64,000 nucleotides of DNA from Acidimicrobiales bacterium. GTDB lineage: Bacteria > Actinomycetota > Acidimicrobiia > Acidimicrobiales > Palsa-688. The notes beneath the pieces are model-generated. The model was given only the letters and a program-made list of their open reading frames with translations, did no database searches and had not been told where the DNA came from. The stretch lies in the NCBI GenBank assembly GCA_035533095.1, contig DATLUM010000094.1, forward strand, positions 1-64,000, written 5' to 3'. Made by a program: the position numbers and the translations under genes. How positions within the stretch are numbered: the stretch's first letter is position 1; the number at the start of each line of letters is the position of its first letter. Below are positions 1-64,000 of this stretch, piece after piece.

Positions 1-882
1 CAGGTCGACAAACAGACGGTCGTGGCGTCGGTGGGCCTCTGTCCCGACGACCAAGAGGAAGAACGTGGTGCAGAGCGAGACGATTAGAGGTACCACCCAG
101 GGCCCCCGGCTTCCGACCGTCGCCATGTGGAACAACGAGACGACTCCGGTCAACGGGTTGGCTTCGGCTATGAACTTCAACCCACCCAGCACGCTCATCG
201 GGTAGACGATCGGGGTTACGTACATCCATACGAGCAGTGCAGCCAGCACGAGGAACTTGACGTCGCGGAAGTAGACGTTCAGGGCCGACACGCACAGGGA
301 GAGACCCGTCACGAACGCTGCGAGCAGAAGGATGCCCGGTAGAAGCAGCACGAGCTGCGGCTTGTAACCCACGCCGAGCACCGGCATGACCACCAACAGG
401 ACGGCGGACGTCACTACGAGCCCCACGACGTTCGAGAGGACGGGAACCACCGCCAGGAGTATCCGCGGAAACCACACCTTCTCGGTCAGCGACGATCCGT
501 CCACGAGGGAAGTGACACCGCTGTTGAGCACGGTCGAGAAGTACGAGTAGGCGATGATCCCACTCATGACGTAGATGCCGAAACCCCGGCCTCCTCCCGT
601 CCTGACCACCCGGGAGAACACGACCGCCATGATCGAGGCCTGCAGAACCGGGACCGCCACCGCCCAAGTCAGACCAAGTGATGCGCGCTTGTACCGCGTG
701 TGGAAGTCCTTTCGGGCGAGGACTATCAGCACATCGAGGTGCCGGTAGACCTCCAACCACCAACTCCGCAGGCTGTCCGGGCGGCTGGTGATCTCGAGAA
801 CCGGAACCGACGTCAACTGGCCATCCGGTGTCGCAGCAACCCGCCCGTCCATAAGGACCAAACTATACTTCCCGCCCGCCAT
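1..882 (-). CDS. ABC-2 type polysaccharide export permease (partial at window edge)
   Basis: This is the membrane subunit of an ABC exporter of the Wzm/TagG type, expected to move lipid-linked surface glycans across the cytoplasmic membrane with a separate ATPase. My own translation gives 294 codons that run off the left edge without a stop. A cytosolic N-terminus with RKDFHTRYKRASLGLTWAV (the conserved ABC-2 entry region) precedes about five hydrophobic segments, and a late FRDVKFL motif is typical of O-antigen permeases. The start at 882 is chosen because a purine-rich ribosome site (GGAGGGGAAAGG) lies just upstream. A second ATG at 852 is possible. Its start codon shares the CCATGG box with the divergent methyltransferase. 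The ATPase partner is presumably outside the window. Confidence 0.82.
   Translation of the reverse strand, partial: MAGGKYSLVLMDGRVAATPDGQLTSVPVLEITSRPDSLRSWWLEVYRHLDVLIVLARKDFHTRYKRASLGLTWAVAVPVLQASIMAVVFSRVVRTGGGRGFGIYVMSGIIAYSYFSTVLNSGVTSLVDGSSLTEKVWFPRILLAVVPVLSNVVGLVVTSAVLLVVMPVLGVGYKPQLVLLLPGILLLAAFVTGLSLCVSALNVYFRDVKFLVLAALLVWMYVTPIVYPMSVLGGLKFIAEANPLTGVVSLFHMATVGSRGPWVVPLIVSLCTTFFLLVVGTEAHRRHDRLFVDL
864..869 (+). promoter_or_regulatory. Candidate -10 element for the methyltransferase pair
   Basis: TATACT lies 11 nt before the ATG at 881, and no ribosome site precedes that ATG. A transcript starting about 7 nt after this box would have a leader of only a few bases. No convincing -35 is visible. 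The box lies inside the N-terminal coding part of the divergent permease gene. Confidence 0.35.
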
Positions 883-1549
883 GGACCTTTCCCCTCCGAT
901 TAGGGACGGCAAGATCGATGAGGCCTATGCCAACCCTCGGGAAGAGGTCACGCTCCTCGTCCCCGAGCAGGCCAAGAGGATCCTTGACGTCGGCTGCAGT
1001 GTCGGCATCATGGGCGAGGCGCTCGAGCGAAGCGGGTGTGAGGTCACCGGAATCGAGTCCTTCCCCGCTCTGGCCGAAGGAGCACGCCAACGGCTGTCCC
1101 GCGTCATCGAGGAAGACGTCGAAGATCTCGCCCGGCGCAACTCGGATCCCGGAGGGCCGTTCGACTGTGTGATCATGGCCGACGTCCTCGAGCACCTGCG
1201 TGATCCCTGGAGCGTGGTTCGGTGGGCGTCGGGACTCGTGGGCGACGGGGGATCCATGGTCATCTCGGTGCCGAACATCCGGCACATCCACCTTTTCTGG
1301 TCCATGGCCGTGAGGAGGCGATGGCCCTACCGGGACGTGGGTCTGTTCGACCGAACGCATCTGCGGTGGTTCGCGTTCAACAACCTCGACGAGCTGCTGG
1401 TAGGAACCGGCTTCGCGATCGCCGAACTTCGGCGCAGCTACCGTCTCCTTCCCAACCAGAGCAGTTGGGACAGGCTCGCCCCCATGCTGGGCGACCTCGG
1501 AACGCTCCAGTTCATCTTCCGGGCCGAGCGCCCCGCGGGGTCTTCGTGA
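881..1549 (+). CDS. Class I SAM-dependent methyltransferase
   Basis: This 222-residue protein has the Rossmann methyltransferase fold. SAM motif I is ILDVGCSVG near residue 30, the acidic motif II follows at VTGIES, and the FDCVIMADVLEHLRDP block is typical of Methyltransf_11/23 enzymes acting on glycans, lipids or small metabolites. The substrate cannot be read from sequence. The ATG at 881 is preferred because upstream in-frame codons lie inside the divergent permease gene and SAM motif I is already near the N-terminus. The stop overlaps the GTG of the next methyltransferase (GTGA), so the pair is translationally coupled. The context with a polysaccharide exporter suggests glycan modification, which is inference. 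Confidence 0.8.
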   Translation: MDLSPPIRDGKIDEAYANPREEVTLLVPEQAKRILDVGCSVGIMGEALERSGCEVTGIESFPALAEGARQRLSRVIEEDVEDLARRNSDPGGPFDCVIMADVLEHLRDPWSVVRWASGLVGDGGSMVISVPNIRHIHLFWSMAVRRRWPYRDVGLFDRTHLRWFAFNNLDELLVGTGFAIAELRRSYRLLPNQSSWDRLAPMLGDLGTLQFIFRAERPAGSS

Positions 1550-2226
1550 GACCACACGTAGCCGATTTCGTGGTGGAGGCGACAAAGGTCCTGAACATGT
1601 CCGGACCCGTCGTGGAGATCGGTGCCCGCCCCGCCGAAGGCCAGGAGAGCTCGATCGAGTTGCGGGAGCTCTTCCCGGCGCAGGAGTTCATAGGTTGCGA
1701 CATACAGCCCGGGCCGCGAGTGGACCGCATCGAGGATGTCCACGCACTCACCTTCGACGACGGTTCGGTGGGCACGTTGCTGGCGCTCGACACCCTCGAG
1801 CACGTCCGCGACCCCATCAGGGCGGTGCAGGAGATGTATCGGGTGCTGCGACCGGACGGCGTTGTACTTCTCAGCTCGGTCATGTTCTTCCCGATCCACG
1901 CTCATCCCTGGGACTTCTGGCGATTCACTCCCGAGGGGTTCGCCCAGCTGTTGGCGCCATTCCCCAGTTCTCTCGTCATGACCCTCGGTTGGGACCTGAT
2001 GCCAGAGACGGTCTTCGGTGTCGGCGTCAAGTCCTGGGACGTCGAGATCACCCCCGAGACGTTCCCGGAGACCGCTGCACGTTCAGCCCACTGGGGTGAG
2101 GACCTCCGGATCGACCTCGGACCGATCAGACTCAGCGTGCGCCAGGCCTGGTCGATGACACTGCGAGCGACTGCCGATGCGCTGCAGGATCGTGTGCGAC
2201 GCTCGTTCACCCAGCGCCGACGCTGA
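1546..2226 (+). CDS. Class I SAM-dependent methyltransferase (second of pair)
   Basis: This 226-residue protein starts at GTG 1546, which overlaps the stop of the previous gene. It carries VVEIGARPAEG as a modified SAM motif I, GCDIQPGPRVDRIEDVHAL as the motif II region, and LLALDTLEHVRDP plus a VLRPDGVVLLSS strand as motifs III/IV. The later HPWDFWRFTPEGF segment is common in glycan-cluster methyltransferases. The longer open frame upstream only shadows the first methyltransferase. Length and motifs are complete and no frameshift is visible. It probably acts in the same surface-glycan pathway as its neighbours; the substrate is unknown. Confidence 0.78.
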   Translation: MRPHVADFVVEATKVLNMSGPVVEIGARPAEGQESSIELRELFPAQEFIGCDIQPGPRVDRIEDVHALTFDDGSVGTLLALDTLEHVRDPIRAVQEMYRVLRPDGVVLLSSVMFFPIHAHPWDFWRFTPEGFAQLLAPFPSSLVMTLGWDLMPETVFGVGVKSWDVEITPETFPETAARSAHWGEDLRIDLGPIRLSVRQAWSMTLRATADALQDRVRRSFTQRRR

Positions 2227-2287
2227 TTGAGAGCCCGTCACCGGTCAGGCCCAGGTGGCGATACAGCAACCCAGTCTTCACCCCTGC

Positions 2288-2309
2288 GGTGCCGGAGCCA
2301 ATCGGCACC
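2288..2309. terminator. GC hairpin between convergent genes
   Basis: GGTGCCG and CGGCACC form a 7-bp perfect stem with an 8-nt loop. It lies between the convergent ends of two methyltransferase genes. No T-tract follows, so it may act bidirectionally or simply block exonucleases. Confidence 0.35.
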
Positions 2310-2315
2310 GGGCCG

Positions 2316-3230
2316 TCAGCGGGCGGTATTCGAAGTCGTCTCGATCCAGAAGAGGCTGCCGCGGGGATTGACTTCTTTGAGGTTCGACCGCCCGAAGAGC
2401 GGTTCCAGGAGTTGCGCCACTTCAGGGACGCCTGTGACGTAATAGGTCGGTAACACGACTTCCAACCGGGGTGCATCGGCCAGCAGAAGCGCACCCAAGA
2501 CGTACTGTTCCGACCACCACATTTCCAAGAAGCCCTGCGGGTAGTCCTCCGGCAGGTAGACGTCATGGATGCCCACCAGTACCCCGTCGGGAAGCGCTGG
2601 TAGGACATCGAGAAAGAATGCGACGCAGTCGGAGTTCGGCAGGACTCTGTGGGAACCATCGAAGAAGACGATGTCACCCGGCCCGAGTGCGCCGAAGCAG
2701 CGTTCGAGGTCAGCCTGTTCGAGTGGGCTTCGGACGACGTCGTCGCAAAGCCGGTCGATCTCGCTTCTGGGGTGGGGGTCGATCGATGTGATTACCGTAG
2801 GGCTCCCACCGTCACGTCGGGCCCGCGCGACGACTTTCGTCGATTGCCCGCTCCCGATTTCGACGTAATGCGCCGGTCGCCGCAATCGTGTGTATGCGTA
2901 CAGCGACACGGTGTCCAGGCCGATCAGCCAGGGGTTGACCCAGCACGGCTCGAGCGACTCCTCCCCGCTCAGAGGGATACCGGCGAGTTCATCGAAGAAC
3001 CGGGTGAACAGCCGCAGCTGCTCCGCATAGGCCGGCGTCTTCGATTGGATGAGCGACATCAGTCTGCCATGAGGCGGTCGGCCAAAGCCGTAGCGCGGGC
3101 GCAGTTCAGCCGTCGCAGGATGGTCGAGGCGAATTGCATACGGAAAATCGGGCCAGAGACGCCGGGAACTGGCGTCGCCGATCATCACTCCCCAGCGGTC
3201 CAATCGGTCCCGAATGCGGTTCGGATTCAC
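2316..3230 (-). CDS. Class I SAM-dependent methyltransferase, Methyltransf_24-like
   Basis: The core carries HYVEIGSGQSTKVVARA (SAM motif I), VITSIDPHPRSEID (motif II), GDIVFFDGSHRVLPNSD and GVLVGIHDVYLPEDYP. This matches the Methyltransf_24 group often found in O-antigen or glycan clusters. The N-terminus is uncertain. GTG 3230 (VNPNRIRDRLDRWG, 304 residues) gives a protein-like start; TTG 3236 and ATG 3185 are alternatives, and none has a well-spaced ribosome site. It is convergent with the methyltransferase pair and divergent from the SRPBCC gene. Confidence 0.72.
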   Translation of the reverse strand: MNPNRIRDRLDRWGVMIGDASSRRLWPDFPYAIRLDHPATAELRPRYGFGRPPHGRLMSLIQSKTPAYAEQLRLFTRFFDELAGIPLSGEESLEPCWVNPWLIGLDTVSLYAYTRLRRPAHYVEIGSGQSTKVVARARRDGGSPTVITSIDPHPRSEIDRLCDDVVRSPLEQADLERCFGALGPGDIVFFDGSHRVLPNSDCVAFFLDVLPALPDGVLVGIHDVYLPEDYPQGFLEMWWSEQYVLGALLLADAPRLEVVLPTYYVTGVPEVAQLLEPLFGRSNLKEVNPRGSLFWIETTSNTAR

Positions 3231-3377
3231 GGGCAAGACACTACCGATGGTCCGATCTTGCGCATCGTGGCCTCGTGGTTCCGCCACCCGGTATAACCTC
3301 GGCAGGTGCCGGTGAGTCGGCCGCCGACCACCCCGTGGTCCCGCCCCACACATTCGGGCGTTCCCCCGGTGCGCGGC

Positions 3378-3383
3378 TACGAT
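3378..3383 (+). promoter_or_regulatory. Candidate -10 of a leaderless promoter (SRPBCC gene)
   Basis: TACGAT lies 8 nt before the ATG at 3392, and no Shine-Dalgarno sequence lies between them. The spacing would start the mRNA on or near the start codon. Confidence 0.4.
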
Positions 3384-3391
3384 CCGGGCCA

Positions 3392-3850
3392 ATGGCCACA
3401 AAGGACGTAGTAACCGTCGAGCGGACAATCAACGCATCGCCTCAGGCGATCTTCGACCTCCTCTCCGACCCGAACCGACACAGCGAGATCGACGGGTCCG
3501 GGACGGTAAAAGGAGCACGGGGCGGATCGCAGAAGCTGGCCTTGGGCAGCCTCTTCGGGATGTCCATGCGGCTGGGCTTCCCCTACGGGACCGAGAACGA
3601 GGTCGTCGAGTTCGACGAGCCGCGCCGGATCGCCTGGCAGACCCGGGGGACCGGGATCGTGCGCATGTTCGGCGGAAGGATCTGGCGCTACGAGCTCGAG
3701 CCTGTCGAAAGCGGCACCCTCGTCAAGGAGAGCTGGGACATAACCCACGAGAATGCCCTGAGCAAGCCGATGGTCCGCATGGCCGCCGCCACGACGACAA
3801 AGAACATGACGGCGACCCTCGAGCGCATCGAGAAGCTGGTCACGGCCTAG
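3392..3850 (+). CDS. SRPBCC family protein (polyketide cyclase/START-like)
   Basis: This 152-residue protein has the START-like helix-grip fold pattern. It opens with VERTINASPQAIFDLLSDPNRHSEID, has a central beta-rich FDEPRRIAWQTRG, and ends in a long amphipathic helix (MTATLERIEKLV). Such proteins bind hydrophobic ligands; the ligand and any enzymatic role are unknown. The ATG at 3392 is chosen because the family motif begins about ten residues later and earlier in-frame codons cross the promoter. It appears monocistronic, and about 200 nt without a gene follow. Confidence 0.8.
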   Translation: MATKDVVTVERTINASPQAIFDLLSDPNRHSEIDGSGTVKGARGGSQKLALGSLFGMSMRLGFPYGTENEVVEFDEPRRIAWQTRGTGIVRMFGGRIWRYELEPVESGTLVKESWDITHENALSKPMVRMAAATTTKNMTATLERIEKLVTA

Positions 3851-4058
3851 ACCCGACGCTTACAAGCGTTCGCAGAGCGCCTGTGCCCTATCAGCATCAG
3901 GCTTGTGCAGAGGCCTTCGACGATGAGCGATCCGGCGAAGACGGACGGGGACGGGGCCCCAGGCGGCCACGGCTGCCGCGGCTACGAAGAGGCTCACGTA
4001 GGAGAGGAGCAACGGCCGGCTACGGGTCGCTACACGAGGAGGGCGACCGGCGCAGGCA
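3851..4058. other. Gene-free gap between convergent genes
   Basis: I see no supported gene in this stretch. A short hairpin (ACGCTT-ACA-AGCGT) lies just after the SRPBCC stop and may help termination. The remaining sequence has only unsupported short frames. Confidence 0.4.
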
Positions 4059-4289
4059 TCAGCCCTTCGTGGCCGGCCTCACGAGAAGGGCGAGCGTGGG
4101 GCAGGCCGCCACGGCGCGGCGCATGTGCTCCTCCAGGTGCGGAGGCACCGGGTCCGGGTCGATGATCGGGTAGCCCCAGTCGTCGAGGCGGATCAGCTCA
4201 GGTAGCAGCTCGGCGCAGAGCCCGTGCCGGTCACAGGCGATCGGGTTGACGATGAGCTTCTTGGTGCCGACCCTGGTCCTTACCGCCAC
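4059..4289 (-). CDS. Ferredoxin, short single-cluster type
   Basis: This 76-residue iron-sulfur protein is the last gene of the redox operon. It opens with KKLIVNPIACDRHGLCAELLPELI, has DDWGYPII in the middle, and carries a late Cys-Pro (AACPTLAL). This is the pattern of small actinobacterial ferredoxins with CxxxxxC...CP that carry a 3Fe-4S or 4Fe-4S cluster, such as those serving cytochromes P450. The GTG at 4289 overlaps the end of the NuoF-like gene by ten bases. The longer open frame upstream is antisense-like noise over that gene. It probably exchanges electrons with the neighbouring flavoprotein. Confidence 0.8.
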   Translation of the reverse strand: MAVRTRVGTKKLIVNPIACDRHGLCAELLPELIRLDDWGYPIIDPDPVPPHLEEHMRRAVAACPTLALLVRPATKG

Positions 4290-5572
4290 GACGTCGCCCC
4301 CGGCGCAGGAACGGGTACAGGAGCCGGCGGAAGGCCGCACGACCGCCGCTTGCGATGGACCGCGATGTCGTCGGCGAAGACGGTCAGTGCAGAGCGGATC
4401 ATCCGGACCGTGCCGTCGGGATGGTGGCACGCCCCGCGTCCCGGAAGCATGTCGAGCCACCTTCGCAGCTGGGCCTCCCAGCGCCCGCGAGGATCCCCTG
4501 CAGCGAGGGCGTCCAACGCGTCGGCCACCGCCGGCAGCCCGTGCAAGCAGGGTCCACACTGCCCGGCGCTTTGTGAAGCCATCCAACCAGCGATCCGCGC
4601 CGTCGTGGCGAGACCGCAGTACTGACTCCCATGGACGAATAGGGACCCACACCCGAGAGAAGCGCTCGCTGCGGCGAACGAAGCCCGATCGACGGTAAGC
4701 GAGCGAGCTCGAGCGACCGGCAGCCATGTCCCCGCGAAGGCGCCCGACAGAACCGCGTGCGCCGACGGGCCCACGCCCGCCGAACGAAGAGCGGTCTCGA
4801 CCGACGATCCGAGCGCGAACTCGTAGACGCCCGCGCGCTCCACGTCGCCCAGGATCGTGACGAGCGCGCTGCCGGGGTCCTCAGCCGTTCCGAGGGAACG
4901 GAACCACCCGGCTCCGAACCGGGCTATCAACGCCACGTTCGCGAGGGTTTCCACGTTGTTGACCAGGGTCGCCCTGCCCCCGACCCCACGCTCGAAGGGG
5001 CGCGGCGGCACGAACGTGGGTTTCGCCTCGCCACCGTTGAGCCAGTGGACGAGAGCAGACTCCTCGCCTGCGACATAGCGCCGCGGTACTTCCTCGAGCC
5101 GGATGTCGACGGCGTCGGCTTCCACCGAGCGCCGCTCCGCCAGAGCTGCGCTAAGCGCCCTCGCGGCAGCCGAACCGCCGCGCTCGACACACACCACCGC
5201 CTGATCCGCACCCACGGTCTCAGCCGCGATGCTCACCCCGTCCAACACGAGGTGTGGCGCCGACGCGAGAAGCGTCTTGTCCTTGTGGCTCAGGGGCTCG
5301 GCCTCGGTGCCGTTGGCGACCACGACCGGGCGATTCCCGGCCGCCACCGCGGCGAGCTTCTTGCCCGTCGGAAATGATGCCCCACCCCTCCCGCGCAAGC
5401 CTGCTCTGTCGATCTCCTCGATGAGGAGCGGCCCCCCTCCGGGCATCTGACCCCACTGGCGGAAGTGGGCGTCGAAGCCCGGGTCGGCTGCTGTGGCCAA
5501 GAGCCGCGGCAGCAGCGTCGCCGGTGGCGCGTCCGGGACGTCCCGCCGAGAGAGCTTTGCCGACCGTGTCAT
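4280..5572 (-). CDS. NuoF-like NAD(P)H/FMN flavoprotein with iron-sulfur domain
   Basis: This 430-residue protein belongs to the complex I 51-kDa (NuoF/Nqo1) family. An FMN/NADH-binding GRGGASFPTGKK lies at 61-72, a VANGTEAEPLSHKDK segment near 85-99, and a SLBB-like region near 235-290. The C-terminal cluster domain has Cys339, Cys342 and Cys382 (QCGPC, GACHHPDG). The position of the first of the four usual ligands is Ala336, so the 4Fe-4S cluster may be altered or use another ligand. There is no NuoE partner, unlike complex I. Its ATG overlaps the stop of the upstream membrane protein (ATGA), and the ferredoxin follows. It likely feeds NAD(P)H electrons into the ferredoxin/heme module. Confidence 0.82.
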   Translation of the reverse strand: MTRSAKLSRRDVPDAPPATLLPRLLATAADPGFDAHFRQWGQMPGGGPLLIEEIDRAGLRGRGGASFPTGKKLAAVAAGNRPVVVANGTEAEPLSHKDKTLLASAPHLVLDGVSIAAETVGADQAVVCVERGGSAAARALSAALAERRSVEADAVDIRLEEVPRRYVAGEESALVHWLNGGEAKPTFVPPRPFERGVGGRATLVNNVETLANVALIARFGAGWFRSLGTAEDPGSALVTILGDVERAGVYEFALGSSVETALRSAGVGPSAHAVLSGAFAGTWLPVARARSLTVDRASFAAASASLGCGSLFVHGSQYCGLATTARIAGWMASQSAGQCGPCLHGLPAVADALDALAAGDPRGRWEAQLRRWLDMLPGRGACHHPDGTVRMIRSALTVFADDIAVHRKRRSCGLPPAPVPVPAPGATSWR

Positions 5573-6684
5573 GCGCTCGCCTCAATGGTGCCCGAGATGA
5601 TGCTGCCGTCCCGGCCGGTCAGTTGGATCGTGACGTTCATAGATCGGCCGCCGCCCGACACGCCGGCGCCGATCGTGTCGCCCTGCAACTGCGTCACCGC
5701 ACCCTGGTACAGGCCGGGTGAGCCCGAAGGCCCGACTGCGACCTTTCCCGACGTGAGTTGGATGCCCCCGTCGGCCGGCGTCCCTGTGAGAGTGACCGTG
5801 AACGTCCCGGCGGAGAAAGTTCCGTCGAAGACCAGGGTGATCTGGCCGCTCGAGTCGGAACCCTCACGCCGCTCGACCGCTCTGAAGCTCGATTGGAACG
5901 GGACGGGTAGCGACGGCGCCGTAGCCTGGGATTGGGATGACGCCGCACCCTGGGATGACTGCGACGAAGCCGACGCCACCGACGGGCCGAGCAGTGCAGT
6001 TGGGGTTCCCGCACGGCGGGCCCACCCGGGTTGGAGGGGTCCCTGCAGCGTCCAGACCCCGACGATCAAGGGGACGGCCAGGGTGCTACCGGCGGCGACG
6101 AGGCGCTTGGTCGCGCCGGCCGGGGTCCGCTCGGCAGCGGTGCGCCACCGCTCCGCCAGTCTCCACCAGATGGCGCCCACGCCGGCGGCCACACAAGCAG
6201 CGTTGATAGCGAGCACCCAACCAAGTTTGGTATCGGTACCGGTCCCGAGTCCGTGAACGATTGCCACCGGCCAGCACAGGTACGCGGCCCAGTGGAGCAA
6301 CCTCCACGCGCGCTGGCCCATTCGCTCGCGGACGAGACTGGTGACGACCAGCGCCACGAGAAGGTCGAGCGAGAGCGCACCGAGGCCGAGCCAAAGCGGC
6401 CGGTATTTACCGACGAACGGGATGAACACGCTCGCGATCGAGATCGGCGCGAACGTGTCGAGCACCGCTGTCGCCACGTGGACCCCCAAGAAGACAACGG
6501 CCAGCAGGGAGATGTTCTTGTGAAGGGCTGACACCACGAACCGGGGCCAGCCCGGCCGTGCGTACCGAACGACCTGGGTCAGTCCCATGACCATCGTCGC
6601 CGTCAGCAGGACGAGGTCCAACAGACCGAAGCCGCGCGTCATGTACCACAACGCCTGGGAGTTGGTGCCGAGCGCGCCCGTCAT
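5569..6684 (-). CDS. Ferric-reductase-like heme membrane protein with C-terminal extracytoplasmic domain
   Basis: This 371-residue protein has a six-helix ferric reductase-like core (about 15-210). His55/His69 and His131/His144 form two pairs that could hold two b hemes. A Ser/Ala/Gln-rich linker (about 225-255) leads to a beta-rich C-terminal domain of roughly 110 residues. That domain occupies the place of the FMN-binding domain seen in related clusters, but I see no S/T-GAT flavinylation motif in it. The gene overlaps both neighbours by 4 bp. It likely moves electrons across the membrane, with an unknown outer acceptor. Confidence 0.78.
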   Translation of the reverse strand: MTGALGTNSQALWYMTRGFGLLDLVLLTATMVMGLTQVVRYARPGWPRFVVSALHKNISLLAVVFLGVHVATAVLDTFAPISIASVFIPFVGKYRPLWLGLGALSLDLLVALVVTSLVRERMGQRAWRLLHWAAYLCWPVAIVHGLGTGTDTKLGWVLAINAACVAAGVGAIWWRLAERWRTAAERTPAGATKRLVAAGSTLAVPLIVGVWTLQGPLQPGWARRAGTPTALLGPSVASASSQSSQGAASSQSQATAPSLPVPFQSSFRAVERREGSDSSGQITLVFDGTFSAGTFTVTLTGTPADGGIQLTSGKVAVGPSGSPGLYQGAVTQLQGDTIGAGVSGGGRSMNVTIQLTGRDGSIISGTIEASA

Positions 6685-7655
6685 GGCAGTGCCGCCAGCT
6701 GTTCGACGACCGTCTTCTCCTCAGGCCAGCCTGCCACCGTTACCACGCGCCCGGACGTGTCTACGAGACGGGCTGGAAGATCCCGCTCGGTCAGCCAGTC
6801 GGGGGCGGCAGCACCGAGGAGGATCGACGCGCAGGAGGCGATGTTGGCGTCGACGCTCGATCCCGCAGCTACCGTGACGGCCCGCCAATGCTCGGCAGCG
6901 GGCAGGCTGGTAGCAGGGTCGATCACGTGGTGGACCGGCTCGCCGCCTCGGATCCAGCGCCGGACTGTGGTGCTCGAGGTCGCGAGACCGCCGGCGGCTA
7001 CCGACACGACGGGACCGACAGCGACCATCGGGTGCTCGTGGTCGTCGGTGATCCGGATGGGCCAGCCACCTTCCGGCGCCGGGCCGGCAACTGCCACATC
7101 TCCGCCCAGGCTGACGAGCACCCCGCAGCTGGTAACGGAGGCGGCGCGCTCTGCTGAGCGGTCGGCGCACAGCGCCTTCGCCGTCGCGCCGAGGTCGAGT
7201 ACCAGTCCCCGTGGGATGGTAACCGTCTGAGAGCGGGGGTCCACTCCGACCGCGGTCCAACCCGGGACCGGTTGGGCCCGCAGCACGAGGGGAGGTCCGT
7301 CCGGCTCGACCCGGGCGAAATCCCTGTCGTAGCCGAGCAGCTCCAGCGCCCTACCGACTGTGGGGTCGACCAAGCCGCCGGTGAGGCGCGCCGCGCGGAG
7401 TGCGACTTCGATCGCTTCGAAGAGGAGGCTGGACACCGAGAACGGGACTGTGGATCCAGCTGCGGCATTGAGTGCGATGAGCTCGCTGTCCGCACGGAAC
7501 CGGCTCGCGGCCAGATCCATCGCGGCGATCTCTTGTCGCAGGATCGCAGCGGCTTCGGGCAGCGCGTCACCGTCGGTGACGACCAGTTGGGCTGTGGTCC
7601 CGAGTGCGGGGAAGGAAGTCGAATTGGCCATGGTCCCGGTGACGGGAAGGCTCAC
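6681..7655 (-). CDS. apbE: FAD:protein FMN transferase
   Basis: This 324-residue ApbE-family enzyme covalently attaches FMN from FAD to Ser/Thr of target proteins. Family features are FPALGTTAQLVV at the N-terminus, GLVDPTVGRALELLGYDRDF, and the LDLGATAKALCADR segment with the conserved Lys. HHVIDPATSLPA and a C-terminal metal-site region (SSVDANIASCASILLG) follow. The GTG at 7655 overlaps the upstream stop (GTGA); an internal ATG at 7631 is an alternative. No obvious flavinylation motif is visible in the other genes of this operon, so its target is unclear. Confidence 0.9.
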   Translation of the reverse strand: MSLPVTGTMANSTSFPALGTTAQLVVTDGDALPEAAAILRQEIAAMDLAASRFRADSELIALNAAAGSTVPFSVSSLLFEAIEVALRAARLTGGLVDPTVGRALELLGYDRDFARVEPDGPPLVLRAQPVPGWTAVGVDPRSQTVTIPRGLVLDLGATAKALCADRSAERAASVTSCGVLVSLGGDVAVAGPAPEGGWPIRITDDHEHPMVAVGPVVSVAAGGLATSSTTVRRWIRGGEPVHHVIDPATSLPAAEHWRAVTVAAGSSVDANIASCASILLGAAAPDWLTERDLPARLVDTSGRVVTVAGWPEEKTVVEQLAALP

Positions 7656-7954
7656 GAGCCGCCCGAGGAGGCGACCGGCGCGGAGTACGTTGGCTGAGGC
7701 GGCTGGGTCGGCGGGCTGACGTTCTGCGTCTGGCTGCCGGAATCGCCCGACGACCCGGCGCTCGGCGGGGTCGTGTCAGAGGATGCAGCGGGTGGCGACA
7801 CCGTCGAAGCTCGATGGTTGGGCGAATGACCCGGAAGTGCCTTCGCCACCGCTCCAGTGAGGACGCCCCCCGCGATCAGCCCACCGACCGCCAGGTAGCG
7901 GGTGGTGCGGCCGATTCTCTCCAGACCCAGGTCTCGTGACGCGCCCGATGGCAT
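7652..7954 (-). CDS. Small membrane-anchored Ser/Pro-rich protein
   Basis: This 100-residue protein has one hydrophobic segment (about 19-37, YLAVGGLIAGGVLTGAVA) followed by a low-complexity Ser/Pro/Thr/Gln tail. It is probably a membrane anchor with an extracytoplasmic unstructured tail. The ATG at 7954 is chosen because the longer frame runs antisense-like into the upstream gene. It lies between the cytochrome and apbE and overlaps apbE by 4 bp, so it belongs to the redox operon. I do not recognise a family. The position is one where FMN-binding proteins often sit, but the protein is too short and lacks their motifs. Confidence 0.6.
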   Translation of the reverse strand: MPSGASRDLGLERIGRTTRYLAVGGLIAGGVLTGAVAKALPGHSPNHRASTVSPPAASSDTTPPSAGSSGDSGSQTQNVSPPTQPPQPTYSAPVASSGGS

Positions 7955-8001
7955 ACCTATAAGTATTCCTGCCGGCCTATGAGCCCAGCATGAGAGCAAG
8001 G

Positions 8002-8670
8002 CTAAGTTTCGGATAAAACGCCGGGAGCCGTCCGGGCGACGGGAGCGGGAGCGCCCTCGTGGAAGAGGTGCTGCGGCCGGTATTTCGCGGCGGGGCCGAG
8101 CATCACCGCCCCCAGGACGGCCCCGGCGACCAGGCTGCCGACGAGGAGCCACTGCCTCGTGCCAGCGCCACCAATCTGCCGGCGGCTACGGCGCAACCAG
8201 TCCGCCGGCGCGAGGCGGGCGGTTTCGAGGAGATGCCCGAGGACATGGACAGCGGTAACCGCGAGCCACAGCACGAAACTGGCCTTGTGTATCTGGAGCA
8301 GGGTCCCGTGAACCGACTCCGGGGTCAGGACCAGGGCCACTCCAGAGGCGAGCACCGCGATCGTCAGGACCACCACCGCGGGCCCGAGCAGCCTGAGCAA
8401 CGGCGGCGGCGCCCCTTTCTGCACGTAAGCCGGGGTGCCCGAGTAGTAGCGGGCGAACCTCCAACCCGTCGAGCCCAGCTTCACGATCACCGGCGGGATG
8501 AGAAGCATCCCTATGAACACGTGAGCGCTGAGCAGACCGCGGACTTGCAGGATGGTCACGCCCTCCGCTGCCAGGAGCACGAACAGCAGCGCTCCTGCCC
8601 CTGCCGTGAGCCTCGAGTTCGCTTCGACAGCTGTCTCGTTAGCGCTCTGCGCGGTCGTAGGCTCGTGCAC
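8002..8670 (-). CDS. b-type cytochrome-like membrane protein
   Basis: This 222-residue protein has about five transmembrane segments (roughly 22-42, 48-65, 93-115, 128-148, 173-192). His50, His128, His142 and His146 sit near the ends of these helices and are plausible heme b ligands, as in cytochrome b561-like proteins. The GTG at 8670 has a -10-like TAACTT six bases upstream and no ribosome site, which suggests a leaderless mRNA. It is the first gene of the redox operon that ends with the ferredoxin. Function within the chain is inferred from context. Confidence 0.68.
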   Translation of the reverse strand: MHEPTTAQSANETAVEANSRLTAGAGALLFVLLAAEGVTILQVRGLLSAHVFIGMLLIPPVIVKLGSTGWRFARYYSGTPAYVQKGAPPPLLRLLGPAVVVLTIAVLASGVALVLTPESVHGTLLQIHKASFVLWLAVTAVHVLGHLLETARLAPADWLRRSRRQIGGAGTRQWLLVGSLVAGAVLGAVMLGPAAKYRPQHLFHEGAPAPVARTAPGVLSET

Positions 8671-8676
8671 GTAGCG

Positions 8677-8682
8677 AAGTTA
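8677..8682 (-). promoter_or_regulatory. Candidate -10 (TAACTT) of the redox operon, leaderless spacing
   Basis: On the minus strand TAACTT is followed by exactly six bases and then the GTG start at 8670. No Shine-Dalgarno sequence is present. The same spacing recurs at several other genes in this window. Confidence 0.45.
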
Positions 8683-8784
8683 CGGCGCCGTGCCGGCAGC
8701 GTCAGGTGCAGGAAGGACACATTTTGCCGTTCCTTAACGTGTGTCTGGCCGCCCCCTTGACCTGGGGGGCCGATACTGCGGGTC

Positions 8785-9948
8785 TTGGCCGTTAGACCTC
8801 GGTCCCGGCGCCACCGGCGGCGCAGATTGCTCATCGCGCCCGTCGCATTCGTCGCGGCGGTGTGTTTGCTGCTCGTGGTTTCACTGGCTGGGGCGCTGGC
8901 GACCCCGGGTAACCAGAGTTTCCAGGCCAAGTGGGCGGACTGGTTGCGCGGCCACGATGCCGCGTTCCTGGCCAATTCCCTGGAGACCTACTACTACACC
9001 CACAACGCTCCGGCCAAGGGCGGCGTCCCTCGAGGCCTCAACAGCCTTCCGTCTCCCTCGGGCCGCGATCCGATCGCCCCTAAGACCACAGCAGGGAGGC
9101 ACCACCTTCCGCCCCCTTCACAGGTGCCACTCGTCGTGTCGCCGGCGCTGCCCGGCGAGGGTGTCTGGACCCCGGTCGGCCCGACGGTCGACGGGGCGCC
9201 GGCGATGTACGAGGCGCAGTTCCGGGCCGACAACGTGTACACGAGCCAGATCACATCCGCGGTGTGGATCGATCCGACGCTTCTGCGCGTGGCGCTGGTG
9301 CCCGGCGCGTACGAGCCGGGAGGGGTGTGGGCGCAGACCCCGTACGTCAACAGCGCGCAGCTTCCCTACGCCGTCGCCGCATTCAACGGCGGGTTCCGGA
9401 TGCAGGATTCTCGCGGCGGGTTCTACCTCGACGGGCGCGAGGCGGTTCCGCTGCGTAATGGTGCAGCATCGATGGTCATCTACGGCGACGGCCGGATCGA
9501 CATCGGGTCTTGGGGCAGTGACGTGTCGATGACCCCCGATGTCACGGCGGTCCTCCAGAACGTGGTGCTCCTGGTCGACAACGGACAGCTGGCTCCCGAC
9601 GCGACATACACCGACCATCGAATCTGGGGCTCCACGCTAGGTGGAAACACGGTCGTGGCACGATCCGGTCTGGGTGTCACCGCCGACGGGGCGCTGGTGT
9701 ACGTGGCAGGTCGCGCGCTCACAGCCAAGAGCCTCGCCGAGTCGTTGCAGCGAGCGGGGGCGGTGCGGGCGATGACCCTCGACATCAACCCGGAGTGGGT
9801 GACGTTCAACTTCTACAGCCACCCCGGCGGGATCGGCTCCTCGACGGTGGTGCCGTCGAAGCTCTACCCCGGCATGCAGCGACCGGCTGACCGCTATCTC
9901 GGGCCGACTCGCGAGTCGCGGGACTTCTTCATGGTGTACGTGCCGTAA
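8785..9948 (+). CDS. Phosphodiester glycosidase (NAGPA domain) family protein, membrane-anchored
   Basis: This 387-residue protein has an Arg-rich N-terminus and one hydrophobic segment (about 16-37) that would act as an uncleaved anchor. The extracytoplasmic part carries the NAGPA/DUF2233 pattern: AAFNGGFRM, GGFYLDGREAVPLRNGAASMVIY, a late GVTADGALVYVAG, and RAMTLDINPEWVTFNFY. Such domains cleave phosphodiester-linked sugars or resemble enzymes that do. The TTG at 8785 is the only start that keeps the anchor. Its 3' end overlaps the convergent histidine kinase gene by 20 bp. Confidence 0.78.
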   Translation: MAVRPRSRRHRRRRLLIAPVAFVAAVCLLLVVSLAGALATPGNQSFQAKWADWLRGHDAAFLANSLETYYYTHNAPAKGGVPRGLNSLPSPSGRDPIAPKTTAGRHHLPPPSQVPLVVSPALPGEGVWTPVGPTVDGAPAMYEAQFRADNVYTSQITSAVWIDPTLLRVALVPGAYEPGGVWAQTPYVNSAQLPYAVAAFNGGFRMQDSRGGFYLDGREAVPLRNGAASMVIYGDGRIDIGSWGSDVSMTPDVTAVLQNVVLLVDNGQLAPDATYTDHRIWGSTLGGNTVVARSGLGVTADGALVYVAGRALTAKSLAESLQRAGAVRAMTLDINPEWVTFNFYSHPGGIGSSTVVPSKLYPGMQRPADRYLGPTRESRDFFMVYVP

Positions 9949-11329
9949 CAGACGGAGCAAGAGCCACTGCTACGGTCACCACCGCGTCGAGGCCGTGCGG
10001 ATCGGCTGGGAGGAGTTGGACGGTCGCGTCGTTGCGCGAGGCAAGCTGCTCCACGATGGCCAGGCCGAGCCCGCTTCGGCCCCCTCCAGCCCTGCTGCCT
10101 CTCCAGAAGCGGTCGAAGGCCCGCGCCCGGTCCGCGTCGGTCATCCCGGGACCCTCGTCGATCACGTGGATACGCACGCGCCCATCGTGTGCCGGGTCGA
10201 GGCGGACCGTGATGGTCGTGCCGTCCGGGGTCGCCTCGAGAGCGTTGGCGAGCAGGTTGTCGAGGATCTGATCCAGATCTCCGGGGACAAGGTCGGCTGA
10301 CACCGGCGGTTGCATATCGCCTGGATCCACCAGCCGGACCCGCTTGTCGTCTGCCAGAGCCGACCAGGCTTCGCAGCGCTCGGCGATGACGGAACGGACG
10401 TCCAATCGCTCGCGGCTCGGTTCGTCTCCGCCTGCACGGCTGAGAGTGAGCAGGCCGTCGACGATGCGTGACAGCCGCTGAACCTCACGTCCCGCCGCAG
10501 CGATGCCGTCCGCTGCATCGGGCGATGATTCGGCTTCGAGGTTCTCGAGACGCAGGCGCAGCGCGGTCAAGGGCGATCGCAACTGGTGCGAGGCGTCGGC
10601 GACGAACCGCGACTGGGCGCTGAGGACCTCGCTGAGCCTGGTCGCCATGTGGTTGAACTCCCGTGCGAGCATCCGGATCTGAGGTGGGCCGCGGTTCTCG
10701 GACGCGCGCGCTGCCAGGTCGCCCGCCCCGAGCGCGCCGACCGCCGCTCCGAGCCGCCCGAGGGGCCTGGACAACGACCTCGCAAGGATCATGCCCACGA
10801 CCCCCGTGACGACGAGCACACCGGCCGCGAACAAGGCCAGACCCAGCCAGATGTCATGGATCCGCTTGTCGGTGGCGGACGCCGGTATCGCCAGCAGCAC
10901 GGCGCCGGCAGTCGTGCCGTCCGCCGTTAAAGGGGTGGCTGCCGCCGCCCACGGTTGCCCTTCGTCTGTGGAAAAAGAGCTGGCCGCCGTGCCGGCCAGC
11001 GCCAAACGGATGAGGTCGTGCCAATCGCTGATTGCGTCGTTGTCCGCGTCCTGGCTCGAGCTGGCGAGAATGGTTGCGTTCTTGCCGACGATCAGGACCT
11101 CTCCGCCGGTGCTCGCGCGATAGGTGGTGGCCAGCGTCTGAAGGTCGGTGGTCCGCTCGTGCTCCATGTCCTCGGTGGCGAGACCCGCGATGCCGGCGGC
11201 TTCGCGTGCGGCCTGGTTGGCGCTCAGGTCGCGTTCGTGGCGCTGCGCGAGGATGGCTAGAGGGATCTCGAGCATCAGCAGGATGAGAAGTGCCAGCGCG
11301 AGGTAGGAGAGGACGAGGCGTCGGGTCAT
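9929..11329 (-). CDS. Two-component sensor histidine kinase
   Basis: This 466-residue kinase has TM1 at about 5-28, an extracytoplasmic sensor of about 130 residues, and TM2 at about 160-184. A HAMP domain follows, then the H-box FVADASHQLRSPLTALRLR with phosphoacceptor His248. The ATP-binding domain shows NLLANALEATPDG (N box), DEGPGMTDADRARAFDRFWRG (G1/F) and GRSGLGLAIVEQLA (G2). It is translationally coupled to the response regulator (ATGA overlap). The signal is unknown; proximity to the redox operon and the glycosidase-like gene suggests envelope or redox sensing, which is inference only. Confidence 0.92.
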   Translation of the reverse strand: MTRRLVLSYLALALLILLMLEIPLAILAQRHERDLSANQAAREAAGIAGLATEDMEHERTTDLQTLATTYRASTGGEVLIVGKNATILASSSQDADNDAISDWHDLIRLALAGTAASSFSTDEGQPWAAAATPLTADGTTAGAVLLAIPASATDKRIHDIWLGLALFAAGVLVVTGVVGMILARSLSRPLGRLGAAVGALGAGDLAARASENRGPPQIRMLAREFNHMATRLSEVLSAQSRFVADASHQLRSPLTALRLRLENLEAESSPDAADGIAAAGREVQRLSRIVDGLLTLSRAGGDEPSRERLDVRSVIAERCEAWSALADDKRVRLVDPGDMQPPVSADLVPGDLDQILDNLLANALEATPDGTTITVRLDPAHDGRVRIHVIDEGPGMTDADRARAFDRFWRGSRAGGGRSGLGLAIVEQLASRNDATVQLLPADPHGLDAVVTVAVALAPSVTARTP

Positions 11330-12012
11330 TCGGGTTCCGGCGGCGGTGACGCCACGGTGGTGTCACCGAGGCGCAAGCCAACCCTTCGCACGGTCTCGAT
11401 CCACTCCGGGTTGCCGAGCTTGCGGCGCAGGGAGGCGACGTGGACGTCGACGGTCTTGGTCGGGCCGTACCAGTGGGGATCCCAGACCTCCTCGAGGATG
11501 GTCTGGCGGTTCACAACCGCTCCCGGATCCTCCGCGAGCAGCGCCAGGAGGTCGAACTCCTTGGGGGAGAGCGTGACCTCGTGGCCCGCGACGAAGACCC
11601 GCCGGGTCCTGCGGTCCACCGTCAGCTCGCCGATCACTTGGGGCGCGTCGGCCCCCGGCACTTCCCCGACACGACGCATCACCGCCCTTATGCGGGCGAC
11701 CAGTTCCCTGAAACCGAACGGCTTGACGATGTAGTCGTCGGCCCCGAGCTCCAGACCGACCACCCGGTCGACCTCCGCACCGCGGGCGGTCACTACGAGG
11801 ATCGGCACGGTCGACTTGGCCCTCAACTGCTGGCAAACCGTATAGCCGTCGATGTCCGGAAGGCCCAGATCGAGGATCACGAGATCGGGTAGCGGCGCGT
11901 CCAGCGCCTCCGCCCCGGTGGACACCCGCTCCGCTTGGAACCCCTCCCGGCCCAGGCCTTCCATCAGAGGTTCGGCGATCCCGTCATCGTCTTCGACAAC
12001 GAGAATGCGCAC
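11326..12012 (-). CDS. OmpR/PhoB-family response regulator
   Basis: This 228-residue regulator has a receiver domain with acidic pocket D8/D9, phosphoacceptor Asp48 (VILDLGLPD), Thr75 and Lys97 (YIVKPFG). A winged-helix DNA-binding domain follows (about 125-215), with LSPKEFDLLALLAEDPGAVV and TVDVHVASLRRKLG. It is the first gene of a two-gene operon with the histidine kinase. Target genes are not shown by sequence; a repeated TCCACCA element in the divergent spacer could be a binding site. Confidence 0.93.
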   Translation of the reverse strand: MRILVVEDDDGIAEPLMEGLGREGFQAERVSTGAEALDAPLPDLVILDLGLPDIDGYTVCQQLRAKSTVPILVVTARGAEVDRVVGLELGADDYIVKPFGFRELVARIRAVMRRVGEVPGADAPQVIGELTVDRRTRRVFVAGHEVTLSPKEFDLLALLAEDPGAVVNRQTILEEVWDPHWYGPTKTVDVHVASLRRKLGNPEWIETVRRVGLRLGDTTVASPPPEPE

Positions 12013-12035
12013 GCCCCAAGGATTGCACGGCAGTC

Positions 12036-12071
12036 GTCCACCATGGCGGGCGCGGCATCCACCAATGGTGG
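12036..12071. promoter_or_regulatory. Repeated TCCACCA(A)TGG element in the divergent spacer
   Basis: TCCACCATGG (from 12037) and TCCACCAATGG (from 12058) are direct repeats about 21 bp apart, two helical turns. The second lies within a CCACCA-A-TGGTGG palindrome (12059-12071). Tandem sites of this spacing suit an OmpR-family regulator such as the one encoded next door, but this is inference. Confidence 0.3.
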
Positions 12072-12122
12072 CGCCGGCGGACGTAACTTTCGCGCGGGGG
12101 TTCCGGGGGAAGGGGGCCGAAG

Positions 12123-12764
12123 ATGTTGGCGAGCGTGGCGGCGGGTCACGTCAAGGCGGGCCGGTGGGTGCTTGCGGTCGCCCCTGTTATCGCGGCGGTA
12201 CTTTTGATGGTGGTATTCGGGCTTGCGGGCGGCGGTGCCGCGGCGACGCGGCCGGCCACGAACCCGGCGGTCAGCGTGCCCGGTCTTCTCAGGGCCAGCG
12301 ACGCCGGTGCGGGATGGACCGCCACCCACTCGGGCGCGCTCGTGGCGGAGCCGGCCGGTTGCTTTCATCCCCGCGCCTCGATGATCGCGAGCGGCCCGCG
12401 CTCGCTCGTCGGTATCGTGCTCACCGGGCCTGGCGGCCTCCCCCAAGTCGACGAGATCGTTGCGAGGTACGCGACGAGCTCCGAGGCGGCAGCGGGGTAC
12501 GCGTCGGTCGAGCGCACGCTGGATGGGTGCACGGGATTGGTTCCGGCAGACCTCGCGGTGACCGCCGACAGGTCGGCGGCCGCGCTGGTCACGACGCCAT
12601 TCGCTTCCGGGACGAATGGCGGATCGGAGACGGCGGGCGTCGACTTCGTCGTGGCGCAGAAGGGGACGGGCGTGGTCTTGCTGGCATACGGCTCCGCCGG
12701 AGTGCCCGATGCAGCGGGTGTCAGCCGCCTCGCCGATCGAGCCGTGGAGCGCCTCGGCCCGTAG
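12123..12764 (+). CDS. Secreted or membrane-anchored protein of unknown function
   Basis: This 213-residue protein has one hydrophobic segment (about 16-38) and then an extracytoplasmic domain with two conserved-looking Cys (GCFHP near 80 and DGCTGL near 138) that could form a disulfide. The layout resembles actinobacterial sensor-like or PknH-type extracytoplasmic domains, but I cannot name a family. A GGGGAAGGGGG ribosome site precedes the ATG. It is divergent from the two-component operon and could be one of its targets. Confidence 0.6.
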   Translation: MLASVAAGHVKAGRWVLAVAPVIAAVLLMVVFGLAGGGAAATRPATNPAVSVPGLLRASDAGAGWTATHSGALVAEPAGCFHPRASMIASGPRSLVGIVLTGPGGLPQVDEIVARYATSSEAAAGYASVERTLDGCTGLVPADLAVTADRSAAALVTTPFASGTNGGSETAGVDFVVAQKGTGVVLLAYGSAGVPDAAGVSRLADRAVERLGP

Positions 12765-12812
12765 TATTGAGAGCCGGCCTCACGCGACGGCCGCTCTTTT
12801 CCCCCCGAATCC

Positions 12813-14405
12813 ATGACAGCCGCAGCCACCTCACTACCCGCGCCGTCGGTGGAAGCCGCCCGCCGGCGGACCTTCGCCATCATCAGCCACCCGGACGCGG
12901 GCAAGACCACGCTCACCGAGAAGTTTCTCCTCTACGCCGGCGCCGTCCAGGAGGCAGGCGCCGTCCGGGCGCGCGCTGGGCGCCGGCGCGCCACATCTGA
13001 CTGGATGGCGCTCGAACAGGAGCGGGGCATCTCGATCAGCTCCGCTGTCCTGCAGTTTCCGTACCGCGGTTGCACCGTCAACCTGCTCGACACCCCCGGG
13101 CACCGCGACTTCTCCGAGGACACGTACCGCGTGCTCACCGCCGCCGACGCCGCCGTCATGGTGCTCGACGTCGCCAAGGGCATCGAGCCGCAGACGCTCA
13201 AGCTTTTCGAGGTATGCCACGCGCGCCGTATGCCCGTGCTGACGTTCGTGAACAAGTGCGACCGGCCGGGTCGTGCGCCGCTCGAGCTGCTCGACGAGAT
13301 CGAGGAGCAGATCGGGCTCGTCGCAACGCCTGTTACTTGGCCGGTCGGCGAACCGGGCGTGTTCCACGGGGTGATCGACCGCCGGGACAACGGATTCGTC
13401 GGCTTCTCACGTGCCTCCAAGGGTGGGGCGGAAGCGGCGGAGGAGGTCAGGCTCTCGGCGGACGAGGCGGCCGCGATTTACGGCGACGATTGGCGCCGGG
13501 CGGCGGAGGAGTGCGCGCTGCTCGACGAGGTCGGTGCCTCGCTGGATGTCGCAACCTTCCTGGCCGGGGTGACCAGCCCTCTTTTCGTCGGGTCCGCTCT
13601 GACCAACTTCGGCGTTCGGCATCTGCTCGACGCGGTCATCGACCTCGCGCCCGGTCCCTCACCGGTAGCGGATTCGTCGGGATCCCTGCATTCGCTCGAC
13701 GAGCCGTTTTCGGGATTCGTGTTCAAGGTGCAGGCGAACATGAACCCCGCGCACCGCGACCACGTCGCGTTCGTAAGGATCTGCTCAGGGCATTTCGAGC
13801 GCGGCATGACCCTGGTGCACGGCCCGACGGGGAGACCGTTCGCGACCAAGTACGCGGCGTCGGTGTTCGGTTCCGAGCGCGACACCATCGACGACGCGTG
13901 GCCCGGCGACGTGGTCGGGCTGGTGAACGCTTCGGGGCTCCGTGTCGGCGACAGCCTGTACGAGGGTCCGCCGGTGGAGTTTCCGGCGATCCCGTCATTT
14001 CCCCCTGAGCTCATCGCCTCGGCCCACCCGCGTGACCTGTCGCGCAGTAAGCAGTTCAAGCGCGGGTTGGCCCAGTTGGAGCAAGAGGGTGTCGTGCAGC
14101 TGCTCCGTCGTTCGGTGGACGACGCGACGCCCGTGCTGGCAGCGGTCGGTGCGATGCAGTTCGAGGTCCTCGCCCACAGGATGGCTCACGAGTTCGGAGC
14201 TGCGATCGAGCTGTCCGGCCCCTACGAGCGGACGGTGCGAAGGACTGATGAGGCGACGGCCGCCGAACTGCGGTCGATGTCGGGTGTGGACGTCCTAGTT
14301 CGCGGCGACGGCGTGCTTCTGGCGGTGTTCCAGAGCCCCTACTGGCTGGCGCGCGTCGAGTCGGACCACCCGGACTGGACGCTGGAACCCATCGTCACGA
14401 CCTGA
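12813..14405 (+). CDS. prfC: Peptide chain release factor 3
   Basis: This 530-residue translational GTPase recycles RF1/RF2 from terminated ribosomes. GTPase motifs are G1 ISHPDAGKTT (24-33), the switch region SDWMALEQERGISI, G3 DTPGH (93-97) and G4 NKCD (147-150). RF3-specific features follow, including FVFKVQANMNPAHRDHVAFVRICSG and a C-terminal AVGAMQFEVLAHRM segment. The length matches the family (about 525-530). It stands alone, and the MFS gene ends convergently only 3 bp downstream. Confidence 0.95.
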   Translation: MTAAATSLPAPSVEAARRRTFAIISHPDAGKTTLTEKFLLYAGAVQEAGAVRARAGRRRATSDWMALEQERGISISSAVLQFPYRGCTVNLLDTPGHRDFSEDTYRVLTAADAAVMVLDVAKGIEPQTLKLFEVCHARRMPVLTFVNKCDRPGRAPLELLDEIEEQIGLVATPVTWPVGEPGVFHGVIDRRDNGFVGFSRASKGGAEAAEEVRLSADEAAAIYGDDWRRAAEECALLDEVGASLDVATFLAGVTSPLFVGSALTNFGVRHLLDAVIDLAPGPSPVADSSGSLHSLDEPFSGFVFKVQANMNPAHRDHVAFVRICSGHFERGMTLVHGPTGRPFATKYAASVFGSERDTIDDAWPGDVVGLVNASGLRVGDSLYEGPPVEFPAIPSFPPELIASAHPRDLSRSKQFKRGLAQLEQEGVVQLLRRSVDDATPVLAAVGAMQFEVLAHRMAHEFGAAIELSGPYERTVRRTDEATAAELRSMSGVDVLVRGDGVLLAVFQSPYWLARVESDHPDWTLEPIVTT

Positions 14406-14408
14406 CGA

Positions 14409-15893
14409 TCACTCTGCGGTGAGGGTCGGGTCCTTGTTGAGCTCCGCGTGCCCTCTCGCCGCTGAGATGACCGCGGCCGCGATGGCGGCGGCCGCGAGCA
14501 GCCAGGCAGCGTCGCTGTAGCCGGCGCCGGCTTGGGCCGCGCTCGGGTGTGAATGCGCGCCGGCGCCGGCGGTGTACGCGAGACCCGCGAGCGCGAGACC
14601 GATCGAGGTGCCGAGCCCCCGGGTCATGTTCAGCACGCCGGACGCCATGCCGGACTGGTGGGGCGGGGCGGCGCCCATGATGGCGGCGTTGTTGGGCGGG
14701 GTGAAGGTGCCGATGCCCAGGCCCGTGACGGCAAGCAGCGGGAGGAAGGCGGCGAGGTTGTCGTGGAACGCGGCGGTGACGGCGAGGGCCGCCCCGGCGG
14801 CGGCCATCCCCCCCGCGGTGAGCGGCCGGGCACCGATCCGGTCGGACCAGCGGCCGGCGATCGGCGCAGCGACGCCTACGCCGAGGGGAAGCAGGAACAT
14901 CTCCGCGCCCGCGGCGCCCGATCCCTCGTGGTGGGCGATCTCGAGAAGGAACGGCGCGACCGTGAGGGTACCGAAGAGGACCATGTAGGAGAGGAGGCCG
15001 GTCGTTATGCCTGCGCTGAAGGCCGGGCGCGCCAGGAGCGTGAGATCGAGCATCGGGTGGCGGGCGCGGCGTTCGCGGGCGACGAAAGCCGCGAGCAGAG
15101 CCGTACCGCCGACGAGGCCTGCCAGGATGCCGGGCGAGGACCACCCCGCCTTGTTGCCGTACGAGATGGACAGGATGAGCACCGCGATGGCAGGGACGAA
15201 TATGGCAAGCCCCATCCAGTCGTGGGCGGCACGCTCCGCGAGGTGACGGCTGCGGGGGATGAGCAACCATGCGAGGACGGTGGCGGCGATTCCGATGGGG
15301 ACGTTGATGAAGAAGATCAGACGCCACCCGCCCAGGCTGATCAGCAGCCCTCCAATCGCCGGCCCGAGGGCAAGCCCCAGCGCCTGTGCTGCTCCCTGGA
15401 TCCCGATCGCGCGGCCGAGCTGATTCTTCGGCGCAGCTCCGGCGACGATGGCGACGCTGTTGGCCTGCAGCATGGCTGCCCCCATGCCCTGCACGACGCG
15501 AAACGCGACGAGCGCCCCGAGACTCGGCGCCAGGCCGCAGGCGGCCGACCCGACGATGAACACGACGAATCCGTAGGTGTACAGGAGCTTCCGGCCCACC
15601 ATGTCGGCATAACGACCGACGGCGGTGAGAAACCCGATTAGCACCAGCAGGTACGCCTGGCCGACCCACTGGACCGACGCCAGCGACGCGCCGAACGCGT
15701 GGCGCAACGTGGGGAACGCCAGCGTGACCACCGACGCGTCGAGCTGTCCCATGAACGCCCCCACGCAAACGGCGGCGACGACCAGCCAGGGCGCTCTCGG
15801 CGAGTTGCGGATCGCCTCAGGCCGGCGAGGCTCGACCAGGAGCCGGCGCCATCCCCGCACCGCGGGGGTATCGGGCGGGTCGGTGGGTTGCAA
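14409..15893 (-). CDS. MFS multidrug efflux transporter, DHA2 (EmrB/QacA) type
   Basis: This 494-residue, about 14-helix proton antiporter belongs to the drug efflux family. It has LDASVVTLAFPTLRHAF (antiporter motif D1 region), GRYADMVGRKLLYTYGF (motif A) and AFRVVQGMGAAMLQANSVAIV (motif C-like region). The start is TTG 15893, without a clear ribosome site. It lies 9 bp behind a TetR gene on the same strand, so the regulator and pump are likely co-transcribed. The substrate cannot be predicted. Confidence 0.88.
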   Translation of the reverse strand: MQPTDPPDTPAVRGWRRLLVEPRRPEAIRNSPRAPWLVVAAVCVGAFMGQLDASVVTLAFPTLRHAFGASLASVQWVGQAYLLVLIGFLTAVGRYADMVGRKLLYTYGFVVFIVGSAACGLAPSLGALVAFRVVQGMGAAMLQANSVAIVAGAAPKNQLGRAIGIQGAAQALGLALGPAIGGLLISLGGWRLIFFINVPIGIAATVLAWLLIPRSRHLAERAAHDWMGLAIFVPAIAVLILSISYGNKAGWSSPGILAGLVGGTALLAAFVARERRARHPMLDLTLLARPAFSAGITTGLLSYMVLFGTLTVAPFLLEIAHHEGSGAAGAEMFLLPLGVGVAAPIAGRWSDRIGARPLTAGGMAAAGAALAVTAAFHDNLAAFLPLLAVTGLGIGTFTPPNNAAIMGAAPPHQSGMASGVLNMTRGLGTSIGLALAGLAYTAGAGAHSHPSAAQAGAGYSDAAWLLAAAAIAAAVISAARGHAELNKDPTLTAE

Positions 15894-15902
15894 GCGGGAG
15901 CG

Positions 15903-16529
15903 TTAGGAGAGAGGGCGGACGGCCGAGATAATCCGCTCCGCCAGCGCGACCCATTCGGCCGCGTCCGGGTCGGGTAGTCCGGCCACCGCCAATTGGGTGA
16001 AACCGACGCCGAGCGCGAGGCAGAAGCGCGCGAGCACCGCGGGCTCCCAAACCGGGTCGACGTCCCCGTCGTCGCGGGCCCTGTCCATCAACTTGGCGAG
16101 CTCCGCCTCCATCGCCGACAGTGCTTCAGCCACCCGGCGACCGACGTCGGGATGCCTCCTCGCGGCCGAGAACATCTCTACGAACAACAGGCGCTCGGTG
16201 CTGTCAGGCTCGGCGACCATACGGCGTGCCATCAGCAGCAGCCGGTCCGCCGCGGACGCCCCCGCAGCCCTCGCGGCCTCCATATCCACTACCGCGGCTG
16301 ACGATCCCCGTTCGATGGTCTTCAGCAGGAGTTCCGCCTTGTCGCGGAAGTTGGCATAGATCGCACCCGTCGTCAGGCTGGCACGGCGGGCGACCTCAGC
16401 CACCGTGGTGCCGTCGTAGCCGCGCTCGCAGAACACCTGCGCCGCCGCGTCGAGGAGCCGGTCGCTGGTGGAGAGGTCCGGGAGCGGCTCCACCGCCGTT
16501 GCAGGCGCGGTCTGCGCTGGTCCGCTCAC
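15903..16529 (-). CDS. TetR-family transcriptional regulator
   Basis: This 208-residue regulator has the N-terminal helix-turn-helix pattern DAAAQVFCERGYDGTTVAEVARRASLTTGAIYANFRDKAELL (shown in parts at about 27-70), followed by a helical ligand domain. The GTG at 16529 follows a TACGAT -10-like box by six bases without a ribosome site, suggesting a leaderless message. It probably represses itself and the downstream MFS pump. The divergent spacer also serves the diiron protein gene, which may be co-regulated. Confidence 0.88.
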   Translation of the reverse strand: MSGPAQTAPATAVEPLPDLSTSDRLLDAAAQVFCERGYDGTTVAEVARRASLTTGAIYANFRDKAELLLKTIERGSSAAVVDMEAARAAGASAADRLLLMARRMVAEPDSTERLLFVEMFSAARRHPDVGRRVAEALSAMEAELAKLMDRARDDGDVDPVWEPAVLARFCLALGVGFTQLAVAGLPDPDAAEWVALAERIISAVRPLS

Positions 16530-16535
16530 GCGCCG

Positions 16536-16541
16536 ATCGTA
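16536..16541 (-). promoter_or_regulatory. Candidate -10 (TACGAT) of the TetR-MFS operon
   Basis: On the minus strand TACGAT is followed by six bases and then the GTG start at 16529. This spacing fits a leaderless transcript. Confidence 0.45.
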
Positions 16542-16568
16542 GCCTTGGGCCCACCGGGGTCCGGGTTG

Positions 16569-16601
16569 TTCACATTTTCAGAATAGTGGTTATTATCTGA
16601 A
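16569..16601 (+). promoter_or_regulatory. Promoter with overlapping inverted repeat (likely operator)
   Basis: TTCACA (16569-16574) and TATTAT (16591-16596) are separated by 16 bp and make a good -35/-10 pair for the diiron protein gene. TTCAGA (16577-16582) and TCTGAA (16596-16601) form a 6-bp perfect inverted repeat across the spacer and the -10. The size and position suit a TetR-type operator. Binding by the adjacent TetR protein is inferred. Confidence 0.5.
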
Positions 16602-16635
16602 TCGAGACCTGCCGGCTAGCCATCTGGAGGCGTCA

Positions 16636-17778
16636 ATGTCCACGACCGAAGTACCGGGGCGCACCGTTACCGACGCCAACGACGTCGACAACATCATCAT
16701 CGAGCGCAGCGACGTCGACGAGGTGATCCACACGATCCACCAGGAGCAGGACGTCCTGTTCACCTGGGACTACGAGCGCAGCCGGCCGGCTCTGGTCAAG
16801 CTCTACGAGAAGGCAAAGAAGTCGCAGTGGAACGCCTCGACCGACCTGGAGTGGTCGACCGAGGTCGACAACGACAGGCTGGCGGCCGACTTCATGCAGA
16901 CCATCGCCCGTTTCGACACGATGCACGACGTCTCCGATGCACCCACGGCCAAATGGGGTGACAAGGAATGGACGCAGTTCGCGACAGAGAACCAGACGTG
17001 GACGCTGTCGCAGTTCCTCCACGGAGAGCAGGGGGCGCTCATTTGCACCGGGCTGATCACCTCTACGGTGCCGTGGATCGACGCCAAGTACTACGCGGCG
17101 ACGCAGGTGATGGACGAAGCCCGGCACGTCGAGGTATTCGGTCGTTATGTGGACGAGAAGATGGGCGGGGCGTATCCGGTCAACCCGCAGCTGAAGAGCC
17201 TTCTCGACGACATCATCAAGGACAGCCGCTGGGACATCACGTACCTGGGCATGCAGATCATGGTCGAAGGCCTGGCATTGGCGGCGTTCGGTTTCCTGCA
17301 CATGCTGACCAACGAGCCGCTGCTCAAGAAGTTGCTGCGCTACGTGATGAGCGACGAGGCAAGGCATGTGGCCTTCGGGGTCCTGTCGTTGCAGGAGCTC
17401 TACTCGAGCTTGAGCGAGGCCGAGCTTCGGGAGCGCCAGGAGTTCGCCTACGACGCAGCCGTGCGTCTGCGCAACCGGTTCTTCGCACAGGATGTGTGGG
17501 AGAAGATGGGCGTGAACCCCAAGGAGGTCGTGCGCTTCTTGCAGACCCACCCGGATCCGATGGAGGAGATGTTCCAGACGATGCTCTTCTCCAAGATCGT
17601 GCCGAACGTCAAGAAGCTCGGTCTTCTCGACGCCGGCGACGGTTGGCTGCGCGAGCGGTTCACGGAGCTCGGGATCATCCAGTTCGAGAACAACGTCGAC
17701 ACTTCCGAGGAGTACGACAGCCTCGATGCGGTCGCCGCGGCGGCTGCTGAGTCCGGGCTGGGCGGCGCAGCCGGCTAG
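16636..17778 (+). CDS. Ferritin-like diiron protein (putative oxygenase)
   Basis: This 380-residue helical protein carries the diiron four-helix signature. Glu in LHGEQGAL, Glu/His in two copies of DEARH (DEARHVEVF, DEARHVAFG) and Glu in VEGLALAAFG would supply the ligands. This is the ligand pattern of ribonucleotide-reductase-R2-like and monooxygenase-like proteins. The exact reaction is unknown. GGAGG lies five bases before the ATG. It is divergent from a TetR gene and convergent with an O-methyltransferase. Similar proteins are common in actinobacteria, sometimes linked to lipid or xenobiotic oxidation, which is only suggestive here. Confidence 0.78.
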   Translation: MSTTEVPGRTVTDANDVDNIIIERSDVDEVIHTIHQEQDVLFTWDYERSRPALVKLYEKAKKSQWNASTDLEWSTEVDNDRLAADFMQTIARFDTMHDVSDAPTAKWGDKEWTQFATENQTWTLSQFLHGEQGALICTGLITSTVPWIDAKYYAATQVMDEARHVEVFGRYVDEKMGGAYPVNPQLKSLLDDIIKDSRWDITYLGMQIMVEGLALAAFGFLHMLTNEPLLKKLLRYVMSDEARHVAFGVLSLQELYSSLSEAELRERQEFAYDAAVRLRNRFFAQDVWEKMGVNPKEVVRFLQTHPDPMEEMFQTMLFSKIVPNVKKLGLLDAGDGWLRERFTELGIIQFENNVDTSEEYDSLDAVAAAAAESGLGGAAG

Positions 17779-18464
17779 CCCGCCGGGTTCCCCGCTGGGT
17801 TCACGAGCGCGACGGTGAAGCCGTCGTAGCCCTTCGATCCGACGGTCTGGATGGTGGTGGCCGTGACGCGCCCGTCGGACGAAAGGGCTTCGTGCAGGCG
17901 ACGGACGCCTTCGACGTTGGGGTCGGTCGTCGACTCGTCGATCAGCTTGCCATCGCGCACCACGTTGTCGACAACGATGATCGATCCCGGGCGGCCGAGC
18001 TTCACCGCCCAGTCGAAGTACGCGGGGATGTTCACCTTGTCCGCGTCGATGAAAGTCATGTCGAACGGCCCTTCGGATTGCAGGGCCGGCAGGGTCTCGA
18101 GGGCGGGTCCGACACGTACTTCCGCCGCGGCGTCGACTCCGGCGTTGGCCAGGTTCTTGCGCGCGACGTCCGCGTGTTTCGGGTCGATCTCCAGGCTGAT
18201 GAGCTTGCCGCCGGCGGACGCAGCCGGCAGCGCGCGAGCCAGCCAGATCGTGCTGTACGCGCCGAGAGTGCCGATCTCGAGGACTCTGGTGGCCCCGATC
18301 ATGCGGGCGAGAATCGCCAAGAGCTTCCCCTGGGCGGCAGAAACCGCGATGGGAGGCATGCCTGCTTCGGCAGTAGCTCGAAGTGCGGCTTCCAGTGCCT
18401 CGTCGGGGCGAACCACCGACGCGTTGATGTAGTCGTCGACGGCGGACCATTTATCCAGTGGCAC
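17775..18464 (-). CDS. O-methyltransferase, Methyltransf_3 (CCoAOMT-like) family
   Basis: This 229-residue SAM-dependent enzyme has VLEIGTLGAYSTIWLARAL (SAM motif I), LISLEIDPKHADVARKNL (motif II), FDMTFIDADKVNIPAYFDWA with the metal-binding Asp, and IIVVDNVVRDGKLID. These are hallmarks of metal-dependent catechol/caffeoyl-CoA-type O-methyltransferases. The GTG at 18464 has a strong GGAAGGAAGAGG site upstream. Its end overlaps the convergent diiron gene by 4 bp. The substrate is unknown, but a phenolic made by the neighbouring oxygenase is conceivable. Confidence 0.88.
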   Translation of the reverse strand: MPLDKWSAVDDYINASVVRPDEALEAALRATAEAGMPPIAVSAAQGKLLAILARMIGATRVLEIGTLGAYSTIWLARALPAASAGGKLISLEIDPKHADVARKNLANAGVDAAAEVRVGPALETLPALQSEGPFDMTFIDADKVNIPAYFDWAVKLGRPGSIIVVDNVVRDGKLIDESTTDPNVEGVRRLHEALSSDGRVTATTIQTVGSKGYDGFTVALVNPAGNPAG

Positions 18465-18509
18465 GGGCCTCTTCCTTCCGTATCGCCGGCTTATCCGAGC
18501 TCAACTTAG

Positions 18510-18586
18510 AGAGGTTCGCGCCATTGGTGGAGCAGAACCACGCTGCTCAGCAGCGCTCTGCTACTCAGGCAGTTCTGCGAACCTCT
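18510..18586. other. Nested multi-stem structured element, strand undetermined
   Basis: AGAGGTTCGC (18510-18519) pairs perfectly with GCGAACCTCT (18577-18586). Inside it AGAAC (18534-18538) pairs with GTTCT (18572-18576), stacking directly on the outer stem. A hairpin CGCTGC-TCA-GCAGCG (18541-18555) sits in the middle. It lies in the spacer between two divergent genes and contains no gene I can support. It could be a small RNA, a 5' leader element or a protein-binding site. Confidence 0.45.
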
Positions 18587-18637
18587 TTAGGTGCCGCTTC
18601 GGTTTCGTGCTCGCCCGCGGCGGGAATTGTTACGGCC

Positions 18638-18853
18638 ATGGGTGACAACAAAAAGACCTCTCAACCCAGCGAAGCGACCCGCGAAGCGGAACGCCGGGAA
18701 GCCCGCGCCGAGCACACCCCCGACCGGGCGCCTACGGCGGACGAAGAGAAGGTGGCGCCGGGTCGTGCCGACCTGAAAGAAGGCGTGGCGGAGAACTTCG
18801 AGGACATGGCCGAGCGGGGAGCCAACGTGAAGGGCGAAGGGGAGGTGCCCTAG
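18638..18853 (+). CDS. Small charged hydrophilic protein of unknown function
   Basis: This is a 71-residue protein rich in Glu, Ala, Arg and Lys, with no hydrophobic core (MGDNKKTSQPSE..., ADLKEGVAENFEDMAERG). It is likely largely disordered or a short amphipathic helix. I do not recognise a family. The ATG at 18638 is the first that gives this composition; upstream in-frame codons pass through the structured element. It overlaps the convergent MOSC gene end by 4 bp. Confidence 0.5.
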   Translation: MGDNKKTSQPSEATREAERREARAEHTPDRAPTADEEKVAPGRADLKEGVAENFEDMAERGANVKGEGEVP

Positions 18854-19407
18854 CCGGAGCGCTTGACCACCACGTCGTCGCCCACGGCGACGACGCCGGC
18901 TTGGACGACCCTCGCGTTGATGCCCCTGAGGCGAAGTTCGCCGCCGGCGCCGGTGTTGACGAAGCGCAGCGCTCCGCCGCCGAATCGCTCCCTGAACTTG
19001 GCGCACCCCGTGTGCGGCTTGTCTGTCACCTCGAGGACCGCGCTGCCCAGCGCGAGAAGCGTGCCCGCAGGCAGGTTCTCCTCGCTCAAGTCGAGGTCGG
19101 CGTAGATCTGGTCGCCGGCGAGCGCACGCTCCTCCGGCGAATCCGCGAGCAGGCACAGCGACCGCCAGCTGGTGATCGTGACCTGCCCCAGCGGGTTGGC
19201 CGACCCGTCAGGAGTGGAGCTGCTCCCACGCTGAAGCCAATTGTCGCCGGCGAGGCCTTCCACCTCGTCCAACCTCCCCTCAGGGAGCAGTTCCCGCTCG
19301 TCGACGGCGGGACGGCGGACGATCAGCTCCACGCGGCCGGCATCCGCCGGCGCCTCTCTGATCCAGTCGAGACCAGGGAGGAGCTCTTCAAAGGTGCGCT
19401 GGCGCAT
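18850..19407 (-). CDS. MOSC domain-containing protein
   Basis: This 185-residue protein matches the MOSC (molybdenum cofactor sulfurase C-terminal) fold. It contains VELIVRRPAVDERELL, GDNWLQRG, ADLDLSEENLPAGTLLALG, the conserved Cys in KPHTGCAKFRERFG, and ends with VVAVGDDVVV. MOSC proteins bind or transfer sulfur or molybdenum cofactor; some act with molybdenum reductases. No molybdoenzyme is adjacent, so the partner is unknown. It is the last gene before the ribosomal rpsL operon and points away from it. Confidence 0.85.
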   Translation of the reverse strand: MRQRTFEELLPGLDWIREAPADAGRVELIVRRPAVDERELLPEGRLDEVEGLAGDNWLQRGSSSTPDGSANPLGQVTITSWRSLCLLADSPEERALAGDQIYADLDLSEENLPAGTLLALGSAVLEVTDKPHTGCAKFRERFGGGALRFVNTGAGGELRLRGINARVVQAGVVAVGDDVVVKRSG

Positions 19408-19490
19408 GCGCCAGTTTCGCCGAAACCGTCAGGTCTCGCCGGTGTTTTTGGGTGGCAGCCTGGTCGGGCGCCGCCCGAAGCCTCGGGCCG

Positions 19491-19583
19491 GCCCGCAGCC
19501 TCGGTCAGCCTCGGGCGCCGGGCCCGCAGCCTCGGTCAGTCTCGGGCGCCGGGCCCGCAGCCTCGGTCAGCCTCGGGCGCCTC
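19491..19583. repeat. Three tandem 31-bp repeats
   Basis: Copies start at 19491, 19522 and 19553. Each begins GCCCGCAGCCTCGGTCAG and contains GGGCGCC. The second copy has a C-to-T change, and the third diverges only in its last two bases. A partial copy precedes the array. The unit is not a multiple of three and has no spacers, so it is neither coding nor CRISPR. Confidence 0.85.
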
Positions 19584-19592
19584 CGGGGCAGT

Positions 19593-19631
19593 GGGTAACC
19601 TAAGTGGTCTCTCAGCATATTTAGGCTACCC
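19593..19631 (+). promoter_or_regulatory. Stem-loop in the rpsL leader
   Basis: GGGTAACCTAA (19593-19603) and TTAGGCTACCC (19621-19631) pair over 11 positions with one A-C mismatch, leaving a 17-nt loop. It lies about 155 bp before rpsL and directly follows the 31-bp repeats. It may be an operator or an attenuator-like RNA structure. Confidence 0.45.
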
Positions 19632-19787
19632 AGAGCGACTTGTGTGCCTCCCGGGTGGGCTCGGGACGGCGGCCGCCGGCGCCCCCACCAGACGCGCTAC
19701 CATGGACAACGGCCACCCGGCCGGTCCTTTCGCGCACCATGCACCCGACGGGCAGCGCCGGCGAGTTCCAACAACGAAGAGGTTAGG

Positions 19788-20156
19788 TTGCCCACAATCG
19801 CGCAGCTGGTCCGTAAGGGCCGTGAGCAGAAGACGTCCAAGACCAAGACGCCGGCCCTGAAGGGTGCCCCCCAGCGCCGCGGCGTCTGCACGCGCGTGTA
19901 CACCACCACTCCCAAGAAGCCGAACTCGGCGCTTCGCAAGGTCGCCCGTGTCCGCCTCACCAGCGGCGTGGAAGTGACCGCCTACATCCCCGGCGTCGGC
20001 CACAACCTTCAGGAGCACTCGATCGTCCTCGTCCGCGGGGGCCGCGTGAAGGACCTTCCCGGGGTTCGCTACAAGATCATCAGGGGCACGCTCGACACCT
20101 CCGGTGTACGTGACCGCAAGCAGGCCCGTAGCCGCTACGGCGCCAAGAAGGGCTGA
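19788..20156 (+). CDS. rpsL: 30S ribosomal protein S12
   Basis: S12 (122 residues) sits at the decoding centre and interface of the 30S subunit. The sequence shows the family start [40 protein letters not shown] and the [11 protein letters not shown] loop that is the classical streptomycin-resistance region, with the wild-type-like Lys residues. The start is TTG 19788, set by the conserved N-terminus and an AAGAGG site upstream. It is the first gene of rpsL-rpsG-fusA-tuf; rpoB/rpoC are not upstream in this window. Confidence 0.97.
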
Positions 20157-20161
20157 CAGCG

Positions 20162-20632
20162 ATGCCCAGGAAGGGACCCGCCCCCCGCCGTGACCTGCTT
20201 CCCGACCCCATCTACAGGTCGGTTTTGGTCACCCAGGTCGTCAACAAGGTGCTGGAGCGCGGCAAGCGCAGCCTTGCCGAGCGGATCGTCTACGAGGCTC
20301 TCGACATCATCAAGGACCGCTCGGACGGCGACACCATCGGCGTGCTAAAGCGGGCCATCGACAACACCAAGCCGCAGCTCGAGGTCAAGAGCCGCCGCGT
20401 CGGTGGTGCCACCTACCAGGTTCCTGTCGAGGTCCGGCCCCGCCGTGCGGCCACCCTGTCCATCCGCTGGCTGGTTGGCTACTCCCGCCAGCGTCGCGAG
20501 AAGACGATGGCGCAGAAGCTGGCCGCCGAGTTGCTCGACGCGTCCAACGGCGTTGGCGCCGCGGTCAAGCGCCGTGAGGACATGCACAAGATGGCCGAGT
20601 CGAACAAGGCCTTCGCCCACTACCGCTGGTAA
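20162..20632 (+). CDS. rpsG: 30S ribosomal protein S7
   Basis: S7 (156 residues) nucleates assembly of the 30S head by binding the 3' domain of 16S rRNA. It starts [20 protein letters not shown] and has [17 protein letters not shown] and RRREKTM-like basic segments, with the normal family length. It begins 5 bp after rpsL and is co-transcribed with it. In other bacteria S7 binds this operon's mRNA as a feedback repressor; whether that holds here is not shown. Confidence 0.97.
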
Positions 20633-20716
20633 TCCCGCGCCGACCGGCGCTCCCGATGGCGCCGCACCGCCGGCGCCAGTTGCGTCAACCGAACCCCCCA
20701 CAAGAGAAGCATCGCT

Positions 20717-22819
20717 ATGCCTGAAGCAACCTCAACTCGAACGAAGCCGCTGGCCCAGGTCCGCAACATCGGGATCATGGCCCACATCGACGCGGGCAAG
20801 ACCACCACGACCGAACGGATCCTCTTCTACACCGGGATCAACTACAAGATCGGTGAGGTCCACGAGGGCGCGGCCACGATGGACTGGATGCCCCAGGAGC
20901 AGGAGCGCGGCATCACCATCACGTCGGCTGCCACTACCTGCGAGTGGAACGGCACGCGCATCAACATCATCGACACCCCCGGCCACGTCGACTTCACGGT
21001 CGAGGTAGAGCGCAGCCTGCGTGTTCTCGACGGCGCTGTAGCGGTGTTCGACGCGGTCGCCGGAGTGGAACCCCAGACCGAGACGGTCTGGCGCCAGGCC
21101 GACAAGTACGGCGTCCCGCGCATGTGTTTCGTCAACAAGATGGACCGCATCGGCGCCGACTTCTACCGCTGCGTCGACATGATCAAGGATCGCCTCGACG
21201 CCACCATCGCCGTCGTGCAGCTCCCTATCGGCTCGGAGAGCGAGTTCAAGGGCTGCGTCGACCTGCTCGCCATGAACGCCATGGTGTGGAATGACGAGGC
21301 GGCCAAGGGCGAGAAGTTCGACCTGGTAGACATCCCGGCACACATGGTCGACGAGGCCGAGAACTACCGGCACATCCTCATCGACACGCTGTCGAACTTC
21401 GACGACACGATCACGGAGAAGTTCCTGGGCGAGGAGGAGATCACCGCGGCGGACCTCGAGAAGGCCCTGCGGGCGGCCACCATCGCCGGACAGGTGGTTC
21501 CCGTCCTGTGCGGCAGCGCGTTCAAGAACAAGGGTGTTCAGCCGATGCTGGACGCCGTCGTTGCCTACCTGCCGTCCCCGGTCGACATCCCCCCGACGCA
21601 GGGCATGGACGTGAAGGGGGTCGAGGAGCTCGAGCGCAAGGCTGACGACAGCGAGCCGTTCGCCGCCCTCGCGTTCAAGATCATGACCGACCCGCATCTC
21701 GGCAAGTTGACGTATGCCCGGGTTTACTCCGGCCACCTGAAGGCGGGTAGCCAGATCGTCAACTCCTCCAAGGACCGCAAGGAGCGGGTCGGGCGCATCC
21801 TCCAGATGCACGCCAACCATCGCGAGGACCGCGAGGCGTGCTTCGCCGGTGACATCGTCGCGCTGGTCGGCCTGAAGCAGACAACGACGGGCGACACCCT
21901 TTGCGACCCCAACTCACCCATCGTCTTGGAGTCGCTCGACTTCCCCGAGCCGGTGATCCACGTCGCGGTGGAGCCGAAGACCAAGAACGACCAGGACAAG
22001 CTCTCCCGCGCGCTGCAGGCTCTTTCCGAGGAGGATCCGACGTTCCAGGTCCACTCGGACGAGGAAACCGGCCAGACCGTCATCGGCGGCATGGGCGAGC
22101 TGCATCTCGAGGTGCTCGTCGACCGGATGCTGCGCGAGTTCAAGGTCGATGCCAACGTCGGCAAGCCACAGGTTGCCTACCGGGAGACGATCAAGAACGC
22201 CGTCCAGAAGGTCGAGACCCGCTACGTCCGCCAGACCGGCGGCCGCGGCCAGTACGGCCACGTCGTGCTCAACCTGGAGCCGACCGGCCCCGGCGGCGGC
22301 TACGAGTTCGTCGACAAGATCACCGGTGGGATCATCCCCAAGGAGTACATCCCGTCGGTCGACGCGGGCATCCAGGACGCCATGAACTCCGGTGTGCTCG
22401 CCGGCTACCCAGTCGTCGACATCCGGGCCACCCTGGTGTTCGGGTCCTACCACGATGTCGACTCCTCGGAAATGGCCTTCAAGATCGCCGGCTCGATGTG
22501 CTTCAAGGAGGCCTGCCGCAAGGCGCACCCGGTCCTGCTCGAGCCGATCATGTCGGTCGAGGTGGTCACCCCGGAGGATTACATGGGTGACGTCATCGGG
22601 AACCTCTCCTCGAGGAGGGGCAAGGTCGAGGGCATGGAGCAGCGGGGCAACTCGCAGGTCGTCCGTGCCCAGGTCCCGCTAGCCGAGATGTTCGGGTACG
22701 CTACCGACCTCCGGTCGCGCACCCAGGGGCGGGCGACCTACAGCATGCAGTTCAACTCGTACCAGGAAGTCCCCGAGTCGGTCTCCAAGGAGATCGTCGC
22801 CCGGGTCCGGGGCGAATAA
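20717..22819 (+). CDS. fusA: Elongation factor G
   Basis: EF-G (700 residues) drives ribosomal translocation with GTP. The G1 loop [10 protein letters not shown], the switch region [17 protein letters not shown] and NKMD are intact, and domains II-V follow with the EF-G-specific domain IV ([15 protein letters not shown]). An AGAAG ribosome site precedes the ATG. The 84-bp gap after rpsG and the order rpsL-rpsG-fusA-tuf are standard. A GC hairpin follows the gene before tuf. Confidence 0.98.
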
Positions 22820-22841
22820 CGCCGGCTCCCGCCGGCTCCAG

Positions 22842-22864
22842 GGCTGCCCGGAGCGCGGGCAGCC
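22842..22864. terminator. GC hairpin between fusA and tuf
   Basis: GGCTGCCCG and CGGGCAGCC form a perfect 9-bp stem with a 5-nt loop. No T-tract follows. It may attenuate transcription between fusA and tuf or protect processed mRNA ends. Confidence 0.4.
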
Positions 22865-22938
22865 GGACAACCACTATCGTTTACGACCGCGTCCAAGACC
22901 CGGCACCGGCCGGAATCGCATGAGGAGCGATCCTTCCA

Positions 22939-24129
22939 ATGGCAAAGCAGAAGTTCGAGCGCACGAAGCCCCACCTGAACATCGGGACGATGGGCCACAT
23001 CGACCACGGTAAGACCACGCTCACCGCGGCGATCACCAAGGTCCTCGCCGAGCGCGACCCGAGTGGGACCAAGTTCAAGGCGTTCGACGAGATCGACAAG
23101 GCCCCCGAGGAGAAACAGCGGGGCATCACGATCAACATCTCCCACGTCGAGTACCAGACGCCGAACCGTCACTACGCGCACGTGGACATGCCCGGCCACG
23201 CCGACTACATCAAGAACATGATCACCGGCGCCGCGCAGGTCGACGGCGCAATCCTGGTGGTCGCCGCGACCGACGGCCCGATGCCCCAGACCCGTGAGCA
23301 CGTGCTGCTCGCCCGCCAGGTCGGCGTTCCCTCGATCGTTGTCGCTCTCAACAAGGCGGACGCCGTCGACGACGAGGAGCTGCTCGAGCTCGTCGAGATG
23401 GAGGTCCGCGAGCTCCTCAACGAGTACGAGTTCCCCGGCGACGACACCCCCGTCGTGCGAGTCTCCGCGCTCAAGGCGCTCGAGGGCGACAAGGAGTGGG
23501 AGGAGAAGATCGTCGAGCTGATGCAGGCGGTCGACGACTTCGTCCCGGAGCCGGAGCGCGCGGTCGACCGGCCGTTCCTCATGCCGATCGAGGACGTGTT
23601 CACCATCTCCGGTCGCGGCACCGTGGTCACCGGCAAGGTGGAGCAGGGCCAGGTGAAGGTGGGCGAGGAAATCGAGATCGTCGGTCTGCGACCGACCCAG
23701 AAGACGGTCTGCACCGGCGTCGAGATGTTCAACAAGCTCCTCGACGAGGGCCGGGCCGGCGACAACATCGGTGCCCTCCTGCGCGGGATCAAGAAGGAAG
23801 AGGTCGAGCGCGGCCAGGTTCTCTGCAAGCCCGGCTCGATCACCCCGCACACCCAGTTCGAGGCGCAGGTGTACGTCCTGACCAAGGAGGAAGGCGGCCG
23901 CCACAAGCCGTTCTTCAACAACTACCGGCCTCAGTTCTACTTCCGCACCACCGACGTGACCGGTTCGATCACCCTCGCAGAGGGGACCGAGATGGTCATG
24001 CCCGGCGACAACACCACGATGACCGTGGAGCTGCAGAAGCCGATCGCGATGGACGAGGGTCTGCGCTTCGCCATCCGTGAGGGCGGCCGAACCGTCGGCG
24101 CCGGTAGCGTCACGAAGATCCTGAAGTAG
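22939..24129 (+). CDS. tuf: Elongation factor Tu
   Basis: EF-Tu (396 residues) delivers aminoacyl-tRNA to the ribosome. It begins [27 protein letters not shown]-like (G1 GHIDHGKT) and has [17 protein letters not shown] and NKAD, then beta-barrel domains 2 and 3 ending [22 protein letters not shown]-type ribosome site precedes the ATG. It ends the str operon and is followed directly by a strong intrinsic-type terminator. Confidence 0.98.
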
Positions 24130-24133
24130 TGAA

Positions 24134-24163
24134 AAGAGGGACCGTCGCAAGGCGGTCCCTCTT
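24134..24163 (+). terminator. Intrinsic-type terminator after tuf
   Basis: AAGAGGGACCG (24134-24144) pairs perfectly with CGGTCCCTCTT (24153-24163) over 11 bp with an 8-nt loop, followed by a pyrimidine-rich CTTGTCC tract. It separates tuf from rpsJ. Confidence 0.8.
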
Positions 24164-24213
24164 CTTGTCCCGTTAACGCATCTTGACAACCCGCAACTCG
24201 AGAGGTGATAGCC

Positions 24214-24540
24214 GTGGCTGACGGCAACAAGCAGCGCATTCGCATCCGCCTCAAGGCCTACGACCACGAGATCCTCGACCAGTCGACGAAGAAGATCGTC
24301 GAGACCGTGCTGCGCACCCAGGCCAAGGTGCGTGGACCGGTCCCGCTGCCCACCGAGCGCAACCGGTTCACGGTCATCCGCTCACCGCACAAGTACAAGG
24401 ACAGCCGCGAGCACTTCGAGATGCGGGTTCACAAGCGGCTTCTGGACATCGTCGAGCACACGCCCAAGACGGTCGACTCGCTGCAACGGATCGAGCTGCC
24501 CGCCGGCGTGGACATCGAGATCAAGATACAACAGAATTAA
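24214..24540 (+). CDS. rpsJ: 30S ribosomal protein S10
   Basis: S10 (108 residues) is a 30S head protein and also the NusE antitermination factor. It shows [51 protein letters not shown] and the C-terminal GVDIEIKIQ. The GTG at 24214 follows a GAGAGGTG site. rpsJ normally opens the S10 operon ahead of rplC, but here rplC is about 16 kb downstream. The last codons (24519-24540, IKIQQN-stop) recur as IKIQTN-stop at 28933 and 31079, which marks this 3' end as an integration site. The present end is probably element-supplied: it uses ATA, AAT and TAA, unlike the GC-rich gene body. Confidence 0.95.
24519..24540 (+). repeat. att copy 1: 3' end of rpsJ
   Basis: GATCAAGATACA (24519-24530) is identical to copy 2 and differs by one base from copy 3. 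The sequence continues through the rpsJ stop into TTAACGCT, also shared with copy 2. In the rpsJ frame it reads IKIQQN-stop. In another frame it reads DQDTTEL and runs straight into the recombinase. A CGCT-CCC-AGCG inverted repeat follows. Confidence 0.8.
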
Positions 24541-25277
24541 CGCTCCCAGCGTCGGGTAACCGCGCTCAGTGGCTGATCCAGCGTTTCTGCTCCCGCTACA
24601 CGAATCCGGACACCGCCCGTCAATACCGGGCTGAGCTGAGCGCCCTGTTCGCCCATTGCGGAGCATCGCATCCGCGGGCCCTGACCGACGCCATGGTCAA
24701 CCACTGGGTGGCCAAGTCCCGGGCCAACAACACGAGGCGCAACCGCCTCGTCCGGGTGTGCACGTTCCTGCGGCCGGCATGCGGGTTGCGGAGATCATCC
24801 GCCTGACAATCGGTGACCTGCACCTAGGCCCGGAGCCGACCATTAAGTGGATCGGGAAGAGGAAGCGTCCTCGCAAGGTGGCCGTCGGTCCGACCATGGC
24901 CGATCTGCTCTCCGACTACCTGGAGCGCTACTCCGCTGCGGTTGGCCGACCACTGTCCCGTGGTATGCCGGCAGAAGACCGGCGGGGGAGTCGGACTGAT
25001 CTCTTGGGGTCGCCCGTTCAAGACTCCGGCGAGCGTCGCCAAACTGGTGCGTCTGCGCGCCGAGGAAGCGGGGCTCGGCCACATGAGCCCCCACGATCTG
25101 CGCCGGACAGCAGCCGGGATCCTGCACCGGGCGGTCTCCGAGGACGGAGCCCACTACTTCGATCTGCTCGACATACAGAAGGTGCTTGGGCACGCCAACC
25201 CGGCGACGACCATGCGCAGCTACATCGATCCTCTCGATAACGGGGTGATCCGCCGGGCGGCCCAGGTCCTGGACTAA
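24541..25277 (+). pseudogene. Tyrosine recombinase (integrase), frameshifted and internally deleted
   Basis: Three reading frames together carry a phage-type integrase. Frame A (from 24540) has the core-binding domain RFCSRYTNPDTARQYRAELS up to about 24775 and stops at 24805-24807. Frame B (from 24779) has the Arg-I region MRVAEIIRLTIGDL and IKWIGKRKRPRKV. Frame C (to 25277) has the catalytic HDLRRTAAGIL and LGHANPATTMRSYIDP with the nucleophile Tyr. Between the core-binding and catalytic parts roughly a hundred residues seem missing. The frame opens upstream into the rpsJ end without its own start codon. It once catalysed integration at rpsJ. Confidence 0.8.
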
Positions 25278-25289
25278 CTGACGGGGCGG

Positions 25290-26109
25290 CCTCACCGCCC
25301 TGCGGGCGGCCGGCCGCCAGCATCCGGTCGTGGTCACCGTAGATCGCTCCAGATGCGACGGCCCTCGTTGCTGCCGCTCGTGCCCGCTTGCGGATCGCAG
25401 CTTCGTACGAGCGGGCGTAGAGCTTCCCGTACTCGTCGGGGCCGACACCGCCCACGGTGAGGCCCTGCCAGTGTTTGCTCTTCTTGGCGTCGTTGCTCAC
25501 CGGCCTCCCTCTTGCCCGCTTACGCATAGCGTCGAGAAGCGTGAGGCGTTGGTTCAGCTGGTGCCAGACGTCCTGTTCGACCTCGAGCAGCTCGATGGTT
25601 GGTTTGAACCCGGCCCGGTAGCCGAACGTCCCGAAATATCGACCGACGGTGCCGAAGCCATCCGGTGGGACCTTCTGGCCTGCCTTGGCAGCTTCGCCGG
25701 CCATGTAGGCGGCGATCGCAGAAGGTCGCATGCCAGTGGCCACGCCGTCGTCTTTGGCGTAGAAGACGGTGCGCACGTTGACACCCCGCCGGATTCGAAC
25801 CGGGGCGACGATCCATACGACCGCGAGCTTGATCACTACGAGGTGGTTGGAGCCGCTCGTGGTGATCGAATCGCCAGGTAAGACGTTGACTCCCGCTCCG
25901 AGGTGGGCTTGCCATCGGAGGAGCGATTCGGCTTTGGCGTCGAAGAGCGACGCCGGGCCGATGGTAAGCGAGCGACGATCGTGGCGGTACCCGCTGGGAA
26001 GCTGCCCCGAACGCGTCGCGCCCACCTCGGAATATGAGAAGGCCGCACTTGACGCGCCGGTCAAGAGTCGATCGCATTCTTCGTCCGAAGGTCGACGAAG
26101 GTGGAACAT
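25290..26109 (-). pseudogene. Chimeric frame: DUF1990 N-terminus fused to a Rep-like fragment
   Basis: The open frame from ATG 26109 begins as a DUF1990 protein (FSYSEVGATRSGQLPSGYRH, LLRWQAHLGAGVNVLPGD, VVWIVAPVRI). After about residue 108 (near 25788) it changes abruptly to unrelated sequence. That part (GTVGRYFGTFGYRAGFKPTI, ELLEVEQDVWHQLNQRL) resembles the C-terminal region of plasmid replication initiators, with low certainty. The frame stays open to 25018, but the last ~90 codons lie antisense to the integrase and are unlikely to be real. I read it as a deletion junction between two genes. Confidence 0.5.
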
Positions 26110-26146
26110 GTCGAATTGCTAGCACGGAAACCTGTACGTCAGGTCG

Positions 26147-26152
26147 TAACCT
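26147..26152 (+). promoter_or_regulatory. Candidate -10 (TAACCT), leaderless spacing
   Basis: TAACCT is followed by six bases and then the GTG start at 26159. No ribosome site is present. Confidence 0.4.
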
Positions 26153-26158
26153 GGTCTT

Positions 26159-26551
26159 GTGGGAGTCGTCCGCTCCGAGCTGTTGGTCTTCGACGGCGAC
26201 TGCGGATTCTGTACCTTCTCTGCCGAGTGGGTTGCCCGGAGCTGGCCCCCTGGGCCGCGAGCGGTTGCCTGGCAGCATCTGGGAGCCGATGGCCTAGCGG
26301 CGGTGGGGCTGAGCCCGGCCCAGGCGCAGCAAGCGGCCTGGTGGGTCGATGGCATGGGGCATCTGTTCAGAGGGCATCGAGCCGTCGCCAAGAGCTTGAG
26401 GGCCTGCAGAGGGCCGAAGAAAGCCGTCGGCATCATGATTAGCAATCCGCCCCTTTCGTGGGTCGCCGCTGCCGTCTATCCGCTGATCGTCAGATATCGA
26501 TATCGACTTCCAGGGGGAGCACCTGCTTGTCGAGTCACACCCCCTGACTGA
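26159..26551 (+). CDS. DCC-family thiol-disulfide oxidoreductase (DUF393)
   Basis: This 130-residue protein opens with LLVFDGDCGFCTFSAEWV, the DxDCGFC signature that names the DCC family, in a thioredoxin-like fold with a CxxC-type pair. WQHLGADGLAAVGLSPAQAQQAAWWVDG and a C-terminal hydrophobic stretch follow, as in the family. The redox partner is unknown. The GTG at 26159 is preferred because the motif follows within a dozen residues. It is divergent from the DUF1990 frame, a pairing often seen in actinobacteria, and lies inside the integrated element. Confidence 0.82.
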   Translation: MGVVRSELLVFDGDCGFCTFSAEWVARSWPPGPRAVAWQHLGADGLAAVGLSPAQAQQAAWWVDGMGHLFRGHRAVAKSLRACRGPKKAVGIMISNPPLSWVAAAVYPLIVRYRYRLPGGAPACRVTPPD

Positions 26552-26558
26552 CGAACGG

Positions 26559-27119
26559 TTACCAGCGCTGACTAACGGTCGACCGTCTCGCAGAACTACA
26601 AGGACCCACCTCTGGAGGAGTGACCTCGATGTAGGCGACGACGTCCTCGTTCATCGGGAAGATCTTCATGTACAGCTTGCGGCCAAGACCGAACGCGGCA
26701 GCCAACGTGGTTTCAGCGTGAGCCATCTCGTCAGCCGGCAGAATCCGCGCGCTACCGAGCAGAACTGGACCCGTCGGCTTCCCTCGCACGGTGGACGCTG
26801 AGATCAGCACTGTCGGATCGTTCCGGAGGCGCTTGACCTTCCAGCTCTTCGCGCCTGTTTGCACGTACGCCCGGCCCTCCGAGTCCAAGGCCATCCACAC
26901 TGGTGATGGGACTGGGTCGCCGTTACCTCTGAAGGTGACGAGAAGGCCGTACTTGTGTCGTCGCAGCTGGTCGAAGGACCCGGTTGCGGCATCATCTCGG
27001 CGCACGTTGAATGCGGCCGGATGTCGCATCCGGTTGTAGATCCGGTCCATCGCGTATGCCATCCGCTCGCCGGATCCCATCCCGGGCGACCTCGGTTTCG
27101 GGGTAGCGGAGTCTGGCAT
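26559..27119 (-). CDS. PPOX-class F420-dependent oxidoreductase
   Basis: This 186-residue split-barrel flavin/deazaflavin protein shows LRRHKYGLLVTFRGNGDPVPSPVWMALDSEGRAYVQTGAKSWKVKRLRNDP in parts, typical of the F420-binding pyridoxamine-phosphate-oxidase-like family (PPOX class, TIGR03666-like). It would reduce a small organic substrate using F420H2; the substrate is unknown. Family-specific residues for the F420 tail (K-x-K-R-L-R-N) are present. The start ATG 27119 includes a short disordered N-terminus. It ends 8 bp from the convergent DCC gene and lies in the integrated element. Confidence 0.8.
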   Translation of the reverse strand: MPDSATPKPRSPGMGSGERMAYAMDRIYNRMRHPAAFNVRRDDAATGSFDQLRRHKYGLLVTFRGNGDPVPSPVWMALDSEGRAYVQTGAKSWKVKRLRNDPTVLISASTVRGKPTGPVLLGSARILPADEMAHAETTLAAAFGLGRKLYMKIFPMNEDVVAYIEVTPPEVGPCSSARRSTVSQRW

Positions 27120-27156
27120 CAGTGACGGCCTTCGGGTCGATCAGGTCGGTCGGAGA

Positions 27157-27918
27157 TCACAGTGCAGCCCGATCCGCTCCGACTGGAACCGATGGACAAG
27201 TCGTGGTCAGCGGTTGCTGGGTGGTCCAGTCCACTTGGAGGTTCTCCATCAGTAGAGCTGAGTCGAGTGTGCACGAGCCGGCTGGAAAGAGCTGTCGGTC
27301 ATCGAAGACGCTTGAGCACATCTCTGCGACTTGGACGGGTCGGGCAGCCCAGCTGTCACTCGACAGAGCGACGGCATCGAGATGATCGGAGCGTGTCGAT
27401 GGTGAGTAACCGAGACTGCCCAAGCAGAAGAACGTTGTCGCGTCCTGTACCCAGTCGAACAGTCGCCCCCCGAGTTCTTCACTCGAATTGGCTCTGACGT
27501 GGAGTTGAGTCTGTCCATCGCGGCTGTCGACTGAGATGTCGAGGCCGGAGTGTTCCTCAGCGACCGAGAACTGCGCGAGATGATACCGGCCTGGGAAGAG
27601 CCGGCCTCCTGCGATAGATGTGAGTAGAGAGTCCGTGTCCCGTCGTGGGACGTACACGCCTGTCCTGGTCTCATCGTGGTCGTCCCATTCAACTGCGTAG
27701 CGGTGGGCCACGTTTTCGCTCCGGATGCCAAGGATCCTGGGCAGGTAGGCAGGGCGGGTGTTGGCCAATCGGATGAAGCAGACACCCCCGACCGCCCAGC
27801 CGCGTACCAGTTGAGGGCGCAAGGGCGACGGCAGCTGCTTGGACACCAGTTCAGGATCGATGCGGTAGTTGACCAACAGACGTCGTTCGATCGTGCAGTT
27901 GATCGTCTGGCTAGTCAT
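27157..27918 (-). CDS. DUF2071 / acetoacetate-decarboxylase-like fold protein
   Basis: This 253-residue protein begins MTSQTINCTIERRLLVNYRID. It has LPSPLRPQLVRGWAVGGVCFIRL, FPGRYHLAQFSVAEEHSGLD, and ends in a conserved VDWTTQQPLTT. The pattern fits the DUF2071/YqjF group with an acetoacetate-decarboxylase-like beta fold; the function is unknown. The ATG at 27918 is chosen because GAGGAGG lies seven bases upstream and it overlaps the stop of the ArsR gene (ATGA). The regulator-enzyme pair is probably one autoregulated operon. Confidence 0.7.
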   Translation of the reverse strand: MTSQTINCTIERRLLVNYRIDPELVSKQLPSPLRPQLVRGWAVGGVCFIRLANTRPAYLPRILGIRSENVAHRYAVEWDDHDETRTGVYVPRRDTDSLLTSIAGGRLFPGRYHLAQFSVAEEHSGLDISVDSRDGQTQLHVRANSSEELGGRLFDWVQDATTFFCLGSLGYSPSTRSDHLDAVALSSDSWAARPVQVAEMCSSVFDDRQLFPAGSCTLDSALLMENLQVDWTTQQPLTTTCPSVPVGADRAAL

Positions 27919-28256
27919 GCTCGAACCTCCTCGTTCTCGGCTGATTCGGATGTGGCTCGACGCTTGCGTCTGTGACGAAGCACCACCTGTTCTGGGCAGA
28001 CTGTGGAGAGGAACTGGCCCACGCAAACGGCAAGGCGCTCCTCGACCAGGGAGTAGAAGATTCGGTTGGCTTCTCTCCGTTCGTTGACCAGCCCGGCCGA
28101 CTTCAGGACCGTGAGGTGACGGGAGATTGACGGGGCGCTGATGGTGAAGCGGCTCGCAATGTCGCCGGCGCTCAACTCCCCGTCTCGGAGGTCCTGGAGG
28201 ATCTGGCGTCGGGTTGGGTCGGCAAGTGCTCGAAAGACGCCGGTGTCATCAGCCAT
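27915..28256 (-). CDS. ArsR/SmtB-type winged-helix repressor (SdpR-like)
   Basis: This 113-residue regulator has FRALADPTRRQILQDLRDGELSAGDIASRF and the recognition helix SAPSISRHLTVLKSAGLV, then the beta-wing RREANRIFYSLVEERL. It lacks the classical metal-site Cys motif (CVC) of SmtB, so it more likely acts as an SdpR-like autorepressor. The ATG at 28256 has TAAATT six bases upstream, a leaderless layout, overlapped by an inverted repeat that is a probable operator. It controls itself and the DUF2071 gene. Confidence 0.85.
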   Translation of the reverse strand: MADDTGVFRALADPTRRQILQDLRDGELSAGDIASRFTISAPSISRHLTVLKSAGLVNERREANRIFYSLVEERLAVCVGQFLSTVCPEQVVLRHRRKRRATSESAENEEVRA

Positions 28257-28262
28257 AAACGC

Positions 28263-28281
28263 AATTTAGCTAATGTGCTAA
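28263..28281 (-). promoter_or_regulatory. Promoter -10 with overlapping operator of the ArsR-DUF2071 operon
   Basis: On the minus strand TAAATT (28263-28268) is six bases before the ATG at 28256. TTAGC (28266-28270) and GCTAA (28277-28281) form a perfect inverted repeat with a 6-nt centre that overlaps this -10. The arrangement fits autorepression by the ArsR protein. Confidence 0.5.
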
Positions 28282-28445
28282 TAAGAAAACCAGACAAGTC
28301 TCTGATTTCTTTGGGCTGATCGGCGGCACGCCCGGTAGTTCCGCCGCCTTCGGCGGCGCTTCGCACGGCCGCCTGGAGGCGGCCGCTTGACTCGGGACGA
28401 GTTTGAACAGCGTCGATGGCTCCGGAGGCCGTCACATGGCGTTCG

Positions 28446-28451
28446 TAGCCT
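28446..28451 (+). promoter_or_regulatory. Candidate -10 (TAGCCT) of hicAB, leaderless spacing
   Basis: TAGCCT is followed by six bases and then the GTG start of hicA. There is no ribosome site in between. Two GC hairpins with no T-tract (around 28338-28385) lie upstream. Confidence 0.4.
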
Positions 28452-28457
28452 CAGTTC

Positions 28458-28661
28458 GTGAAGGTACGAGAGGTGATCCAGATCCTGGAACGGGGCGGTT
28501 GGCGACTGGTCCGCCAGACCGGCTCACATCGCCAGTTCCATCACCCCGATCGTTTGGGGACCGTCACGGTCGCAGGGAAGCTCAGTGACGAGGTGCGTCG
28601 GGGTACGCTGAACTCGATCTGGCGGCAAGCCGGTCTGTCGGAAGGGAAGCGCCGTGGCTGA
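28458..28661 (+). CDS. hicA: HicA-type mRNA interferase toxin
   Basis: This 67-residue protein has the double-stranded-RNA-binding-like HicA fold: VREVIQILERGGWRLVRQTGSHRQFHHP with the catalytic His in the GSHRQF motif, then VTVAGKLSDEVRRGTLNSIWRQAGL. HicA cleaves mRNA and is neutralised by HicB. It overlaps hicB by 8 bp, in the usual toxin-first order. It is the last cargo module before the right end of element 1 and may have stabilised the element. Confidence 0.9.
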   Translation: MKVREVIQILERGGWRLVRQTGSHRQFHHPDRLGTVTVAGKLSDEVRRGTLNSIWRQAGLSEGKRRG

Positions 28662-28869
28662 ATATGTCGTGGTCATCGAGCATGAGGACGGCGCCTGGGG
28701 TGCCTACGTGCCGGACCTCCCTGGCTGCGTCGCTGTTGGGAAGAGCCGTGATGAGGTGGAGCGTCTGATCGCCGATGCGATCCCGTTGCACATCGAGTCC
28801 ATGCGGGAGCAGGGCGAACCGGTGCCCGCTCCGACGGCCGTTGCCTCTACCAAGGTCCAGGTCGCATGA
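28654..28869 (+). CDS. hicB: HicB-type antitoxin
   Basis: This 71-residue antitoxin has the partial RNase H-like HicB fold: YVVVIEHEDGAWGAYVPDLPGCVAVGKSRDEVERLIADAIPLHIESMREQG. It starts at GTG 28654 within the hicA end. The short length means there is little or no C-terminal DNA-binding domain, so autoregulation may be weak or use another factor. The stop lies 30 bp before the conserved right-arm sequence of the element. Confidence 0.9.
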   Translation: MAEYVVVIEHEDGAWGAYVPDLPGCVAVGKSRDEVERLIADAIPLHIESMREQGEPVPAPTAVASTKVQVA

Positions 28870-28899
28870 GCGCCGGCCATGGGGTCGAGGACGAAGCTC

Positions 28900-28954
28900 G
28901 TGCAACTACGGTTGTATATCCCCTTTTCAGGGGATCAAGATACAGACCAATTAA
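28900..28954 (+). repeat. att copy 2: element arm, hairpin and rpsJ 3'-end core
   Basis: The arm GTGCAACTACGGTTGTA (28900-28916) is identical to 31049-31065. The hairpin ATCCCC-TTTTCA-GGGGAT (28918-28935) follows; copy 3 keeps the same stem with one fewer base pair. The core GATCAAGATACAGACCAATT reads IKIQTN-stop in the rpsJ frame. A palindrome CGCTACATGTAGCG (28955-28968) comes next, where copy 1 also has an inverted repeat. This is both the right end of element 1 and the left end of element 2. Confidence 0.8.
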
Positions 28955-29220
28955 CGCTACATGTAGCGGGTGACCGCGGTGAGTGGTTGACTCTCTGGGA
29001 GCTGCCCGCCTGGTTCGCCAGCCGCTACACCAACCCGAAGACGTCCTACCAGTACCGGGCGGGGTTGACGGCGCTGTTCGGGCACGTGGGGTTCTTCGCC
29101 TCAAGCGACGATTTCGCCGTTGGCCGCCTTGAGCCGGAAACGACTTGCCCGCCCTATCCTTCGAACTTCTCAGCCATCTGCAACTCCTTCCGATTGCGGA
29201 AGAGAGTGCAACGATTGTAG
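28900..29220 (+). pseudogene. Truncated tyrosine recombinase N-terminus reading through the att core
   Basis: The frame from GTG 28900 (also open from ATG 28879) reads VQLRLYIPFSGDQDTDQLTL across the att core and then WFASRYTNPKTSYQYRAGLT, matching the element 1 recombinase. After GHVGF (about 29095) the similarity ends, and the stop at 29218-29220 closes a short frame without catalytic residues. An SD-like GAGG precedes GTG 28900 and is conserved before copy 3. The remnant cannot be catalytic. Confidence 0.7.
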
Positions 29221-29238
29221 ATCAGCCGGCGGACAGGC

Positions 29239-29943
29239 TCAGAAGAGGGGCGACCAGCTGCTCGTCCGGAGCAGCTTGCTCTCCCACTGGTCCCGAAGAG
29301 CTAGGGCCTCGTGCATATACGTACCCGGGGCCCGCTGTTCCGGCCGGGCCTCCCTGCTCAACAATTTCGTGAGCGCCGCCGGTCTGAGAATCTTCTGCCA
29401 CAGCATCGCCTCGCGGCGCTGATGGGTGCCATGCGCCGGCTGGAAGCACGCCTGAATGTCGAGCAGCTGCTGCCCGGGGGACGTCTTTTCCATCGGCGCG
29501 TAGTAGATGTCGTACCAGCCCTGGATGTAGACGTCCAGCGGTGCATAGGGCCATCCCGTGTCCTCCATGAAGAGACTCGGTTCGTGCAGCCTCCCGTCCA
29601 CTGGCACGGACCCCAAGTCGACTTCTTGCAGCGGCGACCAGTGGACGGGGACGAGCACCTTCCCGACCACGTCGTGGCGGAGGTTGTCGACCTCCAGCAT
29701 CCACGACTTGAGGTCGCCCTTCTGCACGCGCTGGATCAGGTCCTCCCAGGCCCGGCCATCTTCGACCGCGGTGATCGTCACCACGTTGTAGGACACGCCG
29801 CTTCCGAGGGCATGATTCGTGTACCACAGCAACCGGGCGTAATCGCTCTTGGCCATCGTCGGCATCCAGTAATCACGGTAGGCGGCTTCGAATTCGCCCT
29901 CTTTGGCGCCTTGCACCCTGTGAACCTCGTGCAAAAAGAGCAT
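29239..29943 (-). CDS. Conserved protein of unknown function, paralog A (NIPSNAP/Dabb-like?)
   Basis: This 234-residue protein begins MLFLHEVHRVQGAKEGEFEA and has YWMPTMAKSDYARLLWYTNH, VSYNVVTITAVEDGRAWEDL, HDVVGKVLVPVHWSPLQEVD and the C-terminal LRDQWESKLLRTSSWSPLF. It is about two-thirds identical by eye to the adjacent paralog. Two repeated alpha-beta halves (HEVHRV/ACFQPAHGTHQR...MLWQKI) suggest a NIPSNAP-like or dimeric alpha-beta-barrel protein, but this is a guess. The ATG at 29943 follows GAGAGGAG. It is cargo of element 2, co-oriented with its paralog. Confidence 0.65.
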   Translation of the reverse strand: MLFLHEVHRVQGAKEGEFEAAYRDYWMPTMAKSDYARLLWYTNHALGSGVSYNVVTITAVEDGRAWEDLIQRVQKGDLKSWMLEVDNLRHDVVGKVLVPVHWSPLQEVDLGSVPVDGRLHEPSLFMEDTGWPYAPLDVYIQGWYDIYYAPMEKTSPGQQLLDIQACFQPAHGTHQRREAMLWQKILRPAALTKLLSREARPEQRAPGTYMHEALALRDQWESKLLRTSSWSPLF

Positions 29944-29960
29944 CGTCAATCTCCTCTCGA

Positions 29961-30665
29961 TCAGTACAGCGGCGACCAGGACGAAGTCCGCAGGATCCTG
30001 CTCTCCCACTGATCGCGCACCGCCAGGGCGTCGTGCATCCACGTCCCGGGTTCCCGGCTCTTCGGTGAAGCTTCCCGGGCGAGGAGACGCTCCAGGCGAT
30101 CGAGGTCGTGGATCTTCTGCATCAGCACGACCTCGCCGCGAACGTGGGTTCCGAACGCCGGCTGCAGGGCGATCTCGATGGAGAGAAACGGTACGGACCG
30201 CGCGAAGCCGAGGTTCTTGGAGTAGATCGAACCCGACATCTCGATGTACTCCTGCAGCTTGCCCGCGTACGGCCACATGGTGTCTTCCATGTACAGAGTC
30301 AGGTCGTGGCGGCGCCCGTCACTGGGGATGGCATCGAGATCGAATTCCTGCACGGGCGACCACTCCAGCGGGACCAGGACCTTGCCGACCACGTCGTGGC
30401 GGAACGTGTCGACCTCTCGCATCCACGACTGGAGATCGCCCTTCTGCACCCGGCGGGCGAGGTCCTCCCAGGCCTGACCATCCTTGATGGCGGTCACCGT
30501 TACGACGTTGTAGGACACGCCACTTCCGAGGGCATGGTTGGTGTACCACAGCAACCGGGCGTAGTCGCTCTTGGCCATCGTTGGCATCCAGTAATCCCGG
30601 TACGCCGCTTCAAACTCCTCCTCCTTGCGTCCCACGACCTTGTGCACCTCGTGAAGGAAAAGCAT
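29961..30665 (-). CDS. Conserved protein of unknown function, paralog B (NIPSNAP/Dabb-like?)
   Basis: This 234-residue paralog lies 17 bp upstream of paralog A in the same operon. It begins MLFLHEVHKVVGRKEEEFEA and shares YWMPTMAKSDYARLLWYTNH and the WMHDALAVRDQWESRILRTSSWSPLY end. The central part (YAGKLQEYIEMSGSIYSKNL) diverges most from paralog A, so the two may bind different ligands or form a heteromer. The ATG at 30665 has GGAGGG five bases upstream. I do not recognise a named family with confidence. Confidence 0.65.
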   Translation of the reverse strand: MLFLHEVHKVVGRKEEEFEAAYRDYWMPTMAKSDYARLLWYTNHALGSGVSYNVVTVTAIKDGQAWEDLARRVQKGDLQSWMREVDTFRHDVVGKVLVPLEWSPVQEFDLDAIPSDGRRHDLTLYMEDTMWPYAGKLQEYIEMSGSIYSKNLGFARSVPFLSIEIALQPAFGTHVRGEVVLMQKIHDLDRLERLLAREASPKSREPGTWMHDALAVRDQWESRILRTSSWSPLY

Positions 30666-31216
30666 CTCGACCCTCCGATCCGGCAACTCCCCCGCAACTT
30701 TCGGTGAGGATAGCGGGCTCACTTAACGGGGGTACTGCCCTCGTCGTGGTGCCCCTGGTCGAGATCGTCGATGAGCCCACCGCTGTCTGCTTCAGATCAT
30801 CTCGAGCTGCCTAGCTCAGATAGGCTGCCCCGGCCTTGGCGAGACTCAGGGACACCGCGGCTCGCGACTGGCCCTGCGGTGGGTCGCCATCCCTTGGTCT
30901 CGAGTGCTCGAATCTCTTGTCGAGATCCCGCAACTTCGCAGCGTTCTGGCGCTCGATCCTTGCGATCTCACGCGTGTCTTGGAGATAGCGACTCTACGTT
31001 CTCGGTCCCCTCTCGTCGCCACGGCGAACGAGGTTGCGGACGAGGTGCGTGCAACTACGGTTGTAAATCCCTTCCAGGGATCAAGATCCAGACCAACTGA
31101 CTCCTTGGGCTGCCGCTGCCGCGCCCTCGTAGATCACAAAGAGCCGTAAGCCTCTGGTAGTTGGGCCGACCGCTCGGACACAGTGCGGTCAGGGCCCTAG
31201 CGAGAGGTTGAACGCC
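30666..31216. other. Mostly gene-free stretch containing the right end of element 2
   Basis: This stretch of about 550 bp has no supported gene. It contains att copy 3 (31049-31100) and then about 115 bp before the WS/DGAT gene. A frame at 30904-31149 reads plausible helical residues but runs through the att site and is not supported. No recombinase remnant is visible here. Confidence 0.5.
31049..31100 (+). repeat. att copy 3: element arm, hairpin and displaced original rpsJ end
   Basis: The 17-nt arm (31049-31065) equals that of copy 2. The hairpin is ATCCC-TTCCA-GGGAT (31067-31081). GATCAAGATCCAGACCAACT then TGA reads IKIQTN-stop in the rpsJ frame with GC-rich host-like codons (ATC, AAC, TGA). 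It is therefore the likeliest original 3' end of rpsJ, pushed 6.5 kb downstream by the insertions. Confidence 0.75.
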
Positions 31217-32830
31217 ATGCGTTTGTCAGCCCTGGAAGCGGCTTTCCTCTATATGGAACGCCCGACCACCCCCATGCACGTGGGGAGCATTGCGATCTTC
31301 GACGGGCAACCGTGGCGGGACAGCCGTGGCGAACTGGACCTGGCCCGTCTGCGCCGGTACGCGCGGGACCGCCTGACCGGCATACCGAGGCTCCGCCAAC
31401 GGCCGGTATGGCCGGCTGGCCGGGCGGGCAGGCCGAGGTGGGTGGACGACCCCGACTTCCACATCTCCCGCCATGTCCGGTCAATCTGCCTGGCGGCTCC
31501 GGGCACTGAGGAGCAGCTGCTCTCGGCCGCCGAGGACATGCTCATGCCGCTCCTCGACCGCCGCTACCCGTTGTGGGAGCTGTGGTTCGTCGAAGGGCTG
31601 GAGAACGGCCGGGTCGCTGTGGTCGAGAAGATTCACCACGCCCTTGTGGACGGCATTGGCGGCGTGGACCTCGCGGTGATGCTGATGGACTCCGAGCCGT
31701 CCCCCGCGAGACCTGCGAACGACGGCGCCGTCGTGGCCGCCCGCGTTCCGAGTCGCATCGGACTCCTGTCCGCCACCGCAGCAGAGGCCCTGCGAGAGTC
31801 ACCCGAGCTCGCGTTGCGCACCGTCGGCAGCCTGACGCATCCGCTGAGAGCGGCACGATCCGCCCGGAGCATGGTCAGTGCCTTCTCAGCCGTGTCCCGC
31901 CCTCTCGGCGGCGGGGACATCCGAGCCCCGCGCGTATCCATAAACGGACGGGTGGGCGACGAACGTTCCTACCAGGTCGTGCGGCGGCCGCTGGGAGGGA
32001 CCAAAGAACTGGCCCACGCCCTGGGCGGAACCGTCACCGACGTGGTCTTGTCCGCCGTCGCCGCCGGCCTCGGATCGCTTCTGGCTGCCCGTGGGGAAGG
32101 TGCCGACAAGATGAGGGTTCTCGTGCCGATATCGCAGCGGGGAGACGACGAGCACGACCTCCTCGGCAACAAGGTCACCGGCATGGTCGTGCCTCTCCCA
32201 GTGGCACCGATGGAGCCGCTCGAGCGCTTCCGGACGACCCACGATTCGGTTCGCTGGACCAGAAGTGCGGGTGAGGGAGAGCTCACCAGCACTCTTCTGC
32301 AGTTCTGCGAACACGTCCCCGAGCCGTTCATCGCGGGAATCAGCCAGCTCGTTCACCACCAACCCATAGTCAATCTTGTGGTGACGAATGTCCCTGGGCC
32401 CAGCAGCCCGCTCTATCTGATGGGCAGCCAGATGCTAGAAGCGTTTCCAATCGTCCCGCTCGCGGGAAACCTCACGCTGAGTATCGGGATCCTCTCCTAC
32501 CTCGATCAGCTGACGATTGGCCTGTGGACAGACCGTCGCCGCTTCCCAGATCTGCATGTGCTCGCCCAAGGGATAAGGCAGGGCTTCGACGACCTCGAGG
32601 CCGCGCGCCCGCCAAAGGAGCCGTCAAGCCATGAACCAACCGAACCAGCAACCGAGCCCGACCATGAACGGATCAGACGCGGTCCTGTGGGCCATAGAAG
32701 CGGACCCAAACCTGCGATCGACGGTGACGGTGGTGGTGCTGCTCGACCGGCCACCACTCTTCGACGACCTGCGGCAGCGGGTAAGGGAATGCACCGAGTC
32801 CTTCCCCCGCCTGCGCCAACGGGTCGCTGA
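31217..32830 (+). CDS. Wax ester synthase/diacylglycerol acyltransferase (WS/DGAT) 1
   Basis: This bifunctional acyltransferase joins acyl-CoA to fatty alcohols or diacylglycerol. It starts MRLSALEAAFLYMERPTTPMHVG and has the catalytic HHALVDG at 140-146 and the C-terminal NVPGPSSPLYLMGSQ typical of the family. The ATG at 31217 is chosen because GAGAGG lies nine bases upstream. The family length ends near position 32620, yet no stop occurs until 32830. The last ~65 residues are Arg/Pro/Gly-rich and overlap the next gene in another frame, so the natural stop has probably been lost. Confidence 0.9.
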   Translation: MRLSALEAAFLYMERPTTPMHVGSIAIFDGQPWRDSRGELDLARLRRYARDRLTGIPRLRQRPVWPAGRAGRPRWVDDPDFHISRHVRSICLAAPGTEEQLLSAAEDMLMPLLDRRYPLWELWFVEGLENGRVAVVEKIHHALVDGIGGVDLAVMLMDSEPSPARPANDGAVVAARVPSRIGLLSATAAEALRESPELALRTVGSLTHPLRAARSARSMVSAFSAVSRPLGGGDIRAPRVSINGRVGDERSYQVVRRPLGGTKELAHALGGTVTDVVLSAVAAGLGSLLAARGEGADKMRVLVPISQRGDDEHDLLGNKVTGMVVPLPVAPMEPLERFRTTHDSVRWTRSAGEGELTSTLLQFCEHVPEPFIAGISQLVHHQPIVNLVVTNVPGPSSPLYLMGSQMLEAFPIVPLAGNLTLSIGILSYLDQLTIGLWTDRRRFPDLHVLAQGIRQGFDDLEAARPPKEPSSHEPTEPATEPDHERIRRGPVGHRSGPKPAIDGDGGGAARPATTLRRPAAAGKGMHRVLPPPAPTGR

Positions 32831-34007
32831 ACCGAGCCTCGGCTTCGGCCTGCCGCGTTGGGTGGACGCCACTGATTTCGACCTGGACGCGCACGTCCAC
32901 CTGGTCAACGGCGGCGGGACGGACACCAGAGGCGTGCTCGCGCTCGCCGCGCAGAGCGCCCGCAATGCGATCGAGCGGACGGCGCCGCTCTGGCAGATCA
33001 TGGTCGTCGACGAGATGGAAGGCGGCACGGCCGCGGTGATCCTGAAGTTTCATCACTCCCTGACCGACGGCGTGGGTGGGATGGAGCTCATGCTGTCCCT
33101 TCTCGACTGGTCACGCGACCCCGGCGGCCACATCCGGTCCGAGCCGCCGCCCGTGGCCCCGGCGAGAGGCTCGCTCCTCGGCCAGCTCCTCGGGCGGATG
33201 TCAGCAGGGACTCGCGCTGTTAGCGGACTGCCCGCGGCGGCTCTGCGATCGGCCGCGCGCCCACTGGATTCTCTGGCGACCACGTGGGCAACCGGCGAAT
33301 CGCTGGTGAAGCTGCTCACGCCGGGTACGAAACGTCTCTCGCCCGTCTTCAAGGCCCACAGCGACAGGTGGCTGTTCGACACCTATGAGCTGCCCATGGC
33401 CGAGCTGCGGCGGGCGGCCGCGGCGGCAGGAGGGACCGTAAACGACGTCTTCATGGCTTCGGTCGCCGGAGGTCTCTACCGCTACCACAGCAAGCTGGGG
33501 CACGAGATTACGTACCTCCGCGTCAACCTCCCCGTCAGCTTCCGCAAGTCGGGAGACCCGGTGGGCGGCAACCGCTTCACGCCTGTCAGGTTCGTCGTGC
33601 CCGTCGACGAACCGGACCCCCGCGAGAGGGTTCGGCAGCTCGGGACCCTCTGCCGGCAGTGGCGCGCAGAACCCGCCCTGCCGATGACCGAGGCGATCGC
33701 CGACGTGTTGAGCCGGCTGCCCGGCCCGGCGACGACCGCCCTGCTCGGATCGATGATGTACGGCGTGGACTTCGTCGCGACCAACGTGCCGGGAATAGAC
33801 CAGCGCTGCTACATCGCCGGCGCCGAGGTCCTTCGCCAGTTCGCGTTCGCCCCGTTGGCGGGAGCCGCCGTCAACTTCTCGCTCGTATCGCACGCTGGCA
33901 CCGCCTGCATCGGGGTCAACATGGACGAAGCATCCGTGCCAGACCCGGATCTCCTCATGGCCTGCCTTCGAGACGGCTTCGACGAGGTGACCGCGCAAAC
34001 CGAATAA
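32631..34007 (+). CDS. Wax ester synthase/diacylglycerol acyltransferase (WS/DGAT) 2
   Basis: This 458-residue second acyltransferase has SDAVLWAIEADPNLRST at the N-terminus, the active-site HHSLTDGVGG at 141-150, VNDVFMASVAGGLYRYH and FVATNVPGIDQRCYIAG near the end. Tandem WS/DGAT genes are common in lipid-storing actinobacteria. An ATG at 32664 is an alternative start. It overlaps the run-on end of WS/DGAT 1 by 200 bp and precedes a KAS III-like gene, pointing to a shared lipid pathway. Confidence 0.88.
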   Translation: MNQPNQQPSPTMNGSDAVLWAIEADPNLRSTVTVVVLLDRPPLFDDLRQRVRECTESFPRLRQRVAEPSLGFGLPRWVDATDFDLDAHVHLVNGGGTDTRGVLALAAQSARNAIERTAPLWQIMVVDEMEGGTAAVILKFHHSLTDGVGGMELMLSLLDWSRDPGGHIRSEPPPVAPARGSLLGQLLGRMSAGTRAVSGLPAAALRSAARPLDSLATTWATGESLVKLLTPGTKRLSPVFKAHSDRWLFDTYELPMAELRRAAAAAGGTVNDVFMASVAGGLYRYHSKLGHEITYLRVNLPVSFRKSGDPVGGNRFTPVRFVVPVDEPDPRERVRQLGTLCRQWRAEPALPMTEAIADVLSRLPGPATTALLGSMMYGVDFVATNVPGIDQRCYIAGAEVLRQFAFAPLAGAAVNFSLVSHAGTACIGVNMDEASVPDPDLLMACLRDGFDEVTAQTE

Positions 34008-34049
34008 GAGCCGTTCGCCTCTCTCGCTTGCCCGGGAGACGCGCTCATC

Positions 34050-35171
34050 ATGGCCTTGATGTATCCGGCGTCCCCCACATGGCTGTTGACGGAGCGAAGC
34101 CCCGGTGATGCGTCCGCCCCCTACGTGGCAGACATCACCTCGGCGGGTCGCTCATTGCCGGTGCGGCACCTGTCATCCGAGGATTTGATTGCCTCCACCC
34201 GACACCACACGGGAATCGACCTGGAGCGACTGACCGGCATCCGGGAGCGGCGGGTCGTGAGCCCCGACGACGACTCGTTGACCTTGGCCGTCGCCGCGGC
34301 AGCCGATTGCCTGGAGCGCGGCGGTGTGGAGGCCCCCGAGCTGGACGCTTTGGTCAGCTGCAGCATCACCAAGTACCGCGACGGTACAACCCAGTGGCTC
34401 GAACCGGCGATGAGTTCCGCCGTCGCCCATCGAATCGGAGCCACGAGGGCCGTCACGTTCGACATCGCCAATGCCTGTGCGGGGATGCTGACCGGGGTGT
34501 TCGTCCTGAACAACTGGATCCGCCGTGGCGCGATCCGGAGAGGCCTGGTGGTGAGCGGGGAGTCCATCTCGGGCCTCGGGCGCAATGCCGCTCACCACGT
34601 CCGCAACATCATGAGCAAGGAGCTCGCGTCGCTGACGCTGGGCGACGCAGGAGCCGCGGTGGTCGTCGAGCGCAGCCGGGATGGCTCCCCGGGCATCAGC
34701 GTCGCCGGTTTCACCACCGTCGCCGAGCACTCCCGGCTGTGCCTCGCGTACCCAGCCGTCCATGAGCCCGGTGCACGGATGTTCACCCGCTCTCAAGCCC
34801 TGCAGAGAGCCGCAATCAAGGACACCCCGGTCCTGCTGCAGGAAGCCCTCGACGTCGCCGGGATTGACATATCGCAGGTGGACCACGTGATCCCGCACCA
34901 GACATCGGCGCGGGCGATCCGGAAGGGGATGGCCCACGTCAGCGAAGTCCTGGGCGCCGGACCGCGCAACGACGCCGTCGTGACCGTCGACCACTACGGG
35001 AACACAGCGTCGACCACCCACACCGTCGCGCTGATCGACGAGCTGTCGGGAGGGCGCATTGCACCGGGGGACCAAGTGGCGTTCGTCGCTATCGCGTCGG
35101 GTCTGGTGATCGGCGTGGTGCTGTTCCGCGCGAGCGAAGGACTGGTGAGGAGCCATGGCGACACGGATTGA
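34050..35171 (+). CDS. 3-oxoacyl-ACP synthase III (KAS III)-like thiolase-fold enzyme
   Basis: This 373-residue condensing enzyme has the triad visible: Cys143 in FDIANACAGML, His283 in VIPHQTS and Asn318 in YGNTAS. It resembles KAS III/OleA-type enzymes that condense acyl-CoA with a malonyl or second acyl unit. A later start (about 34110) is possible, since the first ~35 residues are weakly conserved. Its end overlaps the next gene, a degenerate homologue, by 17 bp, so they may form a heterodimer. Confidence 0.85.
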   Translation: MALMYPASPTWLLTERSPGDASAPYVADITSAGRSLPVRHLSSEDLIASTRHHTGIDLERLTGIRERRVVSPDDDSLTLAVAAAADCLERGGVEAPELDALVSCSITKYRDGTTQWLEPAMSSAVAHRIGATRAVTFDIANACAGMLTGVFVLNNWIRRGAIRRGLVVSGESISGLGRNAAHHVRNIMSKELASLTLGDAGAAVVVERSRDGSPGISVAGFTTVAEHSRLCLAYPAVHEPGARMFTRSQALQRAAIKDTPVLLQEALDVAGIDISQVDHVIPHQTSARAIRKGMAHVSEVLGAGPRNDAVVTVDHYGNTASTTHTVALIDELSGGRIAPGDQVAFVAIASGLVIGVVLFRASEGLVRSHGDTD

Positions 35172-36027
35172 CGGGCTCAGCCTTGTGACAGGAGGCTGGA
35201 GGTCGCGCCACAGCGCGCTGAGGCTCTCGGTCGACGCGTGTCGCGCTGCTCTCGGTCGGTGCGAACTGACGCCACAGGACGTCGGGCTTCTCATAAACGC
35301 CGGCCTCTACCGGGACGGCAATCTCGGAGAACCCGCTCTCGCCCCACTGATCCAAGACGACATCGGGGCGAACCCCGAGGACCCGCACCCGGGCACTGCG
35401 GGCACCTTCTCGTTCGACGTCGCCAACGGTGCGTGCGGCCTCCTGAACGCCCTCGAGATCGCGGACGGGTTCTTGAGGAGCAGGACGGTTCAGACGGTTC
35501 TCCTGGTGGCGAGCGACGCGTCTCCCTCACGCCGCTTGGCGCCAGAGTTCCCGTACCTACCGGGGGGCGCTGCCGCCGTCTGCCAGTGGACGGCGGACGA
35601 AGTGGGGATCGGCCCGTTCAAGTGGCACAACGCTTTCGACGAGGGCAGCACCTTCCGGGCAACCGTCGGCTTCGAGGGAGGCCGCAACGTCTTGCACATC
35701 GTGGAGGAAGCGGACTTCGCGGAGCGGGCGGCGGAAGCCGCCGTGGCTGCGGCTGTCGAGCTGCTCGAAGACAACCACCTTGCCCCCGAGGACATCGATC
35801 TCATCGTGGCAAGCCCGGCGCTGCCCTCCTTCGCCAAGAGGGTCGCTTCGGAGTTGGCGAAGCCAGAGGAGGCCGTAGTGACAGACCCCGGCCCCTGGCA
35901 CACCGTCGGGTTGTTCGCAGCTCTCGCCCGCGTCCAGCGGGCCGGTCGGTTGCGCAGCGGGACCAACGCCCTGCTGTTGTGCGCGGCCGCAGGTGTCAAT
36001 GCCGGCGCGGCCTTGTACCGCGCGTGA
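35155..36027 (+). CDS. KAS III-like protein lacking the His/Asn catalytic pair
   Basis: This 290-residue thiolase-fold homologue is shorter than active KAS III. The nucleophile position is kept (Cys94 in VANGACGLLN). The usual PHQ histidine region reads ASPALPSFAKR and the GNT asparagine region reads DPGPWHTVG, so two of three catalytic residues are absent. It likely serves as a structural or regulatory partner of the preceding active enzyme, with which it is translationally coupled. It could alternatively have another acyl-transfer role. Confidence 0.75.
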   Translation: MATRIDGLSLVTGGWRSRHSALRLSVDACRAALGRCELTPQDVGLLINAGLYRDGNLGEPALAPLIQDDIGANPEDPHPGTAGTFSFDVANGACGLLNALEIADGFLRSRTVQTVLLVASDASPSRRLAPEFPYLPGGAAAVCQWTADEVGIGPFKWHNAFDEGSTFRATVGFEGGRNVLHIVEEADFAERAAEAAVAAAVELLEDNHLAPEDIDLIVASPALPSFAKRVASELAKPEEAVVTDPGPWHTVGLFAALARVQRAGRLRSGTNALLLCAAAGVNAGAALYRA

Positions 36028-36040
36028 AAGGAGAATCTCC

Positions 36041-37228
36041 ATGCTCACGAGGACCAAAGGTTTGATCGGGCTAGGGGTAGTCCTTGCCGTAGTCGCAGTA
36101 GGGCTACGGTTCGTGGGCGGTCCTGTTCTGGTCAGGTATCCCCTCAACATCAACCAGACGCTGCACTACCACGGGACCGCCACGGTCTACGTGAATCCCG
36201 CAACCGGGCTACCGCTCGCGCAGCCGCTGCGCGTTCCACTCACAATCGACCGCCAGGTCAAGGTCGTCAGCGGCACCTTCTCGCACGCCGTGATCAGCGA
36301 GAAGACCACAGCGACTTTCGCCGGCAACTCCAGCACGCAGACCTACCAGTACTACATGAACCGGCGGAACATGCGGCTCGTGGACGGACCGCAGTCGTAT
36401 GCGTTCGGTGATCCGGCCCAGTCCATGGCAACCGGTGGGAGCTACCGGATCAACTTCCCGACCGGCACGACAGCAGGCAAGACCTACGAGGCCTGGGCTC
36501 CTGAGACCGGCACGACGATCCAGGTGAAGGCGGCAGGCGGGGCTCAGCGCGAGCCAGTCTCGGGTGACCGGCTTCTCACCTTCTCGACGAACCTCGACCA
36601 CCCCGTGGCTCCGTACTACCTGGCGTACCTGAAGAGCACAGGAATGCCGGCCTCGATCCCGGCCGCGACCGTGGCCGCGGAACTCCAGGCGTCAGGCGTG
36701 AGCGTCCAGCAGGTTCTCCAAGCTGTCGCTCCGCACCTGTCGGCATCTCAGATGGCGACTTTGCAGGCCGCCTTCACCAAGTCGATCCCTCTCTCGTACT
36801 CGTACTTCCAGCACGGATATGTATCCGTTCAGCCATCGACCGGCGCGGTCATCAAGGGGGGTAGCAGCAGCGAAGGCGTGGCCGCGACCCCCGACCTGAG
36901 CTCGCTCGCTCCTGCCGAAGCCGTGCTGGCACCCTATGCCTCGCTACCGCAGGTCCAAGCCTTGGCCAAGGCGGCCGCAGCCATGGGCCGACCGCAGGTC
37001 GTGCTCCAGATGTCCTACAGCGAGGACGCGGCCTCCATCCGGGCTGCCGATCGCATCGCTGACCATCAAGCTGCGCTGATGTCACTGATTGAGTGGCAGC
37101 TTCCCGCCTTGGTCGGAGCGCTGGCGCTGGCGGTACTCATCCTCGCGGCCGCGTGGCGGCCGCGGCCCCGCACGACGCCCGCCGAGGCGACGGTCGAGGC
37201 GAAGACCCAGACAAGGAAGGCGGCATGA
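36041..37228 (+). CDS. PorA-family (DUF3068) envelope protein
   Basis: This 395-residue protein has an N-terminal signal/anchor (about 5-28) and a large extracytoplasmic beta-rich part with QTLHYHGTATVYVNP and SYSYFQHGYVSVQPSTGAVIKG. A C-terminal transmembrane helix (about 350-372) precedes a short basic tail. This double-anchored layout is typical of the actinobacterial DUF3068 family, annotated as porin PorA-like; actual pore function is not proven. The ATG at 36041 has AAAGGAG upstream and replaces a longer frame that overlaps the previous gene. Its stop overlaps the acyl-CoA synthetase start (ATGA). Confidence 0.8.
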   Translation: MLTRTKGLIGLGVVLAVVAVGLRFVGGPVLVRYPLNINQTLHYHGTATVYVNPATGLPLAQPLRVPLTIDRQVKVVSGTFSHAVISEKTTATFAGNSSTQTYQYYMNRRNMRLVDGPQSYAFGDPAQSMATGGSYRINFPTGTTAGKTYEAWAPETGTTIQVKAAGGAQREPVSGDRLLTFSTNLDHPVAPYYLAYLKSTGMPASIPAATVAAELQASGVSVQQVLQAVAPHLSASQMATLQAAFTKSIPLSYSYFQHGYVSVQPSTGAVIKGGSSSEGVAATPDLSSLAPAEAVLAPYASLPQVQALAKAAAAMGRPQVVLQMSYSEDAASIRAADRIADHQAALMSLIEWQLPALVGALALAVLILAAAWRPRPRTTPAEATVEAKTQTRKAA

Positions 37229-39087
37229 CCATGCAAACCATCGAAGCGCCCGCTGGCGGCGCGGACCGCGCCGGTGGGACGAGCCGAAAGGCGCCAACCA
37301 TCGTCTCAGCGCTAGTGGCCAACGCCACGCTGAGACCCGACCGTCCGGCGATGCGCTACCGCGACGCCGGCGGGTCGTGGAGCACCATCACCTGGAAGGA
37401 GTACGAGACCACGGTCAGCCAAGTGGCGGCCGGCCTCGCGGCACTCGGTCTCGAGCCGGGCGCCCGGGTCGCGATCCTCGCGTCGAACTGCCCCGAGTGG
37501 CACTTCGCGGACCTGGGAATCCTCGCCAACCGTTGTGTCACGGTGCCGATCTATCCGACTAGCTCCCCAGCGCAGATCAGCTACATACTCCGTCATTCGG
37601 GGGCGTCGATCTGCTTCGTCGACACGCACGACCAAGTGGGGAAGGTGCTCCTCGTACGGGACGAAGTCCCCAGCCTGAGATACCTGGTTCTCACCGACCA
37701 CGCCCGCCGCGAGTCCGACACGTTCGTTACGAGCTTCTCCGAGCTGACGGCCATCGGTGCCGACCACTTGGGGGAGAATCATTCCGAGGTGACCGGACGG
37801 ATGCAGGGCGTCGTGCCTGAGGACCTCGCCACGATCGTCTACACGAGCGGGACCACCGGGCCGCCCAAGGGGGCCATGATCACCCACGAGAACATCATGT
37901 GGACGCTCCGCCAGGTCACCCCGGTATACGGCCTGACCGAAGGCGAGCGCTTCATCTCGTTCCTTCCCCTCAGCCACATCGCGGAGCGCATGATGAGCGA
38001 CTTCACCCCGATCGCGGTGGTCGGAGAGACGTGGTTCGCGCGCAGCCTCGCCACGCTCGCCGAGGACCTTCCCTCCTGCAGGCCGACGGTGTTCCTCGCG
38101 GTTCCGAGGGTGTGGCAGAAGCTGCGCTCCGCTATCGAGGAGCAAGTCAGCAAGCAGCCGCCGCCGGTCAGGACCGTGTTCTCCGCCTACCTCGCTCTGG
38201 GCCGGCGAGTCGTGAAGGCCCGCCAGCGGGGTGATCGACTTCCGGGCGCAGTGATGGCCGCCTACCGGGCACTGGATGGAGTTGTGGGAGCACAGATTCG
38301 CCGAACCGTGGGCCTCGATCACGCCCGGATCGTCGTCAGTGCTGCGGCGCCGATACATTCCGACCTGATCGAGTGGTTCCACGCCGTCGGGTTGCCGATG
38401 CTTCAGATCTACGGCCAGACGGAGAGCTGCGGTCCGACCACCGCCAACCGGATCGACCACAACCGCATCGGCACCGTCGGTTCGGCCCTGCCGGGCATGA
38501 CAGTGAGAGTCGGAGCCGACGGCGAGGTCCTTCTCAAGGGTGGCAACGTTTGCCTGGGCTACCTGGACGACCCCAAGGCGACGGCGGAACTCATAGACGA
38601 GGACGGTTGGATGCACTCCGGAGACGTCGGCGAGTTCGACGACGACGGGGATCTGCGGATCACGGGCCGTAAGAAGGACCTCATCATCACGGCTTCGGGC
38701 AAGAACGTCGCACCGCAGGAGATCGAGAGCGATCTCTGCAACGACGCTCTCATCTCAGAGGCCGTCGTGGTCGGGGAGGGCAGGAAGTACCTGACGGCCC
38801 TCGTCACCTTGGACGGCGAGGAGCTCTCTCGTTGGGCTCAGGGTCGCAACAAGCTCGACGACCTGGAGGCGCTGACCGAGGACCCGGATCTGATCGGCCA
38901 CGTCCAGCAGGTCGTGGACAGTGTCAACGCTCGCCGCTCGCAGGCAGAGTCGGTGCGGAAGTTCCGGATACTGCCCCGGGACCTCACCGCGGCGTCGGGA
39001 GAACTGACGCCGACCATGAAGGTCAAGCGGTTCGTCGTCTACTCGCGCTACGCGGGGCTCATCGACGGGATGTACGGAGCCGGCTGA
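37225..39087 (+). CDS. Long-chain acyl-CoA synthetase (AMP-forming, FadD15-like)
   Basis: This 620-residue adenylate-forming ligase activates fatty acids to acyl-CoA. The P-loop YTSGTTGPPKG is at 206-216, followed by LPLSHIAERM, QIYGQTESCGPTT, GWMHSGDVGEFDDDGDLRITGRKKD in parts, and a C-terminal Lys region (LTPTMKVKR). The ATG overlaps the PorA stop; a second ATG lies six bases later. It would supply acyl-CoA to the WS/DGAT and KAS III enzymes in the same operon. Confidence 0.93.
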   Translation: MTMQTIEAPAGGADRAGGTSRKAPTIVSALVANATLRPDRPAMRYRDAGGSWSTITWKEYETTVSQVAAGLAALGLEPGARVAILASNCPEWHFADLGILANRCVTVPIYPTSSPAQISYILRHSGASICFVDTHDQVGKVLLVRDEVPSLRYLVLTDHARRESDTFVTSFSELTAIGADHLGENHSEVTGRMQGVVPEDLATIVYTSGTTGPPKGAMITHENIMWTLRQVTPVYGLTEGERFISFLPLSHIAERMMSDFTPIAVVGETWFARSLATLAEDLPSCRPTVFLAVPRVWQKLRSAIEEQVSKQPPPVRTVFSAYLALGRRVVKARQRGDRLPGAVMAAYRALDGVVGAQIRRTVGLDHARIVVSAAAPIHSDLIEWFHAVGLPMLQIYGQTESCGPTTANRIDHNRIGTVGSALPGMTVRVGADGEVLLKGGNVCLGYLDDPKATAELIDEDGWMHSGDVGEFDDDGDLRITGRKKDLIITASGKNVAPQEIESDLCNDALISEAVVVGEGRKYLTALVTLDGEELSRWAQGRNKLDDLEALTEDPDLIGHVQQVVDSVNARRSQAESVRKFRILPRDLTAASGELTPTMKVKRFVVYSRYAGLIDGMYGAG

Positions 39088-39096
39088 CCCCGGTGG

Positions 39097-40386
39097 TCAC
39101 CCCCGGCCGTGGACGTATCGGGCCCACCAGGGGCTGATGTCGATCCCCGACCAGGCGGTGAGGTGCGCTCCCAGGCCGTCGGTGGTGGCGGGTCGGCCCG
39201 CGTTCACCCGGTACCACTCGGCCATCGCCAACCGGAGCCGTTCGGGCCCGCCGAACAAGTGGGCCAGCCCGGCGAAGAGCCGGTATCCAGCCGTGTACGC
39301 CTCACGGGGGGTGTAGCGAGCCCAGGGGCTCGAGGGATACAGCTCGACCGGCTCCTCCTCGAGCCCGAACTCCTCGACACCGAAGCGGGGCCGGTCGGGT
39401 TTCGAGGACGTCGCCCACGTCGCCCACGCCTCGTCGATCCAGCCGTCAGCCGCCCGGGCGGGTTTGACGCCCCGCCCGAACCAGCTGTGGAACACCTCGT
39501 GCTCGAGAGCGCCGACCGACGCGGTGGTAGCGCCGTCGTACTCCATCCCGCGCTCAGGCTCCCACAAGAACGCCCAAAAAGTGTCGCCATGCACCCACGG
39601 GCCATAACGAGCAGCCATATACGCCAACCATGCCTTCACGTCCGCCTCGCACGCCGCTATATCAGCGTCGACGTCCCGGAACCGGCCGCAGACAATTCCC
39701 AAAGACCGGGTGCGGCCAGGGATGGTGATGGCGCTTCGTCGCAACTCGACCTCGTCCGCCGGGGCCAGGACGAGCATGGGGGATAGGGCGGTGAAATGCG
39801 CCGGGTAGGAAAGCTCCCAGCGTGAGCCTCCGCTGGCGTCCACGCCGCCGGTGTTGGCGACGAGCGAGTGGGGGCGGTCGTTGCGCAACAGCTCGATGGT
39901 CAGATTGAGGGTGAACTGGTCGTGAACCAGCGGGGCGGGCAGCCACATCTCGAGGTACCGTCCCGGCTCGAGGTCCGACATCCAAAAATCGAACCGCACA
40001 CCGCCTTCGGCCCAGCCGATCGGCTCCGCCCCCGTGGCGGCAGGGGTGTTCAGCCGGTAGCCCAGGTCGAGCCTGTGCTTGCTGCCCGCCTCGAGGCTCG
40101 CGTCGAGGACGCGCATCTCCGCACCCGGGCCGCCTCCGAGATCCATGGCCGGTAGTGCCGTCGACGGGAGGTCTTTCCCATCCAGACGGACCCACTCCAC
40201 GTCCTGGCGTAGGTCCAGCGCCGGGTGCCCGGCCACCTCGCCGGCCAGGAACTCCACCGAGGCCTCGACGGTCGCCACCTGCTCCACCACGTCGAAGCGG
40301 ATCATCGCGTCGACCCGCTCGACGTCGGGCGCGACCACCCTGCGCCCGTCGACGATGACGGGGTTGGGCGACAGAACCTGGGGCAC
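39097..40386 (-). CDS. M1-like gluzincin metallopeptidase
   Basis: This 429-residue protein has a beta-rich N-terminal half like the M1 aminopeptidase bowl domain and a catalytic HEVFH at 296-300. The third zinc ligand Glu319 sits in WIDEAWATW, 19 residues later, which is the gluzincin spacing. The M1 substrate motif GxMEN is not obvious (WEPERGMEYDG is at that place), so it may be an unusual or inactive M1-like enzyme. No signal peptide is seen. It is convergent with the lipid operon and divergent from the rplC operon. Confidence 0.78.
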   Translation of the reverse strand: MPQVLSPNPVIVDGRRVVAPDVERVDAMIRFDVVEQVATVEASVEFLAGEVAGHPALDLRQDVEWVRLDGKDLPSTALPAMDLGGGPGAEMRVLDASLEAGSKHRLDLGYRLNTPAATGAEPIGWAEGGVRFDFWMSDLEPGRYLEMWLPAPLVHDQFTLNLTIELLRNDRPHSLVANTGGVDASGGSRWELSYPAHFTALSPMLVLAPADEVELRRSAITIPGRTRSLGIVCGRFRDVDADIAACEADVKAWLAYMAARYGPWVHGDTFWAFLWEPERGMEYDGATTASVGALEHEVFHSWFGRGVKPARAADGWIDEAWATWATSSKPDRPRFGVEEFGLEEEPVELYPSSPWARYTPREAYTAGYRLFAGLAHLFGGPERLRLAMAEWYRVNAGRPATTDGLGAHLTAWSGIDISPWWARYVHGRG

Positions 40387-40663
40387 GCCGCAAGTCTGGC
40401 CGATCCGCTGGCTACTCGCGGGTTGGTTCCCTGCTGGCGCAGCGTGCCGGGCGAGTGGCTATACTGACCAGCCGTCCGCAGAACCGATGTCCGCGGGTGT
40501 CCGCAGGGCCTTCCTTGACGGATCGTCCTCCCGGAGACCCCGCGGCGAAAACTAACGAGCGCTCCGCTCGGTTTTGACCGGGCGGAGCGTCCGCGTGTGA
40601 GGCGGCCGCCCTTCTTCGGGAGCGACGGTCCCCTCCGCCACGACCCACAGGAAAGAGCCAGCT
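40387..40663 (+). promoter_or_regulatory. Promoter and leader of the rplC ribosomal operon
   Basis: This 277-bp spacer holds no gene. TATACT at 40460-40465 is a good -10 candidate and would give a leader of about 190 nt. TTGACG at 40515 has no partner -10 at proper distance. The leader contains a long hairpin (40560-40589). A separate promoter is needed because rpsJ, the usual first gene, is 16 kb away. Confidence 0.5.
40560..40589 (+). promoter_or_regulatory. Leader hairpin upstream of rplC
   Basis: CGCTCCGCTCGGT (40560-40572) pairs with ACCGGGCGGAGCG (40577-40589) over 13 positions with one T-G wobble and a TTTG loop. It lies about 75 nt before the rplC start. Position and stability suggest an mRNA leader element such as an attenuator or ribosomal-protein binding site; no T-run follows it. 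Confidence 0.5.
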
Positions 40664-41311
40664 GTGCCATCGAAAGCGATCGTCGGCGAGAAAGTCGGCA
40701 TGACCCAGGTCTGGGACGACCAGAACCGCGCTGTCGCGGTGACCGTCGTGCGCGTGACCCCGGTTCGTGTCGTGCAGCTAAAGACACCGGACCGCGACGG
40801 GTACTCGGCCGTGCAGGTGACCTACGGAACCCGCAAGGCCCGCACGCTCAACAAGCCTGAAGCCGGGCACTTCGCAGCGGCCGGCGACGGCATCGACCCG
40901 GGCAGGTCCCTGGTAGAGCTGCGCGTCGCCGACACGAGCGATTACAGCGTCGGCCAGGAGCTGACCGTCGATCTGTTGGCCGCCGGCGACAAGGTTGACG
41001 TCACCGCGATCAGCAAGGGCAAGGGCTTCGCCGGCGGCATGAAGCGGCACAACTTCAAAGGACAGGGCGCCAGCCACGGTAACCACAAGCACCACCGGGC
41101 GCCTGGCTCGATCGGCGCGTGCGCCACGCCCGCCAGAGTGTTCAAGGGCACCCGGATGGCGGGCCAATACGGCTCGGCGAAGGTCACGACGCTGAACCTG
41201 GAGGTCGTGCAGGCCGATGGTGACCGCAACCTGCTGCTGCTCAAGGGTTCCGTCCCCGGTCCCCGCGGCGGGATGGTCCTCATCCGCGACGCCGTGAAGG
41301 GAGGCAACTGA
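40664..41311 (+). CDS. rplC: 50S ribosomal protein L3
   Basis: L3 (215 residues) is an early assembly protein near the peptidyl transferase centre. It starts AIVGEKVGMTQVWDDQNRAVAVT and has the basic loop GFAGGMKRHNFKGQGASHGNHKHHRAPGSIG in parts, with normal length. The start is GTG 40664 after AGGAAAGAG. It now opens the ribosomal cluster because rpsJ is far upstream. It abuts rplD (stop/start overlap). Confidence 0.97.
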   Translation: MPSKAIVGEKVGMTQVWDDQNRAVAVTVVRVTPVRVVQLKTPDRDGYSAVQVTYGTRKARTLNKPEAGHFAAAGDGIDPGRSLVELRVADTSDYSVGQELTVDLLAAGDKVDVTAISKGKGFAGGMKRHNFKGQGASHGNHKHHRAPGSIGACATPARVFKGTRMAGQYGSAKVTTLNLEVVQADGDRNLLLLKGSVPGPRGGMVLIRDAVKGGN

Positions 41312-42069
41312 TGGCGCTGACTGTCGATGTGCGCGACGTCACGGGTTCGACGACCGGGTCGGTGAACCTCGACGAGACGCTGTTCGGCATCCAGCCGAAC
41401 GTGCCCGTCATGCACCAGGTCGTGACGGCGCAGCTCGCCGCAGCTCGGTCCGGCACGCAGAGCACCAAGACCCGTGCCGAGGTCTCCGGCGGCGGCCGGA
41501 AGCCCTTCAGGCAGAAGGGAACCGGTCGCGCCCGCCAGGGTTCCGAGCGCGCCCCGCATTTCGCCGGCGGTGGCGTCGCCCTCGGGCCCAAGCCCCGCAG
41601 CTACCGCCAGCGGACGCCGAGGAAGATGGTCCAGCTGGCGCTGCGGTCTGCGTTGTCGGACCGGGCGTCGGAGGGGAAGGTCGTCGTCGTCGGGTCGTGG
41701 CCGTGGGACGTACCCAGCACCAAGGAGGCCAAGTCGGCGCTGGCCGCTCTCGGTCTGGATGGCAGGGTGCTCCTGGTGCTCTCCCGCAGCGACGAAGAGG
41801 CGTACAAGTCGTTCCGCAACCTGCCGGGGATCCAGCTGATGCTCGACGAGGAGCTCAACGCGTACGACATCCTCTGCAACGACTGGATCGTTTTCACCAG
41901 CGAGACCCTGCCCGGTGGTTCGCCCGACGGTGCGGCCGCCGGCTTGACCGGCGGATCCGCTGAAGCGGATCAACGACCGGCCGATTCCGCCAGCGCCCCC
42001 GCGCCCGCACCTTCCAGCACCGCGGCTGACAAAGCCGAACTCGAGGACGGCGAGGAGGCCGGCGAATGA
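41311..42069 (+). CDS. rplD: 50S ribosomal protein L4 with C-terminal extension
   Basis: L4 (252 residues) lines the exit tunnel. It has [32 protein letters not shown] in parts and the [19 protein letters not shown] loop. After the globular domain, about 45 residues form an Ala/Ser/Pro/Glu-rich tail (from about 205) not needed in most bacteria. In E. coli L4 represses the S10 operon; here the leader hairpin before rplC might play that role. ATGA overlap with rplW. Confidence 0.96.
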
Positions 42070-42365
42070 GCGGCGACCCACGCGACGTGATCATCAGACC
42101 GGTGGTCTCGGAGAAGTCGTACGCCCTGCTGGACCAGGGTGTGTACACGTTCGTCGTCCGCCCGGATGCCAACAAGATCGAGATTCGCCACGCCGTCGAG
42201 AGCATCTTCGGCGTCAACGTGGTCAAGGTCAACACGTTGAACCGCCCCGGCAAGCGCAAGCGCAACCGCCGGATGCAGACCTTCGGCAGGCGCGCGGACA
42301 CCAAGCGCGCAATCGTGACCCTGGCGTCCGGGCAGTCGATCCCGATCTTCGAGGGGAACAGCTGA
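42066..42365 (+). CDS. rplW: 50S ribosomal protein L23
   Basis: L23 (99 residues) sits at the tunnel exit and docks trigger factor and SRP. It shows [50 protein letters not shown] and the basic [14 protein letters not shown] loop. Its end overlaps the rplB start by one base. Confidence 0.96.
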
Positions 42366-43201
42366 TGCCTCTTCGCAAGCGCAAGCCGACGAGTGCGGGC
42401 CGTCGTTTCCAGACGGTTTCGGACTTCCAGGAGATCACCAAGACAAAGCCGGAGAGGAGCCTCCTCGCCCCCAAGCCGGGCACCGGAGGGCGCAATGCCT
42501 ACGGCCGCAAGACGGCGCGCCACCGCGGCGGCGGTCACAAGCAGCAGTACCGGATCATCGACTTCAAGCGCACCAAGGACGGTGTGCCGGCGACGGTTGC
42601 GGCCATCGAATACGACCCCAACCGCAACGCACGGATCGCGCTGCTCCACTACCACGACGGCGAGAAGCGCTACATCCTCGCCCCGTCGAAGGTGACCGTC
42701 GGCGACGTCCTGCAGAGCGGGCAGGGTGCTGACATCCGCCCGGGCAACGCCCTGCCGATGCGTTACATCCCCGTGGGTTCGGTCGTGCACAACGTCGAAC
42801 TGAAGCCGGGCGGCGGCGGCAAGATCGCCCGTGGCGCCGGCATGAGCGTTCAGCTCGTGGCAAAAGAGGGCGCCTACGCGACCCTCAGGCTCCCATCCAC
42901 CGAAATGCGCCGCGTGCCGATCGACTGTAGGGCGACGCTCGGCGAGGTCGGCAACGCAGAAGCCGAGCTGGTGAGCATCGGCAAGGCTGGACGCAACCGC
43001 TGGAAGGGCGTGCGGCCGCAGACTCGCGGCGTCGCCATGAACCCTGTCGACCACCCCCTCGGTGGTGGCGAGGGCAAGAGCTCCGGCGGCCGCCATCCCG
43101 TTTCGCCGTGGGGCAAGCCCGAAGGTCGTACCCGCGACCGCACCAAGCCGTCCGAGAAGCTCATCGTCCGCCGCCGGCGCACGCGCGGCGCCCGGAGGTA
43201 G
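42365..43201 (+). CDS. rplB: 50S ribosomal protein L2
   Basis: L2 (278 residues) binds 23S rRNA at the peptidyl transferase region and is needed for subunit association. It contains [34 protein letters not shown], and the conserved functional stretch [22 protein letters not shown] with its universally conserved His. It ends in a basic [10 protein letters not shown] tail. Length is typical. Confidence 0.98.
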
Positions 43202-43207
43202 ACGTAG

Positions 43208-43486
43208 ATGCCGCGTAGCCTGAAGAAGGGTCCGTTCGTGGACGACCACCTGCTGAAGAAGGTGGACGACCTCAACTCCCGCAACGAGAAGCGGGTGATC
43301 AAGACCTGGTCCCGTCGTTCGACGATCATCCCGGACATGGTCGGCCACACCGTCGCCGTCCACGACGGCCGCAAGCACGTGCCCGTCTACATCACCGAGT
43401 CCATGGTCGGCCACAAGCTCGGCGAGTTCGCCCCCACCCGCACGTTCCGCTACCACGCGGGGCAAGAGAGGCAGGGGAGGCGCTGA
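43208..43486 (+). CDS. rpsS: 30S ribosomal protein S19
   Basis: S19 (92 residues) forms intersubunit bridge B1 with S13 in the 30S head. The sequence is [37 protein letters not shown] and [16 protein letters not shown], all family hallmarks. It lies six bases after rplB, and its stop overlaps the rplV start (TGATG). Confidence 0.97.
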
Positions 43487-44277
43487 TGCCTGGTCTCAAG
43501 ACCAACGAGCGCGAAGGCACCCGCGCGGTTCTGCGCCACGCCCGCCTATCTCCGTACAAGGTTCGCGAGGTCCTGGATCTCGTGCGCGGCAAGCCGGTGC
43601 ACGAGGCCGAGGACATCCTCCGCTTCTCGGACCGCGACGCCGCCATCGTCGTGGGCAAGGTTCTCCGCTCGGCGGTCTCGAACGCCGAGAACAACGACGA
43701 GCTCGATCCAGAAGAGCTCTTCGTCTCGGCCTGCTACGCGGATGAGGGGACGACCATCAAGAGGTGGCGCCCGCGTGCCCGCGGCCGGGCCACCCGCATC
43801 CGCAAGCGCACCAGCCACATCACGGTCATCGTCAGCCGGCTCCCCGAAAGGGAGTTGCAGAGGCTGCAGGCACGCCGGCGTGCGGAGCAGCTCGCGCAGC
43901 GCGCCCGACGGGTTGCCGGCGCACGGCGGGCGGAGGGCGACACCCGTAGCCGCGCGCAACGGCGTGCCGGGGTGTCGGTGGAAGAGCTTGAAGCCGAATC
44001 GGAAGTCGAATCCGCAGACACCGCAGCGATTTCCGAAGTCGAATCCGCAGATGCCACGACCGATCGTCCCGCCGAGGGCGGACAACGATCAGCCGAAGCG
44101 GTCTCCGGCTCCGACTCCGAGGACTCCAGCCCCTCGGCTGTGGACGTCGAAGGTGAGGCGGAAGTCGGTGAACCGACTGAGGCGATGGTGGAAGAGGCGG
44201 AAGAAGCCGCCGACGCGACGACTGATGAGACCGACACGACGGATGAAGCTGAGGCTGATGATGAGGATAAGAAGTAG
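43486..44277 (+). CDS. rplV: 50S ribosomal protein L22 with long acidic C-terminal tail
   Basis: L22 lines the exit tunnel with a beta hairpin. Residues about 1-120 are the normal protein (ARLSPYKVREVLDLVRGKP; KRWRPRARGRATRIRKRTSHI). The remaining ~140 residues are an added tail, first Arg/Ala-rich, then strongly acidic and rich in Glu, Asp, Ser, Ala and Thr. The tail includes an 11-codon duplication (EVESAD repeated; 44002-44018 and 44035-44051). Total length is 263 against about 110-130 in most bacteria. It would extend from the ribosome surface; its role is unknown. Confidence 0.95.
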   Translation: MPGLKTNEREGTRAVLRHARLSPYKVREVLDLVRGKPVHEAEDILRFSDRDAAIVVGKVLRSAVSNAENNDELDPEELFVSACYADEGTTIKRWRPRARGRATRIRKRTSHITVIVSRLPERELQRLQARRRAEQLAQRARRVAGARRAEGDTRSRAQRRAGVSVEELEAESEVESADTAAISEVESADATTDRPAEGGQRSAEAVSGSDSEDSSPSAVDVEGEAEVGEPTEAMVEEAEEAADATTDETDTTDEAEADDEDKK

Positions 44278-45216
44278 ATGGGCCAGAAAGTAAATCCGTA
44301 CGGTTTCCGTCTCGGCGTCACCACCGACTGGAAGTCACGTTGGTTCAACGACCGTGAGTACAAGGAGTACCTCCTCGAAGACTGGAAGATCCGCGATTAC
44401 CTGATGGGCCAGCTCGAAAGGGCTGCCGTCAGCAGGATCGAGATCGAGCGCACCCGGGACCGGCTTCGGATCGACGTCCACACCGCGAGGCCGGGCATCG
44501 TCATCGGGCGCCGTGGTGCCGAGGCCGACCGGCTTCGTACCAAGCTCGCCGAGATCACCAAGAACCCCAAGGTGCAACTCAACATCCAGGAGATCAAGCA
44601 GCCCGAGCTCGACGCCGCTCTCATGGCGCAGGGGATCGCGGACCAGCTGACCGGGCGGGTGAGCTTCCGCCGGGCGATGAAGCGCACCGTGCAGACGGTA
44701 CAGAAGGCGGGAGCGCTCGGGATCCGGGTGCAGTGCGCCGGCCGCCTCGGCGGCTCGGAGATGTCGCGCCGCGAGTTCTACCGCGAGGGCCGCGTCCCGC
44801 TGCACACGTTGAGGGCGGACATCGACTACGGGTTCCGCGAGGCCCGCACCACATACGGCCGCATCGGCGTGAAGGTCTGGATCTACAAGGGCGACATCCT
44901 CCCCTACAAGACCTCGGCCGAGGAGAAGATCTCGCGCGAGGCGGCCATGGCCGTCGGCGAGACCTCCGGCCAGAGCCGTCCCCGCCGGGTGATCAGCGCC
45001 GGCGGAGGCCGGCGCCGTCCTGATCTGGGCGAGCCGGGTTCGGGTGGAGTGCCCGGCGTGGCCGAGACCGCCCAAGCGGAGCAGGAGATCGACGAGAACC
45101 GACCGATCGTGGAGGTCGACCCCGAGCTCGAGCGCCTTCTCGCTGAGGAGGAGGACATCGAGCGCCGCACCCGGGGCGAGCACCACGAGACACCGCATTT
45201 CCCGAAGGACGCTTGA
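44278..45216 (+). CDS. rpsC: 30S ribosomal protein S3 with acidic C-terminal extension
   Basis: S3 (312 residues) forms part of the mRNA entry channel. It begins [20 protein letters not shown] and has the KH domain [16 protein letters not shown] and [21 protein letters not shown]. The core ends near residue 215. The rest is a Gly/Arg patch followed by a Glu-rich tail ([26 protein letters not shown] in parts). It starts directly after the rplV stop. Confidence 0.97.
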
Positions 45217-45220
45217 GCCC

Positions 45221-45652
45221 ATGCTGATGCCGCGCAAAGTCAAGCACCGCAAGGTCCAGCGTGGTCGCATGACCGGCCAGGCCAAGGGAGGCACCGTCGT
45301 CACCTTCGGCGACTACGGCATCCAGGCCCTCGAGCCGGGTTGGATCACCGCTCGCCAGATCGAGGCCGCCCGTATCGCGATGACCCGCCACGTCAAGCGT
45401 GGTGGGAAGGTCTGGATCCGGGTCTTCCCGGACAAGCCGGTGACCGCCAAGCCTGCCGAGACCCGCATGGGTTCCGGCAAGGGCAACCCAGAGTTCTGGG
45501 TAGCGGTTGTGAAGCCGGGCAGGATCCTCTTCGAGCTCGGCGGCGTCAACGAGGCGCTCGGCCGGGCCGCTATGGAGCGGGCGATACAGAAGCTGCCGAT
45601 CAAGGCACGCTTCGTCGTGCGGGCCCAGCAGGAGGAGGTTGAGGTCGGATGA
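45221..45652 (+). CDS. rplP: 50S ribosomal protein L16
   Basis: L16 (143 residues) contacts the A-site tRNA elbow. It has [62 protein letters not shown] in parts and [16 protein letters not shown]. The ATG at 45221 fits the conserved N-terminus and is 4 bp after rpsC; the longer frame overlaps rpsC. ATGA overlap with rpmC. Confidence 0.97.
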
Positions 45653-45882
45653 CCAAGGCCAAGGAACTGCGTGAGCTCAACATGGGTGACCTCGAGCAGA
45701 AGCTCGTCGAGTCGAAGCACGAGCTCTTCAACCTGCGTTTCCAGCTCGCGACCGGGAAGCAGGACAACTCGGCGCGGCTCGGCCAGGTTCGCCGTGAACT
45801 TGCCCGCATCGCCACCATTCTCAGGGAGCGCGAGATCGAAGAGGCCGAGGCCGCCGAGGCCGCAGGCGAGGTGAGGGACTGA
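45649..45882 (+). CDS. rpmC: 50S ribosomal protein L29
   Basis: L29 (77 residues) lies near the tunnel exit next to L23. It shows the two-helix hairpin [36 protein letters not shown] in parts and ends with a Glu/Ala-rich helix. Start and stop overlap both neighbours. Confidence 0.94.
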
Positions 45883-46169
45883 TGGCAACCGAAAACACCA
45901 CCGGAGCCGGCGAAGGCCGGGCCAACCGCCGCAAGGTTCGCGAGGGCCTCGTCCAGTCGGTGAACATGGACAAGACCGCCGTGATCGGCGTCATCGAGCG
46001 GGTGCGCCACCCCCGTTACGCGAAGACGGTTCAGCGCACCAAGCGCCTGTACGCGCACGACGAGGCCAACGATCTGCGCGTCGGCGACCGCGTCCGAGTC
46101 GTGGAGACGCGGCCTTTGTCGAAGCTGAAGCGCTGGCGCGTGATCGAAGTCCTGGAGAGGGCCAAGTGA
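45882..46169 (+). CDS. rpsQ: 30S ribosomal protein S17
   Basis: S17 (95 residues) binds 16S rRNA early in assembly through an OB fold. It has [42 protein letters not shown] and [20 protein letters not shown]. It overlaps the rplN start (last four bases). Confidence 0.96.
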
Positions 46170-46534
46170 TCCAGCAAGAGAGCAGGCTCCGCGTCGCGGA
46201 CAACTCTGGCGCCAAAGAGGTCCTCTGCATCAAGGTCCTCGGAGGCTCGAGGCGGCGCTACGCCTCCATCGGCGACGTGTTCGTCGCAGCGGTCAAGGAT
46301 GCCATCCCCGGTGCCAACGTGAAGAAGGGCGACGTCGTGAAGTGCGTCGTCGTGCGCACCAAGAAGGAGAAGCGCCGCCCGGACGGCAGCTACATCCGCT
46401 TCGACGAGAACGCGGCCGTGCTCATCAACGACCAGCAGCAGCCCCGCGGCACCCGCATCTTCGGGCCCGTCGGGCGCGAGCTCCGGGACAAGCGCTTCAT
46501 GAGGATCATCTCGCTCGCTCCGGAGGTTCTGTGA
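46166..46534 (+). CDS. rplN: 50S ribosomal protein L14
   Basis: L14 (122 residues) contributes to intersubunit bridges. It begins [27 protein letters not shown] and contains [29 protein letters not shown] in parts, at full length. It starts at GTG 46166 within the rpsQ end. Confidence 0.97.
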
Positions 46535-46839
46535 TGCGCATCCGCAAAGGCGACCAAGTCGAGGTGTTGACCGGCAAGGACCGCACCAAGCGCGGTGTGG
46601 TCATGCGCGTCCTCGCCAAGGAGGACAAGGTCATCGTCGAGGGTGTCAACGTCGCCAAGAAGCACCAGCGGCAGACGCAGGTGCGGGTGAAGGGCGGCAT
46701 CATCGACAAGGACATGCCGATCCACACCTCGGCCGTGGCACTCGTGTGCCCGAAGGACGGGGCGGTGCGCACCGGCTCTCAGATCAAGGACGACGGCACC
46801 AAGGTGCGGGTCTGCAAGCGCTGCGGGAGGGAGCTCTGA
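46534..46839 (+). CDS. rplX: 50S ribosomal protein L24
   Basis: L24 (101 residues) is an early assembly initiator with a KOW motif: [32 protein letters not shown] and a late zinc-ribbon-like [15 protein letters not shown] pair follow. The ATG at 46534 overlaps the rplN stop; the longer frame upstream is a shadow of rplN. Confidence 0.96.
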
Positions 46840-47408
46840 TGGCGACAGCCACCGCCGAGCGGCCGCGGCTCAAGGTCCGCTACGACACCGAGATCCGTGC
46901 CCAGCTTCAGCGCGATCTGGGGCTGCCGAACGTGATGCTCGTGCCGCGCATGGAGAAGATCGTGATCAACATAGGCGTCGGCCGGGCAACACAGCAGGCG
47001 TCGCTCCTCGAAGGCGCGGTTCGCGATCTCACGATCATCAGTGGGCAGAAGCCCCTGATCACCCGTGCGAAGAGGTCCATCGCCGGCTTCAAGCTGCGGG
47101 AGGGCAACGCCATCGGTTGCAAGGTCACCCTGCGCGGCGACCGCATGTGGGAGTTCTTCGACAGGCTCGTAAGCCTGGCGATCCCCCGTATCCGCGACTT
47201 CCGTGGTCTTTCTCCCAAGGGATTCGACGGGCGCGGGAACTACACGTTCGGCGTCACCGAGCAGCTCATCTTCCCGGAGATCGACTACGACAAGGTCGAC
47301 ATTCCCAGGGGCATGGACATCACGATCGTCACGACCGCTCGTGACAACGCGGAGGGCAAGGCATTGCTCGACGCGTTCGGCTTCCCGTTCCGCCGAGACG
47401 GCAACTAG
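46839..47408 (+). CDS. rplE: 50S ribosomal protein L5
   Basis: L5 (189 residues) binds 5S rRNA and forms bridge B1b. It has [46 protein letters not shown] in parts, and [25 protein letters not shown]. The ATG at 46839 overlaps the rplX stop. Confidence 0.97.
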
Positions 47409-47430
47409 CAGAGAAGGCAAGCAGACACAT

Positions 47431-47616
47431 ATGGCCAAGAAGGCTCTCATCATCAAGGCGCAGCGCAAGCCGAAGTTCAAGGTCCGCGCGTACACACGCT
47501 GCGGGCGTTGCGGACGGCCGCACTCGGTCTTCCGCAAGTTTGGCCTGTGCCGCATCTGCCTTCGCGAGCTGGTACATGCCGGCGAGGTTCCGGGCGTGAC
47601 CAAGGCGAGCTGGTAG
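47431..47616 (+). CDS. rpsZ: 30S ribosomal protein S14, zinc-binding type
   Basis: S14 type Z (61 residues) sits in the 30S head. It shows [20 protein letters not shown] and the zinc ligands CGRCGRP and CRICLRE (two CxxC pairs), so it is the short zinc (C+) form. A GAGAAGG site lies upstream. The longer frame that includes it is a shadow over rplE. Confidence 0.96.
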
Positions 47617-47630
47617 GGGGTGGTGGCGCG

Positions 47631-48035
47631 ATGACCATGACTGACCCGATCGCCGACATGCTCACACGCATCCGCAACGCCAACGTGGCGATGCACGACA
47701 CGGTGCGCATGCCCTCGTCGAAGCTCAAGGAGGCCCTCGCCGCTGTCCTCGTCAAGGAGGGCTACATCGAGGACTTCTCCGTGACCGAGGCGGGGGAGCG
47801 GCCAGGCCGCATCCTCGAGATCCAGATGAAATACACCAAGGACCGTGCCCGGACCATCTCGGGCGTGCGGCGCATCTCCAAGCCTGGGCTTCGGGTCTAC
47901 ACCGCGGCCGACAAGCTGCCGCGCGTCCTGGGCGGCCTGGGGGTGGCAGTCCTTTCGACCAGCCAGGGGCTCATGTCCGACCGCGAGGCGCGCCAGCGCC
48001 GCGTCGGCGGCGAGATCCTCTGCTACGTGTGGTAA
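47631..48035 (+). CDS. rpsH: 30S ribosomal protein S8
   Basis: S8 (134 residues) binds the central domain of 16S rRNA and in E. coli represses the spc operon. It has [55 protein letters not shown] in parts, and the C-terminal GGEILCYVW. An AGGGGGTGGTGG ribosome site precedes the ATG at 47631. Confidence 0.97.
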
Positions 48036-48051
48036 GGGCGAGGAGCGAGGA

Positions 48052-48591
48052 ATGTCACGTATCGGACGTGCACCGATAACCGTCCCTTCGGATGTCGAGA
48101 TCACCATCGCGGAGCGGAACCTGACGGTGAAGGGACCCAAGGGCAGCCTCGCCAGGTCGATCCCCGGCGACATCACCGTCCGCCGGGAGGACTCGACGAT
48201 CCTGGTCGAGCGCCCCAACGACGAGCGCCAGAACCGCGCCCTTCACGGGCTGACACGCAGCTTGGTCAACAACATGGTCGTCGGGGTCACCGACGGGTTC
48301 AACAAGGACCTCGAGATCGTCGGCGTCGGCTACCGCGCCATCGCGCGCGGAGCGAACCAGATCGAGCTGGCGTTGGGATTCAGCCACCCGGTCGTAGTGG
48401 ACGCGCCTGACGGCATCACGTTCGAGGTGCCCCAGCCGACCCGCATCACGGTGCGCGGAATCGACAAGGAGCTCGTCGGGCAGGTGGCCGCGAACATCCG
48501 CAAGATCCGCAAACCCGAGCCCTACAAGGGCAAGGGTGTCCGTTACGCCGGCGAGCGGGTCATCCGCAAGGCCGGAAAGGCCGCCAAATGA
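48052..48591 (+). CDS. rplF: 50S ribosomal protein L6
   Basis: L6 (179 residues) lies at the base of the P-stalk near the sarcin-ricin loop. It has [44 protein letters not shown] and [16 protein letters not shown]. The ATG at 48052 follows GAGGAGCGAGG. It overlaps the rplR start by 4 bp. Confidence 0.97.
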
Positions 48592-48959
48592 GCACTTCTA
48601 CCAACGACAAGCAGACCGCACGGGCACGGCGGCACTACCGGGTCCGCAAGAAGGTGGCCGGCACCGCCGAGCGCCCTCGCCTCGCTGTGTTCCGTTCCAA
48701 CAAGCACATCACCGCCCAGGTCATCGACGACCGGTCCGGCCGCACGCTCGCGGCTGCGTCGACCGTCGAGAAGGACCTGCGCGGGTCCGCATCCGGCACC
48801 GGCAACAAGGCCGCAGCGACCACCGTCGGCCGCCTCGTCGCCGAGCGTGCGAAGGCCGCGGGAGTCACGGCCGTCGTGTTCGACCGAGGCGGTTTCCTAT
48901 ACCACGGCCGGGTGGCCGCCGTCGCAGACGCGGCCCGCGAGGCCGGACTGGAGTTCTAG
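48588..48959 (+). CDS. rplR: 50S ribosomal protein L18
   Basis: L18 (123 residues) binds 5S rRNA with L5. It has [35 protein letters not shown] in parts and ends with the [26 protein letters not shown] region characteristic of the family. Confidence 0.96.
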
Positions 48960-48966
48960 ATCAGAT

Positions 48967-49518
48967 ATGCCCGCTGACCAGCAGTACGAAGACCGCACGA
49001 TCAAAGTGAACCGGGTGGCGAAGGTCGTCAAAGGCGGCCGTCGTTTCTCGTTCGCCGCGCTCATGGTCATCGGTGACGGCAACGGCACCGTCGGCCTCGG
49101 CTACGGCAAGGCCAAGGAGGCCGGCCTCGCGGTGCAGAAAGGCATCGAGGAGGCCAAGAAGAACCTCTTCACCGTCCCCCTCGCAGGCGGCACCATCACG
49201 CATCCCGTGCTCGGAGCGGCCGGCGCGGGGCGGGTGCTGTTGAAGCCCGCCGCTCCCGGCACCGGGGTCATCGCCGGCGGAGCGGCCCGGGCGATCCTCG
49301 AGATGGCGGGGATCCACGACATCCTGGCGAAATCGTTGGGTTCGTCGAACAGCATCAACGTCGCACAGGCCACCGTCGCAGGTCTGCGCGCCCTCAAGCG
49401 CCCCGACGAGGTCGCGAAGCTGCGCGGCAAGTCCCCCGAGGAGATCACGCCGGCTGGGTTGTGGCGTGCCTACAAAGAGACCCAGCGCGGCCCTCACGTC
49501 CCTGACGAGGTGGCGTGA
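48967..49518 (+). CDS. rpsE: 30S ribosomal protein S5
   Basis: S5 (183 residues) contributes to decoding fidelity and mRNA entry. It has [25 protein letters not shown] in parts, [41 protein letters not shown] and [14 protein letters not shown]. The ATG at 48967 gives the normal N-terminus; an earlier frame shadows rplR. Confidence 0.97.
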
Positions 49519-49772
49519 TGGCACCCGCTTCGAAGACGGCCACTAGCGGTGCCACCGCCGCGGGCCTGACTGTCACGCAGGTGAAGTCGTCGATCGGCAG
49601 CAAGCCGAAGCACCGCGGCACCCTCCGGGCGCTCGGCCTTCACGGGATCGGCACCACCAACACGCTCCCGGACCGGCCGGAGATCCGTGGCATGATCGCC
49701 CGGGTCCCGCACCTGATCAGCGTCGAGGAGACGGCCGCCGGCGGGGATTCGGGCGGGAAGGAGAAGCAATGA
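49518..49772 (+). CDS. rpmD: 50S ribosomal protein L30
   Basis: L30 (84 residues) has LTVTQVKSSIGSKPKHRGTLRALGLHGIGTTNTLPD in parts and IRGMIARVPHLISVEE, the family pattern. About 15 extra N-terminal residues and a Gly/Ser/Lys C-terminal tail make it longer than the usual 60. The ATG at 49518 overlaps the rpsE stop. Confidence 0.95.
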   Translation: MAPASKTATSGATAAGLTVTQVKSSIGSKPKHRGTLRALGLHGIGTTNTLPDRPEIRGMIARVPHLISVEETAAGGDSGGKEKQ

Positions 49773-50257
49773 AGGTTCACGACCTCGCACCCGCACCAGG
49801 GTCCACCCGCCGGCGCCGGCGGGTCGGCCGCGGCATCGCCGGCAAAGGCGGCAAGACCGCCGGCCGCGGCACCAAGGGCCAGGGCGCCCGCGACACCGTC
49901 AAGCCTGGTTTCGAAGGCGGTCAGCTCCCCCTCACCCAGCGGATCCCCAAGCTGAAGGGCTTCAAGAACCCCTTCCGCGTGGAGTACAACGTGATCAACC
50001 TCGATACGCTCGAAGGCTTCCAGGGCGACACGGTGAGCCCCGAGACGTTGCGCGCCGCCGGGCTGGTGCACAAGCACGGGCTGGTCAAGGTTCTCGGCCG
50101 CGGCGAGCTGACCCGGAAGCTGACGGTGTCGGCGCACGCCTTCTCCAAGAGCGCCGTGTCGGCGATCGAGTCGGCGGGCGGGACGACGTCGGTGCTCCCG
50201 CCGCCCTTCGGCCACGGGCGCCCGCCTGCCAAGGGGAACGCTCTCACCAACCGGTAG
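49769..50257 (+). CDS. rplO: 50S ribosomal protein L15
   Basis: L15 (162 residues) binds 23S rRNA late in assembly. It starts MKVHDLAPAPGSTRRRRRVGRG and has the Gly-rich KTAGRGTKGQGARD and FEGGQLPLTQRIPKLKGFKN segments. It overlaps rpmD by 4 bp. A 113-bp spacer with an imperfect GGGCGGG/CCTGCCC hairpin (near 50310-50330) separates it from secY. Confidence 0.96.
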   Translation: MKVHDLAPAPGSTRRRRRVGRGIAGKGGKTAGRGTKGQGARDTVKPGFEGGQLPLTQRIPKLKGFKNPFRVEYNVINLDTLEGFQGDTVSPETLRAAGLVHKHGLVKVLGRGELTRKLTVSAHAFSKSAVSAIESAGGTTSVLPPPFGHGRPPAKGNALTNR

Positions 50258-50370
50258 TCCGGCTGGTCCGGTAACCGTCAATTATTCGTGGCTACGACTG
50301 TGCCCAAGGACGGGCGGGATATAGCCTGCCCTGACGTGATCGGCCAGTGGACCGGCAGGAGACAGGACTG

Positions 50371-51693
50371 ATGCGCAGCACCTTCACGAACTTGGCGAAC
50401 ATGTTCAGGGTGCCGGACCTGCGCAACAAGGTCCTGTTCACCTTGATGATCATCGTGGTCTACCGGCTCGGGGCGAACATCCCCTGCCCCGGCATCGACT
50501 TCAACCAGGTCCAGTCGCTCGTCGCGTCCTCCCAGCACGCCGGCGTCGTCAGCTTCCTGAATCTCTTCTCGGGCGGCGCCTTGACCCGCTTCGCCGTGTT
50601 CGGCCTCGGGATCATGCCCTACATCACCAGCTCGATCATCATCCAGCTGCTGATCGTGGTGATCCCGAAGTTCGAGCAGTGGCGCGACGAGGGCGCGGTC
50701 GGTCAGAAGAAGCTGACCCAGGTCACCCGCTACCTCACCATCGCCCTCGCGGTGATGCAGTCGACCGGCCTCGCGTACGTCTTCCACAATGGCGGCGGCG
50801 GACTCCTCGGAGGTGGCCTCGGCCTCAACATCGACCTGATCCCGAAGTTCACCATCCCGCGGGTGCTCCTGATAGTCCTGACCATGACCGCAGGCACGGT
50901 CGTGGTCATGTGGCTCGGCGAGCTCATCACCCAGCGTGGCGTGGGTCAGGGGATGTCGGTGCTGATCTTCGTCAACGTCGTGGCGACCATGCCCGCCGGC
51001 GGCGCGTCCGTGAAGGTCGAGGCGGGCGTAGCCAAGTTCATCGCCATCCTGGCGATCTCCATAGCTCTGCTCGTGGCGATCGTCTTCATCGAGCAGGGTC
51101 AGCGGCGCATACCGGTGACCTTCGCGAAACGGGTGGTCGGCCGACGCATGTACGGCGGGCAGAGCACCTACATACCGATGAAGGTGAACACGGGCGGTGT
51201 CGTGCCGATCATCTTCGCGAGCTCGGTTCTCTACTTCCCGATCCTGATCTCCAACGTGCTGCCCAGCCACGGGTTCTGGAAGTCAGCGCAGACCTGGATC
51301 AGCGTCCACCTCGCCCAGCCGAACGACCTCTGGTACATCGGCCTGTACGGCCTGATGATCATGGGCTTCGCCTACTTCTACGCGGCGATCACCTTCGACC
51401 CGCACCAGCAGGCGGACGTGATTCGCAAGCAGGGCGGGTACATCCCGGGGATCCGGCCCGGGCCGCCGACCGAGCGGCACTTGCAGAACATCCTCAACCG
51501 GATCACCCTTCCCGGTGCGCTGTGGCTCGCCGCCATCGCACTGCTTCCATCCATCATGCTGGCGATCTGGAACATCCAGAACTACCCCTTCGCCGGCACG
51601 ACGCTGCTCATCGCGGTCGGCGTCGCCCTCGAGACCATGAAGCAGGTCGACAGCCAGTTGATGCTGCGCAACTACGAGGGCTTCCTGAAGTAG
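50371..51693 (+). CDS. secY: Protein translocase subunit SecY
   Basis: SecY (440 residues) is the channel of the Sec translocase. Ten transmembrane segments are visible, with VYRLGANIPCPGID after TM1, the plug-region GGALTRFAVFGLGIMPYITSSI, and the cytosolic loop QGQRRIPVTFAKRVVGRRMYGGQSTYIPMKVN in parts. The ATG at 50371 follows GGAGACAGG; the longer frame adds eight unlikely residues. Confidence 0.97.
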   Translation: MRSTFTNLANMFRVPDLRNKVLFTLMIIVVYRLGANIPCPGIDFNQVQSLVASSQHAGVVSFLNLFSGGALTRFAVFGLGIMPYITSSIIIQLLIVVIPKFEQWRDEGAVGQKKLTQVTRYLTIALAVMQSTGLAYVFHNGGGGLLGGGLGLNIDLIPKFTIPRVLLIVLTMTAGTVVVMWLGELITQRGVGQGMSVLIFVNVVATMPAGGASVKVEAGVAKFIAILAISIALLVAIVFIEQGQRRIPVTFAKRVVGRRMYGGQSTYIPMKVNTGGVVPIIFASSVLYFPILISNVLPSHGFWKSAQTWISVHLAQPNDLWYIGLYGLMIMGFAYFYAAITFDPHQQADVIRKQGGYIPGIRPGPPTERHLQNILNRITLPGALWLAAIALLPSIMLAIWNIQNYPFAGTTLLIAVGVALETMKQVDSQLMLRNYEGFLK

Positions 51694-51721
51694 TGCCCGC
51701 ATCTCCGCGGAGGGCGGGAAA

Positions 51722-52402
51722 GTGAGCGTGGGAGCCCGCCTGGTCGTCCTTGGCAAGCAAGGGGCCGGGAAGGGCACACAGGCGGTGCGCTTGTCGCGGC
51801 ACTACGTCGTCCCGCACGTGTCGACCGGCGACACTTTCCGCGCCGCGGTGCGGTCCGGCTCCGAGTTCGGCGCGAAAGCCCGGCGCTATCTCGACTCGGG
51901 CGAACTGGTTCCCGACGAGATCGTCATCGGCATGGTCCGCGAACGACTCACCCGTGGCGACACCACGCACCGCGGCTTCGTTCTCGACGGGTTCCCGCGG
52001 ACCGTTCACCAGGCCGAGGCGCTCGCGGAGATGCTTCAACCCAAGGGGCTGGACCTTGTCATCGACCTCGAAGTGCACACCGACCAGGTCCTCTCCAGGC
52101 TCGCAAGCCGGAGGGTGTGCTCGGACTGTGGCGCCAACTACAGCGTCGGGGAGAATCCACCCCGGATCCCGGGGATGTGCGACGTGTGCGGAGGCGAGGT
52201 GGTCCAGCGCGACGACGACACCGAGGCGGCCATCCGCCGGCGGCTCGAGCTGTACGAGCGCGAGACGGCACCCCTGATCGACTGGTACTCGAAGCGGGGT
52301 CTCCTCGCGATCGTCGACGGGACTGGCAACCCCGACCAGGTGACCGCCCGGGTGGTTGCGATGATCGACAAGCGGAAGCCGCCCGCCGGCGCAGCCGGCT
52401 GA
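51722..52402 (+). CDS. adk: Adenylate kinase, zinc-type LID
   Basis: Adenylate kinase (226 residues) interconverts ATP+AMP and two ADP. It has the P-loop GKQGAGKGTQ (11-20), STGDTFRAAV, GFVLDGFPRT, and a LID domain with Cys pairs CSDC and CDVC that likely bind zinc. The first codon is GTG 51722 after AGGGCGGGAAA. The secY-adk-map order is standard. Confidence 0.95.
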   Translation: MSVGARLVVLGKQGAGKGTQAVRLSRHYVVPHVSTGDTFRAAVRSGSEFGAKARRYLDSGELVPDEIVIGMVRERLTRGDTTHRGFVLDGFPRTVHQAEALAEMLQPKGLDLVIDLEVHTDQVLSRLASRRVCSDCGANYSVGENPPRIPGMCDVCGGEVVQRDDDTEAAIRRRLELYERETAPLIDWYSKRGLLAIVDGTGNPDQVTARVVAMIDKRKPPAGAAG

Positions 52403-52421
52403 CTGGCGGCGGTCGGATCCG

Positions 52422-53162
52422 ATGCGCCGGAGCAGTGAGGAGATCGCCAAGATGCGCCGGGCCGGCGGGGTGGTCGCCGAGATGCACGAGGCGACGCGCG
52501 CCGCGATCAAGCCCGGTGTGACGACCGGCGAGCTCGACCGCATAGCCCGGGACGTCCTCGAGCGGCGCGGCGCCCGGTCGAACTTTCTGAACTACCACGG
52601 TTTCCCCGCGGTGATCTGTACGTCTCCCAACGACATGATCGTCCACGGCATCCCCGGCTCCCACCGCCTCGAAGAGGGCGACATCATCTCGATCGACTGC
52701 GGAGCGATCATCGAGGGCTACCACGGCGACGCCGCCTACACCGCTGGGGTAGGCAGGATCAGCCTGCAGGCCGAGCGCCTGCTGAAGGTCACAGAGGAGA
52801 GCCTGTGGGCGGGGATCTCCCAGATGAAAGACGGCAACCGTCTCCACGAGATCGGCTGCGCCGTCCAGGCCGTCGCCGAGAAGGGCGGTTTCTCGGTGGT
52901 GCGCGAGTACGTGGGCCATGCCATCGGGACCGCCATGCACGAGGAGCCGCAGGTACCCAACTACTGGCCCGGGCGGCCGGGACCGGTGATGCGGTCGGGA
53001 ATGGTCTTCGCCGTCGAGCCGATGGTCAACGCGGGCGGACCGGAGACGAAGCTGCTCGACGATGGTTGGAGCGTGGTGACTGCAGATGGGAGCCTCTCGG
53101 CGCATTTCGAGCACACGATCGCGATCACCGAGGACGGCCCCGAGGTGCTGACGCTGGAGTGA
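52422..53162 (+). CDS. map: Methionine aminopeptidase, type I
   Basis: MetAP (246 residues) removes initiator Met. The metal ligands are recognisable in [18 protein letters not shown] (two Asp), the His in [15 protein letters not shown], and the Glu residues in FAVEPMVN and [12 protein letters not shown]. It lacks the N-terminal SH3 zinc extension found in some actinobacteria. It lies 19 bp after adk. infA, which often follows map, is not present here. Confidence 0.96.
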
Positions 53163-53289
53163 GGCGCCGGTGGACGCTATCGGGCCGCGCGTAGTAGCAT
53201 GGTCGGCCGGCCCCCGAGCGCTTTACCGCGGCTCCTGGCAGGGCCGGTCGAGGTCTCCGGTCCCACCAGACCACAAGGAAAGCGTCGTC
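53163..53289 (+). promoter_or_regulatory. Spacer with candidate promoter for rpmJ-rpsM-rpsK-rpsD-rpoA
   Basis: This spacer has no gene, and infA is missing from its common place. TAGCAT near 53195 is a possible -10. An AAGGAAAG ribosome site precedes the rpmJ GTG. Confidence 0.35.
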
Positions 53290-53403
53290 GTGAAAGTTCG
53301 CCCCAGTGTCAAACCGATCTGCGAGCACTGCAAGGTCATCCGCCGTCACGGCCGGGTGATGGTCATATGCACCAACCCGCGCCACAAGCAGCGCCAGGGC
53401 TGA
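53290..53403 (+). CDS. rpmJ: 50S ribosomal protein L36
   Basis: L36 (37 residues) is a small zinc-ribbon protein: [20 protein letters not shown] and [12 protein letters not shown] supply the Cys/Cys/Cys/His ligands. The GTG at 53290 gives the exact family length; the longer frame upstream is not coding. Confidence 0.95.
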
Positions 53404-53420
53404 GAGGGGAGTAGCAGCTA

Positions 53421-53801
53421 GTGGCACGCATCGCCGGTGTTGACATCCCACGGGAAAAGAAGCTCGGTACCTCGCTCACCTACATCTACGGGGTCGGCTC
53501 CACGGCCGCCTCGAAGGTCTGCGAGGCGACTGGCATCGACTCCGAGACCCGCGTGAGGGACCTCACAGACGAAGAGGTCGCCCGACTGCGGAACTGGATC
53601 GACGCCAACCTGAAGGTCGAAGGTGATCTGCGCCGGGACGTCTCTCAGGACATCAAGCGCAAGATGGAGATCGGTTCCTATCAGGGGATCCGGCACCGCC
53701 GTGGCCTGCCGGTGCACGGCCAGCGCACTCACACCAACGCCCGCACCCGCAAGGGTCCCAAGAAGACCGTCGCCGGCAAGAAAAAGGTCCGCAAGCACTA
53801 A
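53421..53801 (+). CDS. rpsM: 30S ribosomal protein S13
   Basis: S13 (126 residues) contacts the P-site tRNA and forms bridges with L5. It has [26 protein letters not shown] in parts, [29 protein letters not shown] in parts, and a basic [13 protein letters not shown] tail. It starts at GTG 53421. It is followed by a 22-bp inverted repeat before rpsK. Confidence 0.97.
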
Positions 53802-53811
53802 CACCGATCCC

Positions 53812-53907
53812 AAGGTGCCCGCGGCCATGTTCGGTCGTCGGCACCCGACTACGAGGCAGAATTCACACGAATATGAACAACGAATCGAACATGGCCGCGG
53901 GCACCTT
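53812..53907. repeat. 22-bp perfect inverted repeat between rpsM and rpsK
   Basis: The left arm 53812-53833 (begins AAGGTGCCCGCGG) is the exact reverse complement of the right arm 53886-53907 (ends GCGGGCACCTT). The loop is 52 nt. The right arm ends 9 bp before the rpsK ATG. In RNA this forms a very stable GC-rich stem. It could be a regulatory structure, or a small palindromic insertion such as a MITE-like sequence. Confidence 0.9.
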
Positions 53908-53920
53908 CGGCGGTCGATGA
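53873..53920 (+). CDS. Possible 15-residue leader peptide before rpsK
   Basis: ATG 53873 opens a frame reading [15 protein letters not shown], whose TGA (53918-53920) overlaps the rpsK start codons. Its codons run through the right arm of the 22-bp inverted repeat, so its translation would open the stem and deliver ribosomes to rpsK, which lacks its own ribosome site. The leader itself has no strong Shine-Dalgarno sequence, so this is speculative. Confidence 0.3.
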
Positions 53921-54318
53921 TGGCAAAGCCCAAGCCCGGCGGTCGCCGGCCCCGTCGTCGCGAGCGCAAGAACGTCACTTACGGCGTCGCTCACATCAAG
54001 AGTTCCTTCAACAACACCATCGTCTCGATCAGCGACCCCGAGGGCAACGTCCTCGCTTGGGCGTCCGCCGGCAACGTCGGCTACAAGGGCTCGCGCAAGT
54101 CCACCCCCTTCGCCGCCCAACTCGCCGCGGAGGCATGCGCCCGGCGCGCGATGGAGCACGGCGTCCGCAAGGTCGAGGTCCTCGTGAAGGGCCCGGGCTC
54201 GGGCCGCGAGACCGCAATCCGTTCGCTGATGAACACCGGCATCGAGGTCGCCGGGATCAAGGACATCACCCCCATACCCCACAACGGTTGCCGCCCCAAG
54301 AAGCGGCGCCGGGTCTAG
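53917..54318 (+). CDS. rpsK: 30S ribosomal protein S11
   Basis: S11 (133 residues) lies at the mRNA exit platform. It has [31 protein letters not shown] in parts, [33 protein letters not shown] and [16 protein letters not shown]. The start is ATG 53917 or 53920 (adjacent ATGs). In-frame codons run back to ATG 53827, but an extra 30 residues would be atypical. No ribosome site is visible; a stable inverted repeat lies just upstream. Confidence 0.96.
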
Positions 54319-54345
54319 GCAGCAAGCAGGAGCACTAAGCAAGTC

Positions 54346-54972
54346 ATGGCGCGATACACAGGCCCGGTATGCCGGCTATGCCGGCGGGAGAAGATGAAGC
54401 TCTTTCTCAAGGGCCCCAAGTGCGACTCGATGAAGTGCCCCATCGAGCGCCGGCCCTACCCCCCCGGCGAGCACGGCCGCGACCGCATGCGCCAGGGGTC
54501 CGAGTACCTCACCCAGCTGCGGGAGAAGCAGAAGGCCCGCCGCATCTACGGGGTACTCGAGAAGCAGTTCCACAACCTCTACCAGGAGGCGAACCGCCAG
54601 CAGGGGATCACGGGTGAGAACCTGCTGCGGATGCTCGAGATGCGCCTCGACAACGTCGCGTACCGGGCCGGGTGGGGTGCGAGCCGGGCTCAGGCCCGCC
54701 AGTTCGTTCGCCACGGCCACGTCCTCGTCAACGGCAAGCGGGTCACCATTCCCAGCTACCGCCTCCGCAAGGGTGACGTCGTCTCCCTCAAGGACAAGGC
54801 GCGCTCCATGATCATCGTGCGCCACAACCTCGACACCATCGACCGGACCGTACCGCCCTGGCTGGAGTCCGGCTCCGAGGGCTTCGAGGTAACCGTCCGA
54901 GACCATCCGCTGCGCGAGCACATCGACGTGCCCGTGCGCGAGTCTCTCATCGTCGAGCTCTACTCCAAGTAG
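54346..54972 (+). CDS. rpsD: 30S ribosomal protein S4
   Basis: S4 (208 residues) initiates 16S folding and guards fidelity. It begins MARYTGPVCRLCRREKMKLFL with a zinc-type Cys pattern (CRLC, KCDSMKC), and has an S4 RNA-binding domain MLEMRLDNVAYRAGWGASRAQARQFVRHGHVLVNG in parts. It lies 27 bp after rpsK in the alpha operon. Confidence 0.97.
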   Translation: MARYTGPVCRLCRREKMKLFLKGPKCDSMKCPIERRPYPPGEHGRDRMRQGSEYLTQLREKQKARRIYGVLEKQFHNLYQEANRQQGITGENLLRMLEMRLDNVAYRAGWGASRAQARQFVRHGHVLVNGKRVTIPSYRLRKGDVVSLKDKARSMIIVRHNLDTIDRTVPPWLESGSEGFEVTVRDHPLREHIDVPVRESLIVELYSK

Positions 54973-55004
54973 GCCATCCCCCCAACCACCAGGTACAGGT
55001 CCAA

Positions 55005-55943
55005 ATGCTGATCATCCAACGTCCGAACGTCGAGCCCGTAGGGGAGCAGGAGGGCAACCGCCAGCGCTTCTCGATCGGGCCGCTGGAGCCGGGCTTCGGC
55101 CATACCCTGGGCGTGGCGCTGCGCCGCACGCTGCTCTCGTCGATCCCAGGCGCCGCAGTGACCCAGGTCCGCTTCGACGAAGCGCTCCACGAGTTCACGA
55201 CCCTGCCCGGCGTCAAAGAAGACGTCACCGACATCATCCTCAACCTCAAGGACATCGTCCTGACCTTGGAGAGCGACGATCCGGTGACCCTGCGCGTCGA
55301 CGTGCGCGGCCCCGCCACCGTCACCGGCGGCGACATCGTCACCACGTCCGACGTCGAGATCCTCAACCCCGATCTCGTGATCGCGACCGTCAACTCCAAA
55401 GGCCGCTTCGCCGCCGACATCACCGTCGAGCGCGGCCGCGGTTACGTCTCGGCGGACCGCAACAAGAAGTCCTCGACAATCGGCGTGATCCCGGTGGACT
55501 CGATCTTCTCGCCGATCCGTGTCGCGGCATTCTCCGTAGAGCCGACCCGCGTCGAGCAGTCGACCAACTACGACCGCCTCGTCCTCGACATCACCACCGA
55601 CGGATCGATCTCCCCACGCGAGGCCCTGGCCTCCGCCGGCGACACGCTGCGCTCGCTCGTGAGCCTTGTGGCCGACATGAGCGACAGCCCCCAGGGTCTC
55701 GAGCTCGGCGACGTCGGCTCGGTCACGAGCGGGTCGCCCGACCTCGACCTGCTCATCGAGGAGCTCGATCTCTCCGAGCGCCCCCGCAACTGCCTCAAGC
55801 GCGCCCAGATCAACACCGTCGGCGAGCTCGTGCAGAAGACCGAGGACGATCTGCTGGCGATCACCAACTTCGGGCAGAAGTCCCTCGACGAGGTCCTGCA
55901 GAAGCTCGACGAGCGCGGCCTCTCCCTGCGCACCAAGGAGTAG
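55005..55943 (+). CDS. rpoA: DNA-directed RNA polymerase alpha subunit
   Basis: RpoA (312 residues) nucleates polymerase assembly and contacts UP elements and activators. The N-terminal domain has PLEPGFGHTLGVALRRTLLSSIPG in parts and VTDIILNLKDIVL. The linker precedes the C-terminal domain LDLSERPRNCLKRAQINTVGELVQKTEDDLLAITNFGQKSLDEV in parts with the helix-hairpin-helix. The length is near the actinobacterial norm. Confidence 0.98.
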   Translation: MLIIQRPNVEPVGEQEGNRQRFSIGPLEPGFGHTLGVALRRTLLSSIPGAAVTQVRFDEALHEFTTLPGVKEDVTDIILNLKDIVLTLESDDPVTLRVDVRGPATVTGGDIVTTSDVEILNPDLVIATVNSKGRFAADITVERGRGYVSADRNKKSSTIGVIPVDSIFSPIRVAAFSVEPTRVEQSTNYDRLVLDITTDGSISPREALASAGDTLRSLVSLVADMSDSPQGLELGDVGSVTSGSPDLDLLIEELDLSERPRNCLKRAQINTVGELVQKTEDDLLAITNFGQKSLDEVLQKLDERGLSLRTKE

Positions 55944-55948
55944 ACGCC

Positions 55949-56329
55949 ATGGCGACGATCCCCGGACGCCCGAAGAAGGGCGCTCGTTTCGGCGGTGACG
56001 CCGAGCACCAGAAGGCGATGATGGGGAACCTGGTGGCGTCTCTGATAGCTGCCGAGGCCATCGTGACCACCGAGGCCAAGGCGAAGGCGCTGCGGCCCGT
56101 CGTCGAGAAGTGCGTGACCAAGGCGAAGAAGGCCAATGCCGACAGCGACAAGTCGGTGCACCTCCATCGCCAGGTCGTCGCCTTCATCCGCGACAAGGAC
56201 ATGGCCCACAAGCTCTTCGAAGAGATCGGCCCCCGGTACGCGGATCGCGCCGGCGGATACACCCGCATCCTCAAGCTCGGGCCTCGCCACGGGGACAACG
56301 CCCCGATGGCTCGCATCGAGTTCGTGTAG
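55949..56329 (+). CDS. rplQ: 50S ribosomal protein L17
   Basis: L17 (126 residues) has FGGDAEHQKAMMGNLVASLI, IVTTEAKAKALRPVVEKCVTKAKK in parts, and RYADRAGGYTRILKLGPRHGDNAPMARIEFV in parts, the full family pattern. It starts 5 bp after rpoA. Confidence 0.97.
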   Translation: MATIPGRPKKGARFGGDAEHQKAMMGNLVASLIAAEAIVTTEAKAKALRPVVEKCVTKAKKANADSDKSVHLHRQVVAFIRDKDMAHKLFEEIGPRYADRAGGYTRILKLGPRHGDNAPMARIEFV

Positions 56330-56388
56330 CCCTTTCGTCACCGGGGCGCGCCCTGACCCTCTTCTCTGAAGACGCCGGCGCGCAGGCC

Positions 56389-57150
56389 GTGGCGTCGGTC
56401 ACGAGCGACCCGACCCGCCGCCTGCGTATGGTGGTCGCCTACGACGGATCAGACTTTCACGGGTTCGCGCTCCAGCCGGGGGTCACCACCGTCGCCGGCG
56501 CGATATGCGCCGCGCTCGAACGTGCTCTTCGCCACACGGTAGAACTGACCTGCGCCGGGCGCACCGACGCCGGCGTGCATGCGTGGGGGCAGGTGATCAA
56601 CTTCGAAGCCCGCTACGACGCCGAGCCTGTCGCGTTGCAGCGGGCCCTGAACAAGGCGTTGCGGCCGGCGATCGTGATCCGAGAGTCCTGTGTGGCGGAG
56701 GACGGCTTCGACGCCCGCCGGTCCGCCACAGGACGGCGCTACCACTACACGATCCGCAACGACCCCGTCGCCGACCCGTTCACCGCCCGGACGGCCTGGC
56801 ACGTCACCGAGCGGTTGGACCTGCCGGCGATGCGGCTGGCTTGTGACCCGCTCATAGGAGAGCACGACTTCTCGGCGTTTTGCCGGCGCCCGCCGGGGGA
56901 GGGGTCGCTCATCCGCAAGGTGCGCGACGCACGCTGGGTGGACCTGAGCGACTCCATGCTGCGGTTCGAGATCGAGGCGTCGTCGTTCTGCCACCAGATG
57001 GTTCGTTCGATCGTGGGGATGATGGTCGAGATAGGGATCGGGAAGAAAAGGGCGGGAGACGTGGCGCAAATCCTTCGATCCCGCTCGCGCCAGGGCGCCG
57101 GCCAGCTCGCCCCGCCCCACGGGCTTTGCCTCTGGGAAGTCACCTATTAG
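56389..57150 (+). CDS. truA: tRNA pseudouridine(38-40) synthase
   Basis: TruA (about 253 residues) isomerises uridines in the anticodon stem. The catalytic Asp is in CAGRTDAGVHAWGQ. Other conserved parts are VAYDGSDFHGFALQP, GRRYHYTI and FCHQMVRSIVGMMVEIG. The start is uncertain: GTG 56389 gives a normal N-terminus (SDPTRRLRMVVAYDG), while longer frames run back over rplQ. The rplQ-truA order is standard. Confidence 0.93.
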   Translation: MASVTSDPTRRLRMVVAYDGSDFHGFALQPGVTTVAGAICAALERALRHTVELTCAGRTDAGVHAWGQVINFEARYDAEPVALQRALNKALRPAIVIRESCVAEDGFDARRSATGRRYHYTIRNDPVADPFTARTAWHVTERLDLPAMRLACDPLIGEHDFSAFCRRPPGEGSLIRKVRDARWVDLSDSMLRFEIEASSFCHQMVRSIVGMMVEIGIGKKRAGDVAQILRSRSRQGAGQLAPPHGLCLWEVTY

Positions 57151-57160
57151 TCACCATGGT

Positions 57161-57205
57161 CTGGCGGGGCGGGTTGCTGGCGGGGCGGGTTGCTGGCGGG
57201 GCGGA
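57161..57205. repeat. Short 16-bp tandem repeat
   Basis: Two full copies of a 16-bp unit (CTGGCGGGGCGGGTTG) and a partial third copy follow the truA stop. The rest of the 247-bp convergent gap (57151-57397) has no gene I can support. Confidence 0.7.
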
Positions 57206-57397
57206 CTGATCGCAAGTGGACGGGGTTCGCCGTTTCGTGTCGGCGGACGGCCCCGATGTCGCGTTCTCTGTCCACTCGCCACGCTCGGAATGCGCCCTTG
57301 GGGGACGAGGTTGGCGACAGGTCAGTCGAACCTTGTCCGTTTGGGTGATTGGAGCTGCAGGCGGAGCGGGATTCAATCGCTCCTGTCCGGGCGGGAC

Positions 57398-58606
57398 CTA
57401 TCCAGGTTCGACCCGGTAGCCGGCAGCGGTGAGGGCGGCGACGACCTCACCGTGATGCTCGAGGTCGCGGGTCTCCACGGTGACCTGGACCTCGACCTCT
57501 GCGACGGCGAGGCTGCGGCTGCTGCGATGGTGCTCGACGCCCAGGACATTGAGCCCGAGGCCGGCGAGGGCGGTGGTGAGCCCGGCGAGAGCGCCGACGC
57601 GGTCGGCCATGACGACCCGCAGGGTCAAGTACCGGCCGGCGGCGGCGAGGCCGTGCTCGATCAGCTTCGTGAGCAGGAGGGGATCGACGTTGCCACCGGA
57701 GATCAGCGCAACGACCGGCCCGTCGCCAGGGACGTGGCCGGCGAGGATTGCTGCGAGCGAGGCGGCCCCGGACGGTTCGACGACGGCCTTGGCACGCTCG
57801 ACGAGCAGCAGCATCGCCCTGCTGATCTCCTCCTCGTCGACGGTGACCACCTTGTCGACGAACTCCTGGGCGTGCGCCAGAGTCAGGTTGCTGCAACGAG
57901 CGACCGAGATGCCGTCCGCCATCGTTGCCATCCGCTCCAGCGTGACCGGATGGCCCGCCTCGAGCGCTGCACTCATCGTCGGGGCTCCCGCAGCTTCAGC
58001 GCCGATGACACGGGGCCTCCCGCCGGCCCTCGGCCCGAGCTTCAACGCCGCCGCGACCCCTGCGACGAGTCCGCCGCCGCCGACCGGGACCACCACCACC
58101 TCTGCTTCGGGCGCCTCTTCGGCTAGCTCGAGGCCGATGGTCCCCTGGCCGGCGATCACGTCGAGGTCGTCGAAGGGGGGCACGAACACCGCACCGGTGC
58201 TGGCGGCGAACTCCTGCGCCAACGCGAAGCAGTCGTCGACCACGTCGCCCTCCAAACGGACGGTAGCGCCGTATTCACGCGTCGCGGCGACCTTGGGCAG
58301 TGAGGCGTTCTTCGGCATGAAGATCGTCGACTCCCGCCCGGTAAGCGACGCGGCCAGGGCGACGCCCTGCGCGTGGTTGCCGGCAGAGGCGGCCACGACC
58401 GCGACGCCGGGAGGAAGCTGAGAGATCCGGTTGTACGCGCCGCGGATCTTGAACGACCCGGTCCTCTGCCGGTGCTCCGGCTTCAACAGGACCGTCCGCC
58501 CCGCTAGGCGGGAAAGAGAGTCCGACCGGTCGACCGGTGTTGGCCGGAGGACCTCCTTCACCCGCTCGCGGGCGGACTGGAGGTCCTCGAGGGTGACGAG
58601 GTTCAA
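57398..58606 (-). CDS. ilvA: Threonine ammonia-lyase (threonine dehydratase) with ACT domain
   Basis: This 402-residue PLP enzyme deaminates threonine to 2-oxobutyrate for isoleucine synthesis. The PLP lysine lies in TGSFKIRGAYNRI. AASAGNHAQGVA and the Gly-rich phosphate loop VPVGGGGLVAG are present, and a single ACT domain (from about 325, LRVVMADRVGALAGLTTALAGLG) suggests allosteric control. The layout matches the shorter biosynthetic/catabolic enzymes with one ACT domain. It lies 7 bp behind the CtaG gene on the same strand. Confidence 0.93.
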   Translation of the reverse strand: MNLVTLEDLQSARERVKEVLRPTPVDRSDSLSRLAGRTVLLKPEHRQRTGSFKIRGAYNRISQLPPGVAVVAASAGNHAQGVALAASLTGRESTIFMPKNASLPKVAATREYGATVRLEGDVVDDCFALAQEFAASTGAVFVPPFDDLDVIAGQGTIGLELAEEAPEAEVVVVPVGGGGLVAGVAAALKLGPRAGGRPRVIGAEAAGAPTMSAALEAGHPVTLERMATMADGISVARCSNLTLAHAQEFVDKVVTVDEEEISRAMLLLVERAKAVVEPSGAASLAAILAGHVPGDGPVVALISGGNVDPLLLTKLIEHGLAAAGRYLTLRVVMADRVGALAGLTTALAGLGLNVLGVEHHRSSRSLAVAEVEVQVTVETRDLEHHGEVVAALTAAGYRVEPG

Positions 58607-58613
58607 GCCCGGC

Positions 58614-59477
58614 TCAGCTCGATACGGCGCGGGCGGCCGCTTCTCGGGTAGCGCGCCAGTGGGCCAGCTGGAGGGCGGCCACTTCTTCGGAGGTCCGGTC
58701 GTTGCGCCTGGCGGCGCGCTCGTCTGCCCGGAGCCACTGGAGGAACACCGCGATCGTCCCGATCAGCCCCAGCGCCTCACCGGCGATCCACATGAGACCA
58801 CCGCCGGCGTGCAGGTCGCCCAGGGTTGTCGTCGGCGCTATGCGGGTCGTCTGGCTGTCGAGAGCCATCCCAAGGATCGTGTGGAACGGCATGGCCAGCA
58901 TCAGGTAGGCGATGCGAACGCCGTAGCTCATCCTCTTCGGGAGAGGGTCGACCGCCACTGCGGGCCACCAGAACAGGCACCCGGCGACTATCAGGTGCAG
59001 GTGGACCAGGTCGTGGACCGTCTGGTTACGGAGCGTGATCGCGTAGAGGCTGGTGAAATAGAGGCCGAAGATGGAGGCCCCGTAGAAGGCCCATGTGAAG
59101 ATCGGGTTGGACGCGATCCGGCCGACCGGGCTGTGCAGCACCTTCAGGATCGCCGTCTGCACGCTCCGGTGGCTCGCCTGAAGGGCCAGGGTGATCGGCG
59201 CCGAGAAGGCGAACAAGACCGGCGCCAGCATGCTGATGAAGATGTGCTGGATCGTGTGGATCTCGAAGATGCCGTCGTGGGCATCCATGCCCGAGATCAG
59301 CCCGACAGCGAGGAACAGCTCCCCGAGCACGAACGCCACCGTCCGCCCCAGCGGCCACCGGCGCCCCCTGCGGGCCAGCCGCCGGACCGACCACAGGTAC
59401 CAGCCCAGGGTGAGCGCAATGACCACCGTAGGTATCGGATCGAAGGTCGCCTGGGTGACCACTTCTGCGGGTGTCAT
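58614..59477 (-). CDS. ctaG: Cytochrome c oxidase assembly protein, caa3-type CtaG
   Basis: This 287-residue protein has about seven transmembrane helices of the caa3_CtaG family. HTIQHIFISMLAPVLFAFSAPITL, VHDLVHLHLIVAGCLFWWPAV and FHTILGMAL are the conserved His-bearing helices. It is unrelated to the Cox11-type copper chaperone that shares the name CtaG. It helps assemble heme-copper oxidases in Bacillus. It is divergent from ctaE, the oxidase subunit III gene, which fits this role. Confidence 0.85.
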   Translation of the reverse strand: MTPAEVVTQATFDPIPTVVIALTLGWYLWSVRRLARRGRRWPLGRTVAFVLGELFLAVGLISGMDAHDGIFEIHTIQHIFISMLAPVLFAFSAPITLALQASHRSVQTAILKVLHSPVGRIASNPIFTWAFYGASIFGLYFTSLYAITLRNQTVHDLVHLHLIVAGCLFWWPAVAVDPLPKRMSYGVRIAYLMLAMPFHTILGMALDSQTTRIAPTTTLGDLHAGGGLMWIAGEALGLIGTIAVFLQWLRADERAARRNDRTSEEVAALQLAHWRATREAAARAVSS

Positions 59478-59556
59478 CGCGACCTACAGGATAGTCCCGG
59501 GCGCTTCCGGGCCGGATTGGGATCCTGACCGCGACGTTGTGTAGAAATAAGGCCCA

Positions 59557-60174
59557 GTGACTGCGATCTCGACATCGGGCGCCCTGGCCGCGCCGGCGCC
59601 GGCGGTCAAACCGGTGGATCCAGCCAGCTACCGACCAGCGCTGCTGAACGTCGGGGTGATGGTCTGGCTGGCGTCGGAGCTGATGTTCTTCTCCGGCCTT
59701 TTCGCCGCGTTCTTCAGCCTCCGCGCCGGCACCCACCCCTGGCCCCCCAAGGGCGACGTACTCGACGTTCCGCCGGTTCTGGTCGCGACCATCCTGCTGC
59801 TCCTTTCGTCGTTCACCATGCAGTACGGGGTGCACCGAGCGATCAGAGGGTCCCGGTGGGGGTTCCTCGGGTGGCTCGCGCTCACCTTCGTCCTCGGCGG
59901 CTTGTTCGAGGGGATGCAGATCTCCGACTACATCGGCCGCCCGTTCCCGATCGACAAGGACGCCTACAGCTCGGCCTTCTACACCCTCACCGGCTTCCAC
60001 TTCCTGCACGTAGCCGGCGGCCTGGTCGGCATGATCCTCGTAGCCGGACGGGTGATCAGGACGAGGCACTTCGGGCACAGGACCGTCCCTGCGATCGAAT
60101 TCCTGTCCTACTACTGGCACTTCGTCGACGTGGTCTGGATCGCACTGTTCCTAGCAATCTTCGTTCTCAAGTGA
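59557..60174 (+). CDS. ctaE: Cytochrome c oxidase subunit III
   Basis: This 205-residue subunit of the aa3 oxidase has five transmembrane helices. The conserved stretches are VWLASELMFFSGLFAAFFSLR, TGFHFLHVAGGL and YYWHFVDVVWIALF. It begins at GTG 59557 with an AAGG site upstream. It starts the ctaE-qcrC-qcrA-qcrB operon typical of actinobacteria, where bc1 and aa3 form a supercomplex. Subunits I, II and IV are not in the window. Confidence 0.95.
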   Translation: MTAISTSGALAAPAPAVKPVDPASYRPALLNVGVMVWLASELMFFSGLFAAFFSLRAGTHPWPPKGDVLDVPPVLVATILLLLSSFTMQYGVHRAIRGSRWGFLGWLALTFVLGGLFEGMQISDYIGRPFPIDKDAYSSAFYTLTGFHFLHVAGGLVGMILVAGRVIRTRHFGHRTVPAIEFLSYYWHFVDVVWIALFLAIFVLK

Positions 60175-60179
60175 GCCGC

Positions 60180-61013
60180 ATGATCACCGACCGCAACCGC
60201 CGGAGGCTGGCGGCCCCGCTGGCGCTCGCCGCGCTCGGCATGCTGGCATTCGCCCTGTTGTTCACCGCTGGAGGATCGGCGCACGGGCAACAGAACCTCG
60301 TGAGCACCAACCCTGCAGACATCGCCGCAGGGCAGCAGCTCTTCAACGCCCATTGCGAAAGCTGCCACGGCTACCAGGGGCGCGGAGGGCAGACCGGCGC
60401 CCCGGCTCTCGTGAGCGTGGGAGCCGCGGCGGCCGACTTCTACCTTACGACGGGCCGCATGCCCCTCAACAACCCGGCCAACCAGGCCCTGCGGCACCAC
60501 CCCTATTTCGACGAGACGCAGATACGCCAACTGGACGCTTACATAGCGGCGCTACCGGTGATCACCGGCACCTACGTACAAGGGCCGAGCATCCCCACAG
60601 TCAGCCCTCTCTGCACGACGTCGACACCCAACCCGAAGCAACCGGGATGCGTGACGCTGTCGCAGGGCCAGCAGCTGTTCGCCATCAACTGCGCGCAGTG
60701 TCACCAAGCCGCCGGATCCGGCGGCATGCTGTCGAAGGGCAACGTGGTCCCCTCGCTGCACAACGCCAACATCACGCAGGTAGCCGAGGCCATGCGGGTC
60801 GGCCCGAAGCCGATGCCCGTCTTCGGGCCTAACGTGGTCGACCAGCAGCAGATGTCTGCGATCGCCCAGTACGTGCAGTATCTGCACAAGCCGGCGAACC
60901 CGGGTGGTCTTGGGATCTCCCACTTCGGCCCGGTAGCGGAAGGCTTCGTGGCGATCCTCGTCGGGGGGGTCCTTCTCCTATTCGCCGCACGCATGATTGG
61001 GACTCGAGGATGA
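60180..61013 (+). CDS. qcrC: Diheme cytochrome c subunit of the bc1 complex
   Basis: This 277-residue protein has an N-terminal transmembrane segment (about 11-35), two c-type heme motifs CESCH (59-63) and CAQCH (171-175), and a C-terminal transmembrane helix. Two CxxCH domains in one chain mark the actinobacterial cytochrome cc that passes electrons directly to the oxidase. ATG 60180 or the in-frame GTG 60171, which overlaps the ctaE stop, may be the start. Translation is coupled to qcrA (ATGA). Confidence 0.95.
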   Translation: MITDRNRRRLAAPLALAALGMLAFALLFTAGGSAHGQQNLVSTNPADIAAGQQLFNAHCESCHGYQGRGGQTGAPALVSVGAAAADFYLTTGRMPLNNPANQALRHHPYFDETQIRQLDAYIAALPVITGTYVQGPSIPTVSPLCTTSTPNPKQPGCVTLSQGQQLFAINCAQCHQAAGSGGMLSKGNVVPSLHNANITQVAEAMRVGPKPMPVFGPNVVDQQQMSAIAQYVQYLHKPANPGGLGISHFGPVAEGFVAILVGGVLLLFAARMIGTRG

Positions 61014-61978
61014 GCTACACAGAGCCGGATCCCACCGAAAACCCGCGCCACTTCGGCATCGAACCGGACGAGCCCTGGCCTGACGACGTCCCCCACGGGC
61101 AGGACGACAGCCACTGGCGCTACGAGGGCGACCCTCGGGGAGCGCGCCGGGCCGAACTGCGGATCGCCTTCTGCTGGAGCCTCACGCTCCTCGCCTGCAT
61201 CGGACTGACCTGGGCGTATGTCGACGGGGCGCAGAATCAGGCGGAGGGAGCGCTGTGGGCCGTCGCCTTCCTCGGCCTCGGGGTCGGATTCGTACTTTGG
61301 GCGCGTGACATGCTTCCCGGCAACGAGGTGATCGCAAGCCGCGGCCACCACCACGTCTGCCCACCGGGCGATCGTCACGCAGTCGTGGAGTCTTTGTCCC
61401 GCGGTGTCGAGCCGATGGCACGCCGGCCGTTCCTGTTCAAGATGCTCGGCGCGGTCGGCGGGGTGTTCGGACTGGCCGTCCTCTTCCCCCTCGCGTCGCT
61501 CGGCGACCGGCCCCACGAGAACCTGTACCACACGAAATGGGGTCGAGGCGTGCGCCTCACCACCGAGGACGGCAAACCGATCCGGCCAGGGGACCTGCCG
61601 CCCAACGGGATCCTCACCGTCTTCCCGAATGGTGACCTAGAGGACGCGCTGAGCCCCTCGCTGCTGATCAACATCGGTAACGCCCAGTTCCACGGGTCAC
61701 CGTCGACAGTCGGCTGGAACGTCGGGAGCCTCTACGCCTTCTCCAAGATCTGCACCCACGCCGGCTGCCCCGCCAGCCTCTACAACGTGCAGACGCACCA
61801 GCTCATCTGCCCCTGCCACCAATCGACCTTCGACGTGCTCGAGGAGTGCAAGCCGGTGTTCGGCCCCGCTCCGCGTTCGCTGCCCCAGTTGCCCCTGGCG
61901 GTGGACTCGGAGGGGTACCTTGTCAGCCAGAGCGACTACCACGAGGCCGTCGGCCCCGGATTCTGGAACCGTGGATAG
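61010..61978 (+). CDS. qcrA: Rieske iron-sulfur subunit of the bc1 complex
   Basis: This 322-residue protein has three transmembrane segments (about 52-72, 80-100, 142-162), as in actinobacterial QcrA. The Rieske [2Fe-2S] ligands are Cys248/His250 in ICTHAGCP and Cys267/His270 in CPCHQS. Cys253 and Cys269 form the usual disulfide. It accepts electrons from menaquinol and passes them to QcrC. Confidence 0.96.
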   Translation: MSYTEPDPTENPRHFGIEPDEPWPDDVPHGQDDSHWRYEGDPRGARRAELRIAFCWSLTLLACIGLTWAYVDGAQNQAEGALWAVAFLGLGVGFVLWARDMLPGNEVIASRGHHHVCPPGDRHAVVESLSRGVEPMARRPFLFKMLGAVGGVFGLAVLFPLASLGDRPHENLYHTKWGRGVRLTTEDGKPIRPGDLPPNGILTVFPNGDLEDALSPSLLINIGNAQFHGSPSTVGWNVGSLYAFSKICTHAGCPASLYNVQTHQLICPCHQSTFDVLEECKPVFGPAPRSLPQLPLAVDSEGYLVSQSDYHEAVGPGFWNRG

Positions 61979-63520
61979 ATGAGCACGACCAAAGAGCGAG
62001 CGGCCGCGCAGAAGCGTTACGGCGTCGGTAAGTCGGTGTCCGACACCGTCGACGAGCGGTTCGGCTCGTCGAAGTTCCTGACCAGCGTCTTGGACAAGAT
62101 CTTCCCCGACCACTGGTCCTTCATGGTCGGCGAGGTCGCGATGGACTCGCTGATCGTGCTGATCGCGACCGGCGTCTACCTGACGCTCTTCTTCGTTCCG
62201 TCGCAGACCGACGTCGTCTACGCGCCGACGCACGGCCACGTGTACGCCCCGCTCGTCGGCCAGCACATGAGCGAGGCCTACCAGTCGGTCATCGACATCT
62301 CGTTCAACGTTCGCCTGGGGCTGCTGATGCGCCAGGCACACCACTGGGCTGCGCTGATCTTCCTCGCCGCCGTGGTGTTCCACATGTGCCGGATCTTCTT
62401 CACCGGTGCGTTCCGCAAGCCGCGCGAGATCAACTGGATCATCGGGCTGACGCTGTGGATGGTCGTCATGCTCGAGGGATTCACTGGTTACTCGCTCCCG
62501 GACGACCTCCTGTCGGGCACCGGTATACGGGTCATCTACTCCATACTCCAGGGGATCCCGTTCGTGGGGACGTGGATCGCGTATGACGCGTGGGGCGGTC
62601 GCTTCCCGGGGAACCTCTTCATCCCGAGGTTGTTCATCATCCATGAGTTCGTCTTCCCGGCGCTGATAGTCGGGTTGCTCACCGCGCACCTGATGATCCT
62701 GTGGCGCCAGAAGCACACCGACTTCCCCGGTGCCGGTAAGACCGAGACCAACATCAAGGGAAGCCGGATCTGGCCGCAGTACACCTTCAAGGCCGCCGGC
62801 CTGGCGATGATTGTTTCAGGCGTCATCTTCGGGCTGGCCGGGCTCGTCCAGATCAACCCGGTGTGGCTCTACGGCCCGTACAACCCGTACACGGTGTCGG
62901 CAGGTGCGCAGCCCGACTGGTACCTCGGCTGGCTCGACGGCGGCGTGAGGTTGTGGCCGCACTGGGAGTTCAGGTCGTTCGGGCACGAAATCGCCAACCC
63001 GGTGTTCCCCGGTTTGGTGGTGCCCGGCATCGTCTTCACCGTCATGTACCTGTGGCCGTGGATCGACAAGAAGATCTACAACGACTACGGAGCGCACAAC
63101 CTCCTTGACCGTCCCCGCGACAAGCCGTTCCGTACGGGCGTCGGCGTCGCGGCGATCATGTTCTTCCTGGACTTGACCCTCGCCTGCGCGACGGACCTGC
63201 TCGCCAACGACACCCACATCGCGTTCGAGCGTCTCATCGAGATCCTGCAGTACGGGGTGTTCGTCGGGCCGATCGCCGGGTTCGCCATCGCCTACAAGGC
63301 CTGCAAGGCGCTGCAGCGCTCCGACGCGCATCCGATCCAGAGGCCCGTCGGCGGCATCATCGTCCGCGACGCCGCCGGCGCCTACCACACCCTCGGGGAC
63401 ATCCACGCGGCCCACAACGGGCACGGTGATCATGCCGGGGAGGACGCGCCCGCTCGGGGCAACGGGCACGCGGTTGAGGCGGGCACCGACGAGCCTGTCG
63501 AGCCTGTTATCGGGTCGTAG
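61979..63520 (+). CDS. qcrB: Cytochrome b subunit of the bc1 complex
   Basis: This 513-residue subunit has eight or more transmembrane helices and binds two b hemes through paired His (RQAHHWAALIFLAAVVFHMCRI in parts; FIIHEFVFPALIVGLLTAHLMIL in parts). The quinol site PDW motif is kept (AQPDWYLGWLDG). An actinobacterial C-terminal extension (His/Gly/Glu-rich, after about 460) follows. It abuts qcrA and completes the operon. Confidence 0.97.
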   Translation: MSTTKERAAAQKRYGVGKSVSDTVDERFGSSKFLTSVLDKIFPDHWSFMVGEVAMDSLIVLIATGVYLTLFFVPSQTDVVYAPTHGHVYAPLVGQHMSEAYQSVIDISFNVRLGLLMRQAHHWAALIFLAAVVFHMCRIFFTGAFRKPREINWIIGLTLWMVVMLEGFTGYSLPDDLLSGTGIRVIYSILQGIPFVGTWIAYDAWGGRFPGNLFIPRLFIIHEFVFPALIVGLLTAHLMILWRQKHTDFPGAGKTETNIKGSRIWPQYTFKAAGLAMIVSGVIFGLAGLVQINPVWLYGPYNPYTVSAGAQPDWYLGWLDGGVRLWPHWEFRSFGHEIANPVFPGLVVPGIVFTVMYLWPWIDKKIYNDYGAHNLLDRPRDKPFRTGVGVAAIMFFLDLTLACATDLLANDTHIAFERLIEILQYGVFVGPIAGFAIAYKACKALQRSDAHPIQRPVGGIIVRDAAGAYHTLGDIHAAHNGHGDHAGEDAPARGNGHAVEAGTDEPVEPVIGS

Positions 63521-63550
63521 AACCCCGGAAGGGCCCGGCGGAGCGGATGG

Positions 63551-63907
63551 CTAGTGGTCCTGCCGGCTCGACGGAAGCCAGCGGAAACGGCGATCCAGGT
63601 AGGACAGTGACTCCTCGTTGCCGGCATCGATCGCCTCGGCGTCGGTGCCGAGCGGGTCGTCAGCCCCTTCCTGGGGGGCATCCATCAGGTCGGCGAGTTT
63701 CTGGATCTCGCTTGCGACGGGAACGGTGCGGGAGTGCAGCTCTCCCAGGATGGCCGAGATGAGCTGGGCAGTCGTGGCGCGAAGGGTGGCAAGCTCCTCG
63801 CGGGTGCGGGAGAGCTCAGCTTGGAGATCAACCAGGCGTAACTCGGTCCTCCAGCCCCCACCATCGGTATGAAACATCCCGCCTTGGTACAGAACAGCTT
63901 CAGACAT
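63551..63907 (-). CDS. Small coiled-coil protein of unknown function
   Basis: This 118-residue protein has a predicted coiled-coil centre (LVDLQAELSRTREELATLRATTAQL), a helical EIQKLADLMDAPQEG, and a C-terminal SYLDRRFRWLPSS. I do not recognise a family. The ATG at 63907 has GGGGA upstream and gives MSEAVLYQGGMF; an earlier in-frame start at 63955 is possible. It is convergent with qcrB across a 30-bp gap. Confidence 0.55.
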   Translation of the reverse strand: MSEAVLYQGGMFHTDGGGWRTELRLVDLQAELSRTREELATLRATTAQLISAILGELHSRTVPVASEIQKLADLMDAPQEGADDPLGTDAEAIDAGNEESLSYLDRRFRWLPSSRQDH

Positions 63908-64000
63908 ATTCCCCAGACTCACCGACGCTCCACGCACCAATCCCAGGGTACGCACAACAGCCCAACAACGGTGCCGCGCCCAGACGTCAGCGAACTGAAT

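Follow-up and report, generated by a model that had tools for sequence, protein, structure and literature searches.

Comparison of integrated elements with their in silico circles points to an unusual arrangement of the integrase gene (int), whose start codon and ribosome site probably lie at the element's other end; integration would cut int off from them, and the circle would rebuild the gene. In the mechanism that we propose, a tyrosine integrase would recombine at an ATCAAG-containing core within conserved genes, with the crossover presumably taking place at the core itself. In the circle, attP would fall within the 5′ part of int: the right end of the element would contribute the ribosome site, start codon, and first residues, and the left end the remainder of the gene. 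Upon integration, int would lose its start and be fused to the targeted gene, relative to which it would be in the −1 frame. It could then not be translated from its own start, which would be restored by excision or, in some cases, by a second element in tandem. Within the target gene, int would be exposed to host transcription, here that of the S10 region. Synthesis of the integrase would presumably cease upon integration, with a bias toward stable integration, and the enzyme may be fully expressed only from the circle, as proposed in a preliminary description of this DNA.

The window, i.e., the whole 64,000-nucleotide stretch of DNA that was analyzed, carries two decayed copies of a small Acidimicrobiales integrative element in tandem at the 3′ end of rpsJ (S10; 24205 to 24540; PF00338, E 1e-36), one of 4,414 bp (24520 to 28933) and the other of 2,146 bp (28934 to 31079). 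The ends and junctions of the elements, the reading frames, the starts, and the Shine-Dalgarno (SD) motifs can be read directly from the DNA; the features given below are on the plus strand unless stated otherwise. Three copies of the core ATCAAGATMCAR, at 24520, 28934, and 31080, form direct repeats that mark the element ends. The first is the attL core of element 1 (ATCAAGATACAA; 24520 to 24531), and the end of rpsJ from about 24520 is element-borne core, reading IKIQQN*. The second is found at the junction of elements 1 and 2 (28934 to 28945), and the third is the attR core followed by the displaced 3′ end of rpsJ, reading IKIQTN* (31080 to 31100). The right arm of element 1 (28899 to 28933) consists of CGTGCAACTACGG and a hairpin (ATCCCC-TTTTCA-GGGGAT), that of element 2 spans 31048 to 31079, and the two arms have CGTGCAACTACGGTTGTAWATCCC and the hairpin in common. 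Two tandem paralogous genes without a Pfam match, 722 bp apart and with 73 to 78% DNA identity, are present on the minus strand at 29239 to 30722.

Both integrase genes of the window are remnants. Int1 (24519 to 25277), a tyrosine recombinase remnant without a start codon, has suffered an internal deletion and two frameshifts, near 24773 and 24965. As had been described, it reads DQDTTELTL in the same register as Int2 and is attached to rpsJ without a start, in a fusion that is out of frame. No ATG, GTG, or TTG occurs in its frame at the rpsJ junction over 99 codons upstream and 25 codons downstream of the core. Int2 (28933 to 29094) retains only the first 54 or so residues of the integrase, followed by unrelated sequence. 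Both copies are decayed, and the view of the window elements as working switches found no support. The final gene of element 1 encodes a HicB-like antitoxin (28654 to 28869; PF15919, E 1e-13). Antitoxin-like genes are the last before the arm at 28464 to 28869 (HicB) and in loci L051, L056, and L057, where they end in ALKRFLDVA or EEYRAKPA, and some arm starts overlap the ends of such genes.

The preliminary description placed the start of the integrase at GTG 28900 (28900 to 28902), in a frame that crosses arm, hairpin, and core (DQDTDQLTL) before entering the N terminus of the integrase. This frame is indeed open, and it actually spans ATG 28879 (28879 to 28881), which opens it, to 29220. An SD-like GAGG is present in both arms, 9 nt before GTG 28900 (28887 to 28890) and 3 nt from GTG 31049, but the second arm yields no integrase frame and makes only a 5-codon peptide because TAA follows at 31064 to 31066. 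The proposal that GTG 28900 is the start was not supported: in both window arms, the CGT-GCA register is shifted by one base relative to their integrases, and the next arm contains the TAA. As a conserved start, GTG 28900 is ruled out, other arms carrying stops or a different register at this position. It probably belongs instead to the conserved CGTGCA DNA motif and is not the ancestral start, since the SD-preceded starts of other arms sit in the CGT-GCA register, not in GTG-CAA, and since the arm adjoining 28934 is off register. The offset of the latter matches an extra T in CCCCTTTTC, where the arm of relative G594 has CCCCTTTC. GTG 28900 is thus probably in frame with Int2 by accident. The likeliest ancestral start would be ATG 28866 (28866 to 28868; frame 0, −33), which is in the CGT-GCA register, has AAGG upstream, and overlaps the hicB stop codon as ATGA.

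Relatives of the integrase belong mainly to the same order, being found in 20 of 397 genomes at a loose cut-off and, at the family level, in 7 of 32 genomes; a phylum-wide draw at E 1e-30 matched only the genome of the window itself. Close matches were confined to metagenome-assembled genomes (MAGs) of the Acidimicrobiales, their own order. The viral contigs searched contained no relatives, and phage and plasmid records gave only distant recombinases with less than 60% identity. All six relatives analyzed matched PF00589, and the R, HDLRR, and Y columns of tyrosine recombinases were invariant; the nearest solved structures by sequence were XerA/XerD-like. Five genes are targeted in the Acidimicrobiales relatives: the bS22 gene at its 5′ end and, at their 3′ ends, rpsJ, a sigma-H-like gene, rplS, and uvrB. 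We take all of these but rpsJ to be such genes from their translated ends and general knowledge of those proteins. At every target the ATCAAG of the core is read as Ile-Lys codons, and int consequently lies in the −1 frame of the target at the junctions. Both element ends were located for the insertions in rpsJ, the sigma-H-like gene, and the bS22 gene. Every sequence comes from a MAG contig, and in G350 the two element ends are on different contigs.

For each element, a circle was built in silico by joining its own right arm to its own int. It had been predicted that the attP of an intact relative would reconstruct a full integrase, and three relatives bore this out. The G371 circle (bS22 target) reads GGAGGcgccATG...int, an undamaged integrase of about 372 aa, in one frame across GGAGGCGCC-ATG CGG TCC ... 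CGT GCA GGT ATG GGA CAG TTT CGT GTT CCG TAT CAA GAA GTA AGC. That of G350 (sigma-H-like target) reads AAGGAacagatATG...int, an undamaged integrase of 351 aa, with the junction AAGGAACAGAT-ATG GGT CTT TAT CAA GCG .... In both cases the arm provides an SD and an ATG. The G349 circle (rpsJ target) has one uninterrupted frame from GTG ACT ACC ... CGT GCA, with a poor SD. At the sequence level, the idea that the arm of the circle supplies the ribosome site and start survives in these three relatives in a corrected form, not by way of GTG 28900; in the circle of window element 1, the integrase is rebuilt only via the nonconserved register. An in-frame arm start was also present in the G285 circle (AAGGAGGcaccgATG...int; junction AAGGAGGCACCG-ATG ACA GAT CCG CGT GCA ...), whose integrase is truncated later, and SD-preceded arm starts were in frame in L067 element 1, G594 element 3, and G538 C42a, whose integrases are broken further on. 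The integrase was not rebuilt in the circles of G381A, the integrase of which is undamaged, of G594 elements 1 and 2, and of window element 2. Most arrays seen were decayed; in the L059 array, the arm of the neighboring element can restore a start (GTG CCA AGC ... GAT CAA GAT ACA GCA GAA, in frame).

We also searched the integrated state for the opposite arrangement, an integrase with a ribosome site of its own and a start downstream of the core. In none of 12 integrated junctions was an SD-preceded start present in the interval from the in-frame stop upstream to the conserved domain. GTG codons occur shortly after the core in G349 and G371, making a shorter integrated-state product conceivable, and leaky or truncated translation from these codons is possible in those two relatives. 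G350 and G285 have a GTG within the target gene itself, some 460 nt upstream. Coding sequence in the integrase frame extends almost to the core, with a conserved V-A-G-D-x-D-E-W motif. Near the core, synonymous changes among four relatives numbered 21 in the integrase frame versus 8 and 13 in the other two, samples that are small, and smaller sets of relatives were not decisive.

The integrase might instead be made while integrated, through coupling to the target gene by reinitiation after the host stop, −1 frameshifting, or a nonstandard start, the arm being a binding site only. In favor of coupling, the int frame is the open −1 frame of the target at the examined junctions of five target genes, and the GTG codons near the core in G349 and G371 would also fit. 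However, the −1 phase already follows from the reading of ATCAAG as Ile-Lys, the end of rpsJ has no visible slippery heptamer, and L065 and L053 have an upstream stop, neither of them showing a canonical start ahead of the conserved domain. Coupling would moreover leave the in-frame SD-preceded starts in arms at three targets unexplained, and we regard it as unlikely. Universal −1 frameshifting from the host gene was rejected as the main reading: no slippery site was seen, the phase results from Ile-Lys, and G381A and G538 C42a are in another register.

Alternatively, the right arms could be DNA-binding sites composed of CGTGCA and a hairpin, with open frames that arose accidentally in high-GC, dying elements. 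This would agree with the decay of the window copies, the varying arm register among array members, and the conservation of CGTGCA as DNA; furthermore, the motif is not always coding, as the starts of the G350 and G371 C44 arms come after it. Chance and decay do not readily account, however, for the distribution of starts by register. A start preceded by an SD of at least 5 nt was found in the CGT-GCA register in 11 of 15 right arms, against 0 of 15 in each other register, and in the integrase frame in 6 of 12 circles, against 1 of 24 off-frame checks, two counts that are not independent because the arms are partly related. Nor would chance predict that two undamaged integrases are rebuilt with an SD and an ATG at unrelated targets, and this explanation appears quite improbable. 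The arms of G371, of G350 and G285, and of the rpsJ elements are widely different in sequence. In nine of the 15 arms the register leads into the DQ frame, which most of these integrases use, and the lengths (28, 31, 34, and 37) differ by multiples of 3; it is therefore very doubtful that the arm start belongs to an independent leader peptide that terminates at the core stop codon, with int expressed by other means, even though the arms of G381 (6741) and G594 (10383) do read into IKIQQN*.

Beside the core, some arms of L051, L056, and L057 have an 8-nt unit (CCAGGGAT) in one to three copies, and this shifts the register in which the integrase is entered. Locus L146 (G371 C44) has a second right arm, of the sigma-H type and with an ATG in register; no integrase is found within 14 kb, and this arm is therefore regarded as a remnant.

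The proposed supply of a start codon from the opposite end resembles several known systems in part, the closest being the archaeal suicidal integrases and phage Mx8. The suicidal, SSV-type integrases of SSV1, pTN3, and pT26-2, said to be exclusive to archaea, have the att site in their own gene, and integration cuts an N-terminal fragment away from the catalytic portion (PMC8371274). In G371, G350, G285, G349, and others, the recombination site likewise lies within the integrase gene, which would be split on integration, judging from in silico joining. The present elements differ in having bacterial hosts and protein genes rather than tRNA genes as targets, and in that only the ribosome site, the start, and a few N-terminal residues would be cut off. 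Their integrases match PF00589/PF02899; given the lack of a PF16795 (Phage_integr_3) match at E 0.01 and the bacterial host, they are not members of the SSV family. Myxococcus phages Mx8 and Mx9 rebuild the integrase gene on integration, attP being inside the integrase coding sequence (stated for Mx8), and the altered 3′ end of the Mx8 gene yields a product that stays active with altered specificity (PMC6070905). The present elements share with Mx8 a bacterial host and, as predicted from the in silico circles, an attP within the integrase coding sequence, but here it is the 5′ end and the start that would be lost; no replacement of the 3′ end was found, the core being located before the SAM-like domain. 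In ICEKp1, the excised junction carries a control signal from the 3′ end to int, and the integrated gene is read from a host promoter (PMC13023037). What is moved there is a promoter, acting on transcription, whereas the present elements would move a start codon and ribosome site, acting on translation. In mycobacteriophage BPs, the attachment site is in a regulatory coding gene whose product depends on the integrated or free state (PMC4557955); the protein affected is the phage repressor in BPs and would be the integrase in the present elements. By analogy, the present arrangement might work like a translational version of the SSV-type, Mx8, and ICEKp1 switches.

We lean toward the view that these are bacterial self-splitting integrases acting at translation, startless and not produced while the element resides in strongly transcribed genes such as those of the S10 operon and restored by the circle or a tandem neighbor, the arm giving the host gene a start in the case of the bS22 5′ end. 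If true, a bacterial family that splits int at the start codon would extend the known self-splitting integrases, would have a simple bias toward staying integrated, and would account for highly expressed ribosomal genes serving as targets. Integrated int genes of this kind, lacking a start, resemble pseudogenes, which calls for caution in annotation.

At the G371 attR (L114, reverse strand, 4854 to 4990), the arm supplies the bS22 gene with a new N terminus (GTG CAG GTA TGG GAC AGT TTC GTG TTC CGT ATC AAG AAG), and attL keeps only MGSLIKK*. In the window, the S10 operon is broken between rpsJ and rplC, which is first met at 40664; the gap (24541 to 40663) holds the elements as well as wax-ester synthase, acyl-CoA ligase, and porin-like genes. 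The distance from rpsJ to the rplC that follows it is no more than about 350 nt in relatives G609 and G580.
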